64,000 nt of DNA from an uncultured Clostridia bacterium (lineage in GTDB: Bacteria > Bacillota > Clostridia > Christensenellales > UBA1750). Location of the stretch: positions 1 to 64,000 of the forward strand of contig CAJFMX010000004.1 of NCBI GenBank assembly GCA_904393115.1. Reading direction: 5' to 3'. Positions 1-64,000 of the stretch are shown piece by piece. Below the pieces are notes generated by a model. The model was not told the origin of the DNA. It saw only the letters and a program-made list of their open reading frames with translations, and did not search any database. A program made the translations under genes and the position numbers. Each line of letters opens with the position of its first letter. The first letter of the stretch is position 1.

Positions 1-1765
<1,765 letters not shown>

Positions 1766-1781
1766 TCCGCATAAAAAACGA

Positions 1782-1820
1782 GGGGGGTTCCTCCAAACTT
1801 TGGAGGAACCCCCTTTTTTT
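1782..1820. terminator. bidirectional rho-independent terminator
   Basis: The perfect inverted repeat GGGGGTTCCTCCA / TGGAGGAACCCCC with a short AACTT-type loop is followed by seven T on the plus strand. On the minus strand it is followed by CTCG and six T. It lies between the convergent clpB and the membrane-protein gene, so it can stop transcription from both sides. Confidence 0.93.
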
Positions 1821-1827
1821 GCCGCGC

Positions 1828-2622
1828 TCACGCCCGCTTTGCGCGCACCGCGCCCAGGCCCAGGAAGAACACGCCCGAGAACAGGGAGAGCGTGTAATCG
1901 TCAAACAGAAGCCACGAAATGGGCTTTGGCGCGGTCATACTCGCATCGGGGATGTCCACGAGCGCCATGCTGACTGCCGCCAGATCCACCGCCAGGCAGA
2001 AGCCGCCGACCGCCAGCAGCGCCGCGCCGGCCGGGCGGTTGCGCCGAGCGAGGAAGAAGAACAGCGCGCCCGCCGCCAGGCGCAGGAGCGGCGGCGCATA
2101 GACCCCGATATAGCGCGCCGCTGCGGAGCGGTCCATCGTGGCGCTGCGCACGGCGTTGGCCGCGTCGCCCGGCCACTCCGAGGCCGCAAGGAGGAACGCC
2201 AGCAGCGCCAGGGCCAGCGCCGCTTTCCAGCGGAAGCGCCAGCCGCGCCGCTGCCAGACCCCCAGCGCCGCATCCACGCAGCCGATGCCGACGAGCGCCA
2301 GCAGGAGCGTGGAGAGCCGCACGCTGTTTTCCGGGTAAGGCGTGAACCAGGCGGGCGATTCGCTGTGCATCCAGAGGGGAATGCACAGCAGCAGGGCGGG
2401 CAGCCACTCCAGCGGGGCGATGTCGCGGCGCAGCGCGCCCGTCAGGTGCAGGGCGAGCCCCAGCAGCAGCCCAAAGAGCAGGGGAGAGAAGCTGGCCACA
2501 TGGACGAGGTGCCCGTCCACAACCCCCGACCGCGGCCCGGCCAGGCGCACGCCGTAGACCAGCAGCACACACAGCGCCGCCGCACCCACGGCCAACGCCG
2601 CCCACTTTGTCTTTTTTTCCAT
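1828..2622 (-). CDS. multi-pass membrane protein of unknown function
   Basis: 264 residues starting at an ATG with a GGAGG-type site 8 bases upstream. An N-terminal hydrophobic segment follows the basic start MEKKTKW, and about seven further hydrophobic stretches run through the protein, ending in a basic tail (VRAKRA). No catalytic motif was recognised. It is the second gene of a pair; the upstream gene (2681-3424) encodes a similarly sized hydrophobic protein, so the two may act together or be distant paralogues. A role in the membrane is all the sequence supports. Confidence 0.7.
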   Translation of the reverse strand: MEKKTKWAALAVGAAALCVLLVYGVRLAGPRSGVVDGHLVHVASFSPLLFGLLLGLALHLTGALRRDIAPLEWLPALLLCIPLWMHSESPAWFTPYPENSVRLSTLLLALVGIGCVDAALGVWQRRGWRFRWKAALALALLAFLLAASEWPGDAANAVRSATMDRSAAARYIGVYAPPLLRLAAGALFFFLARRNRPAGAALLAVGGFCLAVDLAAVSMALVDIPDASMTAPKPISWLLFDDYTLSLFSGVFFLGLGAVRAKRA

Positions 2623-2680
2623 TTTTCCTCCTCCCTTTCTTTTCCCGTGATTTTTCCAATTTCAAAGACATGCGCGCGCT

Positions 2681-3424
2681 TTACGCCGCCCGGCCCGGCC
2701 GCAGGGACGCCTCGTCCCCGAGATACTCCAGGCCCTGGGACGACGCCTCCCAGAACACCGTCGGCCAAGCCAGGCAGAGCAGCGCCGTGCACAGCGCCGC
2801 GGCCGGCCAGGGCCGCAGCAGGGAGCGCGCGGCCATCGCCAGGCAGACCGCCTTGCCCAGGCCCACCCCGACGACCAGGGGCCAATAGTAGCCGCTGATG
2901 TTCACGGGCCCGATCCCGGTCGCGGCCGTATAGATCGACACCCCTCCGGTGCGCACGAATTCCGCGCCGATGGCGATGCACGCGCACGCGCAGAGCAGCG
3001 CCCAGCCGCGGGCGCTGCGGCCCTGCGCCCAGCGCAGCGCCGCGTCAAAGCCCGCGCCCACCGCCAGCCCCGCCGCGCAGGCCAGCACGGCATAGAGCTG
3101 GAAGTAGTACAGGCGGAAGGCCACCTGCACGATCTCCAGCGCGAGCGCCAGGGCGAGAATCCCCCCGCTCCACGCGAGCGGATGCTTCGCATCGCGCCAG
3201 AGCAGCGCGCCCACCGGCACCAGCATGGCCGCGCGCAGCACGTAGAGCGCCTTGTCCTCCGCCCAGGGGGCGTACAGCGGGAAGAGGGGATCGTAGAGCT
3301 GTATCAGAAGCGCCACGCTCTGCGGCTCCCGGTGGAGAATCTCCGAAAAGACCAAAGCGAGTATGAAAACACAGACGCCCACCCGCACGGCCTTCGGCGC
3401 GCAGCTCCAGATGCTCTTTCCCAT
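2681..3424 (-). CDS. multi-pass membrane protein of unknown function
   Basis: 247 residues. The frame is open further upstream, but the ATG at 3424 is preferred because it follows a purine-rich ribosome site (GAGGGGGAGAGGG) and begins MGKSIWS just before the first membrane segment. About seven hydrophobic segments are visible. No family was recognised. A promoter-like pair lies at 3531-3559 and the next gene starts 58 bases after the stop, so the two form a bicistronic unit. Confidence 0.7.
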   Translation of the reverse strand: MGKSIWSCAPKAVRVGVCVFILALVFSEILHREPQSVALLIQLYDPLFPLYAPWAEDKALYVLRAAMLVPVGALLWRDAKHPLAWSGGILALALALEIVQVAFRLYYFQLYAVLACAAGLAVGAGFDAALRWAQGRSARGWALLCACACIAIGAEFVRTGGVSIYTAATGIGPVNISGYYWPLVVGVGLGKAVCLAMAARSLLRPWPAAALCTALLCLAWPTVFWEASSQGLEYLGDEASLRPGRAA

Positions 3425-3530
3425 TTCCCTCTCCCCCTCTCGATGCAAGATGTCGCCTCGCGGCGGACAGTGCGGCCCTCCGCGCAAATGCCGCGCCAAA
3501 AAGCGATAAAATTGTAGTATTCCTATGAAA

Positions 3531-3559
3531 ATGATATCATATCTTTTGTTTCCCGCCAA
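3531..3559 (-). promoter_or_regulatory. sigma-A-type promoter for the 3424-1828 gene pair
   Basis: On the minus strand, TTGGCG and TATCAT are separated by exactly 17 bases, about 105 bases before the chosen start at 3424. The surroundings are AT-rich compared with the rest of the window. Confidence 0.65.
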
Positions 3560-3652
3560 GCGCGTTTTGGAGCATTATTTTATTTCTTCATTCCCAAATC
3601 GCTCTCTAATTCCGAATCCCAGTCCGCTTATATGTCCATTTTCCTATGTTAA

Positions 3653-3697
3653 CAAAAAACGCCAGCCGAAACCAGCAAAACGCTGATTTCGGCCGGC
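3653..3697 (-). terminator. rho-independent terminator of the long rhamnose/redox gene run
   Basis: On the minus strand a 16-base near-perfect stem (GCCGGCCGAAATCAGC / GCTGGTTTCGGCTGGC) with a TTTT loop is followed by GTTTTTTG. It lies 14 bases after the stop of the CofE-like gene. Confidence 0.92.
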
Positions 3698-3711
3698 ACG
3701 CGAAAAGGATC

Positions 3712-4902
3712 TCACTCCGCGTAGTTGTCGAAATACCCCTGCACGAGGATGATGGGCGTGCCCTTGTCCCCGCTGCCGGAGGTGAGGTCGCACAGCGAGC
3801 CGATCAGGTCCGTCAGGCGGCGCGGCGTGGTCCCCTGGGAGACCATCTTACCCGTGAGGTCCCCGTCCTTCTTGCGGATGTAGTCGGAGATGGCCGCCTG
3901 CAGGGCCTCGCCGGACAGGTCGGCAAAGTCGTTGTCCGCCAGGTACTTGAGCTTGACCTCGTTGGGCTGGCCCTCGAGCCCGGCGGTGTAGGCCGGGGAG
4001 ACCACCGGGTCCGCCAGCTCCCAGATCTTGCCCACGGGGTCGCGGAAGGCGCCGTCGCCGTAGACCATGACCTCCACGCGCTTGCCCGTGCGCGCCAGGA
4101 GCTCCGCCTGGATGCGCTCGACGATGGGCTGGCAGTCGCGGGGGAAGAGCTTGACCTTGTCCTCCGTGGCCTTGTTGGAGCCGAGCAGGCCGTACTTCTC
4201 GTTGCAGCCGCTGCCGTCCACGGGCGCGTTCAGGATGTCGTCCAGGCCGAAGACCTTCTCGGCGCCGGCGGCGGTGAGCAGGCGCTTGGTGCGCGCGCGG
4301 CTGTGGATGTCGCAGCAGAGCACGGTCTTGGCGTAGGGCAGGATGGCGCGGCAGTCGTTGGCCAGGATCACCTCGGCCTCGCAGCCGCAGCTCTCGATCA
4401 GCTCCTTGTAGTAGGCGATGTAGTCCACGCCCGTGAAGAGATGCTTCGTGTAGCCGAAGAGCTCGCGCCACTTCGCCTCCGTCAGCACGTCGCGGTAGGG
4501 GTCCACGCCCTTTTCGTCCAGCGCGTCCAGGTCCACCAGGGCGTTGCCGACCTCGTCCGCGGGGTAGCTGAGCTGCAGCACGATCTTCTTTGCGCCCATG
4601 GCGATGCCCTTGAGGCAGATGGCGAAGCGGTTGCGGCTCAGGATCGGGAAGAGCACGCCCAGCGTCTCCTCCCCGACCTTTTCCCGCACGTCCTTGGCGA
4701 TCTGCGCGGTGGTGGCGTAGTTGCCCTGGGCGCGGGCCACGACCGCCTCGGTCACGGCCACGACGTCCCGGTCGCGCAGGGCGAAGCCCTCGCTCTTGGC
4801 GGCGGCGAGCACGCTATCGACGACGATTGCGGCGATGTCGTCCCCTTCGCGGATGATGGGGGCGCGAATGCCCCGGGATATGGTTCCAACCAGTCGTTCC
4901 AT
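3712..4902 (-). CDS. CofE-like coenzyme F420-0:L-glutamate ligase family protein
   Basis: 396 residues; the ATG follows GGAGG by about 9 bases. The family joins glutamate to a cofactor or carrier using GTP. The N-terminal part (residues 1-90, with RGIRAPIIREGDD and VVAVTEAVVARAQG) matches the start of the CofE fold. Later segments include ANDCRAI, a GSNKATEDKVKLFP stretch and MVYGDGAFRDPVGKIWELADP, typical of the longer clostridial homologues rather than the roughly 250-residue archaeal CofE. No other F420 gene is in the window and most Clostridia lack F420, so the true acceptor is unknown. It is the last gene of the run, 34 bases behind the polyferredoxin gene, which suggests a redox- or cofactor-linked role. 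Confidence 0.8.
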   Translation of the reverse strand: MERLVGTISRGIRAPIIREGDDIAAIVVDSVLAAAKSEGFALRDRDVVAVTEAVVARAQGNYATTAQIAKDVREKVGEETLGVLFPILSRNRFAICLKGIAMGAKKIVLQLSYPADEVGNALVDLDALDEKGVDPYRDVLTEAKWRELFGYTKHLFTGVDYIAYYKELIESCGCEAEVILANDCRAILPYAKTVLCCDIHSRARTKRLLTAAGAEKVFGLDDILNAPVDGSGCNEKYGLLGSNKATEDKVKLFPRDCQPIVERIQAELLARTGKRVEVMVYGDGAFRDPVGKIWELADPVVSPAYTAGLEGQPNEVKLKYLADNDFADLSGEALQAAISDYIRKKDGDLTGKMVSQGTTPRRLTDLIGSLCDLTSGSGDKGTPIILVQGYFDNYAE

Positions 4903-4936
4903 TTTCCTTTTCCTCCATCTTTTCCTTGCGTCTTTT

Positions 4937-5839
4937 TTATGTGCCGGACTTCTGCGCGGCGCCGGATTCGGCCTTCCTTTGGCGCAGGAGCGTGTGCAGC
5001 GCGCCCGTGGGGCAGGCGCGCAGGCATTCCCCGCACCGGATGCACTCCCGGCTGTTGGGGGTCTTATAGGCGGCGATGTCCAGCTTGCAGGCGCTTTGGC
5101 ACTTGCCGCAGCGCACGCACTTGTGCTCCTCCACCGCGAAGCGGTGCAGCGCGATGGGGTTGAACAGCCCGTAGACCGCGCCCAGCGGGCAGAGGTACCG
5201 GCAGAAGGGCCGGTACACGGCGACCGAGAGCAGGAGCAGCGCCGCCAGCAGCGCCGCCTTCCAGGCGAAGAGCCCGCCCGCCACCGCCCGGAGCGGCGGA
5301 TTCGTCAAAAGCAGCGGAACGCCCCCCATCAGCGTCCCGGAGGGGCAGATGTACTCGCAGAACCACGGCATTCCCTGCCCGGTCACGTCCACGACGAGCG
5401 AGGGCAGCAGCAGCACGAATCCCACGAGGATGCCGTACTTCAGCAGCCGCAGGCCGCGGTCCCCGGGGAGCTTCTTCCGCTTCCACCCCTTGGGCAGGGG
5501 GATCTTGTGCAGCAGGTCCTGCACGAGCCCGAACGGGCAGAGCCAGCCGCAGACAAAGCGCCCCAGCGCCGCCCCGAACAGGAACAGGAATCCCACCACA
5601 TACAGGCAGATGCGGTAGCTGCGGCTGCCGAGCACGGCCTGGAGCGCGCCGATCGGGCAGGATCCCAGCGCCCCCGGGCAGGAGTAGCAGTTGAGGCCCG
5701 GCACGCAGACGGCCTTTGCCGCCCCGCGATAGATCCTTCCCTGCAGGAACCCGGCGACATAGCCGTTTGTCAGCGCGGCAAAGGCGACCTGCACGGCGGT
5801 GCGCAGATGTCGCCGGAGCCAGCGCCAGGCCCTACCCAA
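4937..5839 (-). CDS. NapH-like membrane polyferredoxin (4Fe-4S)
   Basis: 300 residues with about five membrane segments. Cysteine motifs in order: CVPGLNCYSCP and CPIGA near residues 45-65, VCGWLCPFG (about 115), FCEYICPSG (about 165), FCRYLCPLG (about 215), then two classic ferredoxin motifs CVRCGKCQSAC and CIRCGECLRACP near the C-terminus. The repeated CxxxCP motifs in membrane helices and paired cytoplasmic 4Fe-4S sites are those of the NapH/RdxA/CcoG group, which passes electrons through the membrane. The start overlaps the CXXC mini-protein gene by 8 bases, so the two are translationally coupled. With the TlpA-like lipoprotein upstream, it probably feeds electrons to an outer thiol-redox reaction; that link is inference. 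Confidence 0.87.
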   Translation of the reverse strand: MGRAWRWLRRHLRTAVQVAFAALTNGYVAGFLQGRIYRGAAKAVCVPGLNCYSCPGALGSCPIGALQAVLGSRSYRICLYVVGFLFLFGAALGRFVCGWLCPFGLVQDLLHKIPLPKGWKRKKLPGDRGLRLLKYGILVGFVLLLPSLVVDVTGQGMPWFCEYICPSGTLMGGVPLLLTNPPLRAVAGGLFAWKAALLAALLLLSVAVYRPFCRYLCPLGAVYGLFNPIALHRFAVEEHKCVRCGKCQSACKLDIAAYKTPNSRECIRCGECLRACPTGALHTLLRQRKAESGAAQKSGT

Positions 5840-5978
5840 GGCCGATGCACTCCATGCAGATGGTTATGGCCTTGCGCAGCACGGTTTCCGCCTCCCCGCG
5901 CCACGCGCCCAGGCCCACAAAGGCCGCCCCCGTGAGCAGGAGCGCGCAGGCCCAGAGGTTGCGCCGAAGGAAGCTCAT
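5832..5978 (-). CDS. CD1871A-family CXXC-motif mini-protein
   Basis: 48 residues. The start at 5978 overlaps the TlpA stop as ATGA; the stop lies inside the next gene. A basic start (MSFLRRN) precedes a single membrane helix (about residues 8-24). A short helix follows, and the protein ends in ITICMECIGLG, a CXXC close to the carboxyl end that is the hallmark of the CD1871A family of clostridial mini-proteins. Position between a TlpA-like thiol oxidoreductase and a membrane polyferredoxin suggests it is a thiol relay or small subunit of that electron path. Genes this short are often missed by gene finders. Confidence 0.8.
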   Translation of the reverse strand: MSFLRRNLWACALLLTGAAFVGLGAWRGEAETVLRKAITICMECIGLG

Positions 5979-6640
5979 GCGCCCGCCTCCCCGAGGAGTT
6001 CGTCCACGATGGCGGCCCACTCGTCCTCCGACTTTGCGCCCAGGTACGTCTGCCCGACCTGCGCGCCCGTCTCATCCACAAAGAAGGTCGTGGGCACGGC
6101 GAAGATCTGCTGCAGCAGGAAGATCAGGTCCTCCGAGGGCACGATGTGCGGGTAGGCGGCGCCCGTCTCCTCCACGATGGCGCGGGCGTCGGCCACCTGG
6201 CTCTCGCTGACGCTGCCGTCCATGCCGAGGGCGTCGCTGACCAGGCCCACGACCTGCACGCCCTTGTCCGCATAGGCCTCGTGCAGCGCGGCAAGGTCCG
6301 GCATCTCCTGGATGCAGGGCCCGCAGTCCGTGCCCCAGACGTTGATCATGGTCAGGTCATACCCCGCAAAGAGCGAGGCGTCCACCGCGTTGCCGTCCAG
6401 GTCCGTTGCGGCAAAGTCGCTCAGGATGCCGGCGGGTTCTTCCGCGCCGCCCGCCGGGGACTCGGCAGGGGCGCTGTCCGGCGATGCGGCCGGCGCGCCG
6501 CCCGCCTGCGCTGCGCTCTCGTCGTTGGTCAGGGCCTCCCCGGTTTCGGGGAGCGTGGCCGGCGCACAGGCCGCAAGGGTCAGCGTCAGGAGCAGCAGCG
6601 CCAGCGGCGCAGCAAGTCGTCTCGTCCAGCTTCTCGACAT
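5975..6640 (-). CDS. TlpA-family thioredoxin-like lipoprotein
   Basis: 221 residues. A lipoprotein signal ends at LAAC (Cys25), followed by an Ala/Pro/Glu-rich linker to about residue 70 and a TlpA/AhpC-type thioredoxin fold. The active site is WGTDCGPC (Cys106, Cys109) and the cis-proline segment is FAVPTTFFVD. It should act as an extracytoplasmic thiol-disulfide reductase anchored by lipid. GGAGG lies 9 bases before the ATG, and only 22 bases separate it from the sugar-isomerase gene upstream. It heads a coupled trio with the CXXC mini-protein and the NapH-like protein, which probably resupply it with electrons from the cytoplasm. Confidence 0.9.
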   Translation of the reverse strand: MSRSWTRRLAAPLALLLLTLTLAACAPATLPETGEALTNDESAAQAGGAPAASPDSAPAESPAGGAEEPAGILSDFAATDLDGNAVDASLFAGYDLTMINVWGTDCGPCIQEMPDLAALHEAYADKGVQVVGLVSDALGMDGSVSESQVADARAIVEETGAAYPHIVPSEDLIFLLQQIFAVPTTFFVDETGAQVGQTYLGAKSEDEWAAIVDELLGEAGA

Positions 6641-6662
6641 AGGGGGTTTTCCTCCGTTTTTC

Positions 6663-7445
6663 TCAAAGTTCTCGTAGGGCGCGCGCGGACGCGCGCAGGG
6701 CCGCCTCGGTCTTGACCTCCACGACGGCGCGGACGCCCCTTGCGCGGGCCAGCGCCAGGGAGCCCCGCCAATCGAGCGCGCCCGCGCCCAGGGGCAGGTG
6801 GTCCTGCCCGCCCCGGCAGTCGTGCAGGTGCATGTGGCGCAGCCGGTCCGCGTGCGCGGCGAAGAAGTCCGCGTCCGCGTTCCCCGCCGCGCACAGGTGG
6901 CCGACGTCCAGCGTCAGCCCAAAGCGCGGGCTTTCGAGCAGGCGCTCGAGCCCCTCGCGCGCAAAGGCGGGGAAGCCGCCCGTGTTCTCCACGCAGACCG
7001 CAAGGCCGGCCGGCGCCTCGCGCTCCGCGAGGCTGCGCAGGGCCTCCAGCCCCGCCAGGAAGCGCGCCCCCTCCCGTTCATAGAGGTAGGCGCGCCCCTG
7101 TGGCAGGGTGAAGTAGACCCCGAGGCTCAGGTGCAGGTTCACAAGGGGCATTTCCGCCTCCGCGGCGAGCTCCAGCGCCCGGCGGAACGTGTCCCGCCAC
7201 GCGTCGCGCACGCGGGGGTTGAAGTCGCAGGCGTCCAGCCGCTCGTCCAGGTGGAGCGTAAAGCCCACGCCCAGCTCCTGCGCGGCCCGGCGCAGCGCCC
7301 GGCGGTCCACCGCGTCCGGATCGGCGAACTGCGGCAGGTTCGCGTTCAGCTCCACAAAGCCGAAGCCCAGCTCCGCGCACAGCGCCGCGCTGGACAGGAT
7401 GTCCGGCCGCTCCAGGAGCGTCGGAATCCCCAGATCCCGCGTCAT
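6663..7445 (-). CDS. sugar-phosphate isomerase/epimerase, AP-endonuclease-2-like TIM barrel
   Basis: 260 residues. The frame runs further upstream, but the ATG at 7445 overlaps the previous stop as ATGA and gives the normal family length. TIM-barrel hallmarks: HLDE after strand 2, VNLHLS, CVENTGG (metal-binding Glu), LTLDVGHLCAAG (Asp/His) and HMHLHDCRGGQDHLPLG, with a late VVEVKTE glutamate. These metal-binding residues are intact, so an isomerase or epimerase acting on a sugar or inositol derivative is likely. It sits next to a second barrel and a hydroxyacid dehydrogenase in the rhamnose gene run. The exact substrate cannot be told. Confidence 0.85.
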   Translation of the reverse strand: MTRDLGIPTLLERPDILSSAALCAELGFGFVELNANLPQFADPDAVDRRALRRAAQELGVGFTLHLDERLDACDFNPRVRDAWRDTFRRALELAAEAEMPLVNLHLSLGVYFTLPQGRAYLYEREGARFLAGLEALRSLAEREAPAGLAVCVENTGGFPAFAREGLERLLESPRFGLTLDVGHLCAAGNADADFFAAHADRLRHMHLHDCRGGQDHLPLGAGALDWRGSLALARARGVRAVVEVKTEAALRASARALREL

Positions 7446-8248
7446 AGCGCGCGCATGTAGCGGACGAAGGCGGGGAAGACCTCCTCCGGCTCGGCCAGGG
7501 AGGGCACCCACTTCTTCTCCCATTCCAAGGAGAAGTAGCCGTCGTATCCGTCCCGAAGGAGGGTACGAACGATCTCCGGCAGCGGGATGTCGCCCTCGCC
7601 CACGGGGCAGAGGGTGAACTGCCCGTTCTCCCCGCGGTGGTAGTCCTTGATGTGGACGTGGCGCAGGAGCGGCCGCACGGCCGCATAGAAGGGCAGGAAG
7701 TCGTCGCCGCAGGTCTTGTCGCTGTGCTCGACGTCCCAGAGGATGCCAAAGCCCGGCGCGCCCGCCATCTCCTGCGCGACAAGGCGCATCGCCTCCACGG
7801 TGTTGAAGTCGCCGTGGACCTCGAGCAGCGTCTGCACGCCCTTGTCCGCGGCGCGCTCGCAGACCTTGCGGATGCCCTGGCAGGCGAAGGCGATCGTCTC
7901 CGCGGCCCGCGCCTTGTCCGGGATGTCGTTGCCGAACACGCGCAGGGCGGGGATGCCCATGCGCGCGCACACCTCGGCGGCCTCCCAGCCGGCGCGGATG
8001 TTCTCCTCCTGCGCCGCGGGGTCGTGGAACTTGCAGGAGGTGCCAAAGCCCACGATCTTCCGCCCGTGCGCGGCCAGGAGCGCCTTTGTCTCCTGCGCGC
8101 GCGCCGGGGAGAACCGCGCGATGCGCCCGGCCTCCATCTCGCCGTCCACGCCGCGGACCTCGATGTCCACGCCCAAGTCCTCAAACGCCTGCACCACGCG
8201 GTCAAAGCCCCAGTCCGGGCAGCCCAGCGTGGAAATGGATAGCTTCAT
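7442..8248 (-). CDS. sugar-phosphate isomerase/epimerase of the STLGCPDW subgroup
   Basis: 268 residues starting MKLSISTLGCPDWGFD. This beginning closely resembles that of the barrel domain fused to a ligase at 15766-18297, which suggests the same subgroup. Metal-site segments are LEVHGDFNT, ILWDVEHSD and HVHIKDYHRG, ending with FSLEWEK. GAGGAAGAG lies about 7 bases before the ATG. The gene overlaps the next barrel gene by 4 bases and follows the dehydrogenase after 46 bases. It probably isomerises an intermediate of the glycoside or sugar-acid route encoded here; substrate unknown. Confidence 0.87.
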   Translation of the reverse strand: MKLSISTLGCPDWGFDRVVQAFEDLGVDIEVRGVDGEMEAGRIARFSPARAQETKALLAAHGRKIVGFGTSCKFHDPAAQEENIRAGWEAAEVCARMGIPALRVFGNDIPDKARAAETIAFACQGIRKVCERAADKGVQTLLEVHGDFNTVEAMRLVAQEMAGAPGFGILWDVEHSDKTCGDDFLPFYAAVRPLLRHVHIKDYHRGENGQFTLCPVGEGDIPLPEIVRTLLRDGYDGYFSLEWEKKWVPSLAEPEEVFPAFVRYMRAL

Positions 8249-8294
8249 CGCTCTTCCTCCTCTTTGGATACCCCAATCCGGCCCGGCGCAAACC

Positions 8295-9302
8295 CTAGGC
8301 CATGGTGGGGAGCATCTCCAGCGTGACGCGGCCGTCCAGCTCGCGCCCGGCGAGGTAGTTGTCCAGCTCCTCGATCATCTTGTCCGCAAAGAGGTAGACC
8401 TCCTTGGCGGCATATCCCGCGACGTGCGGGAACAGGAACGCGTTGGGCAGGCCCCACAGGGGCGACGCCGCCGGCGCGGGCTCGGGGTCCGTCACGTCCA
8501 GTATGGCCGAGCGCAGGGGCTTTTCCCGCAGCGCCCGCACCAGGTCCGCCTCCACGACCTGCGCGCCGCGCCCGGTGTTGACAAAGCAGGCCGTGTCCCC
8601 CATGCGCGAGAAGAGGCGGTAGTCCAGCATCCCGCGCGTCTGCTCGTTGTTGGCGATGTGGCAGGAGATGGTCTGGCAGGTGGAAAAGATCTCCTCCAGG
8701 CTGTAGAGGCGGTCAAGGCCCAGCGCCTCCTGCCGCGCCCTGGGCAGGAAGGGGTCGTAGACCATCAGCTCCACGCGCTCGCGGCGGAGCCTCTCGATCA
8801 CGCGGGAGCCGATGGCCCCCGCGCCCAGGATTCCCACGGGCGTGTCGCACGTCCCGGGAAAGATCTGCTCCACGAGGCGCTTCCCCTCGGCATAGCCCTG
8901 CTCGCGGTAGGCGCGAAGGGCCAGGTGCGCGCCCTTGTTCGCCAGGGTGATGAGCGCGGCCGTGAACTGCGCCACGGGCTCGGCCATCACCTGCCAGGCC
9001 GAGAGCACCGTGACCCCGCGGCGGAGGAACGGCGCCGCGAAGTAGCGCACGGACCCCGCCGCGTAGAAGATCACCCGCAGGTTGGGGAAGAACTCCGCCA
9101 CCTGCTCCTCCGTCAGCTCCAGCATGTCCCAGCCGCAGAAGATCGCCTCGCACGCGCGCAGCTCCTCCCGGCGCGCGGACAGGTTCTCCTCGTCCACGAC
9201 GCCGGGCAGGATCTCGATGCGCGCTTCGATGGCCTCGCGCCGGCCGCCGCCGTAGAGGTAGCCGATGCGCCCGCCCTTTTTGCAGGCGAAGCAGCCCTTC
9301 AC
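8295..9302 (-). CDS. D-isomer-specific 2-hydroxyacid dehydrogenase
   Basis: 335 residues with a GTG start that overlaps the rhamnosidase stop as GTGA. The NAD-binding loop is GILGAGAIGSRVIERL (about 155-170). Family catalytic residues are visible: Arg in FVNTGRGAQV, Glu in DVTDPEPAP, and His in FLFPHVAGY. A short cysteine-containing start (MKGCFACKKGG) precedes the fold and is atypical; an internal start is possible but has no better ribosome site. It interconverts 2-hydroxy and 2-oxo acids with NAD(H). Genes of this kind are common beside glycosidases and sugar isomerases, where they oxidise or reduce sugar-derived acids. Confidence 0.88.
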   Translation of the reverse strand: MKGCFACKKGGRIGYLYGGGRREAIEARIEILPGVVDEENLSARREELRACEAIFCGWDMLELTEEQVAEFFPNLRVIFYAAGSVRYFAAPFLRRGVTVLSAWQVMAEPVAQFTAALITLANKGAHLALRAYREQGYAEGKRLVEQIFPGTCDTPVGILGAGAIGSRVIERLRRERVELMVYDPFLPRARQEALGLDRLYSLEEIFSTCQTISCHIANNEQTRGMLDYRLFSRMGDTACFVNTGRGAQVVEADLVRALREKPLRSAILDVTDPEPAPAASPLWGLPNAFLFPHVAGYAAKEVYLFADKMIEELDNYLAGRELDGRVTLEMLPTMA

Positions 9303-11629
9303 GCCTCCTCGCCTCCGATCTTGGCCCGGCCCTGGACCGCGAGGACGGTTTTGCCGTTCGCGACGAGCTCCAGGGGCACGTCCTTGGGGCCTTCCACGGC
9401 CGCGCGCAGGGCGCCGCCGGCCGTCTTCTCCCAGCGCACGGCGACGGGGCCCTTGGGCGTGGGCACGGTGCCGGAGAGGCGGTCCAGCCCGACGGCGTGG
9501 GGCTCTACGCGGATGCGCGCCCAGCCGGGGGCGGCGGGCTGCACGCCCAGCAGCATGCGCGGCACCTCGTAGAGGGGCAGGGCGCTCCAGGCGTGGCAGT
9601 CGCTGCGCGTCTCGCCCGGGCGCTCGGGCACGGTGGTGAGGTTGCGGTCCAGCATCTCGAAGTACTGGTCCCAGATGGGCGCGGTGCGGTCGTAGAGGCC
9701 GACCGCCTCCAGCGCGCGGAAGAGCGTGAACTGCCAGGGGAAGGTGCAGGGCAGCACCTCCTCGCCCGAGAGGGCGTAGAGCATGGCCCGCCGGCCCTCC
9801 TGCGCGCTGAGCGCGCCCGTCAGCACGCCGAGCGCCTGGCTGTGCTGCGTGACCTGGTCAAAGCCCGGCCCCTCCAGCAGCACGCCGCGCCCTTCGTCCC
9901 AGGCCAGGGCGCGCACGCGGGCGCAGATCTCGTCCGCGCGCTCGTCGTAGGGCCGGTCCTCGCCGCCGGTCAGGCGCATCATGCGCGCCGCCGTGCGCAG
10001 GCCCAGGGCATAGGTGAGGTTGTGGAGCGTGGCCGGCCCCCGCCAGGTCGCGTCCGGAACGCCCGCGTGGTCGTCCCACTTCTCCACCCAGTCGCCGAAC
10101 TCCCAGTAGCCCAGGTTTTCGACCAGGCCGCTCTCGCCCCTGTGGCGCGCGAAGTAGTCCAGCACGCCGTCCATCGTGGGCTTGTAGAAGCGGATGGGCT
10201 CCAGGTCCCCGGTCTGCAGGGCGTACTCCTCCAGCATGTAGATCCAGTGGATGGCAAAGTCCGGGATGACCTGCGTGTGCGTGCAGGGATAGCGGGACTG
10301 CAGGATCCCGTCCGGCAGGCGGGAGCAGTGGTAGTCCCAGAGCACGTTCGCGGCCATGCGCGCATCCCCGGAGACGGCGTAGGTGAAGAGCATCTGCAGC
10401 CGCGTGTCCAGCGTGTACTGCAGCTGTTCGTAATAGGGGCAGTCCTCGTGCGTGTCGTGCATACAGCGCTTGAGCGTGCGCACGGAGATCTCCCAGAGCC
10501 GGCGCATCCGCTCGTCCGGGAAGTCGAACTCCGCCTTTACCTCCAGTGGATAGCCGGTCTCCAGGAACTCCGGCATCGCAAGGCAGAGCGGCTCCTTGCC
10601 GGCGGTCGCCTCGATGCGCACGAACCGGAACGTGCGGAACCAGAAGTTCTCAAACGTCCGCTCCTCCGCCGCGGTCTCCACCTCGTCGTGGAAGCCCGTG
10701 AGCACGCCGTTTTCGCGGTCGTCCCGGCGCATGGGGCCCTTTGGCGCCTTTTCATCCTTAGGGAAGTAGCGCTCGGCGTAGGTGATGCGCACGCGGCCGC
10801 CCGCGCCCTTTCCCGCAAGCCGCAGGTAGGCGGTGCGCAGCACGCCCGCATCCAGCTCCACGGCGCGCGTCTGCCCGGCCGGGATCACGGCGCGGCCGCC
10901 CTCGTCAAAGGCGAACCCGCCCTCCCCCTCGAGGTTCGGGAGCTGGCGCACAAACGCGCCGGGCGTCTCGCGCTGGTTGGGGATCATGCGCTTTTTCAGC
11001 AGCAGGGGCGAAAACTCGCCATAGGGGTTGATCTCCGTGGCAAAGCCCGTTTCGGCCGCGGGCAGGGCGAGGTGCGCCGCCTCCCGCCAGGGCAGGCAGC
11101 GCGCGGCGAAGAACTTCTCCGTCGCGCCGACATAGAAGGCGCCGGTCGTGTCCAGGCCGAAGGACTCGTCCGCGCAGGCGGTCCAGGCCGCCTCGCCCGT
11201 GGACAGGGGAAGGGTCGCCCCGTCCGCGGTCTGCACGTCTCCCTTTGCCAGGAAGAGAGGCCCTACTGGCGCGACGTAGACCGACAGCGGCGCGTTCTGC
11301 GCCGTCTGCGCGCTCTCAAACGCGTAGGAGACGACGCGCGCGGTCAGGCTGTTGTCCCCGGGCCGCAGGTGCGGCGCGAGGTCCACCGTCTCGTAATAGC
11401 GGTTCCACTGGTCGCCCTTGCGGGGGCCGCTGACAAGGGATTCGCCGTTTACATACAGGCGATAGCGGTCCGCGGCGGATACGCGCAGCTCGGCCCGCTG
11501 CACCGGCCCCTCCAGGCGGAACTCCAGGCGGAAGAGCGCGGCCTGGGCCTGGTCGCGCCGCCCGTCGCCCAGGCCGGCGACGCGCGCCCACTTCGCGCCC
11601 GCAAGGTCGCGATCGATCAGCATTTCCAC
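9299..11629 (-). CDS. alpha-L-rhamnosidase-like glycoside hydrolase (GH78)
   Basis: 776 residues if the GTG at 11629 is used (GGAGG 9 bases upstream); an ATG two codons later is 15 bases from that site. The N-terminal half holds beta-sandwich domains (FRLEFRLEGPVQRAELRVSAADRYRLYVNGE is typical). The catalytic (alpha/alpha)6 barrel begins near DTHEDCPYYEQLQYTLD, continues through YWEFGDWVEKWDDHAG and ends with a C-terminal beta domain after SDCHAWSALPLYE. These are GH78 landmarks, with DCPYYEQ replacing the more usual DCPQRDER. No signal peptide is seen, so it probably works inside the cell on imported rhamnosides. It lies 38 bases downstream of L-rhamnose isomerase, which would take the released rhamnose. 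Confidence 0.88.
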   Translation of the reverse strand: MEMLIDRDLAGAKWARVAGLGDGRRDQAQAALFRLEFRLEGPVQRAELRVSAADRYRLYVNGESLVSGPRKGDQWNRYYETVDLAPHLRPGDNSLTARVVSYAFESAQTAQNAPLSVYVAPVGPLFLAKGDVQTADGATLPLSTGEAAWTACADESFGLDTTGAFYVGATEKFFAARCLPWREAAHLALPAAETGFATEINPYGEFSPLLLKKRMIPNQRETPGAFVRQLPNLEGEGGFAFDEGGRAVIPAGQTRAVELDAGVLRTAYLRLAGKGAGGRVRITYAERYFPKDEKAPKGPMRRDDRENGVLTGFHDEVETAAEERTFENFWFRTFRFVRIEATAGKEPLCLAMPEFLETGYPLEVKAEFDFPDERMRRLWEISVRTLKRCMHDTHEDCPYYEQLQYTLDTRLQMLFTYAVSGDARMAANVLWDYHCSRLPDGILQSRYPCTHTQVIPDFAIHWIYMLEEYALQTGDLEPIRFYKPTMDGVLDYFARHRGESGLVENLGYWEFGDWVEKWDDHAGVPDATWRGPATLHNLTYALGLRTAARMMRLTGGEDRPYDERADEICARVRALAWDEGRGVLLEGPGFDQVTQHSQALGVLTGALSAQEGRRAMLYALSGEEVLPCTFPWQFTLFRALEAVGLYDRTAPIWDQYFEMLDRNLTTVPERPGETRSDCHAWSALPLYEVPRMLLGVQPAAPGWARIRVEPHAVGLDRLSGTVPTPKGPVAVRWEKTAGGALRAAVEGPKDVPLELVANGKTVLAVQGRAKIGGEEA

Positions 11630-11667
11630 AGCTAATGACCTCCTTTTTTCGGATCCGCGCCGTTTCT

Positions 11668-12912
11668 TCAGCTCCGCTTGGACAGGACCTCCTGCTCGTA
11701 GCGGAGGACCTGCGCAAACCAGCTCTCGTCCGCGGGCACGCCCTGGCGGCGGCAGTATTCCTCCCAGACCGCGCCGAAGGGATAGGTCTTCATCTCCTCC
11801 TGCTGCATGAGCATGCAGGTGAAGTCGCCCTTGTCCTGCATGGCCTTCAGGCTCGCGCTCGGCTGGAGCAGGGCGTTGAGCAGCGCTTTCTGCATGTTGC
11901 GGGTGCCGATGACCCAGGCCGCGACGCGGTTGATGGAGGCGTCGAAGTAGTCCAGGCCGATGAGCACGCGGTCCAGCGCGCCGTTGCGCACGATCTCCAG
12001 GGCGATCTCGCGGATCTCGTCGTCCAGGCGGACGACGTGGTCGCTGTCCCAGCGCATGGGCCGGGTCACGTGCAGGGGCAGCACGTCGAAGAAGGACAGC
12101 AGCGCGGAGATCTTGTCGCTGACCATCTCCGTGGGGTGGTAGTGGCCGTTGTCCAGCAGGTTGTAGACGCCGGGGTGCTGCGCGGCATAGGCCAGATAGA
12201 ACTCCGAGGAGCCGACCGTGTACGCCTCCACGCCGATGCCGAAGACCTTGCTCTCCACGCAGTCGATGACGCCGGGCAGCTTCTCTGCGTAGATCTTGTC
12301 CAGGCTGTCCTTCAGGCGCAGGCGCGGGCCGAGGCGGTCGGCGGGGATCTCCTTGTAGCCGTCCGGAATCCAGAGGTTGCACAGCACCTTGTCCCCGAGC
12401 TTGTCGGCGATGTACTGGGAGATGCGGCGGCTGGCGATGCCGTGGCGGACCCAGAAGGCGCGGATCTCGTCGTTGGGGTGGGAAAGGGTCAGCGTGTCCG
12501 CCGCAAGGGGGTGGGAGAAGAACGTGGGGTTGAAGTCGATGCCGAGGCCGTTCTCCTTGGCAAAGTCGATCCAATCGTCAAAATGGCGGCCCTCCAGGGC
12601 GTCGCGGTCGACCGTTTCGCCGTGCAGGATCGCGTAGCTGGCGTGGAGGTTGATGCGCTTTTTGCCCGGGATGAGGGAAATGGCTTCCAAGAAGTCCTGC
12701 ATGAGCTCCTGCGGCGTGCGGGCGCGGCCGGGGTAGTTGCCCGTGGCCTGGATGCCGCCGGAGAGGGCCTGGCCGGCGTTCTCAAAGCCGAGCACGTCGT
12801 CGCCCTGCCAGCAGTGGATGGAGATGGCCTTCTGCGCGAGGCGGCCGATGGCCTCCTCCGTGTCGACGCCCAGCGCGGCGTAGCGCGCCTTGGCCAGTTC
12901 GTATGCGTTCAT
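11668..12912 (-). CDS. rhaA: L-rhamnose isomerase
   Basis: 414 residues, matching the usual length of about 418. It converts L-rhamnose to L-rhamnulose in the cytoplasm. Typical segments: [94 protein letters not shown] and [11 protein letters not shown], which include the Mn-binding Glu, Asp and His. The ATG at 12912 is preferred over the longer open frame because it follows AAAGGA and gives the family start. No rhamnulokinase or aldolase gene is in the window. Confidence 0.96.
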
Positions 12913-12975
12913 GTGGGACACATCCTTTCTGCGTTCGGTCTTTTTCTGCGAAAGGGGGATTTTCTTTCTTCCCCC

Positions 12976-13004
12976 ATTATACCGCACGGGCGGAGAGAAC
13001 GGAA
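12976..13004 (-). promoter_or_regulatory. promoter of the rhaA-led gene run
   Basis: A consensus TATAAT occurs on the minus strand at 12976-12981, 64 bases before rhaA. The sequence 17 bases further upstream is TTCCGT, a poor -35 element. A weak -35 suits an activator-dependent sugar promoter, but no operator was identified. Confidence 0.5.
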
Positions 13005-13024
13005 GGGGCGATTTCCTCCCCCTC

Positions 13025-13073
13025 AAAAAAGAGGACGGCTTGCCGCGGCGCGTTCTGCGCCGCGGCAAGCCGC
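13025..13073 (-). terminator. rho-independent terminator of the hydrogenase-maturation operon
   Basis: On the minus strand a GC-rich stem of at least 15 pairs (GCGGCTTGCCGCGGCGC / GCGCCGCGGCAAGCCG) is followed by TCCTCTTTTTT, 6 bases after the hydF stop. Confidence 0.93.
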
Positions 13074-13078
13074 TTATC

Positions 13079-14266
13079 TCAGGCCCGGAATACGCGCGTT
13101 GCGCGCTCGAGGATTCCCTGCATATAGGCGATGAGCAGGCCGTAATTGATGAACGGCACGCCCTGGCGTTCGGCCTCGCGCAGGCGGTAGAGCACCTCGC
13201 GCTCGTTGAGCATGCACCCGCCGCAGTGGATGACGAGCCGGTAGGGCGTCAGGTCCTGCGGGAAGGCGGCGCCGGAGCAGGTCTTGATGCGGATGTCCTT
13301 GCCGCTGTGGGCGCGCAGCCACTTGGGGATCTTGACGGTGCCGATGTCCTCGCACTGGCGGTGGTGCGTGCAGCCCTCGGCGATGAGCACGGTGTCCCCG
13401 TCCCGCAGGGACTCCACCGCGGGGATGGAGCGCAGCGCGGCGTCCAGATACCCCTTGTAGCGCGCCATGAGGATGGAGAAGGAGGTCAGCGCCACGTCCT
13501 GCGGCGTATCCTGCGCGACCTTGGCAAAGACCTGGCTGTCGGTGACGACCATGCGCGGCTTCTCCTGGCAGGCGGCAAGGGCCTGCGGCAGCTCCGTCTC
13601 CCGGACGGTGAGCGACAGGGCGCCGGCCTCCAGGATGTCGCGGATGGTCTGCTGCTGGGGCAGGATCAGGCGGCCCTTGGGCGCGGCCTTGTCGATGGGC
13701 ACCACGAGGATCACCAGTTCCCCCGGCTGGAGCAGGTCCGCGATGAGGCGGCGGCCGCTCTCACCCGGGTTCAGGTGCGCGATGCGCTCCTTGAGGGCGT
13801 CGATCCCCCGCTTTGTGCGCGCGGAGACGCACACGGCGCGCTCTGCGAGGGATTCCGGCAGGGGGCAGTCGCCCGCGTCGCACTTGTTCCAGACCACGAG
13901 GCAGGGGATTTCCATGCCGCGGATGCGCTCGAGCAGGGCGCGGTCCACCTCGGCCAGGCCCTCGGCCGCGTCCACGACCAGCAGGGCGATGTCCGTGCGG
14001 CGCAGCTCCTCCAGCGCCTTGTCCATGCGCTTTTGGCCGAGCTCCCCCTCGTCGTCCAGGCCGGGGGTGTCCACCAGCACGACCGGGCCCAGGGGCAGCA
14101 GCTCCATCGCCTTTTTGACGGGGTCGGTCGTTGTGCCCTTGGTCTCGGAGACGACGGCCAGGTCCTGGCCGGTCAGGGCGTTGATGAGGCTGGACTTGCC
14201 CGCGTTGCGCCGGCCGAAGATGCCGATGCGCGTGCGGTTTGCAGAAGGCGTTGCATTCAAGCTCAT
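13079..14266 (-). CDS. hydF: [FeFe]-hydrogenase H-cluster maturation GTPase HydF
   Basis: 395 residues, family length. HydF is the scaffold that assembles the 2Fe subcluster and loads it into the hydrogenase. The N-terminal GTPase domain shows GRRNAGKSS (G1), the switch region [17 protein letters not shown] (G3) and NKCD (G4). The C-terminal cluster-binding domain has CTHHRQC and HCGGCML, the expected CxH...CxxC ligands. GGAGGG lies 8 bases before the ATG. The stop is followed at once by a terminator, so hydF ends the operon. hydG and the hydrogenase itself are outside the window. Confidence 0.96.
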
Positions 14267-14286
14267 GAGAATTTCCCTCCTTGCGT

Positions 14287-15327
14287 TCATTCCATGGGGT
14301 AGTCGCCGCGGTCCACGACGACCTCGTACCCGGCGGCCGCCATGCGCGCGCGCAGGGCGGCGAGCCCCTCGGCGGCCTCGTCCCCGTCGGAGCGCTTGTT
14401 GTCGTAGAGCAGGTATTTTTTGCGGGTGTCCTTGGGCGAGAGGTTCGGCATGACCACGTTGCAGCCGGCGTTCATGCCCCGCTCCCGCCCGTCGTCCGCG
14501 AGGGTGCCCAGCGCCGTCGTCGCCGGCAGCAGGGCGCGCGGCAGCAGCAGCCGCACGATGGCCAGGCACAGGAGCGTCCGCTCCGCGCTGCCGGCGGGCT
14601 CGTCCCGGAAGGGCGTGTCGCGGTGGGGCAGGAACGGGCCGATGCCCACCATCTGCGGCTGGAGGTCCTGCAGCAGGCGGAAGTCCTGCACGAGGCAGCC
14701 GCTCGTCTGCCCGGGCGAGCCGACCATGAAGCCCGCGCCGGTCTGGAAGCCGATCGCCTTGAGGTCGCGCAGGCAGCGCAGGCGGTTTTCCAGGGAGAGC
14801 TCCGGCGGGTGCAGCCGGGCGTAGTGGTCCGGGTCCGCCGTCTCGTGCCGGAGGAGGTAGCGGTTTGCGCCGGCGGCAAAGAGCCGCTCGTAGCTGGCCC
14901 GGCTGCGCTCGCCGATGGAGAGCGTGATGGCGCAGTCCGGGAACGAGGCGCGGATGGCGGAGACGATGTCCGCCATTCTGTCGTCCGTGAAGTACGGGTC
15001 CTCCCCGCCCTGGAGCACGAAGGTGCGGAAGCCCAGTTCGTACCCGGCCTGGCAGCAGGCGAGGATCTGCGCCTTGTCCAGGCGGTAGCGCTGCGCGCAG
15101 GGGTTGCTGCGCCGGATGCCGCAGTAGCGGCAGTCGTTCTTGCAGAAGTTGGTGAACTCGATCAGGCCGCGGATGAAGACGCGGCGGCCGTAGGTGCGGT
15201 CGCGCACGGCGCGGGCGCGGGCAAAGAGGTAGTCGCGGTCCGCCGGCGCGCTCTCCTCCAGCAGCGCGCGGAACTCCGCATCCGTCAGGTCCCGCGTCCG
15301 CTCGAGCCGGTCAATGTACGCCTTCAT
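14287..15327 (-). CDS. hydE: [FeFe]-hydrogenase H-cluster radical SAM maturase HydE
   Basis: 346 residues. A radical SAM enzyme needed for the H-cluster dithiolate/iron subcluster. The SAM-cluster motif is CKNDCRYCGI (CxxxCxxC). Other landmarks are RGLIEFTNFCKN before it, FVLQGGEDPYFTD (GGE motif), SIGERS and FMVGSPGQT, ending in NVVMPNLSP and KYLLYDNK, all as in HydE rather than BioB. A GGGGAG site precedes the ATG, which overlaps the stop of the short upstream gene as ATGA. HydF begins 20 bases downstream. Confidence 0.95.
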   Translation of the reverse strand: MKAYIDRLERTRDLTDAEFRALLEESAPADRDYLFARARAVRDRTYGRRVFIRGLIEFTNFCKNDCRYCGIRRSNPCAQRYRLDKAQILACCQAGYELGFRTFVLQGGEDPYFTDDRMADIVSAIRASFPDCAITLSIGERSRASYERLFAAGANRYLLRHETADPDHYARLHPPELSLENRLRCLRDLKAIGFQTGAGFMVGSPGQTSGCLVQDFRLLQDLQPQMVGIGPFLPHRDTPFRDEPAGSAERTLLCLAIVRLLLPRALLPATTALGTLADDGRERGMNAGCNVVMPNLSPKDTRKKYLLYDNKRSDGDEAAEGLAALRARMAAAGYEVVVDRGDYPME

Positions 15328-15482
15328 GCCTGCTTCTCCCCGTTCCGGCGGGAAAAGACCGTCCGCGCGCTGACGCCCGGGAGGCTGCCGGGCTTCCCGG
15401 CGAGGGCGGAGATCTCGTCCGCCGCGGCGTTGAGGGCCACGCTGACGAGCGCTGCGCAGGATTCCGGTTCCCGATTTTCCAT
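15324..15482 (-). CDS. half-length TM1266-like protein (iron-only hydrogenase system regulator family)
   Basis: 52 residues. The segment VSVALNAAADEISALAGKPGSLPGVSARTVFS resembles the C-terminal half of the roughly 80-residue TM1266 family (ACT/NikR-like fold, usually found beside hydE and hydF). The N-terminal half (the usual ...YGxxIVGRMG... portion) is absent in this and neighbouring frames. The stop overlaps hydE as ATGA, and a GGAAAGGAAG site lies 10 bases before the ATG, so translation and coupling to hydE look real. It may be a decayed regulator kept for coupling, or a genuine short form. Confidence 0.6.
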   Translation of the reverse strand: MENREPESCAALVSVALNAAADEISALAGKPGSLPGVSARTVFSRRNGEKQA

Positions 15483-15529
15483 TGGGAATGCACTTCCTTT
15501 CCAAGTCTGTGGGCACGGGCTTTCCGGAG

Positions 15530-15565
15530 AAAACGCAAAACGCGCGCGCCGGTGCGGCGCGCGCG
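15530..15565 (-). terminator. terminator-like hairpin in the hydE operon leader
   Basis: On the minus strand CGCGCGCGCCG, loop CAC, CGGCGCGCGCG is followed by TTTTGCGTTTT. It lies about 120 bases downstream of a strong promoter and about 50 bases before the first gene, so it can work as an attenuator or as the end of a small RNA. Confidence 0.75.
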
Positions 15566-15681
15566 GGACATTGGCTCCCCCGTGATCGCACCTTCCCCCG
15601 CTGGCCGCACCATTGGGGTCAGATCCCACGGATTTTCCCTTCTCGGATTCGCCCGGTCCGTAAAGCGGGTCCGGGTTCCTC
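15530..15681 (-). ncRNA. structured leader or small RNA upstream of the hydE operon
   Basis: The segment runs from just after a strong promoter to an intrinsic terminator, about 150 bases without a convincing gene. A CCCGG/CCGGG stem lies near its 5' end. A downstream GGTGCGG (complement at 15605-15611) is exactly complementary to CCGCACC inside the terminator hairpin and could form an antiterminator. No known riboswitch class was recognised: SAM, cobalamin, TPP, glycine, FMN and T-box cores were looked for by eye. Regulation of the maturation genes by attenuation is inference. Confidence 0.4.
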
Positions 15682-15687
15682 TCCCCT

Positions 15688-15716
15688 ACTATATCACCGG
15701 TTTTTCCGCGCGTCAA
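15688..15716 (-). promoter_or_regulatory. strong sigma-A promoter of the hydE-hydF operon leader
   Basis: TTGACG and TATAGT on the minus strand are separated by exactly 17 bases. The promoter begins directly after the T-tract of the terminator of the upstream fusion gene. Confidence 0.85.
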
Positions 15717-15720
15717 ACGC

Positions 15721-15761
15721 AAAAACCGCCCCCGCTGCGCTTCCTTGCGCGGCGGGGGCGG
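15721..15761 (-). terminator. rho-independent terminator of the isomerase-ligase fusion gene
   Basis: Minus-strand stem CCGCCCCCGCCGCGC / GCGCAGCGGGGGCGG with loop AAGGAA is followed by TTTTTGCG, directly after the stop codon. Confidence 0.93.
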
Positions 15762-15765
15762 GCGT

Positions 15766-18297
15766 TTACGCGGTCTCGATGGCCTCGGCGGCCTGGAGGG
15801 AGAGCTTCTGCACGGCGGCCTCGCGCATCTTGTACTTGAGGATCTTGCCGGCGGCGTTCATGGGGAACTCCTTGACGAACTCGACATAGCGGGGCACCTT
15901 GTGCTTGGCCATGTGGGTGCGCACGAAGTCCTTGACCTCCTCCTCGGTCATGGTTTCGCCCTCCTTGAGGATGACGCAGGCCATGATCTCCTCGCCGTAG
16001 TCCTTGGACGGCACGCCGATGACCTGCACGTCCTTGACCTTGGGGTGGGTGTAGATGAAGTCCTCGATCTCCTTGGGATAGATGTTCTCGCCCCCGCGGA
16101 TGATCATGTCCTTGATGCGGCCGGTGATCTTGTAGCGGCCGTTCTCGTCGCGGCGGGCGAGGTCGCCGGAGTGGAGCCAGCCGTCCTTGTCGATGGCCGC
16201 GGCCGTCGCGGTGGGCATCTTGTAGTAGCCCTTCATGATGTTGTAGCCGCGGGCGAGGAACTCGCCGTCCTGGTTGTCGGGCAGGTCTTCGCCGGTCTCG
16301 GGGTCGACGACCTTGCACTCCACGCCGAAGATCGGGCCGCCGACGGTGTTGACGCGCACCTCGAGCGGGTCGGTGATCTTGGACATGGTGGTCGCGGGCG
16401 AGGCCTCGGTCTGGCCGTAGGTGATGCAGATCTCGCTCATGTGCATCTTGTCCACGACGTCCTGCATGACCTTGATCGGGCAGGGGCTGCCGGCCATGAT
16501 GCCGGTGCGCATGTGGCTGAAGTCCGTCTTTTCAAAGTTCGGGTGCTCGAGCATGGCGATGAACATGGTCGGCACGCCGTGGAAGGCGGTGATCTGCTTT
16601 TCGTTGATGCAGTGCAGGCCCTTGCGCGGCGAGAAGGCCGTGATCGGGTACATGGAGGTTCCGTGCGTCATGGCGGCGGTCATGGCCAGCACCATGCCGA
16701 AGCAGTGGAACATGGGCACCTGGATCATCAGGCGGTCCGCCGTGGAGAGGTCCATGCAGTCGCCGATGGCCTTGCCGTTGTTGACGACGTTGTAGTGCGT
16801 GAGCATGACGCCCTTGGGGAAGCCCGTGGTGCCGGAGGTATACTGCATGTTGCAGACGTCGTGCTTGTCGATGTTCATGGCGCGCAGCAGGACCTCCTGC
16901 ATGGGCACGCGCTCGGCCATGGTCAGCGCCTCCTCCCAGGAGAAGCAGCCCTCCTGCTTGCTCTCGCAGGTGATGACGTTGCGCAGGAAGGGCAGGCGCT
17001 TTGCGTGCAGGGGCGTGCGGGGGTCGTGCCCCGCCAGCTCCGGGCAGAGCTCCCTGACGATGCCGATGTAGTCCGAGTCCTTGAACCCGTCGATCATCAC
17101 GAGGGTGTGCGTGTCGCTCTGGCGCAGCAGGTACTCGGCCTCGTGGATCTTATAGGCGGTGTTGACGGTGACCAGCACCGCGCCGATCTTGGTCGTGGCC
17201 CAGAAGGTGATGTACCAGGCCGGGACGTTCGTGGCCCAGATGGCCACGTGGTCGCCGCGCTTTACGCCCATGCCGATGAGCGCGCGGGCAAACTCGTCCA
17301 CGTCGTCGCGGAACTGGGAATAGGTGCGCTTGTAGTCGAGCTCCGTGTAGTCAAAGCAGACCTGGTCCGGGAACTCCTCGACCATGCGGTCCAGAACCTG
17401 CGGAAAGGTCAGGTCCAGGAGCTGGTTGTGCGGCCAGACATAGTGGCCGAGGCCCGTGTGCGCGGTGTAGAGCTTGTGGTCGGCGACGGGCTTGTCCAGA
17501 TAGGCCTCCATGTAGTGGAGGAACTGGGGGAAGACCACGCCCGCGTCGTACATGTTGCGGCTCCAGTAGCGGACCCACTCCAGGGTGACATAGCCCTCGT
17601 AATTGATGGAGCGCAGCGCCCGCATCATCTCGTCGATGGGCAGGTCGCCGTCGCCCATGAGGCGGTAGACGAGCTTGCCGTCCTCCAGCACGGAGTCCTT
17701 GATGTGGACGTGCTTGATGTAGGTGCCCAGGTTCTGCAGCGTCTGCTCCGGGCTCTCGTGCATGAAGCGGTAGGGGTGGTGCATGTCCCACAGCGCGGCC
17801 ACGTTGTCGGACGCAAGGTCCGTCAAAAGGTCGCGCAGGCGCTCGGTGTTGGCGTAGACGCCGTTGGTCTCCACCAGCAGCGTGACCCCGCACTTTTCCG
17901 CCTCGGGGATGAGTTCGCGCAGCTGCGACTTGACGGCCTCATCGTCCACCTCGCCGCCGGGCGCGGCGTCCCAGTCGCCCATGACGCGCACATAGGGCGC
18001 GCCCAGGCGCGCGGCCATGTGGATGTAGTCCGTAAGCTCCGCAATGTTCGCCGCCCGCTTGTCGGCGAACTTCAGCGCGATGCCGCTGGATAGGCAGGGA
18101 ATGGATAGTCGCAAATCCGCAAGGGTCCGGACCGTTCGGTCGATCTCCCCCTCTGAAAAAGGCTGCATGTTGAAGGTGGAGATCTCCTTGCCCAGGCCGC
18201 GCACCTCGATGCCGTCAAAGCCGAGGTCCTTTGCCATGGAGTAGATCTCCGACCATTGGAAGTCCGGACAGCCAACCGTTGAGAATGCGAGTTTCAT
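15766..18297 (-). CDS. fusion of sugar-phosphate isomerase/epimerase barrel and AMP-forming acyl-CoA synthetase
   Basis: 843 residues in one uninterrupted frame. Residues 1 to about 275 form an AP-endonuclease-2-like TIM barrel (MKLAFSTVGCPDFQW, LLVETNGVYAN, ALWDMHHPYR, HVHIKDSV, VTLEWVRYW), with metal ligands intact. After a short joint near residue 280, a complete ANL-superfamily ligase follows: P-loop YTSGTTGFPKGV (about 482), YGQTEASP, GWLHSGDLA, GRIKDMIIRGGENIYPKEIE, and the catalytic lysine in NAAGKILKY. The ligase half most resembles medium-chain acyl-CoA or fatty-acid CoA ligases. The gene stands alone between its own promoter and terminator. Coupling a sugar isomerase to CoA activation is odd; the barrel may act on a hydroxy- or oxo-acid that the ligase then activates. 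Confidence 0.9.
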   Translation of the reverse strand: MKLAFSTVGCPDFQWSEIYSMAKDLGFDGIEVRGLGKEISTFNMQPFSEGEIDRTVRTLADLRLSIPCLSSGIALKFADKRAANIAELTDYIHMAARLGAPYVRVMGDWDAAPGGEVDDEAVKSQLRELIPEAEKCGVTLLVETNGVYANTERLRDLLTDLASDNVAALWDMHHPYRFMHESPEQTLQNLGTYIKHVHIKDSVLEDGKLVYRLMGDGDLPIDEMMRALRSINYEGYVTLEWVRYWSRNMYDAGVVFPQFLHYMEAYLDKPVADHKLYTAHTGLGHYVWPHNQLLDLTFPQVLDRMVEEFPDQVCFDYTELDYKRTYSQFRDDVDEFARALIGMGVKRGDHVAIWATNVPAWYITFWATTKIGAVLVTVNTAYKIHEAEYLLRQSDTHTLVMIDGFKDSDYIGIVRELCPELAGHDPRTPLHAKRLPFLRNVITCESKQEGCFSWEEALTMAERVPMQEVLLRAMNIDKHDVCNMQYTSGTTGFPKGVMLTHYNVVNNGKAIGDCMDLSTADRLMIQVPMFHCFGMVLAMTAAMTHGTSMYPITAFSPRKGLHCINEKQITAFHGVPTMFIAMLEHPNFEKTDFSHMRTGIMAGSPCPIKVMQDVVDKMHMSEICITYGQTEASPATTMSKITDPLEVRVNTVGGPIFGVECKVVDPETGEDLPDNQDGEFLARGYNIMKGYYKMPTATAAAIDKDGWLHSGDLARRDENGRYKITGRIKDMIIRGGENIYPKEIEDFIYTHPKVKDVQVIGVPSKDYGEEIMACVILKEGETMTEEEVKDFVRTHMAKHKVPRYVEFVKEFPMNAAGKILKYKMREAAVQKLSLQAAEAIETA

Positions 18298-18360
18298 TTT
18301 CTGTTCCTCCTGTTTTTTTGCGGATTTTGCGACAGCGCCATGCCTGCCTTTGCATGCGCT

Positions 18361-18402
18361 TGCTTAAGCATAAATACTAACCGAAACTCGCTATATTGTC
18401 AA
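18361..18402 (-). promoter_or_regulatory. promoter and palindromic operator of the fusion gene
   Basis: TTGACA and TAGTAT on the minus strand are 17 bases apart (18374-18402). A perfect 10-base palindrome TGCTTAAGCA (18361-18370) begins 3 bases after the -10 element, where it would cover the transcription start. A repressor site is likely but unproven. Confidence 0.75.
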
Positions 18403-18457
18403 GTTTTTTCCTGTTAACTGCATAATAAAACCCAAATATTCAAGAACTGGTGCGGTT

Positions 18458-19117
18458 TTATGCATCCCCTGCCGAGTCGAGGGGCGCGACGTTGTACGCG
18501 CCCTCGCTGCGGACGATCCCTTCCGCGCCAAAGTCGAGCAGGATCTGCAGATGCCCCGCGCCGCTCTCCCGCAGGGCCGCCGCGGACAGCAGCGCGGCAT
18601 GTTCCCCGTCCAGGGGGAGCGCTGCGGCCAGGATCTGCGCCTCCCCTGCGGTCTCCGATCCGGCCGGGGTGAAGACCAGCTGCACGGTCGCCGGCGTGCC
18701 GCCCTCCCACTGCACGAGGAGGCAGACCGCGCGGTCCGCGTCGTACCAGTTCGCCTCAGGCAGGACCTCCTGCATGGCCTCGTCGTAGAAGCGCACGCTT
18801 TGCAGGCGGGGCCCTGCCGGCGCTTCCGGAGCCATGCGCGGCAGGAGCAGCGCCCCCGCGAGCGCGAGCAGCAGGACCCCCGCCGCGATCCATCCGGCCC
18901 GCGCGCGCCATGCGCGGCGCGGCGGCAGGGGCGCCGCCTCCTCTTCCCGCAGGTCCAGCGCCTGCAATAAGGCGCGCCGGTTTGCGCCCGTGGGCTGGGC
19001 CGCGCCGCTCTCCCACTTGGAGACGGCCTGCCGGCTGACGCCCACCGCCTCGGCCAGCTCCTCCTGGGAGAGGTGCCTCTCCTCCCGCCGCCTGCGAATC
19101 TCTTCACGCCAATCCAT
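18458..19117 (-). CDS. XRE-family transcriptional regulator with membrane anchor
   Basis: 219 residues. Residues 1-60 form a helix-turn-helix of the XRE/Cro type (RREERHLSQEELAEAVGVSRQAVSKWESG). After a linker, a single hydrophobic helix (about 75-95) follows basic residues, and the rest is an outer domain of unknown fold. The ATG at 19117 follows AAAGGT. The layout is that of clostridial membrane-anchored regulators that sense an outside signal. Its promoter carries an 18-base palindrome, pointing to autoregulation, and the gene is downstream of a lipoprotein that may share its control. Confidence 0.87.
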   Translation of the reverse strand: MDWREEIRRRREERHLSQEELAEAVGVSRQAVSKWESGAAQPTGANRRALLQALDLREEEAAPLPPRRAWRARAGWIAAGVLLLALAGALLLPRMAPEAPAGPRLQSVRFYDEAMQEVLPEANWYDADRAVCLLVQWEGGTPATVQLVFTPAGSETAGEAQILAAALPLDGEHAALLSAAALRESGAGHLQILLDFGAEGIVRSEGAYNVAPLDSAGDA

Positions 19118-19153
19118 GACCTTTCCCACTTCTTTTCCTTCTCGGATGGGAAA

Positions 19154-19212
19154 AGTATAGCCGCAACCGCGGTTGCGGGCAACCAATTCCCCGCCACTTT
19201 GCGGTTGCGGCC
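19154..19212 (-). promoter_or_regulatory. promoter with 18-bp palindromic operator for the XRE gene
   Basis: Minus-strand TTGCCC and TATACT are 17 bases apart (19154-19182). The perfect palindrome CCGCAACCGCGGTTGCGG (19161-19178) fills the spacer and touches the -35 element. A further half-site GCGGTTGCGG lies at 19201-19210, 32 bases from the matching arm, about three helical turns. This fits cooperative repressor binding. Confidence 0.8.
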
Positions 19213-19221
19213 GAGTTTTTT

Positions 19222-20259
19222 TCATCGTTCCGCGGCTTTTGCCAGGTCAATCCGGACGAGATTCGGCCCCGCGTCCGTCTCCTCCCAGTAGTAGACGGTT
19301 TCCGCATCCGCGCCCAGCGGCGCACCGCAGGCCGCGGGCACGGCAGCTGTGCCGACGAGTTCTCCCGCGGCGTCGTATCGCCAAAGCGCGCGCTCGGCGG
19401 CGGGGAAGGCAAGCCCTTCGTCCACCAGCAGGCTGTCGCCCGCCGGGCAGAGCAGGGGGTACGTCTCCGTCGTGCAGAGCGTGTGCACCGCCTGCCCCGA
19501 TTCCGCCAGCAGCACGACCTCGTAGTCCGTTTCCCCCTGCCGCACCGCGGCAAGGCCGCCCTCCAGCGGCACGAGGCAGTGCCCGCCAGCGTTCTCGGCA
19601 AAGACCTCGCAGGCGCTGCCATCCGGCCGCACGCGCACGAGGTTCATCTGCCCGCCCGGGTCCATGCGCACCTCCGTCAGGTAGATCCAGCCGTCCAGGA
19701 GCTGCGCGCAGCCGATGTAGCTGCCCGCGCCGTCCAACTCGTAGAGCGGGACCGGCGCTTCGCCCGCGCTGTCCCGCGGCACGCTGTAGAAGCCGCCGCC
19801 CTCCGCCCCTTGCAGGGAAAAGACGATCGCCTCCTCCAGCACGAGGAAGCAGCGCAGGTTCCCCTCCGTCTCGAGCACAACCTCCGGCGCGCCGCCCTCT
19901 GGATCATAGCGCACGATGCGGCGTCCATCGCTGGCGTAGAGCGCGTCCCCGGCGGCGAGCAGCCCGCGCCCGGCCGCGGCATAGGCGTTGCAGGGGTCGA
20001 CCAGCGCGCTCTGCTCCATGTGGGCGCAGCCGGCGCGGTTGCAGACGGGGCGGGGCGCCTGCCCCTGGCGCAGCTCGCAGAGATAGGTCCGCGGCCCCGC
20101 CTCGCCCGTCTTCGGCAGAAAGGCGTAGAGCGCCTTCCCCACCTGCGCCACGCTCTCGTCCGCGAGGTATCCGTGGGGAATGAACGCCGGCCCGGCCTGC
20201 GCGCAGCCGGTCAGCAGCAGGGCGCACAGCGCCGCACAGAGGATTTTCCGGATACACAT
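19222..20259 (-). CDS. lipoprotein with predicted beta-propeller, unknown function
   Basis: 345 residues. The signal MCIRKILCAALCALLLTGC ends at the lipid-attachment Cys19. A CNRAGCAH motif near residue 73 is the CxxxCxH signature seen in many clostridial surface lipoproteins. The rest alternates short beta repeats (for example ALYASDGRRIVRYDPEGG, LWRYDAAGELVG), consistent with a DUF5050-like propeller. GGAGG precedes the ATG by 9 bases. It sits upstream of the membrane-anchored regulator and could be its partner or target; that is inference. Confidence 0.75.
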   Translation of the reverse strand: MCIRKILCAALCALLLTGCAQAGPAFIPHGYLADESVAQVGKALYAFLPKTGEAGPRTYLCELRQGQAPRPVCNRAGCAHMEQSALVDPCNAYAAAGRGLLAAGDALYASDGRRIVRYDPEGGAPEVVLETEGNLRCFLVLEEAIVFSLQGAEGGGFYSVPRDSAGEAPVPLYELDGAGSYIGCAQLLDGWIYLTEVRMDPGGQMNLVRVRPDGSACEVFAENAGGHCLVPLEGGLAAVRQGETDYEVVLLAESGQAVHTLCTTETYPLLCPAGDSLLVDEGLAFPAAERALWRYDAAGELVGTAAVPAACGAPLGADAETVYYWEETDAGPNLVRIDLAKAAER

Positions 20260-20458
20260 GTGGTTCGCCTCCTTTCTTCGTCGGTCGATTTGGATGTCTG
20301 CTTTTGTTGTCTCTTGTTATTCATATTTTCGCATATAACTCTGCATCCGTCCATGTGTTTTCTGATTTTTCGTTTGCGTGTGCGTAATTTTCATGCAACG
20401 ATATTCCGCGGAATCAAACAGATTCCGTTGCCAAGGAACACGATACGCTCCTGCATCG

Positions 20459-20491
20459 CAAAAAAGCCGAAATCCGTCTTGGATTTCGGCT
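20459..20491 (-). terminator. rho-independent terminator of the tubulin/actin-like operon
   Basis: Minus-strand AGCCGAAATCC / GGATTTCGGCT with loop AAGAC is followed by TTTTTGCG. It is the first convincing terminator downstream of 35362, about 40 bases after the SGNH hydrolase stop. Confidence 0.92.
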
Positions 20492-20529
20492 GAATTGTCC
20501 GTTTTTCCGCCCAAATTGCGCGCCCGGCG

Positions 20530-21276
20530 TCAGAGCAGGGGGCGCAGGGCCTCGGCCAGGAGCGCGGCGAGGATCTCGTTGCCCTCGTCGGTCGGGTGCA
20601 GGCCGTCATAGGTCAGGGCGCGGGCCTCGGGCGGATAGGGGTAGGGGTCCTTTTCCGGGTCGAAGGGCAGCCCGGCATAGTCGGGATAGGGCAGGTCGCG
20701 CACGCCGTCCGCCGTGCGCACGCGCTTGAAGCGCACGGCGTTTTCCGGGGTGATGCCGCTGCGGCCGTGCAGGTCAAGCGCCGGGACGCCCTCGGCGCGG
20801 CAGGCGTCGTAGATGCCGCGGGCGATGCCGGCGAGCGTCTGCCCGTGCTCGGGCGCGTAACTGCCCGGCGCGTTGTTGTAGGGATCAAAGAGGTAGACGA
20901 AGTCCGCGCGCTCCACAGGGTTGCACACGAGCACGCGCGCCTGCGGACACAGGGCGCGAAGGCGCCCCAGCAGGTTGCCGAGGTTCCCCAGGATCGTGCC
21001 GGGCGCGCCGTCCCGGAAGGCGGCGCGGTCGCCCAGGGGGATGCCCTGGTGCCAGTCGTTTGTGCCGAGCAGGATCGTGTACACGTCCGCGGGGACGAGC
21101 GGCGCGGTCAGCCAGTCGCGCGTGGTGGAGCCGTTGATGCCGAGGTTGCGCAGGCAAAGCGGCGGGAGCTTGTCGAGCGCGCGGCTGAGGTATCCGCGCG
21201 CGACGATGTTGCCCGTCTCGTCCAGGTGGTCGTTGAGATACGTAAAGGAATCGCCGATGGCGCACCAGGTCTGCAT
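20530..21276 (-). CDS. SGNH/GDSL hydrolase
   Basis: 248 residues. The frame continues upstream, but the ATG at 21276 is 9 bases from GGAGGT and starts just before block I. SGNH blocks: AIGDSFT (catalytic Ser10), GINGSTTRDW (Gly), LLGTNDW (Asn) and YDGLHPTDEGN (Asp/His). Such enzymes remove acyl or acetyl groups from lipids, sugars or polysaccharides. No signal peptide is visible, so it is probably cytoplasmic or exported by other means. It is the last gene of the operon, 25 bases after the M14 peptidase, and may trim envelope glycans together with it. Confidence 0.85.
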   Translation of the reverse strand: MQTWCAIGDSFTYLNDHLDETGNIVARGYLSRALDKLPPLCLRNLGINGSTTRDWLTAPLVPADVYTILLGTNDWHQGIPLGDRAAFRDGAPGTILGNLGNLLGRLRALCPQARVLVCNPVERADFVYLFDPYNNAPGSYAPEHGQTLAGIARGIYDACRAEGVPALDLHGRSGITPENAVRFKRVRTADGVRDLPYPDYAGLPFDPEKDPYPYPPEARALTYDGLHPTDEGNEILAALLAEALRPLL

Positions 21277-21301
21277 GGGGCGCACACCTCCTTCAAAAAG
21301 A

Positions 21302-22408
21302 TTATGGCGCGGCCGCCAGGGCCGTGAGGTTCTTGCACTGGGCGTAGATCTCCGGAAAGCGCTCGATGGGCACGGGGATGCCCCAGGCGCTCGCGCCCGT
21401 CTCGATCGTGAAGGCGGGGATGCCCAGCGTCTCCACGCAATAGTCCTTGTAGCCGCCAAAGCTCGTGACCGTCAGGTCCTCCCCGCGCGCCAGGCCCGCG
21501 TACCCCGTGAGGTCCAGGAGGCGCCGGGCCAGGCGCGCATCCCGCTCCAGCGCCTCTCCCTCCTGGAAGAAGTACCAATAGATCGTCTCTCCCCGGGAGT
21601 GGTAGCTGAGGGTGACGGTGGGCGCGTAGTCCTCTGTCAGGGCCAAAAGCGCCCGCGTCTCCGGCTCGCTCTCAGGCGCGGGGCCGGGATAGTGCGCGTA
21701 GGCCGGGCCCTCGATGCCCTCGATCACGCGGCTGTCCTCCCAGTGGGCGTCAAAGTTGCGGTTGAGGTCCACGCCGCGGCCGTTGGCCTTCCAGAGGGTG
21801 TGGGAGCGGCCGCTCTCCTCGATCAGGCGCTCGACCAGGGCGCGGTAGGCCGCGTTTTCGATCCAGGCCGCGCCCTCCTGCGCGATGCGCACGCCGTCCG
21901 GATTGCTCATGGGCACAAAGAGAAAGCTCGCCCGCTCGAGCATGGGGTCGTACATGTCCTTGGCCAGGTAGTCCTCGATCTGGGCCATGAGGATCTGCAC
22001 GTTGATCCATTCCCGACCGTGCATGCCCGCCTGCACGAGCACGCGGGTTGTCGCCTCGGGATTGCCGATCTCCATGGCGTACAGGGGCTGGCCCAAACAG
22101 GACGTCCCGTAGACGGAAAGGCGCGTCTCCTCCGGGTAGCGGGCGTGCAGGGCCTCGAGCTCCGCGGCCAGGGTTTCGGGGCTGTAGGTCGGGCTGTCGC
22201 GCGTCACGATGGGCGCGGAATCCGCCGTGGGCGCAGGGGTCGGCATGGGCTCTTCCTCCCTCCAAGGGGTTGCGGCGGCGGGCGGCGCGCTCGCCGGGGC
22301 ATCCGCGCCCTCGGCCTGCGGCGCGGCCGCCGCAAGCGCCGCCGCCAGCACGCCCGCGAGCGCCGCGCACAGCGCGCGGCACAGGTACTCTCCAAGCTCT
22401 TTACGCAA
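21302..22408 (-). CDS. M14-family zinc carboxypeptidase, secreted or membrane-anchored
   Basis: 368 residues with a TTG start (GGGGGA 8 bases upstream) that overlaps the stop of the Sel1-repeat gene by 8 bases. A hydrophobic signal or anchor (residues 10-29) is followed by a Pro/Ala-rich linker to about 70. Zinc ligands HxxE are in AGMHGREW (His130, Glu133) and SYHSRG (His270); DLNRNFDAHW supplies the substrate-binding Asn-Arg; the catalytic Glu is in FTIETGAS (Glu336). Members of this branch often cut gamma-D-glutamyl-diaminopimelate bonds in peptidoglycan. Its place in the tubulin/actin-like operon hints at local wall remodelling. Confidence 0.87.
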   Translation of the reverse strand: MRKELGEYLCRALCAALAGVLAAALAAAAPQAEGADAPASAPPAAATPWREEEPMPTPAPTADSAPIVTRDSPTYSPETLAAELEALHARYPEETRLSVYGTSCLGQPLYAMEIGNPEATTRVLVQAGMHGREWINVQILMAQIEDYLAKDMYDPMLERASFLFVPMSNPDGVRIAQEGAAWIENAAYRALVERLIEESGRSHTLWKANGRGVDLNRNFDAHWEDSRVIEGIEGPAYAHYPGPAPESEPETRALLALTEDYAPTVTLSYHSRGETIYWYFFQEGEALERDARLARRLLDLTGYAGLARGEDLTVTSFGGYKDYCVETLGIPAFTIETGASAWGIPVPIERFPEIYAQCKNLTALAAAP

Positions 22409-25400
22409 GCGTCAAGTCCCCCATCACGATGTTGAGCGTGCCCGCGCTGCCGCGAACCTCCTCCAGCATGAGCGTCAGCTCCTGCGCGCCGCGCAGGTCG
22501 ATTTCGATCTCCGCAAAGGACGACGAAACGTCGCCCCAGCCGGTGGAGTAGACCTCCTGCCCATCCACGAGCACCGTCAGGCAGAAGGTGCCGGAGGCCG
22601 CGCCGTCGTTCCACTCCTGGTCCGCGGAGACGGTCATGCGCAGCGTCCGATACTGGCCGCCGAGGTCGTAGCGGGCCTCGACCTGGCCCTGCGCGCCCTC
22701 TTCCCCGCCCAGCGCCGAGGACGGCACGAACCAGCCGATGCCGTCGCAGGCGCGGACCTCAGCCCCGTCCAGGAGCTGGAAATCGCCCTCGTAGGTGGGG
22801 TTGGTCCACTGGTGCAGGTAGTAATGCGTCGGCGACTCGGCAGGGCTCAAATCCATGAGCGTCGCGCCCTCCTGCACGGAGGTCGACCCGTCGTCCTGCG
22901 GCGCCGAGGTCTCCTGGGGCGTCTCCGGCAGGAGGAAGGCCCCGGACCGCTCCGCCAGGTACAGCCCGCCCACCGCCGCCACCGCAAGGATGGCCAGCGT
23001 GCACAGCACCAGCGCGGCGGTCCGCCCGCGCCGTTTCCTTCTCCTTCGGGGCGGCGCGTCGTCCTCTTCCTCCGGGGGTGGCGCGTCGGGCTCGTCCTCC
23101 GGCGCATCGTCCTCAGGCGCGGCCTGCGAAAAGAGGTCCCCGCGGTAGGGCTCCAGCAGCAGGCGGAGGATGGTCAGGTTCACGTCCTCCCCTTCCGCCT
23201 CCGCGGGCAGGTCGCCCTTGGGGCCCTGGGCAAAGGCGCGCTTGTCCTCCTCGCGGGTGAGGGCGTTGAAGGCGTCCAGGCGCTCCTTCCAGCCCTGCGC
23301 GCCCGCGCGGCGGCGCAGCTCGGTCAGCGCCGGGTCCTCGCCCGCCGCGGCCGGGGGCAGCTGCCCCTCCACCTCGCGCAGGAGGCGCTTGCGGGCCTTT
23401 TCCGGCGCGCGGTCGATCTGGTCGAGCCTCTGCTGCCAGGGGAGATCCTCCGGGTGCGCGGCGGCCTGGCGCAGCAGGGCGCGCGCCTCCTCCCATTCCT
23501 GGCGAACGGGCAGGCTCCCGGCGGAGAGCACGTCCAGCCGGCGCAGGGCGTTTTCCGCGTACTGCTTGCGGTCCGCCGGCGCGTTGCACCGCTCCAGGCC
23601 GCGGCACAGGTCCAGGAGCACGGCGCGCATCTCCCGCACGAGCGCCGCGCGGTAGCGCGCGAGGGCCTCGTCCTCGCCCGCCGCCTCGGCCGGGAGCTCG
23701 CCATACTCCCGCGCCAGGGACGAAAACGCGTCCGGCTCGGCGCGCCGCCCGGCCAGGCTGCGGAGCCGCGCGTTCCAGTCCGGCGCGGGCTCGGCGGTCT
23801 TCTCCGGCTCCGCCTCGCCCGGAAAGGCGCGCTCCACGGCGGCGCAGAGCGCGTCATATTCCGCGCAGGGCGCCTGCGCGTACAGATCCTGCGCCGGCCG
23901 CAGGAACTCCCGCGCAAAGAACCGCGCCCGCTCGCGCAAAACCTTCGGATTGCGCTCCCCCTTGGGGGAGTCCGGGTCAAAATAGGGGATGAAGATCTCC
24001 CACCGGGCGCGCAGCTCCTCCCGCAGTTCCGCGCGGAAGGCGGCAAGGTCCCGGTCCTCGCCCGCCGCCGGGGGCGGGAGCTTGTGCAGCGTGTCGATGG
24101 CAAAGCGCATGGCCTTGATGGGGTCGCGGCGCAGCTTTTCCCGCTGGGCGCGCAGGGCGGCGAGGGTTCCCCCGCGGGCCTTGGCGTCCGCTGCCTGCGC
24201 GGGGCGCGCGCGCAGCAGGCGGTCGGCCGCCGCGCACAGCGCCGCGTATTCCGGGCAGTCTTCGCCGGCGCAGAGGTCCCGCGCCGGGATCAGCAGCTCC
24301 CGCTCCGCCGCGGCGGCCTGCCGCTTCCGCTCCGCAAGGGGCGCGTTTTCGTCCTGTATGCGGGCAAGGAGCGCCGCCCAGCCCGCGCGCAGGCTCTCCC
24401 AGAGCTCCGCGCGGAAGGCGGCAAGGTCCTCCGCCTCGTCCGCGCGCTTCCCGGGAAGGCGGTGCAGCGTCTCCACCGCAAGGCGCAGCGCGGGGGCGCT
24501 CGCCTTGTCCGTCTCCTCCCACCGCGCGCGCAGCGCGGCCAGGCCGTCCGGGTCCGCATCCGCGCCCTCGATCAGCCGGAGGACCGCGTCGCACACCGCG
24601 TCAAACGCGGGCGCGCGCCGCCCCTCGTACAGGGGCGAGGCGGGCTCCAGCACCTCCCAGGCAAAGCGGCGCGCGCGCTGCACCGCCGCAGAATCGGCCG
24701 GGTTCTCCGCGGCAAATAACCCGGCCAAACCCTGCCACTGCGCGTCCAGCGCCGCGAGGAGCGCATCGCGCTGCGGGCCCTGCGGCGCGCGCTGCGCCTC
24801 CTCGACGCGGGCGCGCAGGTCCCCGTCCTCCGCCGCGGGCCGCATGCGCCGGGTGTGCGGCTCCGCGGGCTGCGCGCGGCTGGGCAGGACGAAGGGCTTG
24901 CGCGCGGGCGCGGCCCGCTCTTCCGCCGGGGCAGCCGGCTCCCGTGGAGCAGCCGGCTCCCGTGGAGCAGCCGGCTCCCGTGGAGCAGCCGGCTCCCGTG
25001 GAGCGGCCGGCTCCGGTGGGGCCGGCGTCTCCGGCGCGGGGGGCGGCGCTTCGGGCTTTGGCGGCGCGGGCTTTGGGGGCTCGGGGACGCTGCGGAGCGC
25101 CTGCCGCAGCGCGGCCAGGGGCCTTGCCTCGTCCTCGCGCGCCTCGGGGAGCTGGGGCAGCAGCTCCTGCCGCAGGGCCCAGCGCTCGCGCGGGTCGGCG
25201 CAGGCGCGCAGGCGCGCCAGGTCCACGGCGTAGCGCCGGAATTCCTCCGGCGGCTCGGCCAGGAGCGCGCGCAGCTGGTCCGCCTCCGGGCCCTGGCCCT
25301 CGGGGAGGGAGGCGCACAGCTCGCGGTTCTCGTAGACGGCGCTCTTGTCCGCGTCGTTCAGCGCCTGGAAGAAGGCGAGCGCGCCCGCCGCGTCGCCGCG

Positions 25401-26510
25401 CTGGAGCGCACCGGCCAGGACGCGGTCCGCGCCCGTCCCGGCCAGGAGCGCGCGGCGGTAGAGCTCCTGGCGCAGGGCGCGCGCCTCCCCGCCTTCGCGC
25501 CGGGTGGGGCCGGCAAAGAGCAGCGCCCGGTCGACGAAGGCGGCCTTGTCCGGGATCTTCTCCCAGTTCTCCAGGACGCAGCGCAGGGCCTCGCCGTACT
25601 TCTGCGCCTCGGCGCTGGCGCGGTAGGCGTCCAGGTACAGCCCGTCCTGCGTGCAGAGGCGGATGTAGCGCAGGCGCGCGACCTCGCTGCCGCCCTTGGC
25701 GACCGTCTGCAGCAGGCGGCGCGCGGCCGCGTGGTCCGCGGGCAGGCCCTCGGCCCCGGCCTCGTAGAGCTCGGCCAGCTGCATCTCCGCGCGGGGCTCG
25801 GCCATGGCCTGCTGCTTCTCCAGCTCCATGGCGCGGCGGAGCAGGCGCTCGGCGGAGCGGCCGTCGGGCCGCGTGCCCCGCCCCTTCTCGTACATGCGCG
25901 CCAGGGTCAGGCAGGCCTGTATGCCCAGCTGCGCGCCCTCGCGGTCCTTCTTGAGCAGCTCGCGGTAGAGGGCGTCGCGCGTCTCCGGCTCCGCGCCCAG
26001 GGTCTCCAGGCGGTCGGCCGTCTCGTAGAGCACGGCGCTGTCGCCGGAGAGCGCGGCGTACTTTGCGGCCTTGGCAAGGTCCACGCCCGCGATCTCGCCC
26101 GTGAGGTAGAGGCGCGCCGCGCGGGCGGCGGCCTCCTTGTCCCCGGCCTCGGCGGCCTCGGTCAGGAGCTGCAGGCCGCGCGCGGCGCGGTCCTCGCTCT
26201 CCAGGTACAGGCGCGTCAGCTGCGTGCGCGCGGTGGTGCTGCCCAGGGCCAGGGCCTGCTCGTAGTAGACCATGGCCTGCTTCTTGTCCTGGGGCACGTC
26301 CCCCTCGCCGTAGAGGTAGGCGCTGCCGAGCCGCTCGCAGGCCTGGAGGTGGCGCTTCTTCGCGGCGTTCTTCAGGTGCTCCATCCCCTCCAGCGCGCGG
26401 CCCCTCTGCCCGAGCAGGCGCTGGCCCAGAAGATACTCGGCCTCCGTGTCGCCCTCCATGGCGCAGAGGCGCAGCTCGTCAAGACTCATGCGGGAATAGG
26501 ACGAAGGCAT
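22401..26510 (-). CDS. giant Sel1-repeat protein with internal LP-GED modules, one membrane span and NPCBM-like C-terminus
   Basis: 1369 residues; ATG 8 bases after GGAGGG. Residues 1 to about 330 are Sel1/TPR-like helical repeats (EAEYLLGQRLLG, GSAYLYGEGDVPQDKKQAMVYYEQAL). A Pro/Ala/Glu linker at about 485-540 contains tandem AAPREP units. Residues 560 to about 1130 are helical modules, each with an LPxxAxGEDxxL core and a following RaeL helix, at least five copies. A KR-rich stop, RRRRKRRGR, precedes one membrane helix near 1165-1187. The outer part (about 1240-1369) is a beta-rich NPCBM-like carbohydrate-binding domain with VDGQEVYSTGW. Topology would be a large cytoplasmic scaffold and a glycan-binding outer end. 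Homologues were not recognised; it probably links the cytoplasmic NTPases of the operon to the wall. Confidence 0.85.
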   Translation of the reverse strand: MPSSYSRMSLDELRLCAMEGDTEAEYLLGQRLLGQRGRALEGMEHLKNAAKKRHLQACERLGSAYLYGEGDVPQDKKQAMVYYEQALALGSTTARTQLTRLYLESEDRAARGLQLLTEAAEAGDKEAAARAARLYLTGEIAGVDLAKAAKYAALSGDSAVLYETADRLETLGAEPETRDALYRELLKKDREGAQLGIQACLTLARMYEKGRGTRPDGRSAERLLRRAMELEKQQAMAEPRAEMQLAELYEAGAEGLPADHAAARRLLQTVAKGGSEVARLRYIRLCTQDGLYLDAYRASAEAQKYGEALRCVLENWEKIPDKAAFVDRALLFAGPTRREGGEARALRQELYRRALLAGTGADRVLAGALQRGDAAGALAFFQALNDADKSAVYENRELCASLPEGQGPEADQLRALLAEPPEEFRRYAVDLARLRACADPRERWALRQELLPQLPEAREDEARPLAALRQALRSVPEPPKPAPPKPEAPPPAPETPAPPEPAAPREPAAPREPAAPREPAAPREPAAPAEERAAPARKPFVLPSRAQPAEPHTRRMRPAAEDGDLRARVEEAQRAPQGPQRDALLAALDAQWQGLAGLFAAENPADSAAVQRARRFAWEVLEPASPLYEGRRAPAFDAVCDAVLRLIEGADADPDGLAALRARWEETDKASAPALRLAVETLHRLPGKRADEAEDLAAFRAELWESLRAGWAALLARIQDENAPLAERKRQAAAAERELLIPARDLCAGEDCPEYAALCAAADRLLRARPAQAADAKARGGTLAALRAQREKLRRDPIKAMRFAIDTLHKLPPPAAGEDRDLAAFRAELREELRARWEIFIPYFDPDSPKGERNPKVLRERARFFAREFLRPAQDLYAQAPCAEYDALCAAVERAFPGEAEPEKTAEPAPDWNARLRSLAGRRAEPDAFSSLAREYGELPAEAAGEDEALARYRAALVREMRAVLLDLCRGLERCNAPADRKQYAENALRRLDVLSAGSLPVRQEWEEARALLRQAAAHPEDLPWQQRLDQIDRAPEKARKRLLREVEGQLPPAAAGEDPALTELRRRAGAQGWKERLDAFNALTREEDKRAFAQGPKGDLPAEAEGEDVNLTILRLLLEPYRGDLFSQAAPEDDAPEDEPDAPPPEEEDDAPPRRRRKRRGRTAALVLCTLAILAVAAVGGLYLAERSGAFLLPETPQETSAPQDDGSTSVQEGATLMDLSPAESPTHYYLHQWTNPTYEGDFQLLDGAEVRACDGIGWFVPSSALGGEEGAQGQVEARYDLGGQYRTLRMTVSADQEWNDGAASGTFCLTVLVDGQEVYSTGWGDVSSSFAEIEIDLRGAQELTLMLEEVRGSAGTLNIVMGDLTLA
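24929..25020 (-). repeat. in-frame 18-bp tandem repeats coding for AAPREP units
   Basis: The unit CGGCTCCCGTGGAGCAGC recurs four to five times with almost no third-base change. This implies recent expansion within the linker of the Sel1-repeat protein. Copy number could vary between strains. Confidence 0.9.
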
Positions 26511-26550
26511 AGGCGCGGCCCTCCTTACGGCTCAAAAGACGGGATCGGGG

Positions 26551-27558
26551 TTACAGGTTGTAGGCGACGAGCCTGCCCTTGCGCTCGACGGCGAGCAGGC
26601 GCTTGCTCTCCCGCGCCTCGTTCTGCACGGTCTCGCCCGACTCGCGGGCGATGGCCAGGCTTTGCAGGACGAAGTGCGGCGCGGCGTTCTCCGGATCGCT
26701 CCGGCGGTCGATGTCGTACCAGTCCGCAAGGGCCGGCGCGTCCAGGCTGATGCGGTAGGGCACGACGTACTTTCCGGTCTTCATGACCGCGACGTTGCTC
26801 GGGTTGATGCGGCTGTAGGCGCAGAACTCTGCGTAGTCCGCGTCCTGCAGCTTCCGCTGCGGCCGCACGTAGTGCAGCAGCTCCACGCGGGCGAGCTCCG
26901 CCGGCGGGAAGGCGCGCTGCATGGCGCGGTCCGGGCTCTCCGCGCCGCTGAGCACGCGGTTCATGGCCGCAAGGAGGTCCTGCTCCTCGGACCGCGCGCC
27001 CGCGCCGCGGGGCGCGGCGGCCGCGCTCCTTGGCGGCGGGACGGGCGCCGCCGGCGCGACCGGTGCGACCGGTGCGACCGGGCGCTGCGCCGATGCGATC
27101 GGGGCGACCGACGCGCCCGGGGCGCCCGGGCGGTACGCGGCGGCTCCATAGGTGGGCTGCGGGGTCACGGTCGGCTGCGCCGCGCCGCTGCGGGGCAGCG
27201 CGCGCTCCACGGCGGTCAGGGCCGCGTCCAGCGCGTCCACGTCGCGCTCCAGGTCCTGGACGCGGCGGCCCAGGTCCGCGCCCGCGGCCTCGTCCCTGCG
27301 GCGGGCGAGCGCGGCCTCCAGCTCGCGCAGGCGGCGCTGCATTTCGGCGCTCGCGCGCTCGTGCTCCTGGTTGGTGCGGCGCATGGCCACAAAGAGCACC
27401 GCCGCCGCGGCCAGGGCCAGCGCCGCCAGCAGCACGGCGACGATCTCCACGGCCGAGGGGCCGGCGGCAGCCGGCGCGCCGGTCGTGGCCAGGGCCGCGG
27501 GCATCCACAGGAGCGCCCCCAGCAAAGCCGCCAGGAAGAGGAAGAGCTTCCGCCTCAT
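26551..27558 (-). CDS. membrane-anchored coiled-coil protein of unknown family
   Basis: 335 residues; the ATG at 27558 overlaps the actin-like gene stop as ATGA. A signal-like segment (MRRKLFLFLAALLGALLWMPAALA) is followed by a second hydrophobic helix (about 40-60), then a heptad-rich coiled coil (about 65-130) and a linker of PVAPVAP-type repeats. The C-terminal domain (about 200-335) contains LLHYVRPQRKLQDADY and KTGKYVVPYRISLDAPALADWYDID and is not recognisable. If the first segment is cleaved, the second helix would leave the C-terminal domain inside the cell, where it could meet the NTPases. Its coupling to the actin-like gene suggests a membrane adaptor. Confidence 0.75.
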   Translation of the reverse strand: MRRKLFLFLAALLGALLWMPAALATTGAPAAAGPSAVEIVAVLLAALALAAAAVLFVAMRRTNQEHERASAEMQRRLRELEAALARRRDEAAGADLGRRVQDLERDVDALDAALTAVERALPRSGAAQPTVTPQPTYGAAAYRPGAPGASVAPIASAQRPVAPVAPVAPAAPVPPPRSAAAAPRGAGARSEEQDLLAAMNRVLSGAESPDRAMQRAFPPAELARVELLHYVRPQRKLQDADYAEFCAYSRINPSNVAVMKTGKYVVPYRISLDAPALADWYDIDRRSDPENAAPHFVLQSLAIARESGETVQNEARESKRLLAVERKGRLVAYNL

Positions 27559-30500
27559 GCCCGGCCACCTTCTCTCCAATACCAGACGGCGAACACGCGC
27601 TTGAAGCACTCGGAGAGCGCGGTCTCGTCCGTGACGCTCGCGTCAAAGGCGTTGAGCTTGCCGATGATGGTCATGGGATCGGTGCAGTTGCCGTTCTCGT
27701 CCACAAAGGGCGTGAGCCACGGCGCGTGCGTGAGGTACGCGTAGAGGGACAGGAACTCGAGCACGCGCTCCTGCCGGGTGGGCACGTCCGCCGCCTTGGC
27801 GGGCGCGGCGGGCGCGGCCGCGGGCTGGCTGGCCGTGGCCATGGCAAAGGGATTGCTCTGCGCGGCCAGGCCGTCGCTCACGACGCCAAAGGGGTTGGCC
27901 GCGGCGCGCGCCCCCGGCGCGTTCACCGCGCCGCGCGCGAGGGAGGAGTCCAGCTTGTGCACGCCCATGGCGACCTCTGTCTTGGGGTTGAGGCACATCT
28001 GCACGGCGTCCGGCGCGGTGCGCGTGCCGTAGACCGCGTCAAAGACCTGCCGCACGAGGGCTTGGTCCTCGGGCGTGAGCCACTGGAACAGCCGGCCGCC
28101 GTTGCCGGCGAAGAACAGGCGCATCAGGCCCCCGGCGTTGAGCGCGCGGCCCGTCTCCTGGGAGAAGCGGCGCGCATTCTCCGCGATGAGGTAGATGACG
28201 GAGGCGAAGTTGAACCGGATGGACTCGTAGACCGAGGGGCAGGCCGCGCCGCCCGCGCGCAGCTGGCTCATCATGTCGTCGGCGTGGTTGGCGCACAACA
28301 GGTCCACAATCAGGGAGAAGGCCTCGGGCATGGCGTCCGCGGAGCCGGACTGGCGCGCGGCCATGTCCCGCAGCATGTGGATGCGGGAGAGGTCCTTCTG
28401 CGCGATGGACTTGCGCGTCTCGTCCGGGGAGGCGGCGTGGATGCCCGCGGCGCGCGTCAGGAACTCCTGCTCGGGGCAGGCGTCCTCCCCGCGCTGGCAG
28501 CTGAGCAGCAGGCCCTTGTAGACGGCCTCGGTGAGGATGTTCCGCCCGCCGATGACCACGGAGAACTCGCGCTGGGGCCGCTGGATGTCGTCCAGCCACA
28601 GGGAGACGTCCGTCGAGCCGCCGCCCACGTCCGCGCAGAGGAAGCCGTCCGCCAGCGCCGTGACCCCCGCGGCGATGAAGAAGGCGCCCGCGGCCTGGCT
28701 CTCGGTGAACAGCTCCACGCTCCCAAGGTCGATGCCGGTCGTGGCCGCGACCCACTTGGCGCTGTCCGCCGCGCAGGTGCGGAAGCCCTGCACGTCAAAG
28801 GACGCCGTGTTCGGGAAGGTGAAGCGCCAGTTGATCTTCGTGCCCTGGTTGATGGCGGCGATCAGCGCGTACTGCAGCATGACCTGGCGCAGGAACAGGC
28901 GCAGGGCGGCCTTGTGCGTCGGGGTCAGGCCCTCGCCGTCGCCCCACTTCAGGCCCGTGACGATGGCGTCCCGCTCGCTGAAGTCGCGCGTAGAGTGGCA
29001 GATGTGCCCGTCCAGCAGCACCTGCGTGCGCTCGACGTCCTCGGCCGTCATCTGGCCGAAGGCGTTGCCGTCAAAGACCTCCAGGGCCGTAGAGATGCCG
29101 CCGCCGGTCTTGAGCTGCGCGTCGCAGACGAACTCGCGCAGCATGTTCGTCTCGGTCTCCGTGTCGCGCAGGATGTGCTTGTGCAGGTGCATGGCGTCCT
29201 CGAGCTGGACGGTGCGGTAGTTGCCGTCGATCTCCATGGCGCCGATGGTGTTGGAGGTGCCAAAGTCCAGGCCGATCTGCACGGTCTTGGGCAGGACCAC
29301 GGAGGGCCCCTCAAACCGCCCGTCGTCGGCAAAGAAGCAGCCCACGCTGCACGGCCCCGCGGGCAGCTGCACGCGGAAGGCCACGATCTTGGGGAAGAAG
29401 GGCGAGAGCGCGACCTGCCAGGTGTTTTCGCCCACGCCGCCGCTGGAGGCGACCTGCTGGCGCACGCGGAAGGCCGGGCGCACGTCGTTTTCGCCCACGG
29501 CGGCCATCTCCAGCGGGTTGCGGCCCGCGCTGCCGTTGCTCTGCTTAAAATAGGTGTAGTAGCACTTCCACTTGGGCAGGCGCACGTTCGGCCAGACCAC
29601 CAGGTCCGACAGCGCCACGTCCTCCGAGACGATGACGCGCGTCTCCGGCATGGACTTGCGGATGATGTAGCGCCGCGCGGCAAAGCCCGGCGCGTGGGAC
29701 TCGACCGTGATGTCCACGACGATGTCGCCATAGTCGCGCGCGGTCATGCGCAGGTCCTGGATGGTGACCTCTCCGCGCAGCTCCAGCTGCATGAGCGCCT
29801 CGCCCACCGGCGGCACGGCGTGGTCCACGACCTCCCCCGCCTCGTTGTAGATGGCGGAGAAGTTGACGTTCTTCATGATGTCGCGGTTGACGTTGTCCGT
29901 GAGGTTGAAGTCCGAGAGCACGGAGCGGCTGAACTTGTAGATGCCCAGGGCCACCAGGTCCTCGCCGCGGGCAAAGGGCAGCGCGTTGACGGGGTTGACC
30001 ACGTGCGCAAACGGCGCGGGCAGGGGGAACTCCACCGGCGGGGGCGCGTCCAGGTCCACCAGCGTATCCGGCAGGGCGAGGTTGCTCACCGCGGGCATGC
30101 GCGCCCGCTCGATAAGGTTCAGGCACTCGACGTCCAATGTATTTACCTGGGACAGCGCGCCCAGCATCTTGTTGATCATGTCGCAGTTGTAGGAGAACTG
30201 CGGCCGCGCGGGGTCGAGCTGGTAGTCCACGCTCATGTTGAGGCTCACCAGCGCCGGGTCGGACACGCCGCCCAGCGGCACCCAGAAGAACTCCCGGGAG
30301 AGGTAGGCGATGCTCCTGCCGTTGTAGAAGAGGTAGACGCCCTGCGGGCTCTGGCGGCGGATGTTCTCCGGAAGGCCCGCCACGGCCATGGTCAGGTTCA
30401 GCAGGCGCACGCTGCGCCGCGCGCTCTCCAGGGTGTTCGCGGGGTCGCCCATCTGCACGCTCAGCCCCAGGTCCGCGTAATACGTGCCCAGGAAATAGCC

Positions 30501-31298
30501 GCGCGTCACCAGCAGCCAGAGGTTGCGCGCCTCCTCCGAAGCGCGCATGGCGTGCAGGGCGCTCGTCTCCTCGGCGCGCAGGTCGCGCAGGAACTCCTCC
30601 GCCAGGCGCGCGATGAGCTTTTCGCCGAACACCGGGGAGTTCGGCATCTGCGTCATGGTCAGCACGCCCGTCAGGCGGCTGACGAGCACGTCCCGCTGCA
30701 GCACGGGCAGCTGCGCGTCGCACGGATCGCGGAACAGGCCCGTGGGGTAGTGGAACCAGGGGATGTTCCGCGCGCCCTTGGGGTCCGGCCGCACGGCCGC
30801 GGGGAAGACCAGGAGCCTGCGGGAAAAGATCAGGCGCGGCGCGCCGTCGAAGCAGCCGACCTGCATGCCCGCCGGGGCGAAATTGCCGTGCGCGGCGTCC
30901 GCGGGCAGGAAGAAGTCCTCGCCCGCGGGCGCGTAGTCGCACCCGATGGCCGCAAAGTCCGACCGGGGCCGGCCCGGCCGGTCGTCCGCCGCAAGGGTCA
31001 GGGTGTTGACCTCAAAGGGGTATTCGTCCTGCAGCAGGGCCAGGGCCGTCATGCCGCGCCACTGGCGCACCGCGTCCTCCATGCCCATCTCCAGGGCCGC
31101 CTGGAAGGAGAAATAATTGGAGTAGATCTCCGGGAAGGAGGAGGAGATGAGCGCATCGCCCGCCTTCATGCGCTTGGCGATCTTCTCGCACAGGTTAAAG
31201 GGCGCGTTGCCGTCGGACCCGACGCGTTCCCAGCCCTTGCGGCTGAGCGTGGGCAGGGCCTCGCCCGCGTTGAGCTCCACGATCATGGATTCCAGCAT
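27555..31298 (-). CDS. large protein with C-terminal actin/Hsp70-like ATPase domain
   Basis: 1247 residues; ATG 31298 follows a GGGGGAAGAG site. The first 670 or so residues match nothing I know, although they are well-formed alpha/beta sequence. The ATPase part begins with PHOSPHATE-1 QIGLDFGTSNTIG (about 674), continues with FTFPNTASFDVQGF, PHOSPHATE-2 FLCADVGGGSTDVSLW (about 888), and an ADENOSINE-type motif FAGNGGRLFQW (about 1063). These are the three nucleotide-binding motifs of the actin/Hsp70/ParM fold. A Pro/Ala linker near 1170 leads to a C-terminal helical domain. It lies 17 bases behind a tubulin-like gene. The SrfB family (large actin-like virulence-locus proteins) is one possible relative to test; a distant Hsp70-like chaperone is another. 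Confidence 0.85.
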   Translation of the reverse strand: MLESMIVELNAGEALPTLSRKGWERVGSDGNAPFNLCEKIAKRMKAGDALISSSFPEIYSNYFSFQAALEMGMEDAVRQWRGMTALALLQDEYPFEVNTLTLAADDRPGRPRSDFAAIGCDYAPAGEDFFLPADAAHGNFAPAGMQVGCFDGAPRLIFSRRLLVFPAAVRPDPKGARNIPWFHYPTGLFRDPCDAQLPVLQRDVLVSRLTGVLTMTQMPNSPVFGEKLIARLAEEFLRDLRAEETSALHAMRASEEARNLWLLVTRGYFLGTYYADLGLSVQMGDPANTLESARRSVRLLNLTMAVAGLPENIRRQSPQGVYLFYNGRSIAYLSREFFWVPLGGVSDPALVSLNMSVDYQLDPARPQFSYNCDMINKMLGALSQVNTLDVECLNLIERARMPAVSNLALPDTLVDLDAPPPVEFPLPAPFAHVVNPVNALPFARGEDLVALGIYKFSRSVLSDFNLTDNVNRDIMKNVNFSAIYNEAGEVVDHAVPPVGEALMQLELRGEVTIQDLRMTARDYGDIVVDITVESHAPGFAARRYIIRKSMPETRVIVSEDVALSDLVVWPNVRLPKWKCYYTYFKQSNGSAGRNPLEMAAVGENDVRPAFRVRQQVASSGGVGENTWQVALSPFFPKIVAFRVQLPAGPCSVGCFFADDGRFEGPSVVLPKTVQIGLDFGTSNTIGAMEIDGNYRTVQLEDAMHLHKHILRDTETETNMLREFVCDAQLKTGGGISTALEVFDGNAFGQMTAEDVERTQVLLDGHICHSTRDFSERDAIVTGLKWGDGEGLTPTHKAALRLFLRQVMLQYALIAAINQGTKINWRFTFPNTASFDVQGFRTCAADSAKWVAATTGIDLGSVELFTESQAAGAFFIAAGVTALADGFLCADVGGGSTDVSLWLDDIQRPQREFSVVIGGRNILTEAVYKGLLLSCQRGEDACPEQEFLTRAAGIHAASPDETRKSIAQKDLSRIHMLRDMAARQSGSADAMPEAFSLIVDLLCANHADDMMSQLRAGGAACPSVYESIRFNFASVIYLIAENARRFSQETGRALNAGGLMRLFFAGNGGRLFQWLTPEDQALVRQVFDAVYGTRTAPDAVQMCLNPKTEVAMGVHKLDSSLARGAVNAPGARAAANPFGVVSDGLAAQSNPFAMATASQPAAAPAAPAKAADVPTRQERVLEFLSLYAYLTHAPWLTPFVDENGNCTDPMTIIGKLNAFDASVTDETALSECFKRVFAVWYWREGGRA

Positions 31299-31314
31299 GT
31301 CTCTTCCCCCTTTC

Positions 31315-32952
31315 TCACTGCACGCTGCACGCGTAGAGCAGGCTGGACAGGAACGTCTCAAAGCAGGTGGAGCCGCTCACGCTGTCCGAGGTCTGCGCCA
31401 CGACGCTGCGGTTGATCGCGTCGAAGGTGTATTCGCCGTTGAGGCCGCCGATGAGGGTCTTTACGTCCTCCTGCGAGGCGTCGCCGCCCAGGGGCTTCTG
31501 CGCGTCGTAGCGGCCGTCCGGCATCTCCAGGTAATATTTATAGAGCAGGGCCAGCAGCGCGCCGTCCACCAGCTCGTTGCTGGGCACGTCCACGCGCCAG
31601 CCGCCCGCGCCGCCCACGGCGTAGCCCTCGCCGGGGTTGGAGCGGACGTAGGGCGGCGGCAGGGTCACGATCAGCTCCGTCAGCCACCGCACAAATTCCG
31701 TGAAGTACCGCCCCGCCGTGCGGAAGCGCAGCACGGCCTCCTCCCGCTCCTCGTCCGAGCGGACCTTGCGGAAGTAGCGGCGGGTCACGGCGTCCTGCGT
31801 GCGGAAGATGCTCTGCTTGCCCGTCAGGTCCTTGACCATGGGATAGCCGTAGGAGGTGGCCAGCACATACGCCGCCCGCAGCAGGCGCGCAAAGCCGCTG
31901 CGGACCGCCATGTCCGGGAAGGAGTCCCAGGTCAGGAACGTCTTCCCCTCGGCGTTGGGCGCGGTCAGGTCCAGGTTGAACAGGTAGTGGCCGTCCTGCT
32001 CCTGGGGGTTGTAGGCGCCGGGGTTCGTGGTCAGGAAGTGGGACACGGCCTGCGCGCCCAGCCAGTCCACCAGGTGCGCGGCGTTGTTCTGGTCCTGGCC
32101 GCCGGTGCAGTAGTCGTAGACCACCTTGTCCTGCGAGCCGACCATGTAGATGGCGTTGAAGACCTTGTTTTCGCCGTAGCCCACGCCCTCGCGCGCGTAG
32201 TATTCCAGGGCCGCCTTGGCCTTGGGCTCAAACTGCGAGGCCTCGATCACGCCGTCGCCCTTTGTCGTGGCGAAGTAGGGCAGCAGGAGCATCGCGCCGA
32301 TGATGGCGCCGCCGCCCACGGCGCGCCGGGCGTCCGGGTTCGGGTTTTCGTCCGTCAGGTTGCGGATGTAGCGGGCGATGGAGGGAATGGCCGAGGCGCC
32401 CGTCCCGCCGAAGATGGAGCCGGCCAGCAGGATGCGCGGCTGCCCGCCCTTGACGAGCTCGCGCCGGATCTCCTCGATGACCTCGGAGAAGCTGTGCTCG
32501 GCCGGCAGGCGCGGCAGCTCCGAGGCAAAGAAGTGCGCGCCCACGTTCGGGTGGCCGTAGAAGCCCTTCTTATAGCTCATCTCCAGCTCGTAGTCCGTAT
32601 AGAGCGCGCGGGCGATCTCCCGGTCGTTGCCCATGCCGGTCGAGCGCAGGATGCCGCCCATGGCCTGCTCCTCCACCGCGGTCAGGCGGTAGAGGGCAAA
32701 GTCCGCGGAAAAGCCGATGTCCGTCTCCTCCTCGGCCTCGGCCTGCGCGGCGGAGACGCAGGCGCGCATGTCCCCGTAGAGCGCGGTCAGGCTCTCGGCG
32801 CGCTTGAGGTTGCCGCCCGTCTGGTCCAGGTCCACAATCACCGCGCGGATGGCCGCGCCCGGGTGGCGCAGGACGCCCGCCGCCGCCGCGTGCAGGGTCG
32901 CCTCCAGCATCTTGGAACCGGAGCCGCCCACGAAAAATACATAGCTGCCCAA
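31315..32952 (-). CDS. tubulin-like GTPase (Tubulin_2/FtsZ-like group)
   Basis: 545 residues from a TTG start at 32952 that lies 9 bases after GGAGG; there is no ATG before the first conserved motif. The N-terminal GTP-binding loop is YVFFVGGSGSKMLEA (about 4-18). Strand 2 is AVIVDLDQTGGN (about 37-48). The tubulin signature appears as AGSIFGGTGASAIPSIARYI (about 177-196), corresponding to the GGGTGTG loop of FtsZ and tubulin. The length and the GGxGS start suit the large FtsZ-like proteins of Pfam Tubulin_2 rather than cell-division FtsZ. It should bind GTP and may form filaments. Neighbours are a four-helix membrane protein 17 bases upstream and the actin-like gene 17 bases downstream. Confidence 0.85.
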   Translation of the reverse strand: MGSYVFFVGGSGSKMLEATLHAAAAGVLRHPGAAIRAVIVDLDQTGGNLKRAESLTALYGDMRACVSAAQAEAEEETDIGFSADFALYRLTAVEEQAMGGILRSTGMGNDREIARALYTDYELEMSYKKGFYGHPNVGAHFFASELPRLPAEHSFSEVIEEIRRELVKGGQPRILLAGSIFGGTGASAIPSIARYIRNLTDENPNPDARRAVGGGAIIGAMLLLPYFATTKGDGVIEASQFEPKAKAALEYYAREGVGYGENKVFNAIYMVGSQDKVVYDYCTGGQDQNNAAHLVDWLGAQAVSHFLTTNPGAYNPQEQDGHYLFNLDLTAPNAEGKTFLTWDSFPDMAVRSGFARLLRAAYVLATSYGYPMVKDLTGKQSIFRTQDAVTRRYFRKVRSDEEREEAVLRFRTAGRYFTEFVRWLTELIVTLPPPYVRSNPGEGYAVGGAGGWRVDVPSNELVDGALLALLYKYYLEMPDGRYDAQKPLGGDASQEDVKTLIGGLNGEYTFDAINRSVVAQTSDSVSGSTCFETFLSSLLYACSVQ

Positions 32953-32968
32953 GGGTTTCCGCCTCCTC

Positions 32969-33490
32969 TCACCACTTTTTAAACAGGGAACTGCGCATGC
33001 CAACGGGCGAGAAGAGCCACAGCCCCAGGATAAACGGCACGTTGTACAGGAACAGCCCGTGGTAGGCCAGGATGTCATAGGCGTCCAGCACCATGGAGGT
33101 CGCAAAGCCGAACACGCCGCTGAGGATGGAGACCAGCAGCGTCATGAGCACGTGCACCGCGACAAACACCGCAAAGAGGATGTTCTCCAGGCTTCTGCGG
33201 TCGGGCTTGCCCGCCTTCCAGAAGACCGCGTACCAGACCGCCAGCAGCAGCACCGAAAGGCCCGCCGTCGTGCCGTACGTCCCGGCCATGACCGAGAACC
33301 AGACCTGGCGCACGGCCTCGTCCGTCAGGTTCTCCACGCCCGCGATGCCGACGCTCTGCAAAAACTCGTAGGCAAAGGGCGTGCTCGCCATGTTCCACGA
33401 AAGGAACGCCAGCAGCAACCCCGTGAGCACCGCGTACATCACCACCAGTATGGCGATGTGCTTGCCGTTGTTGTCCTTGCTTCTAGCCAA
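32969..33490 (-). CDS. four-helix membrane protein, unknown function
   Basis: 173 residues with a TTG start placed 8 bases after GGGGAGG; the nearby ATG is out of frame. Four hydrophobic segments (about 11-31, 65-90, 100-125, 142-160) are separated by short loops, and the termini are basic (MARSKDNNGKH and SSLFKKW) and so likely cytoplasmic. No family was recognised. It lies between the VWA-like lipoprotein and the tubulin-like gene and is a good candidate for the membrane docking part of the machine. Confidence 0.75.
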   Translation of the reverse strand: MARSKDNNGKHIAILVVMYAVLTGLLLAFLSWNMASTPFAYEFLQSVGIAGVENLTDEAVRQVWFSVMAGTYGTTAGLSVLLLAVWYAVFWKAGKPDRRSLENILFAVFVAVHVLMTLLVSILSGVFGFATSMVLDAYDILAYHGLFLYNVPFILGLWLFSPVGMRSSLFKKW

Positions 33491-33517
33491 CTCTTCATCC
33501 TCCCCTTCTTCTGTGCG

Positions 33518-35362
33518 TTATTCGGTGCGGAAGTACCCCTGCTCGTCCACATAGAGGTCGACGTAAAAGCGCACGAGCTCGTGCGTGGGCGACAGGGCGT
33601 TCTCGCCCGTGGTCTGCACCGTGTTGGAGGAGACCACGAGCTGGTTCATGATGCGCTTCAGGTACAGCGTCTTGGACCCGTCAAAGCTCTCGGGGTCGTT
33701 GAGCCAGGTCAGCTCGTCCGCCACCGAGATGTCCCACTCGTCCACCCAGGGCTCCAGGTCCGTCGGGAACAGGTCCGCCGGGCACTGCGCCGACGCGCTG
33801 AGCAGGATGCGGTAGATGCCGATGTCCTCCGGGGCCTGCATCGTCACGCGGAAGGTGACCGGGCAGGTGAGCGTCTCCCCGTCGCGCTGCGCCGCGCCGA
33901 CGGAGACGACCTCGACGCTCTGCACGAGCGCCGCGGCGGTCTCGTCCGCGGCAAAGTCGCCGGCATACCGGCTGGACCCGACGGTCGCGGTGATGGGCAG
34001 GCCCGTCTCCTCCGCGGTGGCCGCGCCCGCATCGCTGCCGGTGCGCCGGCCGGAGGCGACCTCCTGCAGGACCGTGCGCTCGACCTGCGCCTCCGCCGTG
34101 AAGGTGAAGGTCGAAAAGTCCACGTCCTTGTCCGTCACGACGCTGACCGGGACGGTGAAGTCAAAGGACAGGCCCTGCACGTCTGCGGCGGGCGCGGGCG
34201 TCTGGCCGCGGGCCGCAGCCTCCTGGCGGGGGATGGTGTAGCGCAGGTCCGCGACCTGGCCGCTGGCCAGCCGCGTCTCGTCCTGCTGGGTCTGGCCGGT
34301 GAGCACGCCGTCGGTGGCAAAGCCGGTGATGTCCGAATAGTCCGCGGCCTCGCCCCAGTCGCCGGTCTTCATCAGCTGCACTTCACAGGTATAGAACTCG
34401 TTGTCCGCAATTTCCGCGTCAAACTTCTCCTGCAGCGCCTGGGCAAAGGCGTTGACCTCGCTCTCCTCGCCGATGAGCAGCAGGTAGAAGGGGTGCGGCT
34501 TGTACTCGACGAAGCTGCGGTTCTCGTCCACGCCGTAGTTGATGGTCTGGTCGCTCTCGCCGATGTCGTAGATGGGGCCGGCGAACTCGCTCTGGATGCC
34601 GAGCACGGCCACGGTCTTTCCCTGGGAGAGGAAGCGCTCCGTCATGAGCCGGCCGATGCTCTCGACCATGCCCTTTTCCTCGTAGAGGTCCGTCACGATG
34701 ACGTTGAGGCTGTCGGGATCGGCCATGGTCAGGGCCGTGCGCAGGGGCGGCAGGGACTGGCTATCCCAGTTGACGGCGGCGATGGAGCGGACCTGGTCGG
34801 TCACATCCTCCAAAACGTCGCCCGTGCCCGCGCTGTAGTCCGCAAAGTAGGTGGTCTTGCTGTAAAAATCCGGCTGCTCATAGGCGCGGACCGTGTCCCC
34901 GGCGGAGATGGGCGCAAAGGCGTAGAGCGAGCGCGTGAACGCCTCCAGCGTCTGGCCGCTCTCATTCAGGTACTCGTCCATCCCCTCGATGTCCGCAAAG
35001 TCCTCGGGCAGCAGGGAGATCTCAAAGCGGTAGTAGTCGACCTGCGCGTTGATCCAGGTGTTGTAGGCGGTCTCCTCGATGCGGGGCAGGGCCTTGCGGT
35101 AGGCCGTGGCCAGGTCCCCGGCCACAAACCCCGCCATGGAGGGCGTGCCGTCCACCCAGACGTCGATTTGGATGTCGGCGTTGGGGTCGATTGCGGCGGA
35201 GGTTCCGTCCGCCCCGCCGTCTGCGGTCGGCTGCTCGTAAGCGGGCACGCCCGCGTAGTCCCGAATGTGCACCTGGCTCGCCGTCGTGCTCGTCCGCCCT
35301 CTGCACCCGGTCAGCAGCAGGACCAGCGCCAGCGCCGCGCACAATGCGCTTCTCTTTTTCAT
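33518..35362 (-). CDS. lipoprotein with VWA-like domain, first gene of the tubulin/actin-like operon
   Basis: 614 residues. Two in-frame ATGs occur; the second (35362) has the better spacing to GGAGG and begins the lipoprotein signal MKKRSALCAALALVLLLTGC (Cys20). IQIDVWVDGTPSMAGF (about 65-78) resembles the first strand of a von Willebrand A domain with MIDAS residues D-x-T-x-S, and LNVIVTDLYEEKG (about 230) resembles the later Asp-bearing strand. The C-terminal 300 residues are beta-rich and unassigned. Lipid anchoring places it on the outer face of the membrane, in contrast to the cytoplasmic NTPases encoded downstream. A strong promoter precedes it. Confidence 0.8.
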   Translation of the reverse strand: MKKRSALCAALALVLLLTGCRGRTSTTASQVHIRDYAGVPAYEQPTADGGADGTSAAIDPNADIQIDVWVDGTPSMAGFVAGDLATAYRKALPRIEETAYNTWINAQVDYYRFEISLLPEDFADIEGMDEYLNESGQTLEAFTRSLYAFAPISAGDTVRAYEQPDFYSKTTYFADYSAGTGDVLEDVTDQVRSIAAVNWDSQSLPPLRTALTMADPDSLNVIVTDLYEEKGMVESIGRLMTERFLSQGKTVAVLGIQSEFAGPIYDIGESDQTINYGVDENRSFVEYKPHPFYLLLIGEESEVNAFAQALQEKFDAEIADNEFYTCEVQLMKTGDWGEAADYSDITGFATDGVLTGQTQQDETRLASGQVADLRYTIPRQEAAARGQTPAPAADVQGLSFDFTVPVSVVTDKDVDFSTFTFTAEAQVERTVLQEVASGRRTGSDAGAATAEETGLPITATVGSSRYAGDFAADETAAALVQSVEVVSVGAAQRDGETLTCPVTFRVTMQAPEDIGIYRILLSASAQCPADLFPTDLEPWVDEWDISVADELTWLNDPESFDGSKTLYLKRIMNQLVVSSNTVQTTGENALSPTHELVRFYVDLYVDEQGYFRTE

Positions 35363-35392
35363 GGGCATCCTTCCTCCAAGATTTCTTCCTCT

Positions 35393-35422
35393 ATTATACG
35401 GCACAGCTCCCCGAATCCGCAA
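35393..35422 (-). promoter_or_regulatory. promoter of the tubulin/actin-like operon
   Basis: Minus-strand TTGCGG and a consensus TATAAT are separated by 18 bases, ending 31 bases before the first start codon. No other strong promoter was seen inside the operon down to 20530. Confidence 0.75.
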
Positions 35423-35501
35423 CCAAAAAAGCCGCGCGCTCCACGGCTGTACCCATGAAGATAAACGCTTTGCGCCGGGAAAACGTGCCCTGCCAAAACG
35501 C

Positions 35502-35524
35502 AAAAAAACCGGGGAACCCGGTTC
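35502..35524 (-). terminator. short rho-independent terminator after the DUF1846 gene
   Basis: Minus-strand ACCGGGTTCCCCGGT-type hairpin (six to seven pairs) is followed by TTTTTTTG, 19 bases after the stop codon. A weaker second hairpin with six T lies at about 35428-35449. Confidence 0.8.
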
Positions 35525-35542
35525 TTTTGCGTTTTGCAGATT

Positions 35543-37030
35543 TTAGACGTAGTAGAGATCCTTGTTCGGATAGGAATCCTCGCAGGTGTACTGCAAGCCG
35601 AGGCGCGAGAGCATCACCTCATTGCTCTGGGAGAGCATGTAGGAGGCGTGGGCCTGACAGTTGCGCAGGTCCGTGAGCTTCTTGACGGCCAGCTCCGCGA
35701 CGGGATTTGTCGCCGCGCAGATGGACAGGGCCAGCAGCACCTCGTCCAGGCTGAGCACCGGCTCTGCGATGCCCAGCACGTCCTTCTTGAGCCGGACGAT
35801 GGGCTCCAGGATGATGTGGGAGAGGAGGTAGATGTCGTCCGCGATGCCGGCCAGGCGCTTGACGGCGTTGAGCACGGCGCTGGCGTCCGGGTTCATGATG
35901 CCCGCGCCGCGGCCCGTGACCACGGACCCATCCGGCAGCTCGATGGCAAAGGCCGGGCAGCCGGTCTGCTCCGCGCGTTCGAGCGCGGGGCGCACCACGC
36001 GCCGGTCCTCGGGCGAGAGGTCCAGGCTCTTCATGACCATCTCGGTCTTCTGCACGGTTTCCTCGTCCGTGCGGCCCTTGGCGTAGTCGACCTTGGCGCG
36101 GTAGTAGCGGCGGATGATCTCCTGCTTGGCGGCCTCGCGCACGGCCTCGTCGTCGAAGATGCCGTATCCCGCCATGTTGACGCCCATGTCCGTGGGGGAG
36201 TGGTAGATGGAGTCGCTGCCGGTGATCTTCATCAGGATTCTGCGCAGCACGGGGAAGGCCTCGATGTCGCGGTTGTAGTTGACGGTGGTGATGCCGTAGG
36301 CCTCCAGGTGGAAGGGGTCGATCATGTTCACGTCCTTCAGGTCCGCCGTCGCCGCCTCGTAGGCCAGGTTGACCGGGTGCTTGAGCGGCAGGTTCCACAC
36401 CGGGAAGGTCTCAAACTTGGCGTATCCGGCCTGGACCCCGCGCTTGTACTCGTGGTAGAGCTGGGAAAGGCAGGTCGCCAGCTTTCCCGAGCAGGGGCCC
36501 GGCGCCGTGACCACGACCAGGGGCCGCGTGGTCTCGACAAAGTCGTTCTTGCCGTAGCCCTCGTCGGAGACGACCAGGTCCACGTCCATGGGGTAGCCCT
36601 GGATGGGGTAGTGCAGGTACGCGCGCTCGCCGCGCATCTCCAGCATCTTGCGGAATGCGTCGGCCGCGGGCTGGCCCTTGTACTGCGTGATGACCACGGC
36701 CGACACGTACAGGCCCATGCGGCGGAGCTGGTCCATCAGGCGCAGCAGGTCCATGTCGTAGGTGATGCCCAGGTCCGCGCGGTACTTGCCGTTGCCGATG
36801 TCCCCGGCGTTGATGCAGAAGAGGATCTCCGCCTGGTCGCGGAACTGCTGCAGCAGGCCGATCTTGGCGTCGGGCTTAAAGCCCGGCAGCACGCGCGAGG
36901 CGTGCAGATCGTCAAAGAGCTTGCCGCCGAATTCCAGGTAGAGCTTGTTGCCAAACCGCGCGATGCGCTCCTGGATGGCCTGGGACTGGCGCCGGATGTA
37001 CAGATCGTTGTCAAAACCGATTTTTTGCAT
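35543..37030 (-). CDS. DUF1846 domain-containing protein
   Basis: 495 residues, the usual length for this family. The ATG at 37030 follows GGGGAGAAG. It opens MQKIGFDNDLYIRRQSQAI and contains LYLEFGGKLFDDLHASRVLPGF, VVVTAPGPCSGKLATCLSQLYHEYKRG, GSDSIYHSPTDMGVNMAGYGI and LELPDGSVVTGR-like segments that are characteristic of DUF1846. The PGPCSGK loop looks like a nucleotide-binding P-loop variant. The biochemical role is unknown; the protein is widespread in gut Clostridia and streptococci. It lies 97 bases after argS, separated by a hairpin without a clear T-tract. Confidence 0.93.
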   Translation of the reverse strand: MQKIGFDNDLYIRRQSQAIQERIARFGNKLYLEFGGKLFDDLHASRVLPGFKPDAKIGLLQQFRDQAEILFCINAGDIGNGKYRADLGITYDMDLLRLMDQLRRMGLYVSAVVITQYKGQPAADAFRKMLEMRGERAYLHYPIQGYPMDVDLVVSDEGYGKNDFVETTRPLVVVTAPGPCSGKLATCLSQLYHEYKRGVQAGYAKFETFPVWNLPLKHPVNLAYEAATADLKDVNMIDPFHLEAYGITTVNYNRDIEAFPVLRRILMKITGSDSIYHSPTDMGVNMAGYGIFDDEAVREAAKQEIIRRYYRAKVDYAKGRTDEETVQKTEMVMKSLDLSPEDRRVVRPALERAEQTGCPAFAIELPDGSVVTGRGAGIMNPDASAVLNAVKRLAGIADDIYLLSHIILEPIVRLKKDVLGIAEPVLSLDEVLLALSICAATNPVAELAVKKLTDLRNCQAHASYMLSQSNEVMLSRLGLQYTCEDSYPNKDLYYV

Positions 37031-37077
37031 GCTTCTCCCCCTCCCCGTCGGGAAACCAAAACACTTTCCAACAAGCA

Positions 37078-37106
37078 GGGGAACGCCGCGAGCGACGGCG
37101 CTCCCC
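37078..37106 (-). other. GC-rich hairpin between argS and the DUF1846 gene
   Basis: Inverted repeat GGGGAACGCCG / CGGCGCTCCCC. On the minus strand it is followed by TGCTTGTTGG rather than a T-run, so it may only partly terminate argS transcription. Confidence 0.5.
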
Positions 37107-37127
37107 AATCCACTCTTTTTTTCGCAC

Positions 37128-38831
37128 TTACATCTTTTCCGGCGCTTCCACGCCGATCAGGCCCAGCGCCGTGCGCAGGCAGGAGGCCGTGGCCGCCGTC
37201 AGGTTCACGCGCGCAGCGGAGGCCGCCGCGTCCTCGGTGAGGATGCGGTTCTCGTAGTAGTAGCGGTTGAAGTTGGACGCCAGCTCCACCGTAAAGCGCG
37301 TGAGGAGCGAGGGCTCGTTGCGCTGGCAGGCCTCCCGCACCAGCTCCGGGAAGCGCTCGAGGGAGCGGACCACCTCCTGCGCCTGGGCGTTGTCCAGCGC
37401 GGCGTAATCCGGCGCCGCGGAGAGCTCGCCCGCCTTGGCCAGCACGGAGCAGCAGCGCGCGTGCGTGTACTGCACGTAGGGCCCGGTCTCGCCGTCGAAG
37501 TTCAGGACGCGCTCCCAGCGGAAGTCGATGTCCTTGATGCGGTTGTTGAACAGGTCGAAGAACACGACCGCGCCGATGCCCACCTGGCGCGCGACCTTGT
37601 CCTTGTCCGCGAGGTTCGGGCTCTTCTCCTCGATGATCTCGCGCGCCTTTTCCACCGCGCGGGTGAGCAGCTCGTCCAGGTAGACGACGTAGCCCTCGCG
37701 CGTGGACAGGGCGCGGCCCTCGTAGGAGACCATGCCGAAGGCCACGTGCTCCAGGTCCTTGGCCCAGTCGTAGCCCATCTTCTCCACGACCTTGAACCAC
37801 TGGCGGAAGTGCAGGTCCTGCTGGTAGGCCACGACGTAGAGGTCCTTGTAGAAGTCGTAGGTCTTCTTGCGGTAGAAGGCCGCGGCCAGGTCGCGCGTGG
37901 CGTAGAGCGTCGCGCCGTCCTTCTTGAGGATCAGGCAAGGGGGCATCCCCTCGTCCTCCAGGTCCACGACGTAGGCGCCCTGGCTCTCCTTGAGCAGGCC
38001 CTTTTCCCGCAGCTCGTCGATGACGGGCTGCATCTTGTCGTTGTAGAAGCTCTCGCCCGCGTAGGAGTCGAACTGCACGCCCAGCATGTCGTAGACGCGC
38101 TGTGCGTCCTTCAGAGTGATCTCCTTGAACTTGTTGAAGATGCGCAGGGCCTCGGGATCGCCGTCCTCGATCTTCTTGAACCACAGGCGGCCTTCGTCCT
38201 CGAGGGCGGGGTCCGTTTCCGCCTCCTTGTGAAAGCGGACGTAGAGCTCGGTCAGGGCGTTGACGCCGCCCTGCTCGACCTGCTCGGGGCTGCCCCACTT
38301 GCGGTAGGCGGCGATCATCTTGCCGAACTGCGTGCCCCAGTCGCCCAGGTGGTTGATGCCCACGCACTTGTAGCCCAGGTGCTCATAGATCTTGTAGAGC
38401 GCGTTGCCGATCATCGTGGTGGACAGGTGTCCGATGTGGAAGCGCTTGGCGATGTTGATGGAGGAGTAGTCGATGCAGATCACGCGGCCCTGCCCCTCGT
38501 CCGAGGAGCCGTAGCGCTCGCCCTGCTCGAGAACGCGCTCGACGATGGACTGCGCATACCCCGTCTTGTGCAGGAAGAAGTTGAGGTATCCGCCCACGCA
38601 CTCCACGCGCTCGATCACCGGGTCCGGCGCGATGCGCTCGGAGAGCTTGCCCGCAATGGCGGGCGGCGCCATGCGCAGCGCCTTGGACAGTCGGAAGCAG
38701 GGGAAGGCAAAGTCCCCCATCTCGGGGTTGGGCGGCGTCTCGAGGAAGCCGGGGATTCCGTCCACGCTCGCGTCGAAGGCCTCGCGCAGGGCCCCGGCGA
38801 TCTTTTCGGCAAGGTACGCCTTAAATTCCAT
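37128..38831 (-). CDS. argS: arginyl-tRNA synthetase
   Basis: 567 residues, normal for the enzyme, which charges tRNA-Arg. It has the N-terminal additional domain with NPEMGDFAFPCF, the class I HIGH motif as FHIGHLSTTMIGN within SSINIAKRFHIGHL, NHLGDWGTQFG, and C-terminal anticodon-binding helices ending ALGLIGVEAPEKM. FGMVSYEGRALSTREG stands where the KMSK loop would be, as in other bacterial ArgRS that lack a canonical KMSK. The ATG follows GGAGAGG. No convincing promoter pair was found; TATGAT at about 38868 is the best -10. Confidence 0.97.
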   Translation of the reverse strand: MEFKAYLAEKIAGALREAFDASVDGIPGFLETPPNPEMGDFAFPCFRLSKALRMAPPAIAGKLSERIAPDPVIERVECVGGYLNFFLHKTGYAQSIVERVLEQGERYGSSDEGQGRVICIDYSSINIAKRFHIGHLSTTMIGNALYKIYEHLGYKCVGINHLGDWGTQFGKMIAAYRKWGSPEQVEQGGVNALTELYVRFHKEAETDPALEDEGRLWFKKIEDGDPEALRIFNKFKEITLKDAQRVYDMLGVQFDSYAGESFYNDKMQPVIDELREKGLLKESQGAYVVDLEDEGMPPCLILKKDGATLYATRDLAAAFYRKKTYDFYKDLYVVAYQQDLHFRQWFKVVEKMGYDWAKDLEHVAFGMVSYEGRALSTREGYVVYLDELLTRAVEKAREIIEEKSPNLADKDKVARQVGIGAVVFFDLFNNRIKDIDFRWERVLNFDGETGPYVQYTHARCCSVLAKAGELSAAPDYAALDNAQAQEVVRSLERFPELVREACQRNEPSLLTRFTVELASNFNRYYYENRILTEDAAASAARVNLTAATASCLRTALGLIGVEAPEKM

Positions 38832-38919
38832 AGTCCACCTCTCCTAAAAACACATTTCAAACCTAATCATAGCATATTCCCCGCCTTTTTCCTAGGGGAC
38901 GGCAGACATTTTACAATGC

Positions 38920-38958
38920 ACAAAGAAAGAACCCCGCCGGATAGATCCGGCAGGGTTC
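38920..38958 (-). terminator. rho-independent terminator of the first sugar-binding lipoprotein gene
   Basis: Minus-strand GAACCCTGCCGGAT / ATCCGGCGGGGTTC with a short loop is followed by TTTCTTTG. Confidence 0.88.
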
Positions 38959-38969
38959 CCAGCGGGCAG

Positions 38970-40754
38970 TTAGGCCGCAGCGCTCTCCGCAGGGGCTTCG
39001 GTAGCCTCAGCGCTCTCGGCAGGGGCCTCGCTCTCGGCGGGCGCCTCAGAAGCAGCGGGCTCCTCGGAAGCGGCAGGCTCCTCAGAGGCAGCGGGCTCCT
39101 CGGAAGCGGCAGGCTCCTCGGAAGCGGCAGGCTCCTCGGAAGTCGTGGGCTCCGCAGAGGCAGCGGGCACTTCGACAGCGCCGACGGTCTCTCTCCACTC
39201 GTCGTACTGCGCCTGGACATCGGCCTTCAGCTCGTCAAGGCCGGCGGCCTTCAGGTCCGCGATGTACTGGGGCAGAGCGGTGGCGGGATCCACAGCGCCG
39301 GAGATCAGGGCGTTGTTCATGCCCTCGGCGACGTTGTTCAGGGACGCGATGGTGGTCTCCATCTCCGCGGGCATCTTGTAACGGAAGCCCAGGGACGGGT
39401 GCGCAACGGCGTCCGCAGAGTAGTCCTGGAGGAGCTGGTTCTTCTCGGGATCCTCGTCAACGGTCACGTCCTGCAGGACGGTGTTGCCGAAAGTCCAGGC
39501 GCCGCCGTGCGCGCCGTACCAAGAGGTATCGATCAGCTCAACGCGGCCGTCGTCGGAGAAGGTCCACATGGTCTCGGGCACGCCGAAGACCAGCATATCC
39601 AGCAGGGTGGTGTCGCTGTACATCATGTTGATGAACTGCATGGCGACATCCGGGTTCTCAGAGGTGACGGGGATGGCGAGCATGGAGCCGCCGGTGTGGT
39701 TGGTGGTGACGATCTTGGGCTGCGTGTAGATCTCGCTGAGGTTCAGGTCCGGGTTGCCGGAGGCGTTCTTCATCTCCTGGGCCTTGATGTTGTTGCCCTT
39801 CAGCGGGGCCGTGTAGACCAGGAACTCACCCGCGTTGAACTGGGTCAGCGCGTCGTACTGCGCCAGGGAGGTGTCCGGATGGACGTAACCGGCCTGCGCG
39901 TACTCGTACATGGTCTGCGCGTAGTAGGCGTACTCCTCAGACTCCCAGGTGGAGTAGACGGTGTTGTCCCAGGTGCCGTCCTCGTTGGGGGAGAGGTAGG
40001 TGCTCAGCAGGTTGAAGTTGAGGCCCGCGACGAAGCTCTCGCTCCAGGGATCCTCGCACCAGCGGCGGTCGGTGACGTAGGGGTACTGCTCCGGATGGAG
40101 CTCCTTGTACGCAGCCAGGTAGGGCTCCAGGTCCGCGATGCCGGTGATCGTGGTGGGATCCATGCCGACTTCCTCAGCCGCGTCGAGGTTGACGATGTAG
40201 CCGTTCGGCACAGCCAGCTCCTTGTTGACGGGCACCGCGTAGTTGATGCCGTCGATCTGGGTACCGGTGATGAACAGCGGGTTCAGGCTGTTGGTGATGT
40301 CCTGGCCGTAGGTCTCCAGCAGGTTGCCGTAGGCGCCGTTGTCATCGTTCAGCGCGGTGAACAGGCCCTGCATGACGGAGCGGGTATACTGCTTCCAGTC
40401 CGCGGTGAAGAACAGGTCGATTTCCTCGCCGGACTGCAGAGCGGTCAGCGCGCGGGAATCCCAGTCCGCCCAGCTGACGATGCGGAACTCGACGTTCGCG
40501 CCGATCAGCGGCTCGATGTAAGCGTTGATCGCCTCCTGGACCGCCTCGCGAGAGTTGGTGTCCTGGTTGCCGATCTCATAATAGAGCAGGTTGACAACTT
40601 CGCCGGAATCGGCGCTGGCGGTGGGCTCGGTGCTTTCCGTGCCGGCATCGTCCGTAGCGGCCGGAGACTCGGCGGGCTCTTCCGTGCTGGTGCAGGCGGT
40701 CATCGCGAACACCATGACCAGCGCCAGAACCAACGCAAGAATCTTCTTGGTCAT
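38970..40754 (-). CDS. ABC-transporter substrate-binding lipoprotein, LplA/YtcQ-like (paralogue 1)
   Basis: 594 residues. Lipoprotein signal to Cys21 (VFAMTAC). It binds an oligosaccharide or similar solute for the LplB/YtcP-type permeases nearby. The fold shows LLYYEIGNQDTN, DLFFTADWKQY, GINYAVPVNKELAVP, an NIKAQEM stretch and GSMLAIPVTSENPD. It is clearly paralogous to the genes at 41334 and 43458. A 75-residue tail of Ala/Ser/Glu/Pro repeats (five EEPAAS units) follows the domain and is absent from paralogue 3. GGAGG lies 9 bases before the ATG. The gene has its own promoter and terminator. Confidence 0.9.
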   Translation of the reverse strand: MTKKILALVLALVMVFAMTACTSTEEPAESPAATDDAGTESTEPTASADSGEVVNLLYYEIGNQDTNSREAVQEAINAYIEPLIGANVEFRIVSWADWDSRALTALQSGEEIDLFFTADWKQYTRSVMQGLFTALNDDNGAYGNLLETYGQDITNSLNPLFITGTQIDGINYAVPVNKELAVPNGYIVNLDAAEEVGMDPTTITGIADLEPYLAAYKELHPEQYPYVTDRRWCEDPWSESFVAGLNFNLLSTYLSPNEDGTWDNTVYSTWESEEYAYYAQTMYEYAQAGYVHPDTSLAQYDALTQFNAGEFLVYTAPLKGNNIKAQEMKNASGNPDLNLSEIYTQPKIVTTNHTGGSMLAIPVTSENPDVAMQFINMMYSDTTLLDMLVFGVPETMWTFSDDGRVELIDTSWYGAHGGAWTFGNTVLQDVTVDEDPEKNQLLQDYSADAVAHPSLGFRYKMPAEMETTIASLNNVAEGMNNALISGAVDPATALPQYIADLKAAGLDELKADVQAQYDEWRETVGAVEVPAASAEPTTSEEPAASEEPAASEEPAASEEPAASEEPAASEAPAESEAPAESAEATEAPAESAAA

Positions 40755-40836
40755 GTCCTTTTCCTCCTTAGAATTCGCTCTTGCAAAGCTCGTCTCGGGC
40801 GCATTCCCCCGAGAGTGCTCCCTTTGAACGATGGTG

Positions 40837-40878
40837 ATTATACCACCTCTCATAACAGTTTGCAACACCTTTGTTAAG
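40837..40878 (-). promoter_or_regulatory. promoter of sugar-binding gene 1 with upstream element
   Basis: Minus-strand TTGCAA and TATAAT are 17 bases apart (40837-40865). CTTAACAAAGG (40868-40878) lies 2 bases upstream of the -35; the identical 11-mer occupies the same place at the permease promoter (47713-47723). Confidence 0.85.
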
Positions 40879-41263
40879 CACGATTTGCGCCATTTTTTGT
40901 GGATTCTGTCCAAATTGTGGACAGAAAACTTCCACACATCTCATAATTTTACATGCGCGAAACAGTGCTCAATCGGATTTAACATAGTTTTGAATTCAGA
41001 ACGATTTTCAGGACTTTGCATGACTTTGCTCCTTCTTGCATGATTTGGAAAATATAATGATTATGTCAGAATCATTTTCCCCCATTTTTCCGCATCTGCT
41101 CCCGCTGCATTTCAAAAAAAACTTTGTGTCTCCCATCCCTCTCGCCCAGGAGCCGCTCCCTACCTGGGCGGACATCTATGAATTTTCCGTTTCAAAACCA
41201 TGGCTGCGTTTACATAACAAAAAATTAACCTTCCGTTTTCGTAGCGCCGGGCCTGCGCGCGCA

Positions 41264-41305
41264 CAAAAAAACTGTTCCCGGAGAGGGAATCCTCTCCGGG
41301 AACAG
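41264..41305 (-). terminator. rho-independent terminator of sugar-binding gene 2
   Basis: Minus-strand CTGTTCCCGGAGAGG / CCTCTCCGGGAACAG, a 15-pair perfect stem with a 4-base loop, is followed by TTTTTTTG. Confidence 0.95.
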
Positions 41306-41333
41306 CATGGATTCAGCGTTGGGATCGCAGCGG

Positions 41334-43046
41334 TTACGCAGCCGCGCTCTCCTCAGGGGCCGCAGTCGCTTCCGCAGCAGCGGTCTCCTCAGCGGCGGTG
41401 CTCTCCGCGGGCGTCTCGGTGGTGGTCTCAGCGGTCTCGGTGGTGGCGCCGGTGGCAGCCTTCCACTCCGCGTACTGACGCTCGATGTCCGCCTTCAGAT
41501 CATCCAGGCCAGCAGCCTTCAGATCGGCGACGTACTGGTCCAGCGTGGTAGCGGGATCCACAGCACCGGTCAGCAGCGAGCGGTTCATGGCATCCTGCAC
41601 GTTGACGACAGCCGCCAGCTGGTTCTCCAGCTCGGTGGGAACGATGTAGCGGAAACCAAGGGAGACGTGCGGGATCGCGTCCGCAGAGTACTCCTGCAGC
41701 TTCTGGTTCTTCTCGGGATCCTCGTCCGTGGTGACATCCTGGATCGCGGTGTTACCCATGGTCCAAGCGCCGCCGTGCACGCCGTACCAGGACGGGTCGA
41801 GCAGCTCGACGCGGCCATCCTCGGCGAACTCCCACTGCTCGCCCTGGACGCCAAAGAGCATCATGTCAAGCAGCTCGGTGTCGGTGTGCATGAGGTTGAT
41901 GTACTGCATGGCCTTGACCGGGTTTTCGCTCGTCTGCGGGATGGCGAGCATGGAGCCGCCGGCGTGGGTCGTGATCATGACCTTGCCCTGCATGTAGACT
42001 TCCTGGAGGTTGAGGTCGAGGTTACCGGAGGTGATCATCATCTCCTGGGCCTTGATGTTCTCGCCCTTCAGAGGAGCGGAGATGAACAGCCACTCGCCAG
42101 CCGCGAAGGGCGCGCTGGTGTTGACGTCGAAGGTGGACAGGGGGCTGTCGGGATGGATGTAGCCAGCCTGGAACCACTTGTACATGGTGTTGACGTGATT
42201 GCGGTTCTCCTCGGTCTCCCAGACGGAGTACCAGGTCTCGTCAAAGACGCCGTTCTCATCGGGGTCATACTTCTGGGCGATCAGGTTACCGGTCAGGCCA
42301 TTGACCTGGTTGGCAACCCAGGGCTCGTCGCCCCAGCCGCCGTCGTTCAGGTAGCCGTACTGCTCGGGATGGAGCTCCTTGTAGGCCGCCAGGTAGGGCT
42401 CAAAGTCCTCCAGGCAGGTGATCTGCGTGGTGGGGTCGGTCAGGCCAACTTCGTTCGCGGCGTCCATGTTGACGATGAAGCCCATGGGAACGCACAGCTC
42501 CTTGTTGGTGGGGACCGCGTAGTTGACGCCGTTGATCTGGGTACCGGTGATGAACGCGGGGTTCAGGGTCTCCAGAATGCCCTGGCCGTACTGCTCCAGC
42601 AGGTTGCCGTTGGCGCCGTTGTCATCGTTCAGGGGCAGGAGCAGGTTGCGGGTCACTTCGTTGACGTAGCCCTGCCAGTCCGCGGTGAAGAAGATATCGA
42701 TCTTCTCGCCAGCCTGCAGAGCGGTGACCGCACGAGCGTTCCAGTCACCGGCGGAGACGACGACAAAGTTGATGTTCGCGCCGATCAGGGGCTCGATGTG
42801 GGCGTTGATGGCTTCCTGAACGGACTCGCGCACGGCGTTGTCCTGCATGCCGTACATGTAGTAGGTCAGGGTGTAGACATCGCCGGAAGCCGCCGGGGCC
42901 TCCGCGGCGCCGTCGTCCGTCGCGGCGGGCTCGCTGCCGCCGTCGGTCGCAGCAGGAGATTCCGCAGGAGTCTCGGTCGTTGAACAGGCGGTCATCGCGA
43001 AGACGAGGACCAAAGCCATGAGCAACGCCACGATCTTCTTGGTCAT
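41334..43046 (-). CDS. ABC-transporter substrate-binding lipoprotein, LplA/YtcQ-like (paralogue 2)
   Basis: 570 residues; signal to Cys21 (VFAMTAC). It has the same family landmarks as its neighbours: TYYMYGMQDNAVRESVQEAINAHIEP, DIFFTADWQGYV, GVNYAVPTNKELCVPMGF, GGSMLAIPQTSENPVKAMQYINLMHTDTELLDMMLFG. It ends in a roughly 35-residue Thr/Glu/Ala-rich tail after EWKAATGATTE. It is closer to paralogue 3 than to paralogue 1 in the stretches compared by eye. GGAGG precedes the ATG. A separate promoter and a perfect terminator make it a single-gene unit, so the three binding proteins can be expressed independently. Confidence 0.9.
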   Translation of the reverse strand: MTKKIVALLMALVLVFAMTACSTTETPAESPAATDGGSEPAATDDGAAEAPAASGDVYTLTYYMYGMQDNAVRESVQEAINAHIEPLIGANINFVVVSAGDWNARAVTALQAGEKIDIFFTADWQGYVNEVTRNLLLPLNDDNGANGNLLEQYGQGILETLNPAFITGTQINGVNYAVPTNKELCVPMGFIVNMDAANEVGLTDPTTQITCLEDFEPYLAAYKELHPEQYGYLNDGGWGDEPWVANQVNGLTGNLIAQKYDPDENGVFDETWYSVWETEENRNHVNTMYKWFQAGYIHPDSPLSTFDVNTSAPFAAGEWLFISAPLKGENIKAQEMMITSGNLDLNLQEVYMQGKVMITTHAGGSMLAIPQTSENPVKAMQYINLMHTDTELLDMMLFGVQGEQWEFAEDGRVELLDPSWYGVHGGAWTMGNTAIQDVTTDEDPEKNQKLQEYSADAIPHVSLGFRYIVPTELENQLAAVVNVQDAMNRSLLTGAVDPATTLDQYVADLKAAGLDDLKADIERQYAEWKAATGATTETAETTTETPAESTAAEETAAAEATAAPEESAAA

Positions 43047-43120
43047 GTGAATTCCTCCTTAGAGTGTTTGGTTCCGTCCCGAGCGCTGAAGGGGCAGCCG
43101 CCGGGCAGGGTCCGTTTACG

Positions 43121-43149
43121 GTATTAATCCTAACACGTTTCCTTTACAA
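43121..43149 (-). promoter_or_regulatory. promoter of sugar-binding gene 2
   Basis: Minus-strand TTGTAA and TAATAC, 17 bases apart, about 75 bases before the start codon. Confidence 0.75.
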
Positions 43150-43374
43150 ATGCAATATGCTTTTTAATTCTCTTTGAAATTTTTTTGTGCGACTTGTATA
43201 AGATTTTTCCCCTTGATATTGCGGATATTCCCAACTTCTCCCCCCGGCGGCCAGGGTTCGAGTCCCCCGAAAGATGAATTTCCGGTAAATTTCTTTATGC
43301 TTTCATTTCCTTTTGTACGTAACAATTATTATGTTTATATAAAAAAATCTCCCGAAATCCACGGCCTTTCCTGC

Positions 43375-43417
43375 AAAAAATTGGCAGCAGCCCCGCGCTT
43401 TGCGCGGGGCTGCTGCC
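43375..43417 (-). terminator. rho-independent terminator of sugar-binding gene 3
   Basis: Minus-strand GGCAGCAGCCCCGCGC / GCGCGGGGCTGCTGCC with a tiny loop, followed by AATTTTTTG. Confidence 0.94.
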
Positions 43418-43457
43418 CTGTAACACTCTTTTCGTAAGGAGGAAAAACTTCTGCGTC

Positions 43458-45047
43458 TTATTCCGCGGTCTGGGTGGTCTTCCACTCCGCGTACTGGCGC
43501 TCGACGTCCGCCTTGATCTCCTGCAGGCCGGCGGCGTTGAGCTGCTCGACGTAGGAGGGGATGGTGGTGGCAGGGTCTACGGCGCCGGTCAGCAGCGCGC
43601 GGTTGGTGGCGTCCTGGACGTTGTTGACGGCGGCCCACTGGCTCTCCAGCTCAGTCGGGCAGACGTAGCGGAAGCCCAGTGTGGGATGCGGGATCGCGTC
43701 TTCCGAGTACTCCTGGAGGAGCTGATTCTTCTCGGGATCCTCGATGGTGGTGACATCCTGGATCGCGGTGTTGCCCATGGTCCAAGCGCCGCCGTGCGCG
43801 CTGTACCACTGGGAATCCAGGATCTCAACGCGGCCGTCCTCGGCAAAGGTCCACATGGTCTCGGGCACGCCGTAGAGCATCATGTCCAGCAGCTCGGTGT
43901 CGGTGTGCATGAGGTTGATGTACTGCATGGCCTTGACCGGGTTCTCGGAGGTGACGGGGATGGCGAGCATGGAGCCGCCGGAGTGGGTGGTCACGACATA
44001 CTTGCCCTGGCCGTAGATCTCGTTGACCTCAAGGTCCGGGTTACCGGAGGCGTTGACCAGCTCCTGGCCCTTGATGTTGTTGCCCTTCAGGGGCTGCGGG
44101 ACAACCAGGAAGTTTCCAGCATTGAAGGTGTCTGTAGTAGCATACGTGGAAAGAGAGGAATCCGGGTCAATATACCCAGCCTGCATCCACTTGTACATCA
44201 GCTCCGCGTGCTCGCGGTTCCAATCGGTCTCCCAAACGGAGTACCAGGTCTCGTCGAAGTTGCCGTTCTCGTCGCATTCCTGCAGCATGTTGATCAGGTT
44301 GCCGTTGAGGTTGGAAACCGCGCCGGGAACCCAGGGCTCGTCGCCCCAGGAGCCGTCCGTCAGGAACGGGTATTGGGTGGGATAGAGCTCCTTGTAGGCC
44401 GCCAGGTAGGGCTCAAAGTCCGCCGTGCAGGTGATGGTGCTGGGGTCCATGCCGACTTCTTCCGCGGCCTTGACGTTGTAGACCCAGCCCATGGGAACGC
44501 ACAGTTCCTTGTTGGTGGGGACCGCGTAGTTCACGCCGTCAAACTGGGTGCCGGTGATGAACGCGGGGTTCAGGCTTTCCAGGATGCCCTGGCCGTACTG
44601 CTCCAGCAGGTTGCCGTTGGGGCCTTCGTCGTCGTTGAGGGGGGTGAACAGGCCCTGAGAAATGGAGCGGACGTAGCTCAGCCAGTCGGCGGTGAAGAAG
44701 ATGTCGACCTTCTCGCCGGACTGGAGGGCCGTCAGGGCCTTCTGGCTCCAGTCGCCGGAGGAGATGATCTGGAACTCGACATGCGCACCGATCAGCGGCT
44801 CGATGTAGGCATTGATCGCGTTCTGGACATCCGTGCGGACGTTGACGTCCTGGTTGCCGAACTCATAGTAAACCAGCGTCGGGACGTCGCCGGAGGCGGC
44901 AGGCGCTTCGCCGGCGCTCTCCGCAGGCGTTTCCGCGGTTCCGTCGGTCGCGGCGGGGGAGTCCGCAGGGGTCTCGGTGGTCGTGCAGGCCGTCATGGCC
45001 AGAACCATCACCAAAACCATGAACAACGCGGTGATCTTTTTGATCAT
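43458..45047 (-). CDS. ABC-transporter substrate-binding lipoprotein, LplA/YtcQ-like (paralogue 3)
   Basis: 529 residues; signal to Cys21 (VLAMTAC). The ATG at 45047 follows GGAGGAAACC and gives the signal peptide; the frame continues upstream without a better site. Family segments include LVYYEFGNQDVN, DIFFTADWLSYV, GVNYAVPTNKELCVPMGW and GGSMLAIPVTSENPVKAMQYINLMHTDTELLDMML. It ends at WKTTQTAE and lacks the long acidic tails of its two paralogues. It is the copy nearest the permease genes and probably the original partner. Confidence 0.91.
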   Translation of the reverse strand: MIKKITALFMVLVMVLAMTACTTTETPADSPAATDGTAETPAESAGEAPAASGDVPTLVYYEFGNQDVNVRTDVQNAINAYIEPLIGAHVEFQIISSGDWSQKALTALQSGEKVDIFFTADWLSYVRSISQGLFTPLNDDEGPNGNLLEQYGQGILESLNPAFITGTQFDGVNYAVPTNKELCVPMGWVYNVKAAEEVGMDPSTITCTADFEPYLAAYKELYPTQYPFLTDGSWGDEPWVPGAVSNLNGNLINMLQECDENGNFDETWYSVWETDWNREHAELMYKWMQAGYIDPDSSLSTYATTDTFNAGNFLVVPQPLKGNNIKGQELVNASGNPDLEVNEIYGQGKYVVTTHSGGSMLAIPVTSENPVKAMQYINLMHTDTELLDMMLYGVPETMWTFAEDGRVEILDSQWYSAHGGAWTMGNTAIQDVTTIEDPEKNQLLQEYSEDAIPHPTLGFRYVCPTELESQWAAVNNVQDATNRALLTGAVDPATTIPSYVEQLNAAGLQEIKADVERQYAEWKTTQTAE

Positions 45048-45107
45048 TCTGGTTTCCTCCTTTGTATTGGGTTGTCCTCCCGGTCGGGCTCGGGTTGGGA
45101 TATCTGA

Positions 45108-45136
45108 ATGATAGCATATACTTTCCACAATTTCAA
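45108..45136 (-). promoter_or_regulatory. promoter of sugar-binding gene 3
   Basis: Minus-strand TTGAAA and TATCAT, 17 bases apart, about 60 bases before the start codon. Confidence 0.78.
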
Positions 45137-45452
45137 TAGTTTTTTAAAATTATTTTTACGCAATTTACCCAAGGGAAATCGGCAGAAAATGCTTTATTCT
45201 GCATAAATTTTATGTATTCATCAAGATTTCTCCCAATCCATCGATTAACCTTGAATTTACATTGAACGATTTTTTTGCCGCTCCCCGCGCTTTAACGGAC
45301 TCTGTCTTTTCTATTGATGCAAGCGCCTGCCCTTTGATGATAAGAAAAGGGCTTTCCGCTTTTTGTGGCCTTCTGCGCGGCGGGTCCAAAAATCAGCCCG
45401 TTTTTCTGCAGAATCTGTCGCATTTTTTGTATATTTCCCCTCGATTTTGCAG

Positions 45453-45491
45453 AAAAAAGCGACCCGAGGGAAGGAAATTCCCTCGGGTCGC
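45453..45491 (-). terminator. rho-independent terminator of the permease operon
   Basis: Minus-strand GCGACCCGAGGGAA / TTCCCTCGGGTCGC stem is followed by TTTTTTCTG, about 25 bases after the second permease stop. Confidence 0.94.
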
Positions 45492-45516
45492 CGCAGAAAA
45501 CAATGGTTTTTTTGGC

Positions 45517-46461
45517 TTAGCCCTTGACCGCGCCGATGGTCAGGCCCTTGACAAAGTACTTCTGGAAGAAGGGGTAGGCCAGGATGATGGGTCCCATGGT
45601 GACCATGGCCATGGCCATACGGAAGGTCTCGGAGGGCAGGTTCGCGACCATGGATGCGAGCGCGCCGACCTGCGAGGCCATCTCTCTCAGGAAGCGGATG
45701 TTGTTCAGGGTCTGGTAGATGGTGTACTGCAGGTTGTAGTACTTGGCCTCGTCAACCAGCAGCATGCAGTTGAAGAAGTTGTTCCAGATGCTGATGGCGG
45801 CGAACAGGGCGACCGTGGCCAGGCCGGGAACGGCCAGCGGCAGGACGATCTGGATCAGCGTTCTCCACTCGCCCGCGCCGTCGATGCGCGCCGACTCGAT
45901 GACCGCATCCGGGACGTTGGACTTGTAGAAGGAGCGCATGACGAGCACCCAGTACGCGCTGAAGGACAGCGGCAGGAACAGCGCCCAGATGGAGTTGCCG
46001 ATGTGCAGGATCTGGCGGCAGGTCACGTAGAAGGCAACGGTACCGGCCGTGAACAGCTGCGTGAAGAAGGAGATGAAGGTGAACGCCCGGCGCCAGCGGA
46101 AGTCCGCGCGGGAGATCGGGTAGGCGTACAGGCCGACGGAAGCCACGCACAGCACCGTGCCGACGACGGTGGCGATGATGGTGTTCTTGTAGGCCGTGCC
46201 GATGATGGAGCCCTTGGAGAACAGGAACTTATAGGCCTCAACCGACCACTCCTGCGGCCAGAAGCCGTAGCCATAAGTGGTCAGCGCTTTCTCCGACGTG
46301 AAGGAAGCAACGATGATGACCCAGATCGGGATGACCGTGACCAGCACGGCGATGATGAACACGATGTTCAGTACAGTGTTCGCGCCGTTGGAGATCTCGT
46401 TCATGTCCCGGTTTTTCTTGACAATTTTGACCTTTGGGGTAGCGTGCGTCTGCGAAGTCAT
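45517..46461 (-). CDS. carbohydrate ABC-transporter permease, YtcP/MalG-like
   Basis: 314 residues with six membrane helices after a roughly 30-residue basic N-terminus. The EAA loop for the ATPase contact reads ESARIDGAGEWRTLIQIVLPLAVPGLA. The C-terminal QKYFVKGLTIGAVKG is typical of YtcP-type permeases. It forms a heterodimer with the LplB-like permease encoded 18 bases upstream. AAAGGAGGAG lies before the ATG. No ATPase gene is present, so a shared MsmX-type ATPase elsewhere in the genome is expected. Confidence 0.93.
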   Translation of the reverse strand: MTSQTHATPKVKIVKKNRDMNEISNGANTVLNIVFIIAVLVTVIPIWVIIVASFTSEKALTTYGYGFWPQEWSVEAYKFLFSKGSIIGTAYKNTIIATVVGTVLCVASVGLYAYPISRADFRWRRAFTFISFFTQLFTAGTVAFYVTCRQILHIGNSIWALFLPLSFSAYWVLVMRSFYKSNVPDAVIESARIDGAGEWRTLIQIVLPLAVPGLATVALFAAISIWNNFFNCMLLVDEAKYYNLQYTIYQTLNNIRFLREMASQVGALASMVANLPSETFRMAMAMVTMGPIILAYPFFQKYFVKGLTIGAVKG

Positions 46462-46479
46462 GAATCTGCTCCTCCTTTC

Positions 46480-47484
46480 TTAGAACATGGCCATATCGGG
46501 GGAGACCTTGCGCACGATCAGGTTCGTGGTCAGAACCAGAACGAAGCCGACGATCGACTGGAAGAAAGCCGCCGCGGATGCAAGGCCGAGCTGGGCGCCC
46601 GACTTCATCGTGTTGTAGACGTAGACGTCCAGGGTGGTGGACACGTTCTTCAACGGACCGGAGCCGTTGGGGAGGGAGTAGAACATATCGAAGTCGCCGT
46701 TAAAGATACGGCCGACAGCCAGGATCTGCAGAAGCACGATCGTGGGCGTGAGCAGCGGGATGGTGATGTTGGTGATCTGCTTCCACTTGTTCGCGCCGTC
46801 GATGGCCGCCGCCTCGTACAGCTCCTGGTCAAAGCCCGTCAGGGTCGCCAGGTAGATGATCGAGTTGTTGCCCGTGTACTTCCAGATATTACAGAATACG
46901 AAGATGAAGGGCCAGTACTGCGCCGAGGAGTAGAAGTTGATGGTGTTCTGCCCCAGAGCCTTGAGCCACTGGTTGAAAACGCCGTTGGCGCTGACGAACG
47001 CGTAGACGACGTAAGCGACGATGATCCAGGAGATGAAGTAGGGCATGAAGAGGATGGTGTGGTACACCTTGGCCAGGATGCGGTTGCGCAGCTCGTTGAC
47101 CATGATGGCCAGCGCGACCGACAGGATCAGACCCAACACCATGAAGACGATGTTGTATCCCAAGGTATTGCGCAGCACCATTGCAGCGTCAGGGGTGTTG
47201 AAGATGTACTCGAAGTTGGAGAACCCGACCCACTCGTTGTCAATGAACAAGCTGTAGATGAAGCGGTTCTGGATCCAGTAGTCGGCCGGCGGAGTGGCCA
47301 GCTGGTAGCGCTTAAAGGCCAGAACCAGGGCGGGCATCGGCATGTAGCTGAAGCAAAACAGGAAAACCAAGCCCGGGAGCAGCATCGTCAGGAATGCCAG
47401 ATGCCGCTTGATTTCGCCCGAGCCCCATTTATTGTGCTTCAGAGTCTTTGCCGTTCCGGGCGTCAGTGCGGATTTTGCAGCCAT
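46480..47484 (-). CDS. carbohydrate ABC-transporter permease, LplB/YteP-like
   Basis: 334 residues. The ATG at 47484 follows CAGGAGGAG; the frame is open upstream but lacks a site. Six membrane helices are visible, and the EAA loop is EAAAIDGANKWKQITNITIPLLTPT. KRHLAFLTMLLPGLVFLFCFSYMPM and LAFKRYQ near the start mark the LplB branch, which imports complex oligosaccharides. It leads the permease pair and has a strong promoter at 47682-47710. Confidence 0.93.
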   Translation of the reverse strand: MAAKSALTPGTAKTLKHNKWGSGEIKRHLAFLTMLLPGLVFLFCFSYMPMPALVLAFKRYQLATPPADYWIQNRFIYSLFIDNEWVGFSNFEYIFNTPDAAMVLRNTLGYNIVFMVLGLILSVALAIMVNELRNRILAKVYHTILFMPYFISWIIVAYVVYAFVSANGVFNQWLKALGQNTINFYSSAQYWPFIFVFCNIWKYTGNNSIIYLATLTGFDQELYEAAAIDGANKWKQITNITIPLLTPTIVLLQILAVGRIFNGDFDMFYSLPNGSGPLKNVSTTLDVYVYNTMKSGAQLGLASAAAFFQSIVGFVLVLTTNLIVRKVSPDMAMF

Positions 47485-48026
47485 TGTTTCTCCTCCTGTT
47501 CTAAGAATATGACCTCGCGGTACAGCAAACGGAGCCGCGCACAAGGCGCCTTTCTCCGTTCCTCTGAACCCCTGCACGCACCCGCTGCCCGACGGGGGGG
47601 GAACAGCGCGTCCCTCCTTCGCGTTTACAAGCCAGGGGGCCCACGGTGTTTTCGGACGGCCCGTGCGTTTTCGTCTTAGTTATTATAGCATCCTCTTTTT
47701 ACATTTACAATCCCTTTGTTAAGAAAAAATGTCAGAATTTCTATTTATTTTAACCGTCTTTTTTACAAGGGATTTGGCAACCTATCACAAAAATCTTCCC
47801 TGCAAATCGCAAACCGCGGGCGGACCGAGGGGTGGAATGGTTCCTCCGGACTCGTTTCAAAATTCCGCCGGCTGCTTTTTGCGCGCGCGGCAATTCCTTC
47901 TGAAATCATATCTATTTTTTGGATTTCCTTCCATTAATAATGGATATGCCCCTTTTCCGGCAGGAATTCCGGCCGGCGCCGGCGAATTGCTCTTTCCAAA
48001 CACAAATGCAAAGGGAGGGTTGACCC
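47485..48026. other. divergent intergenic region, permease operon and aldo/keto reductase
   Basis: 542 bases without a supported gene. It contains the permease promoter and upstream element (47682-47723). Towards the reductase there is an inverted repeat TCCATT-AAT-AATGGA (47930-47944) that could be an operator. No convincing -35/-10 pair was found for the reductase. Confidence 0.65.
47682..47723 (-). promoter_or_regulatory. promoter of the permease operon with upstream element
   Basis: Minus-strand TTGTAA and TATAAT are 17 bases apart (47682-47710). CTTAACAAAGG at 47713-47723 is 2 bases upstream of the -35, as at the promoter of sugar-binding gene 1. Confidence 0.87.
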
Positions 48027-48857
48027 ATGAACCTGACGACAAAAAAGCGCCTGAACGACGGGCGCGAAATGCCCATCTTCGGCCTTGGCGTGTTCCGCTC
48101 CAAGGACGGGGAAGAGACCTATAACGCGGTGCGCTATGCGCTGGACGCGGGCTACCGCCACATCGATACCGCCGCCGTCTACGGCAACGAGGCCTCCGTT
48201 GGCCGCGCCATCCACGACAGCGGCATCCCGCGCGAGGAGATCTGGATCACCACCAAGCTCTGGAACGACGAAATCCGCGCGCACAACGAAGAAGCCGCGC
48301 TGCAGGCGAGCCTGAAGCGCCTGGGCACGGACTACGTGGACCTCTACCTCATCCACTGGCCCGTGCGCGAGGAGCAGGGGTATCTCCGCGCCTGGAAGAA
48401 GATGGAGGACTTCCGCCGCCGGGGCCTGGCGCGGTCCATCGGCGTGAGCAACTACCACATCCACCACCTCGAGGATGTGCTCCGCGAGGCGGAGGTCGTG
48501 CCGGCGGTCGACCAGGTGGAGTGCCATCCGGAGCTGACGCAGGTGGAGCTGGCGGACTTCTGCGCGGGCAAGGGCATCGCCTTTGAGCCCTGGTCGCCGC
48601 TGGGCGCGGGCAAGCTCCTGGAGGACCCGGAGCTGCTGTCCATCGCCGCCTCCTACGGCAAGACCGTGGCGCAGGTCATCCTCCGCTGGGGGCTGCAGCG
48701 CGGTTTCATCTGCATCCCCAAGTCCGTGCACAGGGAGCGCATCGAGTCCAACGCGCAGGTCTTCGACTTCGAGCTCAGCGCCGCGGACATGGACCGCATC
48801 TTCGCCCTCAACAAGAACGCCCGCGTGGGCTCCGACCCGGAGACCTTCCCCTTCTAA
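48027..48857 (+). CDS. aldo/keto reductase
   Basis: 276 residues; the ATG follows AAAGGGAGGG. An NADPH-dependent carbonyl reductase with a TIM barrel. Catalytic tetrad visible: Asp in HIDTAAVYGNE, Tyr in the same motif, Lys in WITTKLWN, His in LYLIHWP. The cofactor-binding IPKSVHRERIESNAQVFDFEL is intact. It resembles the 2,5-diketo-D-gluconate reductase branch (AKR5), whose true substrates are often glyoxals and other small carbonyls. It is a single gene ending at a terminator. Confidence 0.94.
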   Translation: MNLTTKKRLNDGREMPIFGLGVFRSKDGEETYNAVRYALDAGYRHIDTAAVYGNEASVGRAIHDSGIPREEIWITTKLWNDEIRAHNEEAALQASLKRLGTDYVDLYLIHWPVREEQGYLRAWKKMEDFRRRGLARSIGVSNYHIHHLEDVLREAEVVPAVDQVECHPELTQVELADFCAGKGIAFEPWSPLGAGKLLEDPELLSIAASYGKTVAQVILRWGLQRGFICIPKSVHRERIESNAQVFDFELSAADMDRIFALNKNARVGSDPETFPF

Positions 48858-48875
48858 CCCCGAATCCAAAAGACA

Positions 48876-48917
48876 GGGCCCCTGCCGATCCCGTTGGGAT
48901 CGGCGGGGGCCTCCTTT
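48876..48917. terminator. bidirectional terminator between the reductase and the Gld-type operon
   Basis: GGCCCCTGCCGATCCC / GGGATCGGCGGGGGCC, loop GTTG-like, is followed by TCCTTTTG on the plus strand. On the minus strand it is followed by CTGTCTTTTGG. It serves two convergent genes. Confidence 0.88.
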
Positions 48918-48927
48918 TGTCCGCGGT

Positions 48928-50475
48928 TTACCCCAGCAGCAGGGTGCGGACCGCCTCCATCAGGTCCACGACGTCCTCGCGCGCGACCAGGGCGGCCGGC
49001 TCCCCGTCGAACACCGCAAGGCAGCTGGCGCCGTCGTAGCGGTAGAGCTGAATGCGCACCTGCGGGACGTCCTCGTCGTTGAGGTCGAGCGTCAGGGAGA
49101 TCTCCAGCTGGTCGGCGGGGGCCTCCTCCGTGAACGCCTCCGCGGTCAGGGCGGCGAGCTTGTCGCGGATGCCCGTCACGTCCACGGTTTCCCCGTTGCA
49201 GATCCAGGTGATCTCCGCATCGTCCTCGGCAGCGGCCGCGGCGGTGGGTTCCGCGCTCCCGGCCGGCTCCTCCGCAGCCGCAGCGTCCGCGGTTTCGGCG
49301 GTCTGGGCGGTGAGGGTATAGGTCTGGTTGTCCAGCAGGATTGTGGCCTGCGTCACGTCGTCAAAGTCGCCCCAGAAGAGCTGGCGGTGGCGCAGGTCGT
49401 CATAGGAGCCGGCAAACAGCGCCTCGCCGTCCGCGTCGGAGAGGTTGTAGACGATCTGGGAATCGCCCACGCGGAGGTAGTATGCGTACTGCACGTCCTC
49501 CTGCGCGGTTTCCTCCCCGTCCTGGGCGTCCTCCGCGCTCTCCTCCGTCTCCTCGGCGGCTGCATCCGTCTCCTCGGCGGACTCCTCCGCCTCCTCCACG
49601 CGGCCGATGTGCAGCGCGAGGGTTCCGGCGGTGGTCTCGGGCTCCGCGCCCTCCTCCGCCGCTTCGGCCTGCTGCTCGTACTCCACGGTCACAGTGAGGG
49701 CCGGGTCGTTCAGGCCAAAGGAGGCCAGTTCGATCTCCGTGGCGTTATAGGTCGCGTAGTCGGTCAGGACGAGGTCGCGGATCCCGCCGAGGTAGTCCTC
49801 GACCAAGTCCGTGTCCAGGGGCAGAGACTCCTCCCCGCTCTGCAGGAAGTAGACGTTCTCGTCGCTGTAGGAGGGGCCGCCCGCCTCGACGTAGGCGATG
49901 GTCTCCTCGACCGCGCCGGTCAGGGAGAGCGCGGTCACGGTGTCCATCTGCGGGATCTCGTCGTTGTCGATCAGGTCCGAAAGCTCGACCGCAAAGGCGT
50001 CCATGGGGTCGGTCACGGCCAGGTAGACGTTGCCGTCCCCGATGGAGACGTAGCGCTGGTCGTCCATGGCGCTCATGTCGCCGAGCGCGATGGTGTAGGA
50101 GGCGTCGGCCGTGCCGATCTCGATGGTGCACTCCGGCTCCTCCAGGCCGTACTGCGCGTAGTCCGTGACGTCGCGGATGACAAAGGCCGCGTTGAAGGAG
50201 GAGAAGGGCGCGAGCAGTTCCTCCAGGGCCTCGGCGCTCACGGGGAACGCCTCGTCCGCGTCGTAGATCCAGGTTCCGTCCTTGTGGAAGGCGTATTCCG
50301 CCTCGCCGCTCGTCCAGGCGAGGGAGGCCACGTTCCCGGCGTCGATGGCCAGGACGGTTTCCCCGCTCGCCTCGACTTGCTCCTGCTGCTCCTGCACGCG
50401 CGCGGCCAGAAACGCCGCCGCGCACACCACAGCGAGCACACCGACCAGGATCAGCAGCCGCTTAGACCGGTGCAT
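48928..50475 (-). CDS. DUF4340 domain-containing protein of the Gld-type ABC system
   Basis: 515 residues. An N-terminal membrane anchor (about 7-25) precedes repeated DUF4340 units: WTYDADEAFPVSAEALEELLAPFSSFNAAFVI-like and YGLEEPECTIEIGTADASYTIALGD are typical. A long Glu/Ala/Thr-rich insert (about 290-345) and a second one (about 405-430) interrupt the beta domains. DUF4340 proteins accompany GldG-type ABC systems; the function is unknown. It overlaps the GldG gene by 14 bases and is the last gene of the operon. Confidence 0.9.
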   Translation of the reverse strand: MHRSKRLLILVGVLAVVCAAAFLAARVQEQQEQVEASGETVLAIDAGNVASLAWTSGEAEYAFHKDGTWIYDADEAFPVSAEALEELLAPFSSFNAAFVIRDVTDYAQYGLEEPECTIEIGTADASYTIALGDMSAMDDQRYVSIGDGNVYLAVTDPMDAFAVELSDLIDNDEIPQMDTVTALSLTGAVEETIAYVEAGGPSYSDENVYFLQSGEESLPLDTDLVEDYLGGIRDLVLTDYATYNATEIELASFGLNDPALTVTVEYEQQAEAAEEGAEPETTAGTLALHIGRVEEAEESAEETDAAAEETEESAEDAQDGEETAQEDVQYAYYLRVGDSQIVYNLSDADGEALFAGSYDDLRHRQLFWGDFDDVTQATILLDNQTYTLTAQTAETADAAAAEEPAGSAEPTAAAAAEDDAEITWICNGETVDVTGIRDKLAALTAEAFTEEAPADQLEISLTLDLNDEDVPQVRIQLYRYDGASCLAVFDGEPAALVAREDVVDLMEAVRTLLLG

Positions 50476-51955
50476 TCTGATTCCTCCTTCTTCTCAAGAC
50501 CACCAGGATGCCGATGCCCAGGCACCCGAGCGGGCAGATTCCGATCATCACGGCCTTCAGCAGCGACGCTGTGGACTCGCTGATGGTCAGGAAATTGTAG
50601 TTGAGGGATTTGCTGCGGATGGACAGGGCCTCCCGCTCGCCGATCAGGGCGGAGAGCGCGTTCATGGCCAGGTCCCCGTTTGCGCCGGAGGAGTAGGCGT
50701 TGTACATGTCCTCCAGGAAGCTGGAGGAGGAGAACCAGATTATCTCCCCGCCGTCGTTGATTTCGACCTGGACCGCCAGGGCGAACGGCCCGTCGATGTC
50801 GCCGTCCTCCTTTTCGTAGGTGGTCAAATCATAGCCCGCGACCTTGGAGAAGGCCTCGTCGGAGGTGGTCAGCAGCTCCGTGACCGTGGCCTGCGTGGTG
50901 CCGCCGGTCGAGGTCAGCCCCGCGGCAAGGGGCAGGATGGGCATGTAGTTCTCCTCGATGAGCGAGGCGGTGATGCCCGCGTCGGCCATGTCCGGCAGGA
51001 GCACATACGGCGACTGGAAGGCGTAGTAGCCGCGGTTGCCCTCGATGACGATGCCCTCCTGCGCGCTGACGCCGTAGATGGACAGCAGGCTGTAGAGGTT
51101 TTCGGGCAAGCCGTCCTCGGTCGGGCCGGCGACGGCCAGCAGCTTCCCGCCCGCCTCGACGTAGGCGGCCAGCAGGTCGGCCTCCTCCTCCGAGATGTCG
51201 CTCGCGGGCGCATAGATCAACAGGGCGTCCGCGTCCTCGGGGATTTCGTCCACGTTCAGGAGCGACAGGGACTCGGTTTCGATGTTCTCCTTTTCGATCT
51301 GCTCGGCAAAGGTGGCGGGCAGCTCGGCCTCGCCGTGGCCCTCGAGCAGGTAGAGCTTGGGCAGGTCGTCGCTGGTGACGTAGTCGATGGCCGAGGTGAT
51401 GGCCCCCTCCCCGTCAAAGGAGGTGCTGTAGGAATAGGAGTACGCGCTCGTCTCCTCGACGTAGATCTCGTCAAAGGCGATGTAGCGGCTGCGCTCCCCG
51501 CAGGTGACGACCAGGCTGTTGTTCTCGACCGTCTCGTCCGTGTACTGCGCGGCAAAGGTCGGGTATTCGTCCGGGTTGCGCGTTTCGACCGTGATGTGGT
51601 CGGAGAGCGCCGCGTAGCGGGAGAGGAGGTTTTCCAGCACGTCGTCCTCCTCGCCGGACTGGACGATCCAATAGATGTTGACGTCCTCCTCCAGCGCGCC
51701 GGCGACCGCCTTGGTGTTGCTGGTGACGGAATAGAGCTTGGAGGCGCTGATGTCATAGGTCGTCATCGACGAGGGCAGGGCGGAGACAAAGAAGTTCGCC
51801 GCGATCAGGATCGCCAGCACCACGGCCGTCAGCGCCACGGAATAGGAGCCGCCGCGCAGGGCGTTGCCCGGCGCCTGGGGCGCGGCCTTGTCCGCCTCCT
51901 GCGGGGTCTCAGGCTTGCTGCGGCGCTGCTCCAGCCAATTCTTCAGAGGATTCAT
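50462..51955 (-). CDS. GldG-like auxiliary protein of an ABC exporter
   Basis: 497 residues; the ATG overlaps the permease stop as ATGA. One membrane helix near the N-terminus (about 40-62) and one at the C-terminus (about 468-488) flank a large outer domain. DISASKLYSVTSNTKAV, IYWIVQ, LYLLEGHGEAELP and DADALLIYAPASDISEEEADLLAAYVEAGGKLL are landmarks of the ABC_transp_aux/GldG domain. Although the family is named for gliding in Bacteroidetes, Clostridia use related systems for unknown export or surface tasks. Confidence 0.92.
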   Translation of the reverse strand: MNPLKNWLEQRRSKPETPQEADKAAPQAPGNALRGGSYSVALTAVVLAILIAANFFVSALPSSMTTYDISASKLYSVTSNTKAVAGALEEDVNIYWIVQSGEEDDVLENLLSRYAALSDHITVETRNPDEYPTFAAQYTDETVENNSLVVTCGERSRYIAFDEIYVEETSAYSYSYSTSFDGEGAITSAIDYVTSDDLPKLYLLEGHGEAELPATFAEQIEKENIETESLSLLNVDEIPEDADALLIYAPASDISEEEADLLAAYVEAGGKLLAVAGPTEDGLPENLYSLLSIYGVSAQEGIVIEGNRGYYAFQSPYVLLPDMADAGITASLIEENYMPILPLAAGLTSTGGTTQATVTELLTTSDEAFSKVAGYDLTTYEKEDGDIDGPFALAVQVEINDGGEIIWFSSSSFLEDMYNAYSSGANGDLAMNALSALIGEREALSIRSKSLNYNFLTISESTASLLKAVMIGICPLGCLGIGILVVLRRRRNQNAPV

Positions 51956-52818
51956 CCGTTATACCTCCTCTTTTCCATCGACTGCACGGACAGGAACAGG
52001 AAAAACACGATCACGCTCAGGTAGAAGACCACCGCGCTCATGTCGAACATGCCGTTGACAAAGGGGGTGAAGCGCTCAAACAGCGAGAGCGAGGCCATCA
52101 GCGTGGGCAGCAGGTCGTCGAACATCGAGCTGTCCAGGTACGTCAGGAACACCAGCGCCACGCACAGCACCAGGCAGAACGCATAGGCCGTGCTCGCACT
52201 GCCCGTCATCCGCCAGACGACCAGGCTCAGCAGCACCGCGAGCACGAACAGGGCGATCACCGTGCCAAAGGCCGTGGAGGACACCGACTCCGACAGCGAG
52301 ACGCTGAAGTAGTTGAACAGGATCACCGCGATGCCCAGCCCCGCGGCCAGGCCCTGGTTCTCCGTCAGCGACGAGAGGAAGAGCCCCGCCGCGATCAGCG
52401 CTGCGCCCAGCAGGAAGAAGGCCGCAAGCGACCCGTAGGCCGTGGGCAGGTACACCTCCCCGAACTGCGCGAAGATCAGCGGGTACAGCGCGACGACGCA
52501 CAGGGGCACGAGGTACAGCACCAGCAGCGCCGCGTACTTGCCCAGGATCACCTGGAAGGTGGACAGCGGCAGGGAGTACAGGAGCTGGTCCGTCTTCTGC
52601 CGGCGCTCCTCGGCCAGGGAGCGCATAGTCAAAATCGGGATGATGACGACAAAGGCCAGGCTGCCAAAGCTCAGCACGTATTCGAAGTTGCTCACCGCAA
52701 GCTCGATGTTGTAGAGCATGGCGCCCACGCCGATCATGGCCAGCAGAAACGCCGCAAAGACATAGGCCGTCATCGAGTGGAAGCTGCTGCGCAGCTCGTG
52801 CCGAAAGACTGCCATCAT
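51952..52818 (-). CDS. ABC-2-type permease, GldF-like
   Basis: 288 residues with six membrane helices. Two adjacent ATGs occur; the first overlaps the ATPase stop, and GAGGAGG lies 10 bases before it. LRSSFHSMTAYVFAAFLL at the start and PILTMRSLAEERRQKTDQLLYSLPLSTFQVILGKY are typical of the ABC-2 membrane subunit family near GldF. It should form the channel for the ATPase encoded upstream. All four genes of this operon overlap by 4-14 bases. Confidence 0.93.
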   Translation of the reverse strand: MMAVFRHELRSSFHSMTAYVFAAFLLAMIGVGAMLYNIELAVSNFEYVLSFGSLAFVVIIPILTMRSLAEERRQKTDQLLYSLPLSTFQVILGKYAALLVLYLVPLCVVALYPLIFAQFGEVYLPTAYGSLAAFFLLGAALIAAGLFLSSLTENQGLAAGLGIAVILFNYFSVSLSESVSSTAFGTVIALFVLAVLLSLVVWRMTGSASTAYAFCLVLCVALVFLTYLDSSMFDDLLPTLMASLSLFERFTPFVNGMFDMSAVVFYLSVIVFFLFLSVQSMEKRRYNG

Positions 52819-53825
52819 GGGTTCTTCGCCTCCTCTTTTTCCTCGGGCTGGGCGCTCTGCGGGCCGGTTTCCTCCGCGGGCGGCTCGCCGGCGCTCTCCG
52901 TCAGCTCCAGGAAGACGTCCTCCAGGCTGGCGCGCTTGACCACGAGCTCGCACAGCGCCTTTTGCTCCTGCGCAAAGGCGAAGAACAGGCGGCGGGAGGC
53001 GGCGTAGACGTCCTGCGCGCCGGTCTGGATGCGCACGCGGAGCAGTCCGCCTTCGCCCGGGGCATACGCGGCCTGCCCGATGTCCGCAAGCCCGGAGAGG
53101 ATCTTTTCCGCCTCCTCGCGGCTGGCGTCGGTGGTCAGGCGGATCTCGCTCTGGCCGCGCAGGCGGGTCTCGAGGTTTTCCGGCGTGTCAAAGGCGACGA
53201 GTTTTCCCTTTGCGATGATGAGGATCTGGTCGCAGAGGTTCTGCACCTCTGAGAGGATGTGGGAGCTGAACAGGACCGTGTGGGTCTTGCCCAGCTCCTT
53301 GATGAGCGTGCGGATCTCGATGATCTGCAAAGGGTCCAGGCCCACGGTGGGTTCGTCCAGAACGATGACCTCCGGGCTGCCCAGCAGGGCCTGGGCGATG
53401 CCGACGCGCTGCTTATATCCCTTGGACAGCGCGGCGATGCGCTTGTTGCGCACGGGCGCCACGCCCGTCTGCTCCAGGACCTCGCCGATCTGCCGCTTGA
53501 GCTCTGCGCCGCGCAGGCCCTTGGCCTCGCCCACGAACTGCAGGTACTCCACCGGGTTTTCGTTCATGTAGAGGGGCGGCTGCTCCGGCAGGTAGCCGAT
53601 CCGCTTCTTGGCCTTCTTGGGCTCCTCGAAGATGTCGAATCCATCGATGCGCACGCTGCCCTCCGTGGCCGAGAGGCACCCGGTCAGGATGTTCATGGTG
53701 GTGGACTTTCCGGCGCCGTTCGGCCCGAGGAAGCCGTAGATCTGCCCGCTTCCGATGCGCAGGCTCAGGTCGGAGACTGCGGTGTGCGCTCCGTACCGCT
53801 TGGTCAGGTGCTCGATTTCGATCAG
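52815..53825 (-). CDS. ABC-transporter ATP-binding protein with non-ATG start
   Basis: 336 residues when started at CTG 53825. The frame upstream of the first internal ATG codes for the canonical beginning IEIEHLTKRYGAHTAVSDLSL and Walker A GPNGAGKSTT. The only candidate starts ahead of it are CTG (53825), giving MIEIEHL, and ATT (53831), both placed behind GGAGGAGGGG. Other motifs are signature LSKGYKQRVGIAQALL, Walker B VIVLDEP, and the H-loop LFSSHILSE. It drives the GldF-like exporter. Annotation from the first ATG would cut away the Walker A site. Confidence 0.92.
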   Translation of the reverse strand: MIEIEHLTKRYGAHTAVSDLSLRIGSGQIYGFLGPNGAGKSTTMNILTGCLSATEGSVRIDGFDIFEEPKKAKKRIGYLPEQPPLYMNENPVEYLQFVGEAKGLRGAELKRQIGEVLEQTGVAPVRNKRIAALSKGYKQRVGIAQALLGSPEVIVLDEPTVGLDPLQIIEIRTLIKELGKTHTVLFSSHILSEVQNLCDQILIIAKGKLVAFDTPENLETRLRGQSEIRLTTDASREEAEKILSGLADIGQAAYAPGEGGLLRVRIQTGAQDVYAASRRLFFAFAQEQKALCELVVKRASLEDVFLELTESAGEPPAEETGPQSAQPEEKEEAKNP

Positions 53826-53858
53826 GGGAATCCCCTCCTCCTATCTTCAGATAGGGAG

Positions 53859-53896
53859 ATTGTAGCGCTGCGACTTAAAACGAAGTTAAAACGCAG
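53859..53896 (-). promoter_or_regulatory. promoter of the Gld-type operon with tandem 11-bp repeats
   Basis: A TACAAT -10 element (minus strand, 53859-53864) has no good -35. Instead, two head-to-tail repeats, TTAAAACGAAG and TTAAAACGCAG on the plus strand (53875-53896), cover the -35 position. Direct repeats with an 11-base period are typical of OmpR/PhoB-family response regulators, and such a regulator is encoded at 55085. Confidence 0.7.
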
Positions 53897-53956
53897 GGGG
53901 AAAGGCTCGCTCGTTTCGCCGCAGCACTTGTTCACGGTTTGTTTTCCGGTTTTAGG

Positions 53957-53985
53957 TTGATTTTGAGTTTCTCCCTTATCATAAT
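53957..53985 (+). promoter_or_regulatory. promoter of the lipoprotein/alarmone/two-component genes
   Basis: TTGATT and CATAAT are separated by 17 bases, about 60 bases before the lipoprotein start. The leader contains a TGCAGGC/GCCTGCA stem just before the ribosome site. Confidence 0.65.
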
Positions 53986-54043
53986 GGTTGCAGGCCGAGG
54001 ATCGAACCGGTGCGCGCCTGCAGATTGCAAAGGAGGTGTCGCG

Positions 54044-54487
54044 ATGCGGTTCCTGGCGCGGTGCGCGCTCGTTCTTCTTCTGGCGGCTGTGTGCCTGCCC
54101 TTCTTTGGCTGCGCCGCCCCTGCTGCGCCGGAGCCCGAGGGGGAGATCTCCCTGACGGCCCGCTTCCAGGACGGCGGCGGCGATGCCCTGTCGTCGGGCG
54201 CGGTCCGCGTGCTGCGCGGGGGGCAGAGCGCGGACCACGCCTTGGAGGGCGGGGAGCTCCGCCTTGCGCAGCTTTCGCGCAGCGAGGAGCTGACGCTCAT
54301 TTTGTTGGACGCGCAGGGGGCGGAGCTCGGCCGCACGACGGTCCGCTTCTCCACGGGCGCGGTCATCGACGCTTCCACGGACGCCGCGGGCACGAGCTTT
54401 GTGACGCTCAAGCCGGACACCGCGTCCGTCGACCTGCTCTTCGCCCTGCGCGGGGACGGCGCGCTGGCCTGCGCCCTGCGCCTTTGA
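54044..54487 (+). CDS. small lipoprotein of unknown function
   Basis: 147 residues; ATG 8 bases after AAAGGAGG. The signal peptide ends at the lipid-attachment Cys23 (LPFFGC). The mature part is a single beta-sandwich-like domain with alternating strands (EISLTARF, AVRVLRGG, LTLILLDAQGAELGRTTVRF). No family was recognised. It is the first gene of a unit that continues with the RelA/SpoT-domain protein and the two-component system, so it may be part of an envelope-sensing set. Confidence 0.75.
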   Translation: MRFLARCALVLLLAAVCLPFFGCAAPAAPEPEGEISLTARFQDGGGDALSSGAVRVLRGGQSADHALEGGELRLAQLSRSEELTLILLDAQGAELGRTTVRFSTGAVIDASTDAAGTSFVTLKPDTASVDLLFALRGDGALACALRL

Positions 54488-54523
54488 CGCGAAAAACCGC
54501 GAAAGGAGGATTCTTTCATCCCC

Positions 54524-55060
54524 ATGGACCCCTTTACCCTGAATGTCACGAGCGCGGAACAGGACTTCTACGGGGACGCGCTGATCCTCCTGGAGGGCGC
54601 GATCTCGGAATTTCTCTCCTGCCTGCACATGATCCGCCGCTACCAGGCGCACCTGGGCCAGCGCGACCCGGTGGCCTCCTTTCAGGCGCGGATCAAGCGG
54701 GCCGAGAGCATGCAGCGCAAGCTCGCGCAGCGCGGCCTGCCGCTGACGGCTGCAAGCGCCCTGCGGGACGTGCAGGACGCGGCGGGCGTGCGGCTGATCT
54801 GTCCGTTTCAGCAGGACATCTACCGCACGGCCGCCCTCCTGCGGGAGATCCCGGGCGCGCGCGTTCTGCGGGAAAAGGACTACATCCAGTCGCCCAAGCC
54901 GAACGGATACCGCAGTTCCCACATGATCCTGTCCCTGCCGCTGCGCTTTCTGCCCGGCCAGCGGCTGATCGTGCAGGAGCGCAAGAAGTGCGCGGACGAG
55001 ATCACCTCCACGGACCTGAGCCTGGAGACGATTCGGAACCTGATCGAGGCCCTGCGCTGA
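54524..55060 (+). CDS. short RelA/SpoT-domain protein (small alarmone synthetase-like)
   Basis: 178 residues; AAAGGAGG precedes the ATG. The fold is clear: RIKRAESMQRKLAQRGLPLT, then the synthetase segment LRDVQDAAGVRLICPFQQDIYRTAALL, and the G-loop-like KDYIQSPKPNGYRSSHMIL. In small synthetases such as RelQ this is followed by a strand with VEIQIRT and a WxxxEH helix; neither is found here. The protein is about 30 residues shorter than usual and ends with TDLSLETIRNLIEALR. It may be inactive, may have a changed activity, or may need a partner. Confidence 0.85.
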   Translation: MDPFTLNVTSAEQDFYGDALILLEGAISEFLSCLHMIRRYQAHLGQRDPVASFQARIKRAESMQRKLAQRGLPLTAASALRDVQDAAGVRLICPFQQDIYRTAALLREIPGARVLREKDYIQSPKPNGYRSSHMILSLPLRFLPGQRLIVQERKKCADEITSTDLSLETIRNLIEALR

Positions 55061-55084
55061 CGAAATTCGGAAAGGAGGAACCCC

Positions 55085-55759
55085 ATGCGCATATTGGTTG
55101 CCGACGACGAGCCGGAAATGACCCGCGTGCTCGAGGCGCTGCTGACCCGCGAGCACTTTTCCGTGGACGTGGTCCACGACGGCCAGGACGCCCTGCACTA
55201 CGGCCTGGCGCAGAACTACGACTGCCTGGTGCTGGACATCATGATGCCCAAGATGGACGGCATCGAGGTGCTGCGCGCGCTGCGGGCGGAAAACGTATCC
55301 ACCCCGGTGCTCCTGCTGACGGCCAAGAGCCAGGTCGAGGACCGGATCGCGGGCCTGAACAGCGGCGCGGACGACTACCTGCCCAAGCCCTTCCACAACG
55401 GGGAGTTCCTGGCGCGGGTGCGGGCGCTGACGCGGCGCGGCCAGGCCTACACGCCCAGCGTCCTGACGTGCGGAAACATCGCCCTGGACTGCTCGACCTT
55501 TGAGCTGCGGTGCGGCGCCTCCTCCCTGCGCCTGGGCAGCAAGGAGTTCCAGATGCTGGAGCTGCTGCTCCGCCGCAAGGGGCGCTGCATCTCCACGGAG
55601 GAGTTCATGGAGCGCATCTGGGGCTACGACAGCGAGGCGGAGATCAACGTGGTCTGGGCCTACATTTCGTATCTTCGGCGCAAGCTCGAGGCCGTGGGCG
55701 CAAACGTGCACATCCTCGCCCGCCGCGGCCAGGGCTACCTGCTGGAGGAGGGCGCATGA
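55085..55759 (+). CDS. OmpR-family response regulator
   Basis: 224 residues; ATG after AAAGGAGG. The receiver domain has the acidic pair DDE (about 7-9), the phospho-acceptor Asp in CLVLDIMMPKMDG, Thr in LLLTAKS and Lys in YLPKPF. The C-terminal winged helix contains LRLGSKEFQMLELLLRRKGRCISTEEFMERIWG and VWAYISYLRRKL. The stop overlaps the kinase start as ATGA. Its likely sites include the tandem 11-bp repeats at 53875-53896, so it may control the Gld-type exporter operon. Confidence 0.96.
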   Translation: MRILVADDEPEMTRVLEALLTREHFSVDVVHDGQDALHYGLAQNYDCLVLDIMMPKMDGIEVLRALRAENVSTPVLLLTAKSQVEDRIAGLNSGADDYLPKPFHNGEFLARVRALTRRGQAYTPSVLTCGNIALDCSTFELRCGASSLRLGSKEFQMLELLLRRKGRCISTEEFMERIWGYDSEAEINVVWAYISYLRRKLEAVGANVHILARRGQGYLLEEGA

Positions 55760-57009
55760 TCCGCAAGCTGCGCAGAAAGTTCCTCGGCATCGCCATGCTC
55801 TCGCTCCTGGGGACGCTGGCCTTCCTCGTGGCGGCCATCGCCACCGGGAACGCCATCCTCTCGGCCAACCGCGCGGACCGCGCCATCGCCCTGCTCTACG
55901 AGAACGGCGGGGCCTTCCCCCTGCCCGACTCCGCCCCGAACCCGGCCCTGGGCTTTGACTTTCAGGTCCGCGAGGAGACGCCCTTTGAGACGCGCTATTT
56001 CATCGCGCGCCTTTCCGAAAACCAGGAGGTGCTCTCCGTGGACACGGAGCACATCGCCGCGCTGGACCGCCAGACCGTGATCGAGAGTCTGAACGCGGTG
56101 CTGCGCTCCGGGGCGGAAAAGGGATATGTGGACCACTACTACCGCTTCGGCGTGTTCGCGGACGAGGGCGGCGGGAGCACGGTCATCGTGCTGGACTGCT
56201 TTCTGCAGGTGCAGGCCTCGCTCAACATGCTGCGGGTGACGCTCCTGGTGTCCCTGGCCGGGGCGCTGATCGTGTTTGTGATCCTGCTCTTCTCCTCGCG
56301 CGTGGCCATCCGCCCGTTTGTGGAGAACCTGGAGCGCCAGCGCCGCTTCGTCACGGACGCCTCGCACGAGCTCAAGACGCCCCTGGCCATCCTCTCGGCG
56401 GACCTGGGCCTGCTCTCGGACGGCGCGCAGGAGAGCCCCTGGCTCGAGAGCGCAAACGCGCAGGTCGCGCGCCTGAACCGCCTGATCCACAACCTGGTGG
56501 AGCTGGCGCGCACGGAGGAAAGCGTCAAGCCCGCGGCCATGGAGACCCTCAACCTGAGCGAGATCGTGCAGGCGAACGTGGACGCCTTCCAGCCCCTGGC
56601 CGAGGCGGACGGCAAGGTCCTCGCCTCCGACGTCGCGCCGGGCGTGCGGATGCGCGGCGTGCAGGACAACCTCTTCCGCCTGCTGACGATCCTGCTGGAC
56701 AACGCGGTCAAGTACTGCGACGCGGGCGGGGAGGTGCGCGTCTCCCTCGCCCTGCGCGGGCGGAGCGCGCTCCTTTCCGTGTCCAACCCGTGCCAGGGCC
56801 TGAACCCGGCGGACCTGCCGAAGTACTTCGACCGCTTCTACCGCGCCGACTCCTCCCGCGCGCGGGAGACGGGCGGATACGGCATCGGCCTGTCCACGGC
56901 CAAGGCGATCGTGACGCGCCACAAGGGGCGCATCGCCAACAAGTACGCCTCCGGGGTCATCACCTTCTCGGTGCTCCTCCCCCTGGGGCTCCGCCGCGCC
57001 AGGGACTGA
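55756..57009 (+). CDS. sensor histidine kinase
   Basis: 417 residues starting at the ATG that overlaps the regulator stop. Two membrane helices (about 10-30 and 165-185) enclose a roughly 130-residue outer sensor domain. The H-box is FVTDASHELKTPLAIL, the N-box LLDNAVKYC, and the G-box GGYGIGLSTAKAI. No clear HAMP domain is seen between the second helix and the H-box. It should phosphorylate the adjacent OmpR-family regulator. The nearby lipoprotein and exporter suggest an envelope-stress or antimicrobial-type signal; that is inference. Confidence 0.95.
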   Translation: MIRKLRRKFLGIAMLSLLGTLAFLVAAIATGNAILSANRADRAIALLYENGGAFPLPDSAPNPALGFDFQVREETPFETRYFIARLSENQEVLSVDTEHIAALDRQTVIESLNAVLRSGAEKGYVDHYYRFGVFADEGGGSTVIVLDCFLQVQASLNMLRVTLLVSLAGALIVFVILLFSSRVAIRPFVENLERQRRFVTDASHELKTPLAILSADLGLLSDGAQESPWLESANAQVARLNRLIHNLVELARTEESVKPAAMETLNLSEIVQANVDAFQPLAEADGKVLASDVAPGVRMRGVQDNLFRLLTILLDNAVKYCDAGGEVRVSLALRGRSALLSVSNPCQGLNPADLPKYFDRFYRADSSRARETGGYGIGLSTAKAIVTRHKGRIANKYASGVITFSVLLPLGLRRARD

Positions 57010-57037
57010 CGCGCGCGCCCGGATTTCCTTCTTTTCC

Positions 57038-57076
57038 TCCCCCCTTGCGCATAGCCTTGCGCGAGGGGGGATTTTT
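57038..57076 (+). terminator. terminator of the two-component genes, overlapping the next ribosome site
   Basis: CCCCCCTTGCGC / GCGCGAGGGGGG with an 8-base loop is followed by ATTTTT. The 3' arm GAGGGGGG also serves as the Shine-Dalgarno sequence of the GTG-started symporter gene at 57079. Confidence 0.8.
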
Positions 57077-57078
57077 GC

Positions 57079-58293
57079 GTGGAGGTGCTGCGGTTCGTCG
57101 TTGCGCTGGGGATCTTTCTCTTCGGCGCGTACTTCACGGGAAAGCTGCGGGGCGTTCCGCTCCGGGAGGCGTTCGCCCGGGGCGCGGCGCAGGCGCCGGG
57201 CGCGCTGTCCCCGGCGGCGGCGCTCTCCTCCGCCCTGTGCGGGACGCTGGGCGTGGGGACGGTGCTGGCGGCGATCTCCGCGCTGGCCGAGGGCGGGCCG
57301 GGCGTGCTCCTCCCCCTGCTGGTGGGGACGCTGACGGGCTGCGCGCTCAAGTACGCGGAGATCTTCGTCACCATGCGGCACCGGCAGAGCGGCCTTGCGG
57401 GGCCGCTGGCCGCGCTGCAGGAACGCGCGCCGTGCCTGGCCAGGGCCTATGCGCTGCTCCTGCTGCCGGTGGCGCTGCTGGGCATGGGGAACCTTGCGCA
57501 GGTGCAGGTGCTCTCCGAGGCGCTGGCGCGCGGGGCGCACCTTCCGCGCCTGGCCGTAGGATTCGGGGTGCTGGCCGTGCTGCTGCCGCTGGTGCGGGGC
57601 GGGATCGGGCGGATCGGCCGGGCGGCCTCGCTCTGCCTCCCGGCGGCGGGCGCGCTGTACGTCGGCGCCTGCGCCCTGGCGCTGTGGCGGCTGCGGCCGG
57701 CGCTGCCCGGGGCGCTGCTCTCGATTTTCCAGGGCGCACTCCCCTTCCGCCCGGAGCTGTTCGCGCTGGGGATCGCGCGGGGGCTCTTCCTGTGCGAGGC
57801 GGGCATGGGCACCTCGGCCTTTGCGCACGGCCAGTCGCGCGCAGAAGCGCGGGTCCAGGGCGCGCTGGGCGCGTGCGAGGTGCTGTTTTCGACCTTCCTC
57901 TGCGTGCTGACGGCGCTGCTGGTCCTGGCAACGGGCGTGCCGCTCTCGGGCAGCGCGGTGGAGGTGGCGCTCTCGGCCTTCCGCGCGGCGATGGGGCCGG
58001 CCGGCGGCGCGCTGCTGTGCGGGATGCTGGCGTTTTTCGCGCTCTCGACGCTGCCGGTGTGGTGGTTTTACGGCCTGCAGTGCGCGCGCTTTCTGCGCTC
58101 CGGCCGCCTGGCGGAGGCGCTCTATACCGCGGCCTTTTTGGCGGTTGCGTTCCTGGGCTGCCTGTTCCCGCTCACAGCGGTCTGGCGCTTTGCGGATGGG
58201 TTCAACCTGCTGCTGGCCCTGCCCTGCCTTGCGATGCTCTTCCTCTACCGCCGGGAGGTCGTGCGCGGCGGCCCTGCCAAAAAAAGAAAGTGA
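57079..58293 (+). CDS. AGCS-family (alanine/glycine:cation) symporter
   Basis: 404 residues with a GTG start 8 bases after GAGGGGG. About ten membrane helices. AGCS landmarks: GTLGVGTVLAAISALAEGGPGVLL, corresponding to the GTGNIAGVxxAIxxGGPGA region, and GIARGLFLCEAGMGTSAFAHG, corresponding to ARGLFSNEAGMGSAP. Several family-invariant polar residues are replaced (the Asn of GTGN, the Asn of SNEAG), and the protein is about 40-60 residues short of AlsT. It is probably a divergent transporter of amino acids or another small solute with Na+ or H+. Confidence 0.82.
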   Translation: MEVLRFVVALGIFLFGAYFTGKLRGVPLREAFARGAAQAPGALSPAAALSSALCGTLGVGTVLAAISALAEGGPGVLLPLLVGTLTGCALKYAEIFVTMRHRQSGLAGPLAALQERAPCLARAYALLLLPVALLGMGNLAQVQVLSEALARGAHLPRLAVGFGVLAVLLPLVRGGIGRIGRAASLCLPAAGALYVGACALALWRLRPALPGALLSIFQGALPFRPELFALGIARGLFLCEAGMGTSAFAHGQSRAEARVQGALGACEVLFSTFLCVLTALLVLATGVPLSGSAVEVALSAFRAAMGPAGGALLCGMLAFFALSTLPVWWFYGLQCARFLRSGRLAEALYTAAFLAVAFLGCLFPLTAVWRFADGFNLLLALPCLAMLFLYRREVVRGGPAKKRK

Positions 58294-58314
58294 AAATTTC
58301 GTGCGATATTGCAC

Positions 58315-58343
58315 TAGTAATTTAGCAGGCCAAAGTGTATAAT
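58315..58343 (+). promoter_or_regulatory. possible promoter of the amino-acid ABC operon
   Basis: A consensus TATAAT at 58338-58343 lies 47 bases before the binding-protein start. The expected -35 region (GTAATT) is poor, so an activator or an upstream start is possible. Confidence 0.5.
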
Positions 58344-58390
58344 GTTCCCGTGCCCCAACGCGGGCAAGACGCTTGAGGAGGAGAACACAA

Positions 58391-59173
58391 ATGAGAAACG
58401 GAAAGCGCATCCTTGCGCTGGCGCTGTGCCTGCTGGTCGCGGCGCTGTGCGCGGCCTGCTCGTCCACCCCGGCCGCGACGGAAAAGGACACCCTGGTCGT
58501 CGGCCTGGACGACAGCTTCCCGCCCATGGGCTTCCGCGACGACGAGAGCAACATCGTGGGCTTTGACGTGGACCTGGCCAAGGAAGTGGCCTCGCGCCTG
58601 GGCATGGAGATCGAACTCAAGCCCATCGACTGGACGGCCAACGTCATGGAGCTGAACTCCGGCAGCGTGGACTGCCTGTGGAACGGCCTGAGCATCACGC
58701 CGGAGCGCGAGGCGGAGATCGACTTCAGCCGCCCGTACCTGGCCAACCGCCAGGTGATCATCGTCCTGGCGGGGTCGGACATCGTGGACATCCCGTCGCT
58801 GGCGGGCAAGACCGTCGGCCTGCAGGACGGCTCCTCCGCGGTGAGCGCCCTGGAGAAGAACGAGATCGCGTCCCAGGTGACGCAGCAGAAGTACGCGGAC
58901 AACGTCACGGCGCTGACGGACCTGAGCATCGGCCGCGTGGACGCGGTGCTGCTGGACGAGGTCGTCGCGCGCTACTACGAGACGCAGAACCCCGGCGTGT
59001 ACACGGTTCTGGACGACTCCTTTGCGGAGGAGGAGTACGGCATCGGCTTTAAGAAGGGCAACGACGAGCTGCGCGAGGCCGTGCAGAAGGTCTTCGACGA
59101 GATGATCGAGGACGGCACCGCGGCCGAGATCTCCGAAAAGTGGTTCGGCAAGGACATCGTCGTCAAGCCGTAA
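58391..59173 (+). CDS. amino-acid ABC-transporter substrate-binding lipoprotein
   Basis: 260 residues; the ATG at 58391 follows GAGGAGG, with a lipoprotein signal to Cys23 (LCAAC). It is a periplasmic-binding fold of the SBP_bac_3 family: LVVGLDDSFPPMGFRDDESNIVGFDVDLAKEVA, DCLWNGLSITPERE, FSRPYL, LDEVVARYY and YGIGFKKGNDEL. These fit polar amino acids such as cystine, glutamine or histidine. A hairpin follows before the permease gene, giving more binding protein than permease. Confidence 0.95.
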   Translation: MRNGKRILALALCLLVAALCAACSSTPAATEKDTLVVGLDDSFPPMGFRDDESNIVGFDVDLAKEVASRLGMEIELKPIDWTANVMELNSGSVDCLWNGLSITPEREAEIDFSRPYLANRQVIIVLAGSDIVDIPSLAGKTVGLQDGSSAVSALEKNEIASQVTQQKYADNVTALTDLSIGRVDAVLLDEVVARYYETQNPGVYTVLDDSFAEEEYGIGFKKGNDELREAVQKVFDEMIEDGTAAEISEKWFGKDIVVKP

Positions 59174-59201
59174 CCGCAAGGGAAGACAATCCGCGCTCTG
59201 C

Positions 59202-59237
59202 GGGGCGAACGGCTGCGCGGCCGTTCGCCCCTTCTTT
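59202..59237 (+). terminator. partial terminator between binding protein and permease genes
   Basis: GGGGCGAACGGC / GCCGTTCGCCCC, a perfect 12-pair stem with a 6-base loop, is followed by TTCTTTGG. The weak T-tract suits read-through at reduced level. Confidence 0.75.
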
Positions 59238-59260
59238 GGCGGAAACAAGGAGGAAGGACC

Positions 59261-59920
59261 ATGGACCTGAGCTACATCGTGCGCATCGTGCCGGCGCTGC
59301 TGCGCGGCGCGGGGGTGACGCTGGCGCTGTTTGCGCTGGTGTTTCCGCTCTCGCTGCCGCTGGGCTTTCTCATCACGCTCTGCGCGAACTGCCGCTTTAA
59401 GCCCGTCAAGTGGCTGGCGGAGGCCTACATCTTCGTCATGCGCGGCACGCCGCTGATGCTGCAGCTCTTCTTTTTCTATTACGGCCTGCCCTTCCTGCCG
59501 GGCATCGGGCAGTACCTGCGGCTGAGCAGCTTTGCGGCGGCGGCGCTGTCGTTCACGCTGAACTATGCGGCCTACTTTGCGGAGATCTTCCGCGGGGGAC
59601 TGCTCTCCATCGACCGGGGGCAGTACGAGGTCTCGCACGTCCTGGGCCTTACGTCCTTCCAGACCATGACGCGCATCATCATTCCGCAGATGATCCGCGT
59701 GACCCTGCCCTCCATCGGCAACGAGGCCATCACCTTGGTCAAGGACACGGCGCTCGTCGCCTCCATCGCGCTGCCGGAGCTCCTGCACTATGCAAAGGGC
59801 ATCGTCACCCGCGACTTCACCACGACGCCCTTCATCGTCGCGGCCTTCATCTATCTGCTCATCACCTTTGTCGTGACGGTGCTGTTCAAGTTTGCCGAGC
59901 GCAAGACGAACTACGAATGA
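59261..59920 (+). CDS. amino-acid ABC-transporter permease
   Basis: 219 residues with five membrane helices. HisM/GlnP-family landmarks: [50 protein letters not shown] (EAA-type loop) and [37 protein letters not shown]. It probably forms a homodimer with the ATPase encoded 13 bases downstream. AAGGAGGAAGG precedes the ATG. Confidence 0.96.
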
Positions 59921-59933
59921 GGAGGGACGCGCC

Positions 59934-60680
<747 letters not shown>

Positions 60681-60726
60681 GCCCCGCGCGCGGGGGGCGG
60701 TTCCAAGGATTGGGAGGGTTTTCATC

Positions 60727-61314
60727 ATGCAGCACAAGGTTCGTCTCACCGTAATCGACAAAAAGGTCTATCCGGAACTGCAGGCCGCCTACTGCGCAGA
60801 TCCGAACGCCGGCCCCTGCCCCTGTTACCATGTGGGCGATACCTTCCTCTTTGCGCGCTATGGCGCGGCGGACGACTTCTGGCATGGGGGCCTGCACACG
60901 CTCTGCCAGACCGCCCAAACGGCGGACGGGACCGCCGGCGGCGAGGTTCCGCACTGCTCGGAGGCCTGGGACGCCATCTCCCGCTACATCTACGCGGGCC
61001 TGCAGGGCGGCTCCCTCATGCGCGGCTGGATGCGCGAGGAGAACACGATGATCGCCTGCTGCTCGGACGGCACGCGCCCGGTTCTCTTCCGCATCGAGCG
61101 CCTGGACTACAAGGCCGTCTATCCCGCCGCGTCGGGCGCTCCGGACGCTCCGGACGCTCCGGCGCAGGCGCGCATTCGGGAGGCGCTCTGCGCGCTGGAC
61201 GGGGTGACGGACGTGCAGTTCCCGGGCGAATTCTTCGAGGTCTACATGGACCGCGACGTGCCGGACGCGCAGCTCTCCGCCGCCATCCCGGGCGGGGCTG
61301 CCCGCATCGACTAA
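60727..61314 (+). CDS. TIGR04076-like protein with HMA-like C-terminal extension
   Basis: 195 residues; ATG after a GGGAGGG site. Residues 1 to about 130 resemble the small TIGR04076 family: KVRLTVIDKKVYPEL, a Cys-rich CPCYHVGDTFLF, then CSEAWDAISRYIYAGLQGGSLMRGWM and CCSDGTRPVLFRIERLD. After an AlaProAsp linker, residues 145-195 (RIREALCALDGVTDVQFPGEFFEVYMD) resemble the beta-alpha-beta pattern of heavy-metal-associated domains but lack the CxxC metal motif. The function is unknown; the cysteine pattern suggests metal or redox binding. It may be read through from the amino-acid transporter genes, with a terminator after it. Confidence 0.7.
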   Translation: MQHKVRLTVIDKKVYPELQAAYCADPNAGPCPCYHVGDTFLFARYGAADDFWHGGLHTLCQTAQTADGTAGGEVPHCSEAWDAISRYIYAGLQGGSLMRGWMREENTMIACCSDGTRPVLFRIERLDYKAVYPAASGAPDAPDAPAQARIREALCALDGVTDVQFPGEFFEVYMDRDVPDAQLSAAIPGGAARID

Positions 61315-61383
61315 AAACCGCGCTGCGCGCAAGGAACAAAGTCTGTTCACGAAACATTTCCTTGCGCCCAGCGCGGTTTTTTT
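61314..61383 (+). terminator. long-stem terminator, also containing a promoter
   Basis: CCGCGCTGCGCGCAAGGAA pairs with TTCCTTGCGCCCAGCGCGG across a 21-base loop and is followed by TTTTTTTC. The 5' side begins with AAAAA, so it could also act on the minus strand. Confidence 0.9.
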
Positions 61384-61390
61384 CTATACT
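61362..61390 (+). promoter_or_regulatory. promoter embedded in the preceding terminator
   Basis: TTGCGC and TATACT are separated by exactly 17 bases. The -35 element lies in the 3' arm of the terminator stem, and the T-tract is in the spacer. The start of the next gene is 34 bases downstream. Confidence 0.75.
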
Positions 61391-61423
61391 GGTCCCGAAA
61401 TTCATCCGCAAGGAGGCTCTTTC

Positions 61424-61879
61424 ATGGCCACGGAAAGAAAAATCCTGGAGATTCTTCGGGAAGCGGGCTTCGATCCGATCGAGGACCGCGGCATCGTCGT
61501 GAAATACGCGCCGGAAAACCTGAGCGCGCGCCTGGCGCAGTTCTTCAGCATGGAGTTCTACGCGCTGCAGCTCTGCCGCCGGGAGCTGGTGCTGCTCCCC
61601 TTCAGCGCGCTGACGGCGGGCATCCGCCGGGAGGTCTCGCTGCGCCTGCCCTACGACGAGATCCGCCGCGTCACCGTGTCGGAGGACCTTCTGAACTACC
61701 GCATCGCCATCGAGACGGGTGAGGGCGCCGTCACCCTCACCGCGCAGCAGAAGGAGCTGAGCGACCTGCGCACCGCGGGCATGCTGAGCTTCTACAGTGA
61801 GGGTCTGCTCAGTGTCTCCAGCTGGCACAGGGAGAACCTGGACGCGACGCTGCAGGCGCTCCAGGCCCTGGGCGCCTGA
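61424..61879 (+). CDS. hypothetical protein, possible PH-like fold
   Basis: 151 residues; ATG after AAGGAGG. No membrane helix or signal. It begins with a helix (ERKILEILREAGF), followed by alternating strands (LQLCRRELVLLPF, EVSLRLPYDEIRRVTVSEDLLNYRIAIET, AVTLTA) and a C-terminal helix (WHRENLDATLQALQALGA). This order resembles bacterial PH-like domains, but the match is only by secondary-structure reading. It has its own promoter and is followed by the epimerase promoter. Confidence 0.65.
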   Translation: MATERKILEILREAGFDPIEDRGIVVKYAPENLSARLAQFFSMEFYALQLCRRELVLLPFSALTAGIRREVSLRLPYDEIRRVTVSEDLLNYRIAIETGEGAVTLTAQQKELSDLRTAGMLSFYSEGLLSVSSWHRENLDATLQALQALGA

Positions 61880-61891
61880 GGCGCTTGCGTC

Positions 61892-61920
61892 TTGCGTTTC
61901 CCCCCGCGGGCGCGTATACT
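61892..61920 (+). promoter_or_regulatory. promoter of the ribulose-phosphate epimerase gene
   Basis: TTGCGT and TATACT, 17 bases apart, ending 37 bases before the start codon. Both hexamers nearly repeat those of the promoter at 61362-61390. Confidence 0.82.
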
Positions 61921-61957
61921 CAAGGGGAATGCTTTTGCAGAAGGAGCGATTGGTCAG

Positions 61958-62629
61958 ATGAGCAAGATCGTGCCGGGGATTTCCCCTTCGATGATGTGCG
62001 CGGACGCGCTGAACCTGGGCGCGGACGCCGTTGCCCTGGAGCAGGCGGGCGCGCAGTTCTTCCACTACGACGTCATGGACGGCGACTTTGTGCCGAACTT
62101 CATGCTCGGGCCGGACGTGATCCGCGCCGTGCGCAAGGTCAGCGCCGTCCCGGCGGACATCCACCTGATGGTGAAGAATCCGGAGCGGCACCTGCACCTG
62201 TTCGACCTGCGGCCCGGGGACGTGGTCTCCGTGCACCAGGAATCCACCGTGCACCTGCAGCGGGCGCTCTCCGCCATCCGCGCCGCGGGCGCAAAGGCCG
62301 CGGTGGCCCTGAACCCCGCGACGCCCCTGTGCGCCATCGAGGACGTTCTGCCGGACCTGGACATGGTCCTGCTCATGACGGTGAACCCCGGCTTTGCGGG
62401 CCAGAAGCTCGTCCCGGCGACGCTCCCCAAGATCGCGCGGCTGCGCGCCATGCTGGACAGCGCGGGGTATCCGCAGGTGCGCATCGAGGTGGACGGCAAC
62501 GTCTCCTTCGAGAACGCGGTCAGGATGCGCCAGGCGGGCGCGGACCTGTTCGTCGCGGGCACCTCGTCGGTCTTCCGCGAGGGCGGAATCGCCGCGAACA
62601 TGGAAAAGCTGCTCGCCTGCATCCAGTAG
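61958..62629 (+). CDS. ribulose-phosphate 3-epimerase family protein
   Basis: 223 residues from the ATG at 61958 (AAGGAG upstream); a longer frame overlaps the promoter and is rejected. A (beta/alpha)8 barrel with family motifs ISPSMMCAD, HYDVMDGDFVPNFMLG (metal-binding His and catalytic Asp), DIHLMVKNPE (His), LMTVNPGFAGQKLVP and IEVDGNVSFEN (second catalytic Asp). Tyr replaces the usual Ile in HIDVMDG, as in the allulose-6-phosphate epimerase branch (AlsE), so that activity is as likely as true Rpe. It is a single-gene unit. Confidence 0.92.
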   Translation: MSKIVPGISPSMMCADALNLGADAVALEQAGAQFFHYDVMDGDFVPNFMLGPDVIRAVRKVSAVPADIHLMVKNPERHLHLFDLRPGDVVSVHQESTVHLQRALSAIRAAGAKAAVALNPATPLCAIEDVLPDLDMVLLMTVNPGFAGQKLVPATLPKIARLRAMLDSAGYPQVRIEVDGNVSFENAVRMRQAGADLFVAGTSSVFREGGIAANMEKLLACIQ

Positions 62630-62642
62630 AGCTTCGAAAAAC

Positions 62643-62684
62643 GAGCGAGGGCTTCCGGTTTTTTCGGAAGCTCTCGCTCTTTTT
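62643..62684. terminator. terminator of the epimerase gene, usable in both directions
   Basis: GAGCGAGGGCTTCCG / CGGAAGCTCTCGCTC stem (14 of 15 paired) is followed by TTTTTGG on the plus strand. On the minus strand it is followed by GTTTTTCG, so it can also end the convergent membrane-protein gene. Confidence 0.9.
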
Positions 62685-62691
62685 GGAGATT

Positions 62692-63687
62692 TTAGCTCCT
62701 GTTGCGGTAGACGCGCAGGACCTTGACCGCGCTGTCCACGGCGTCCAGCGCCAGGGCGAACAGGATGACCCCCAGCAGGAAGACCTGGAAGTTTCCAAAG
62801 ATGGTCATCACCACGTCGTTCATCCCCAGGTTCTCCATGACCCGCAGGAAGGTCGGGTTCATCAGGTCCTTGCCCAGGAAGATCAGGCAGGCCAGCAGCG
62901 CGCTGACCACCGCGCAGCCCAGGTCCGCCGCCAGAACGCGCATCGTGTAGCGCCCCTCGACCAGGTGGAACACCTCCCGCGCCATGCCCGCCAGGCCAAA
63001 CAGCGCGATCCACAGCCACTGGGCGCGCAGCGCGTCGACGTCAAAGACCGTGACCCGCTGCATGCGCGCTCCCATGTCCACCACCGCGCACATCACCTGC
63101 GGAAAGGCGAGGAACACCAGCAGCATCAGCGCGCACATGGCCAGGCCCGCGATGCTCTCCCACCGGGGGATGAGCTCGCTGTGCTGCGGCACGGGCGGCA
63201 GGTTCTCGATGGTGTCGTCCGCGCGCTCGAGCTTGACGCCCCGCCGCTCAAAGAAGGCGAACAGCAGCGTAACCGCCGTAAACCCGCACCCCAGGCCCGA
63301 GGCGATGCCCCCCAGCAGCCCCAGCGGCAGGTCGCCCAGCGCCCGCTCCCCGGTCAAAACCTCCAGCACCTGGGCCAGCACGACGCCGAAGGCCAGCGCG
63401 CCGAGCACCACGGCCAGCGCCCATTTATACTGCGGGTAGTAGTCCGGGCCGATCAGCCCGCGCGCCGGGCGCGGGTTGTACTTTTCGCGGATCTCCGCCG
63501 GGGTGCCCAGGTCCGTCAGCACGACGCGCAGGTCCTTTTCCGTGGGTTCGCGGCCCGCGCACCGCTCCTCCAGCAGGTCGTCGATGAGGGTGCGCAGCTC
63601 CTGCTCGATGTCCGCGCGGCTGGCCCGCGGAAGGCCGCGCGTCGCGGCGTAGATGTAGCGCTCCCTGAGGTCATTCTCCCTGTTCAT
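62692..63687 (-). CDS. HAAS/DUF1700-like membrane protein
   Basis: 331 residues. The N-terminal helical part (RYIYAATRGLPRASRADIEQELRTLIDDLLEERCAGREPTEKDLRVVLTDLGTPAEIREKY) is the HAAS-type signalling helix bundle typical of proteins encoded next to PadR regulators. About six to seven membrane helices follow. It overlaps the PadR gene by 17 bases, the normal arrangement in which the PadR protein controls its membrane partner. The function is otherwise unknown. Confidence 0.88.
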   Translation of the reverse strand: MNRENDLRERYIYAATRGLPRASRADIEQELRTLIDDLLEERCAGREPTEKDLRVVLTDLGTPAEIREKYNPRPARGLIGPDYYPQYKWALAVVLGALAFGVVLAQVLEVLTGERALGDLPLGLLGGIASGLGCGFTAVTLLFAFFERRGVKLERADDTIENLPPVPQHSELIPRWESIAGLAMCALMLLVFLAFPQVMCAVVDMGARMQRVTVFDVDALRAQWLWIALFGLAGMAREVFHLVEGRYTMRVLAADLGCAVVSALLACLIFLGKDLMNPTFLRVMENLGMNDVVMTIFGNFQVFLLGVILFALALDAVDSAVKVLRVYRNRS

Positions 63688-64000
63688 CCGTCTTCCCCTC
63701 CCACTCGGTTTCCATCGCCCGCTGCACGCTCTCCACCGTCGCCTGCCAGGCCGCCTTCAGGCGCGCGCAAACCTCCCGCCCCTCGGGCGTGACCCGGTAA
63801 TACTTGCGCGGCTTGCTGCCGCCCGTCTCCCACTCGCTCGTGAGCAGCCCCTGCCCCTCCAGCCGCCGCAGCAGCGGGTAGAGCGTGTTGGCCTCGACCG
63901 GCACCCCCTTCTTGGAGAGCGCCCCGACCAGGCTGTAGCCGTACATCGGCCATTCCAGCTGGCAGAGCACACAGAGCACCAGCGTCCCCCGCCGCAGCTC
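63671..64000 (-). CDS. PadR-family transcriptional regulator, 3' part
   Basis: Open at the right edge; at least 109 residues are visible. The frame reads ELRRGTLVLCVLCQLEWPMYGYSLV at the edge, the usual PadR opening, so only a few N-terminal residues are missing. The winged helix continues with VEANTLYPLLRRLEGQGLLTSEWETGGSKPRKYYRVTPEG, followed by a C-terminal dimerisation helix. It probably represses its own gene and the overlapping membrane-protein gene. Confidence 0.95.
   Translation of the reverse strand, partial: ELRRGTLVLCVLCQLEWPMYGYSLVGALSKKGVPVEANTLYPLLRRLEGQGLLTSEWETGGSKPRKYYRVTPEGREVCARLKAAWQATVESVQRAMETEWEGKTDEQGE

Follow-up and report, generated by a model that had tools for sequence, protein, structure and literature searches.

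A conserved RNA element before H-cluster genes of Clostridia, with a predicted attenuator in the leader of a hydE-hydF operon

The window analysed here, a 64,000-nucleotide stretch of DNA from an uncultured Clostridia bacterium, carries a leader and an operon of hydrogenase maturation genes, all on the minus strand. Behind the leader, the operon starts with a truncated TM1266-family reading frame of 52 amino acids (15324..15482, TIGR03959), followed by hydE, encoding a radical SAM maturase (14287..15327, TIGR03956), and hydF, encoding the maturation GTPase (13079..14266, TIGR03918). The TM1266 frame (15482-15324) is missing the domain's N-terminal half and does not qualify for the family, as it covers only positions 42-75 of the 76 of the NCBIfam model TIGR03959 and scores 28.5 bits, under the cut-off of 60.8. 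A full-length TM1266 gene precedes hydG on another contig, C18, of the same genome (locus L197, 524-778). Upstream of the operon, 18297-15766 (-) encodes an 843-aa protein combining a xylose-isomerase-like TIM barrel (PF01261) with an AMP-binding acyl ligase (PF00501).

The promoter of the leader is of the sigma-70 type, TTGACG-N17-TATAGT with a TG before the -10 (15688..15716), identified by a consensus scan only. With its start placed from the -10 position, the leader RNA extends to the end of a terminator hairpin (15541..15682), about 120 nt of it lying before the terminator. We found that, as expected of an attenuator, an intrinsic terminator lies between promoter and first gene: a hairpin of 11 GC pairs with the loop CAC (15541..15565, -23.5 kcal/mol), directly followed, by sequence scan, by the U-rich tract TTTTGCGTTTT (15530..15540). 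Further upstream, the segment GGTGCGG (15605..15611) is the exact complement of CCGCACC (15557-15551) within the terminator. The promoter, the perfect 11-pair hairpin with its following tract and this complementarity had been pointed out by an earlier sequence-only reading, and all of them are present as it described them.

Promoter- and terminator-like matches are weak on their own, because a shuffled 10-kb region also yields some (3 promoter-like sites in the real region versus 0.8 in shuffles, and 13 terminator-like sites versus 5.8). Furthermore, the folding energy of the leader is unexceptional (z -1.6; 21 of 200 shuffles fold equally well). It is the comparison with relatives, not the folding energy, that raises this leader above chance, because its minimum-energy fold already contains the element conserved in the relatives, enclosed by an outer CCGUG/CACGG stem, and because covariance models place the element there. 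This window copy of the CUGA...GAAGG motif (15585..15628), matched by both of our models (R1 and R2) and backed by covariation in relatives, reads AUCU-GA-CCCC-AA-UGGU-GCG-GCCA-GC-GGGG-GA-AGGU. GGTGCGG lies in its apical hairpin, and its 3′ tail GAAGGUGCG (15587..15595) would be the antiterminator segment, judged by homology from tail-terminator pairing across copies and from folding of the window leader.

A DNA similarity search among 11 genomes of the family found no relatives of the leader, and homologous leaders were instead gathered through HydE loci and through TM1266 loci, TM1266 being present in 240 of 391 genomes of the class. The consensus of these leaders is, in order, CUGA, a P2 helix of 3-5 bp, two purines, the P3 hairpin, two bases, the second strand of P2 and (G/A)AAGG; in the TM1266 upstream regions the two bases after P3 are mostly GA or GC and a terminator usually comes next. 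The core, a lone irregular hairpin of about 32-45 nt, showed neither a junction nor a pseudoknot, and strict conservation of CUGA, AAG and the purines of the internal loops stands out amid varying helices. A descriptor of this shape, used in place of a simple hairpin scan, matches 61 of 148 TM1266 upstream regions versus 1 of 150 base-shuffled ones. Within single leaders the element can occur in tandem (L127, L137, L128, L070), and the leader of L070 shows, by eye, up to four CUGA...AAGG-like units. A short helix flanked by a G-A / G-A tandem recalls the kink-turn, which consists of a three-base bulge beside tandem G-A pairs; this candidate was dropped, as the three-base bulge is missing and most copies in both alignments described below have symmetric internal loops of the 2x2 type.

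The comparison of homologous leaders that the sequence-only reading had proposed as a check recovers the same element with strong covariation. In an alignment of 25 reference sequences (A2), 90.9% of cells pair versus 70.2% after shuffling, and the covariation score is 0.619 versus 0.187, a value that none of 500 shuffles reaches; sliding the structure by 1-3 columns lowers the score to 0.17 or less. A larger alignment of 86 rows from model R1 (A3) scores 0.626 versus 0.192 shuffled (0/500), and its count of pairs changed on both sides is not above that of shuffles, 84 of 500 reaching it. Both alignments had been chosen with pairing in view, and we therefore repeated the test on a sample drawn by the anchors CUGA and (G/A)AAGG only. 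In this sample 16 of 71 sequences have a completely paired P2, versus a mean of 3.8 and a maximum of 9 on permutation, and 28 of 71 have a completely paired P3, versus 9.2 (0/1000 permutations in both cases). The element thus shows the conserved structure with compensatory changes that is expected of a riboswitch.

Next to structure, gene context is conserved. We searched 293 genomes of the class with model R2 (E <= 0.01) under strict filters, which missed the genome of the window itself, and found 82 places in 75 genomes. The next gene was classified for 80 of these, leaving out a second copy in G195 and the one in G422: TM1266 follows at 39 places, HydG at 23, HydE at 5, AspA at 2, HydF at 1 and an ABC substrate-binding protein at 2, with none at the remaining 8. 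An H-cluster maturation gene accordingly stands directly behind the element in 70 of the 80 classified places. Restricting the count to the 62 places without a match to a training row, which may still be relatives of such rows, gives TM1266 27, HydG 18, HydE 5, AspA 2, HydF 0, ABC 2 and none 8. One of the eight without a next gene, in G435, is cut by the end of its locus and lies, by coordinates, about 12 nt before HydG. AspA fits the regulon because, according to PMC11736057, aspA is found near hyd operons and can provide the nitrogen atom in the bridging ligand.

The genome of the window holds three copies of the element, namely the window copy and two on contig C18, one between TM1266 and HydG (L197 803-843, E 9.9e-5) and a weak one before the full-length TM1266 (L197 356-407, E 0.11). 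Searching this genome with R2 returned the window copy as the sole match at E <= 1, with an E-value (2.1e-4) that is not independent since this copy belonged to the training set of R2. In the relative whose HydE is closest (L004 in G008, 82% identity), hydE is directly preceded by neither a TM1266 match nor the element, which means that the leader is lost or moved between close relatives.

We examined how the element could act on these genes. A terminator lies within 200 nt of 87 of 148 distinct copies versus 3 of 148 shuffled ones, and the tail of a copy forms a more stable duplex with its own terminator (-12.3 kcal/mol) than with permuted ones (-9.4 kcal/mol, sd 0.24; 0/200 permutations). 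Moreover, a terminator stands behind 23 of 28 TM1266-type matches versus 1 of 13 HydG matches that lie within 20 nt of the gene. Seventeen of 23 HydG matches are within 20 nt of the gene and overlap or touch the Shine-Dalgarno sequence. Judged by sequence, copies before TM1266 are usually predicted attenuators in which the element tail can base-pair with the terminator's 5′ arm.

Both across copies and in the window, an antiterminator pairing that excludes the terminator was found by computation. For the pairing partner the window supports the sequence-only reading in part: GGTGCGG can pair with the terminator as proposed, and the antiterminator shared across the family is the element 3′ tail GAAGGUGCG, GGTGCGG being apical. 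In the full-length leader, the fold with motif and terminator has -72.4 kcal/mol, versus -59.3 for the tail antiterminator and -59.9 for the GGTGCGG pairing. When the transcript ends at the terminator loop, the GGTGCGG pairing is the minimum (-53.9 kcal/mol) and the tail pairing reaches -50.6 kcal/mol. As the full-length leader favours the terminator over the antiterminator by 12-13 kcal/mol, read-through would have to be kinetic. The suggestion that hydrogenase maturation is under a riboswitch- or protein-controlled attenuator whose class is not recognised gains support from the covariation, the tail-paired terminators, the H-cluster regulon and the lack of an Rfam match; we hold with high confidence that H-cluster genes are regulated by a conserved RNA family and that its copy in this window works by attenuation.

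Since formation of the element would favour termination before TM1266 and hide the ribosome site before HydG, it can be read as an OFF switch. Under this model, a bound factor would hold the CUGA-P2-P3 helix and lock the GAAGG tail within it, the terminator would form, and transcription would stop short of TM1266-hydE-hydF. Without the factor, the terminator's 5′ arm would instead be paired with the tail, and in the window perhaps with GGTGCGG too, so that the polymerase would read on into the genes. Before hydG, an occupied element abutting the ribosome-binding site would block translation. The factor would most likely be TM1266, sensing an H-cluster intermediate or a related metal species and repressing its own operon and other H-cluster genes. 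Overall, the element is widely conserved and probably serves as an on/off switch before the genes by which gut-type anaerobes make, or perhaps import, the H-cluster.

TM1266 is an 80-residue sensor domain resembling NikR and devoid of a DNA-binding part. Its predicted structure (pLDDT 96.9) matches first 2nzc, the structure of TM1266, and next NikR regulatory domains, with E 2.3e-5 and weaker. As expected for autoregulation, the element precedes the gene of this putative binder, which is the commonest gene behind it (39 of 80 places). In sensitive searches at E <= 0.001, we found the element in 13 of 40 genomes with both HydG and TM1266, a set picked to contain no training locus from a G-numbered genome, versus 3 of 40 with HydG and no TM1266 match, taken from 53 such genomes. 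Fisher p is 0.010 for 13 versus 3 and 0.003 for 13 versus 2, the two being those beside HydG, in a test that ignores genome relatedness and with a model whose training copies came from the neighbourhood of TM1266, hydE and hydG, largely in TM1266 genomes, and which may favour such genomes. The element also occurs in TM1266-positive genomes without a HydG match (10). The other 27 of the 40 genomes with HydG and TM1266 gave no match at E <= 0.001 with these models, which are short and, in many loci, do not pick up a variant with wider spacing (e.g. L147, L303-L305, L307).

Because the element tracks TM1266 and this NikR-like domain comes without a DNA-binding part, we read TM1266 as an RNA binder. 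To our knowledge, no RNA-binding property has been described for it. Among the points against this reading, the TM1266 gene of the window itself is a fragment, the full-length copy being on C18, and the three positive genomes without TM1266 include two, G138 and G311 (97% and 93% complete), with a good copy before HydG, the third (G238) having its copy before no known gene. These exceptions imply that TM1266 is not strictly needed, was lost or was missed. On balance we give TM1266 as the putative binder an even chance, and place the whole chain, from attenuation and translation control of H-cluster genes to TM1266 as candidate binder, at the same midpoint between belief and doubt.

The main rival to TM1266 binding is a true riboswitch, in which the element itself would bind a small molecule such as an H-cluster precursor, a species containing iron, cyanide or carbonyl, or some metabolite related to these, with TM1266 just one of the regulated genes, perhaps as a carrier or co-sensor. 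The strict conservation of CUGA, of the purine internal loops and of AAG among varying helices would suit this explanation, as would tandem copies in one leader (L137, L128, L127), the fact that a single element governs genes for biosynthesis and for transport, much like riboswitches of the vitamin type, and the two genomes that carry the element without a TM1266 match. Set against this are the small core, a single irregular hairpin where neither junction nor pseudoknot was seen, and the association with TM1266, which holds where HydG is absent and TM1266 present; we regard direct ligand binding as a serious possibility that falls somewhat short of even.

Being short, double-stranded, interrupted by purine internal loops and often present in tandem, the element would also suit binding by another protein, for instance one of the maturases or an RNA-binding antiterminator of general function, or could mark a site of RNA processing. 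No other protein was seen to track the element, albeit without a genome-by-genome search for one, and the complementarity of tail and terminator argues for a switch rather than a processing site, which makes this explanation improbable. That the leader is ordinary and unregulated, its terminator incidental and its likeness to other leaders due to chance, would agree with its unexceptional folding energy and with a second terminator-like inverted repeat seen by eye 5′ of the promoter. It is contradicted by the covariation, the descriptor matches, the gene associations and the tail-terminator pairing, and we consider it very improbable.

Transcription attenuators of known kinds include PyrR, ribosomal-protein leaders and SAM and other riboswitches. 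The element resembles riboswitch- and protein-controlled attenuators in being a 5′ leader element that sets an antiterminator against an intrinsic terminator, with translation-type copies at the Shine-Dalgarno sequence; it differs from them in that it matches no Rfam 15 family. At the gathering threshold, Rfam 15 gave 0 matches in the window and 20 related loci (L005, L006, L010, L012-L015 and 13 more), and at E <= 5 only two weak sub-threshold sRNA matches in the window leader. Among conserved RNAs, the Moco/tungsten-cofactor motif (PMC2408646) likewise groups cofactor biosynthesis and transport genes; this motif belongs to another cofactor, and Rfam scans of the window and related loci gave no Moco match. 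On the protein side, the TM1266 family (PF21699, TIGR03959; PDB 2nzc), whose genes stand directly behind the element, shares the metal-sensing fold of NikR by prediction and differs from NikR in lacking a DNA-binding domain. Databases label it only as a putative hydrogenase system regulator.

A word search of the available portions of PMC11109978, PMC8632094, PMC6429828, PMC2864571, PMC7266159, PMC11477304, PMC2965389 and PMC3766115 found no hydrogenase RNA element, nor did the literature searched as a whole, whose scope stopped short of most subscription papers, supplements, preprints and a 2017 list of 224 motifs. As far as searched, the family is therefore not described in Rfam or in these papers, attenuators and riboswitch-like leaders as a kind being already known, and the same holds for RNA-level regulation of [FeFe]-hydrogenase cofactor assembly. 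The element before hydE, hydF, hydG, aspA and TM1266 defines a regulon that biohydrogen work could build on, and it offers a testable role for TM1266, an orphan family with a structure released in 2006.

We also examined TM1266 in hydrogenase genomes that lack maturases. Among 47 genomes with TM1266 and no HydG match (threshold 1e-60), HydA is present in 46 and HydE (at 1e-40) in 20, the latter including G205, the sole one without HydA, which leaves 27 genomes with HydA and TM1266 and neither HydG nor HydE. Such cases have been noted before: passages of PMC9431212 report that typical hydG was not found in five of eight acetogens, and PMC3226654 mentions hydrogenase-bearing species without maturases and gives no explanation.

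Among the loci collected, TM1266 is followed by a transporter gene in 11 of 13 entries that stem from such HydA-bearing genomes with neither HydE nor HydG (8 ABC substrate-binding proteins and 3 small membrane proteins, besides 1 other gene and 1 contig edge). In HydG-positive genomes this is so for 6 of 100 entries, 84 having HydE, HydG or HydF instead. The contrast (p 1.5e-9) includes related genomes, its entries being genome-gene pairs with some genomes present twice, its transporter references derived from these same loci and G501 counted as HydG-positive without a search. These transporters suggest import of a cofactor precursor, and hydrogenase-bearing species without maturases would be explained if they imported a building block of the cofactor and this uptake were controlled in the same way. 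Extending this, the element and TM1266 might control the whole H-cluster economy, making as well as importing, with bacteria that have lost HydE and HydG taking up a ready-made diiron precursor (or another building block) that their neighbours release, through the ABC or small membrane transporters behind TM1266, and TM1266 acting as intracellular sensor of this compound and as RNA-binding repressor; we offer this tentatively and think it rather unlikely in full. If true, the transporter link would account for maturase-less hydrogenase bearers and make cofactor cross-feeding testable.

One of the small membrane proteins behind TM1266, of 171 aa (G179, G232), looked by eye like an ECF S-component; this candidate was rejected, as Pfam, run on the G179 copy, and NCBIfam, run on both with the G232 copy cut to 160 aa, gave no match, and it is labelled a small membrane protein only. 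ABC operons of substrate-binding protein, permease and ATPase stand behind TM1266 in L303-L307 and L311 and directly behind the element in L230 and L320, in genomes that have no HydG match except G302 (L320). Finally, in genome G262 (L312 2821-1766, minus strand) a TM1266 domain (PF21699, 4.6e-19) is fused to the C-terminus of an ABC-transporter ATPase. This fusion adjoins a FecCD permease and, by eye, a NifH-like protein, and lies behind the element and a stand-alone TM1266.

Follow-up and report, generated by a model that had tools for sequence, protein, structure and literature searches.

A genus-restricted Sel1, helical-repeat, and CBM51-like membrane protein from an operon that also encodes tubulin-like and actin-like NTPases

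Introduction

The genome of an uncultured gut Clostridia bacterium raises the question of what a large repeat protein, here called the scaffold, does in an operon that also encodes a tubulin-like GTPase and an actin-like ATPase. The DNA analyzed is a stretch of 64,000 nt, called the window below, and its features are collected in Table 1. An earlier note on this DNA had described the scaffold as Sel1 repeats, a set of helical modules, a membrane helix, and an outer domain, and had suggested that the layout connects cytoplasmic NTPases with a glycan. The reading favored here, held tentatively and with a little less than an even chance of being right, is that the scaffold is a genus-specific trans-envelope anchor added to a widespread membrane-linked complex of tubulin-like GTPase and actin-like ATPase, to which it would be linked. 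The individual parts are already known, i.e., Sel1 repeats, CBM51 domains, and Tubulin_2 operons; no description of their combination or of the helical modules was found in the open-licence literature.

Architecture of the scaffold protein

The scaffold gene is GC-rich and forms an exact open reading frame with an ATG start and an AAGGAGG ribosome-binding site, and its product is biased in composition to Ala, Arg, and Glu. From the N to the C terminus, the order is Sel1 repeats, a Pro linker, helical modules, one membrane helix, and a beta-rich end, a layout that the earlier note had drawn and that the reading frame, Pfam, and AF2 all confirm. Two Pfam families in the scaffold exceed their curated cut-offs, Sel1 (1.9e-12) and NPCBM (1.2e-8), and zero further Pfam matches occur between them. 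The claimed Sel1 repeats are borne out by the Pfam match at residues 56–91 (47.6 bits against a cut-off of 30.7) and by Sel1 proteins of the PDB, which align over residues 8–226. The sole PHROGs match of the scaffold, at residues 112–308, also lies in the Sel1 region. The protein shares an N-terminal Sel1 solenoid with other Sel1 repeat proteins but differs from them in fusing it to new helical modules, a TM helix, and a CBM51 domain. An AF2 model of residues 545–1369, built with nine sequences (mean pLDDT 82), has helices, the TM helix, and then the beta-rich end. A search of the viral structure library returned only weak matches with poor rmsd.

Table 1. Coordinates and evidence for the scaffold, its parts, and the neighboring operon genes
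Feature	Residues	Window position	Strand	Evidence
VWA-like extracytoplasmic lipoprotein, MIDAS motif DGTPSMAGF		33518–35368	minus	family profile, conserved DGSxSMxG
Four-TM protein		32969–33490	minus	operon position, family profile
Tubulin-like GTPase, loops VGGSGSK and GSIFGGTGAS, start approximate		31315–32952	minus	Tubulin_2 E 0.003
Actin-like ATPase, ~1245 aa		27555–31298	minus	family profile, MreB 2.2e-5
Membrane protein, coiled coil and C-terminal globular domain		26551–27558	minus	sequence, ATGA overlap
Scaffold, predicted cytosolic Sel1 and helical repeats, one TM helix, outer CBM51-like domain	1–1369	22401–26510	minus	ORF, Pfam, AF2, orthologues G161 and G023
Sel1-like repeat region	~12–290	25641–26477	minus	Pfam Sel1 1.9e-12, PDB Sel1 proteins
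Module A copy 1	378–419	25254–25379	minus	profile; leave-one-out 45.2 vs best shuffle 12.5 bits
Module A copy 2	431–474	25089–25220	minus	iterated and leave-one-out profiles
18-bp tandem repeat, 4.9 copies, EPAAPR linker	~497–527	24931–25019	minus	TRF, 97% match
Module B copy 1	586–647	24570–24755	minus	iterated and leave-one-out profiles
Module A copy 3	661–705	24396–24530	minus	iterated and leave-one-out profiles
Module B copy 2	705–766	24213–24398	minus	iterated and leave-one-out profiles
Module A copy 4, strict LPxxAxGED	787–831	24018–24152	minus	motif and profiles
Module B copy 3	831–896	23823–24020	minus	iterated and leave-one-out profiles
Module A copy 5, strict LPxxAxGED	913–959	23634–23774	minus	motif and profiles
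Module A copy 6, strict LPxxAxGED	1026–1071	23298–23435	minus	motif and profiles
Module A copy 7, strict LPxxAxGED	1075–1121	23148–23288	minus	motif and profiles
TM helix, RRRRKRRGR just before	1165–1186	22953–23018	minus	hydropathy 1165–1183; AF2 helix 621–642 of model
Predicted outer NPCBM/CBM51-like beta-sandwich	1212–1369	22404–22877	minus	Pfam 35.5 bits vs cut-off 23.9; CBM51 structures
M14 zinc carboxypeptidase		21302–22408	minus	Pfam 5.2e-37

Membrane topology and the outer domain

Hydropathy and the AF2 model agree on the single membrane helix that had been claimed near residue 1165. Read by the positive-inside rule, the basic stretch before the helix and the lack of a signal peptide in the scaffold point to an N-in/C-out protein, with its repeats predicted in the cytosol and its CBM51-like domain predicted outside.

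The assignment of the outer domain to NPCBM/CBM51 is supported by profile and by predicted fold, and the binding of sugar is a prediction from these. The NPCBM profile matches nine of nine relatives, and the domain is the only NPCBM in the window genome. CBM51 proteins rank first when the PDB is searched with a profile of the outer domain. In the VIA structural search, the ten best matches are all of the CBM51 type (Z 13.5–16.0, rmsd 2.2–2.7 Å), and the next unrelated row has a Z of 9.3. An NPCBM-like outer domain had been claimed, and a C-terminal carbohydrate-binding fold is what both the Pfam score and the model point to. The closest comparison is with NPCBM/NEW2 (PF08305) and the CBM51 domains of the Clostridium perfringens proteins GH95, GH98, and ZmpB, which share the beta-sandwich (Z 15.3–16.0, rmsd 2.2–2.4 Å over 137–145 residues) at 16–22% sequence identity. 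The C. perfringens domains sit on secreted enzymes, whereas that of the scaffold sits on a single-pass membrane protein with predicted cytosolic repeats. NPCBM proteins carry a HADW-like motif at the position where the C-terminal end of the window domain reads GTLNIVMGDL, so sugar binding could be lost.

Proteins with an NPCBM domain also occur in another family of the order (loci L035, L036, L037, L038, L039, and L040), where a conserved N-terminal domain is followed by one TM and a C-terminal NPCBM, without the NTPase operon. DUF4145 was detected in the N-terminal domain of one of the two of these proteins that were tested.

The same topology could serve a transmembrane glycan sensor, whose CBM51 domain would signal a sugar (nutrient, mucin, or wall fragment) across the membrane to the cytoplasmic NTPases and bear no load. 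Such a role would suit a protein that crosses the membrane once, N-in/C-out, and carries a ligand-binding fold on its outer side; it would also suit the similar layout of cytosolic domain, TM, and NPCBM that the other family has without an NTPase operon. Against it, the cytosolic part consists of repeats only, with no signaling domain, and long arrays of variable length suit reach better than signaling. A sensor is judged unlikely.

The helical modules

The internal repeats of the scaffold are real. Self-alignment of residues 545–1135 by Smith–Waterman scores 377, compared with 74±12 (maximum 109) for 60 composition-preserving shuffles, in agreement with the claim of internal repeats, and residues 653–775 align with residues 776–912 at p ~1e-16. 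Iterated profiles separate two interleaved module types: A, a hairpin of ~45 aa present in seven copies in the window protein, and B, of ~62 aa, present in three. The E-values of iterated profiles are circular, and leave-one-out profiles were for this reason run against 200 shuffles of each copy. All ten window copies outscore the best of their own 200 shuffles, with the B copies at 46–85 bits.

The strict LPxxAxGED motif occurs four times, at 811, 939, 1051, and 1101, always within A copies. Its relaxed form recurs in seven copies, five within residues 560–1130 and two earlier (378–419 and 431–474). The earlier note was right about the LPxxAxGED modules, for which it named one shared core and residues 560–1130; the array in fact interleaves two types and starts at 378 rather than 560. 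In the AF2 model, the motif forms the turn between the helices of module A in all four strict copies, for example at residues 811–819, between model helices 253–266 and 276–300. Most of the module blocks are modeled at a pLDDT of ~90.

The modules appear to be a new repeat family within the libraries searched, a conclusion drawn at the level of sequence and with no claim of a new fold. Residues 545–1137 match zero Pfam families at E 0.1. Foldseek and VIA returned only generic helical matches with large rmsd for the helical modules, which were searched as part of a larger model. Outside the scaffold gene, modules A and B are absent from the 200 order genomes and the 398 phylum genomes searched, and the only carriers are three genomes of the same genus, representing three species, all with the scaffold gene. 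The suggestion of a new family is upheld by the lack of Pfam matches and by this narrow distribution.

Linker and module number differ among the three orthologues. In the window, the Pro linker reads EPAAPR x5; its counterparts are PEPGP x~9 in G161 and a different acidic Pro segment in G023. Module B is present four times in the G161 orthologue, alongside four complete A copies and a partial one; the G023 orthologue has a single B copy and no fewer than eight A copies, its contig C69 breaking off within the A repeats. These differences establish length variation between species, which is the level at which the proposed variable linker length holds.

Such variation would also be expected had modules and linker expanded neutrally, through slippage of repeats in a GC-rich gene, and contributed little to function. 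The differences in linker sequence and copy number, the position of the G023 contig break, and the Ala/Arg/Glu-biased composition fit simple accretion of this kind. The helical pattern and the conserved turn, however, are kept across copies, with high model confidence in most blocks; all three species keep an open reading frame; and the leave-one-out scores of the B copies are high. Accretion is judged quite improbable.

The operon and its distribution

The scaffold is the sixth of seven genes on the minus strand, in the order VWA-like lipoprotein, four-TM protein, tubulin-like protein, actin-like protein, TM coiled-coil protein, scaffold, and M14 carboxypeptidase. The actin-like and coiled-coil genes are joined by the ATGA overlap, and the M14 gene overlaps the scaffold stop by 8 bp. 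A close orthologue of the M14 protein, which also has a sub-threshold MpaA match (2.8e-11), occurs only alongside the scaffold. The lipoprotein has a signal/lipobox besides its conserved DGSxSMxG but no Pfam VWA match, and its AF2 model (mean pLDDT 67) gave no clear VWA match in a fold search. The actin-like protein carries the motifs GLDFGTSNT, CADVGGGSTD, and FAGNGGRL and has an N-terminal part of ~675 aa with no assigned fold; in its family, 8 of 17 members match MreB_Mbl and 6 match FtsA. The window tubulin-like protein scores 17.4 bits against Tubulin_2, below the cut-off of 27, but the profile matches 19 of 20 members of its family (best 6.3e-11), and the glycines of the T1 and T4 loops are invariant. 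None of the seven genes encodes a P-loop GTPase, an OmpA partner, or a TRAFAC GTPase, and the operon has no FNIII or effector gene; a HydF GTPase at 13079–14569 belongs to a separate cluster.

The seven-gene order is identical in the window, G161, and G023 (in the last across two contigs). Two other genomes of the genus (85% and 93% complete) have neither the scaffold nor the tubulin-like gene, nor a close orthologue of the M14 gene. In G023, the operon lies away from DUF1846, its neighbor in the window, and so behaves as a unit.

The core of the operon (VWA-like lipoprotein, four-TM, tubulin-like, and actin-like genes) recurs much more widely. A scan for the tubulin-like family turned up 35 loci, distributed over Clostridia, Cyanobacteria, Sphingomonads, and Acidobacteria. 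In all 33 loci evaluable by contig, from four phyla, the tubulin-like gene is followed by the actin-like one, next to it or nearly so, with intervening genes in one locus, and a VWA-like gene was detected near many of the tubulin-like loci. Annotated cyanobacterial plasmid records have the same gene order, with nearly all genes labeled hypothetical. A full-length actin-like match was found in only 2 of 398 phylum genomes, which makes the system patchy; a tally of 276 genomes for the actin-like protein consists mostly of short matches to other actin-fold proteins.

Several of these loci have features of their own. In the window (27555–33490) and in loci L050–L084, the tubulin-like gene and an actin-like gene of ~1100 aa usually stand behind a small four-TM gene and are sometimes on plasmids. 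In the related locus L033, a second VWA-like membrane protein with an IIAIDTSASM motif (1289–3235) lies directly upstream of the VWA-like lipoprotein. The cyanobacterial locus L065 encodes, at 17452–19677, a second, partial actin-like protein of 741 aa (VGIDFGEEFTYIY) downstream of the full actin-like gene.

Comparison with known systems

Operons that combine a tubulin-like FtsZl1 with vWA proteins were reported by Makarova and Koonin (2010), who proposed membrane remodeling (PMC2875224). As those descriptions present them, FtsZl1/Tubulin_2 operons resemble the window in placing a tubulin-like GTPase beside extracytoplasmic VWA-like and membrane proteins (PMC2875224). They frequently, though not universally, include a P-loop GTPase or OmpA partner, both missing from the window operon, which in turn has an actin-like ATPase after the tubulin-like gene; the same descriptions mention neither the scaffold nor the M14 gene (PMC2875224).

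In Synechocystis, Sll0445 (Tubulin_2), Sll0446 (FtsA-like), and Sll0447 form a complex: they co-fractionate and bind pilus assembly proteins by AP-MS, and their mutants have impaired phototaxis (PMC9880817). Their genes lie within a predicted unit, sll0443–sll0449 (PMC2633013). Judged by domain names and gene order rather than by direct alignment, sll0445–0447 resemble the window in having tubulin-like, actin-like, and third proteins in the same order, and the window likewise has a tubulin-like gene beside an actin-like one, with the gene of a membrane coiled-coil protein next in line. Cyanobacterial loci L061–L072 have the order of the Synechocystis unit, and alignments do link them to the tubulin-like and actin-like proteins of the window. 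A profile link between the C-terminal domain of the coiled-coil protein and its cyanobacterial counterparts was not supported (hhalign probability 0.3%, barely above the reversed control). No Sel1/CBM51 scaffold is reported for the Synechocystis unit. That unit is linked to type IV pili, and these seem to be missing from the window genome: no T2SSE/pilus ATPase scores above cut-off, so a pilus role was rejected and does not carry over from Synechocystis. A canonical FtsZ elsewhere in the genome rules out the tubulin-like gene as the division FtsZ, and together these results leave the window complex neither a divisome tubulin nor part of a pilus motor.

Tubulin, HSP70-fold, and VWA components are also combined in the GTPase systems of Kaur et al. 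(2020), which, unlike the window operon, are centered on TRAFAC GTPases with effectors (PMC7159879). That the operon is an NTP-dependent conflict (defence) system of this type is very improbable: VWA-like, tubulin-like, and HSP70/actin-like genes do stand together in both (PMC7159879), and a patchy distribution with occasional plasmid location would fit, but the TRAFAC GTPase, FNIII, and effector gene are missing, PADLOC has zero matches for the five operon proteins scanned (scaffold, tubulin-like, actin-like, lipoprotein, and coiled-coil), and the Synechocystis counterparts affect motility (PMC9880817).

Other features of the window

Three further regions on the minus strand were noted. Three tandem paralogous solute-binding lipoproteins (DUF3502/SBP_bac_1) are encoded at 38970–45128, the first with a C-terminal tail of 18-bp repeats, SEEPAASEEPAA (39037–39168). 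In an 843-aa reading frame at 15766–18297, a xylose-isomerase-like TIM barrel (AP_endonuc_2) appears to be fused to a complete AMP-binding ligase. Genes for an ABC-2 permease, an ATPase, ABC_transp_aux, and DUF4340 lie at 48928–53696, a set that we take to resemble GldA/F/G gliding-type transporters.

A possible anchor across the envelope

If the scaffold is a trans-envelope anchor, its Sel1 solenoid and helical modules would bind either the complex of tubulin-like and actin-like proteins or the coiled-coil protein that partners it, and the modules together with the Pro-rich linker would set the reach. The outer domain would bind a surface or wall glycan, where the adjacent M14 carboxypeptidase may trim peptides. 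Force or position from the cytoplasmic NTPases could thereby be coupled to the envelope. The proposed layout connecting NTPases with a glycan fits the predicted topology, the operon, and the tubulin-like and actin-like neighbors, from which contact with either partner is a conjecture. The more specific idea, that the genus-restricted repeats form a length-variable tether mechanically coupling a tubulin-like and actin-like filament complex to a surface glycan, is doubtful on present evidence; if true, it would be a bacterial analogue of a cytoskeleton-to-matrix link.

Operons with both a tubulin-like and an actin-like NTPase are found in at least four bacterial phyla, with nearly all of their genes unannotated. 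With the scaffold, a complex of this kind gains a predicted physical link that crosses the membrane and ends at a sugar; this, together with an array length that can be compared between species, makes the anchoring idea testable.
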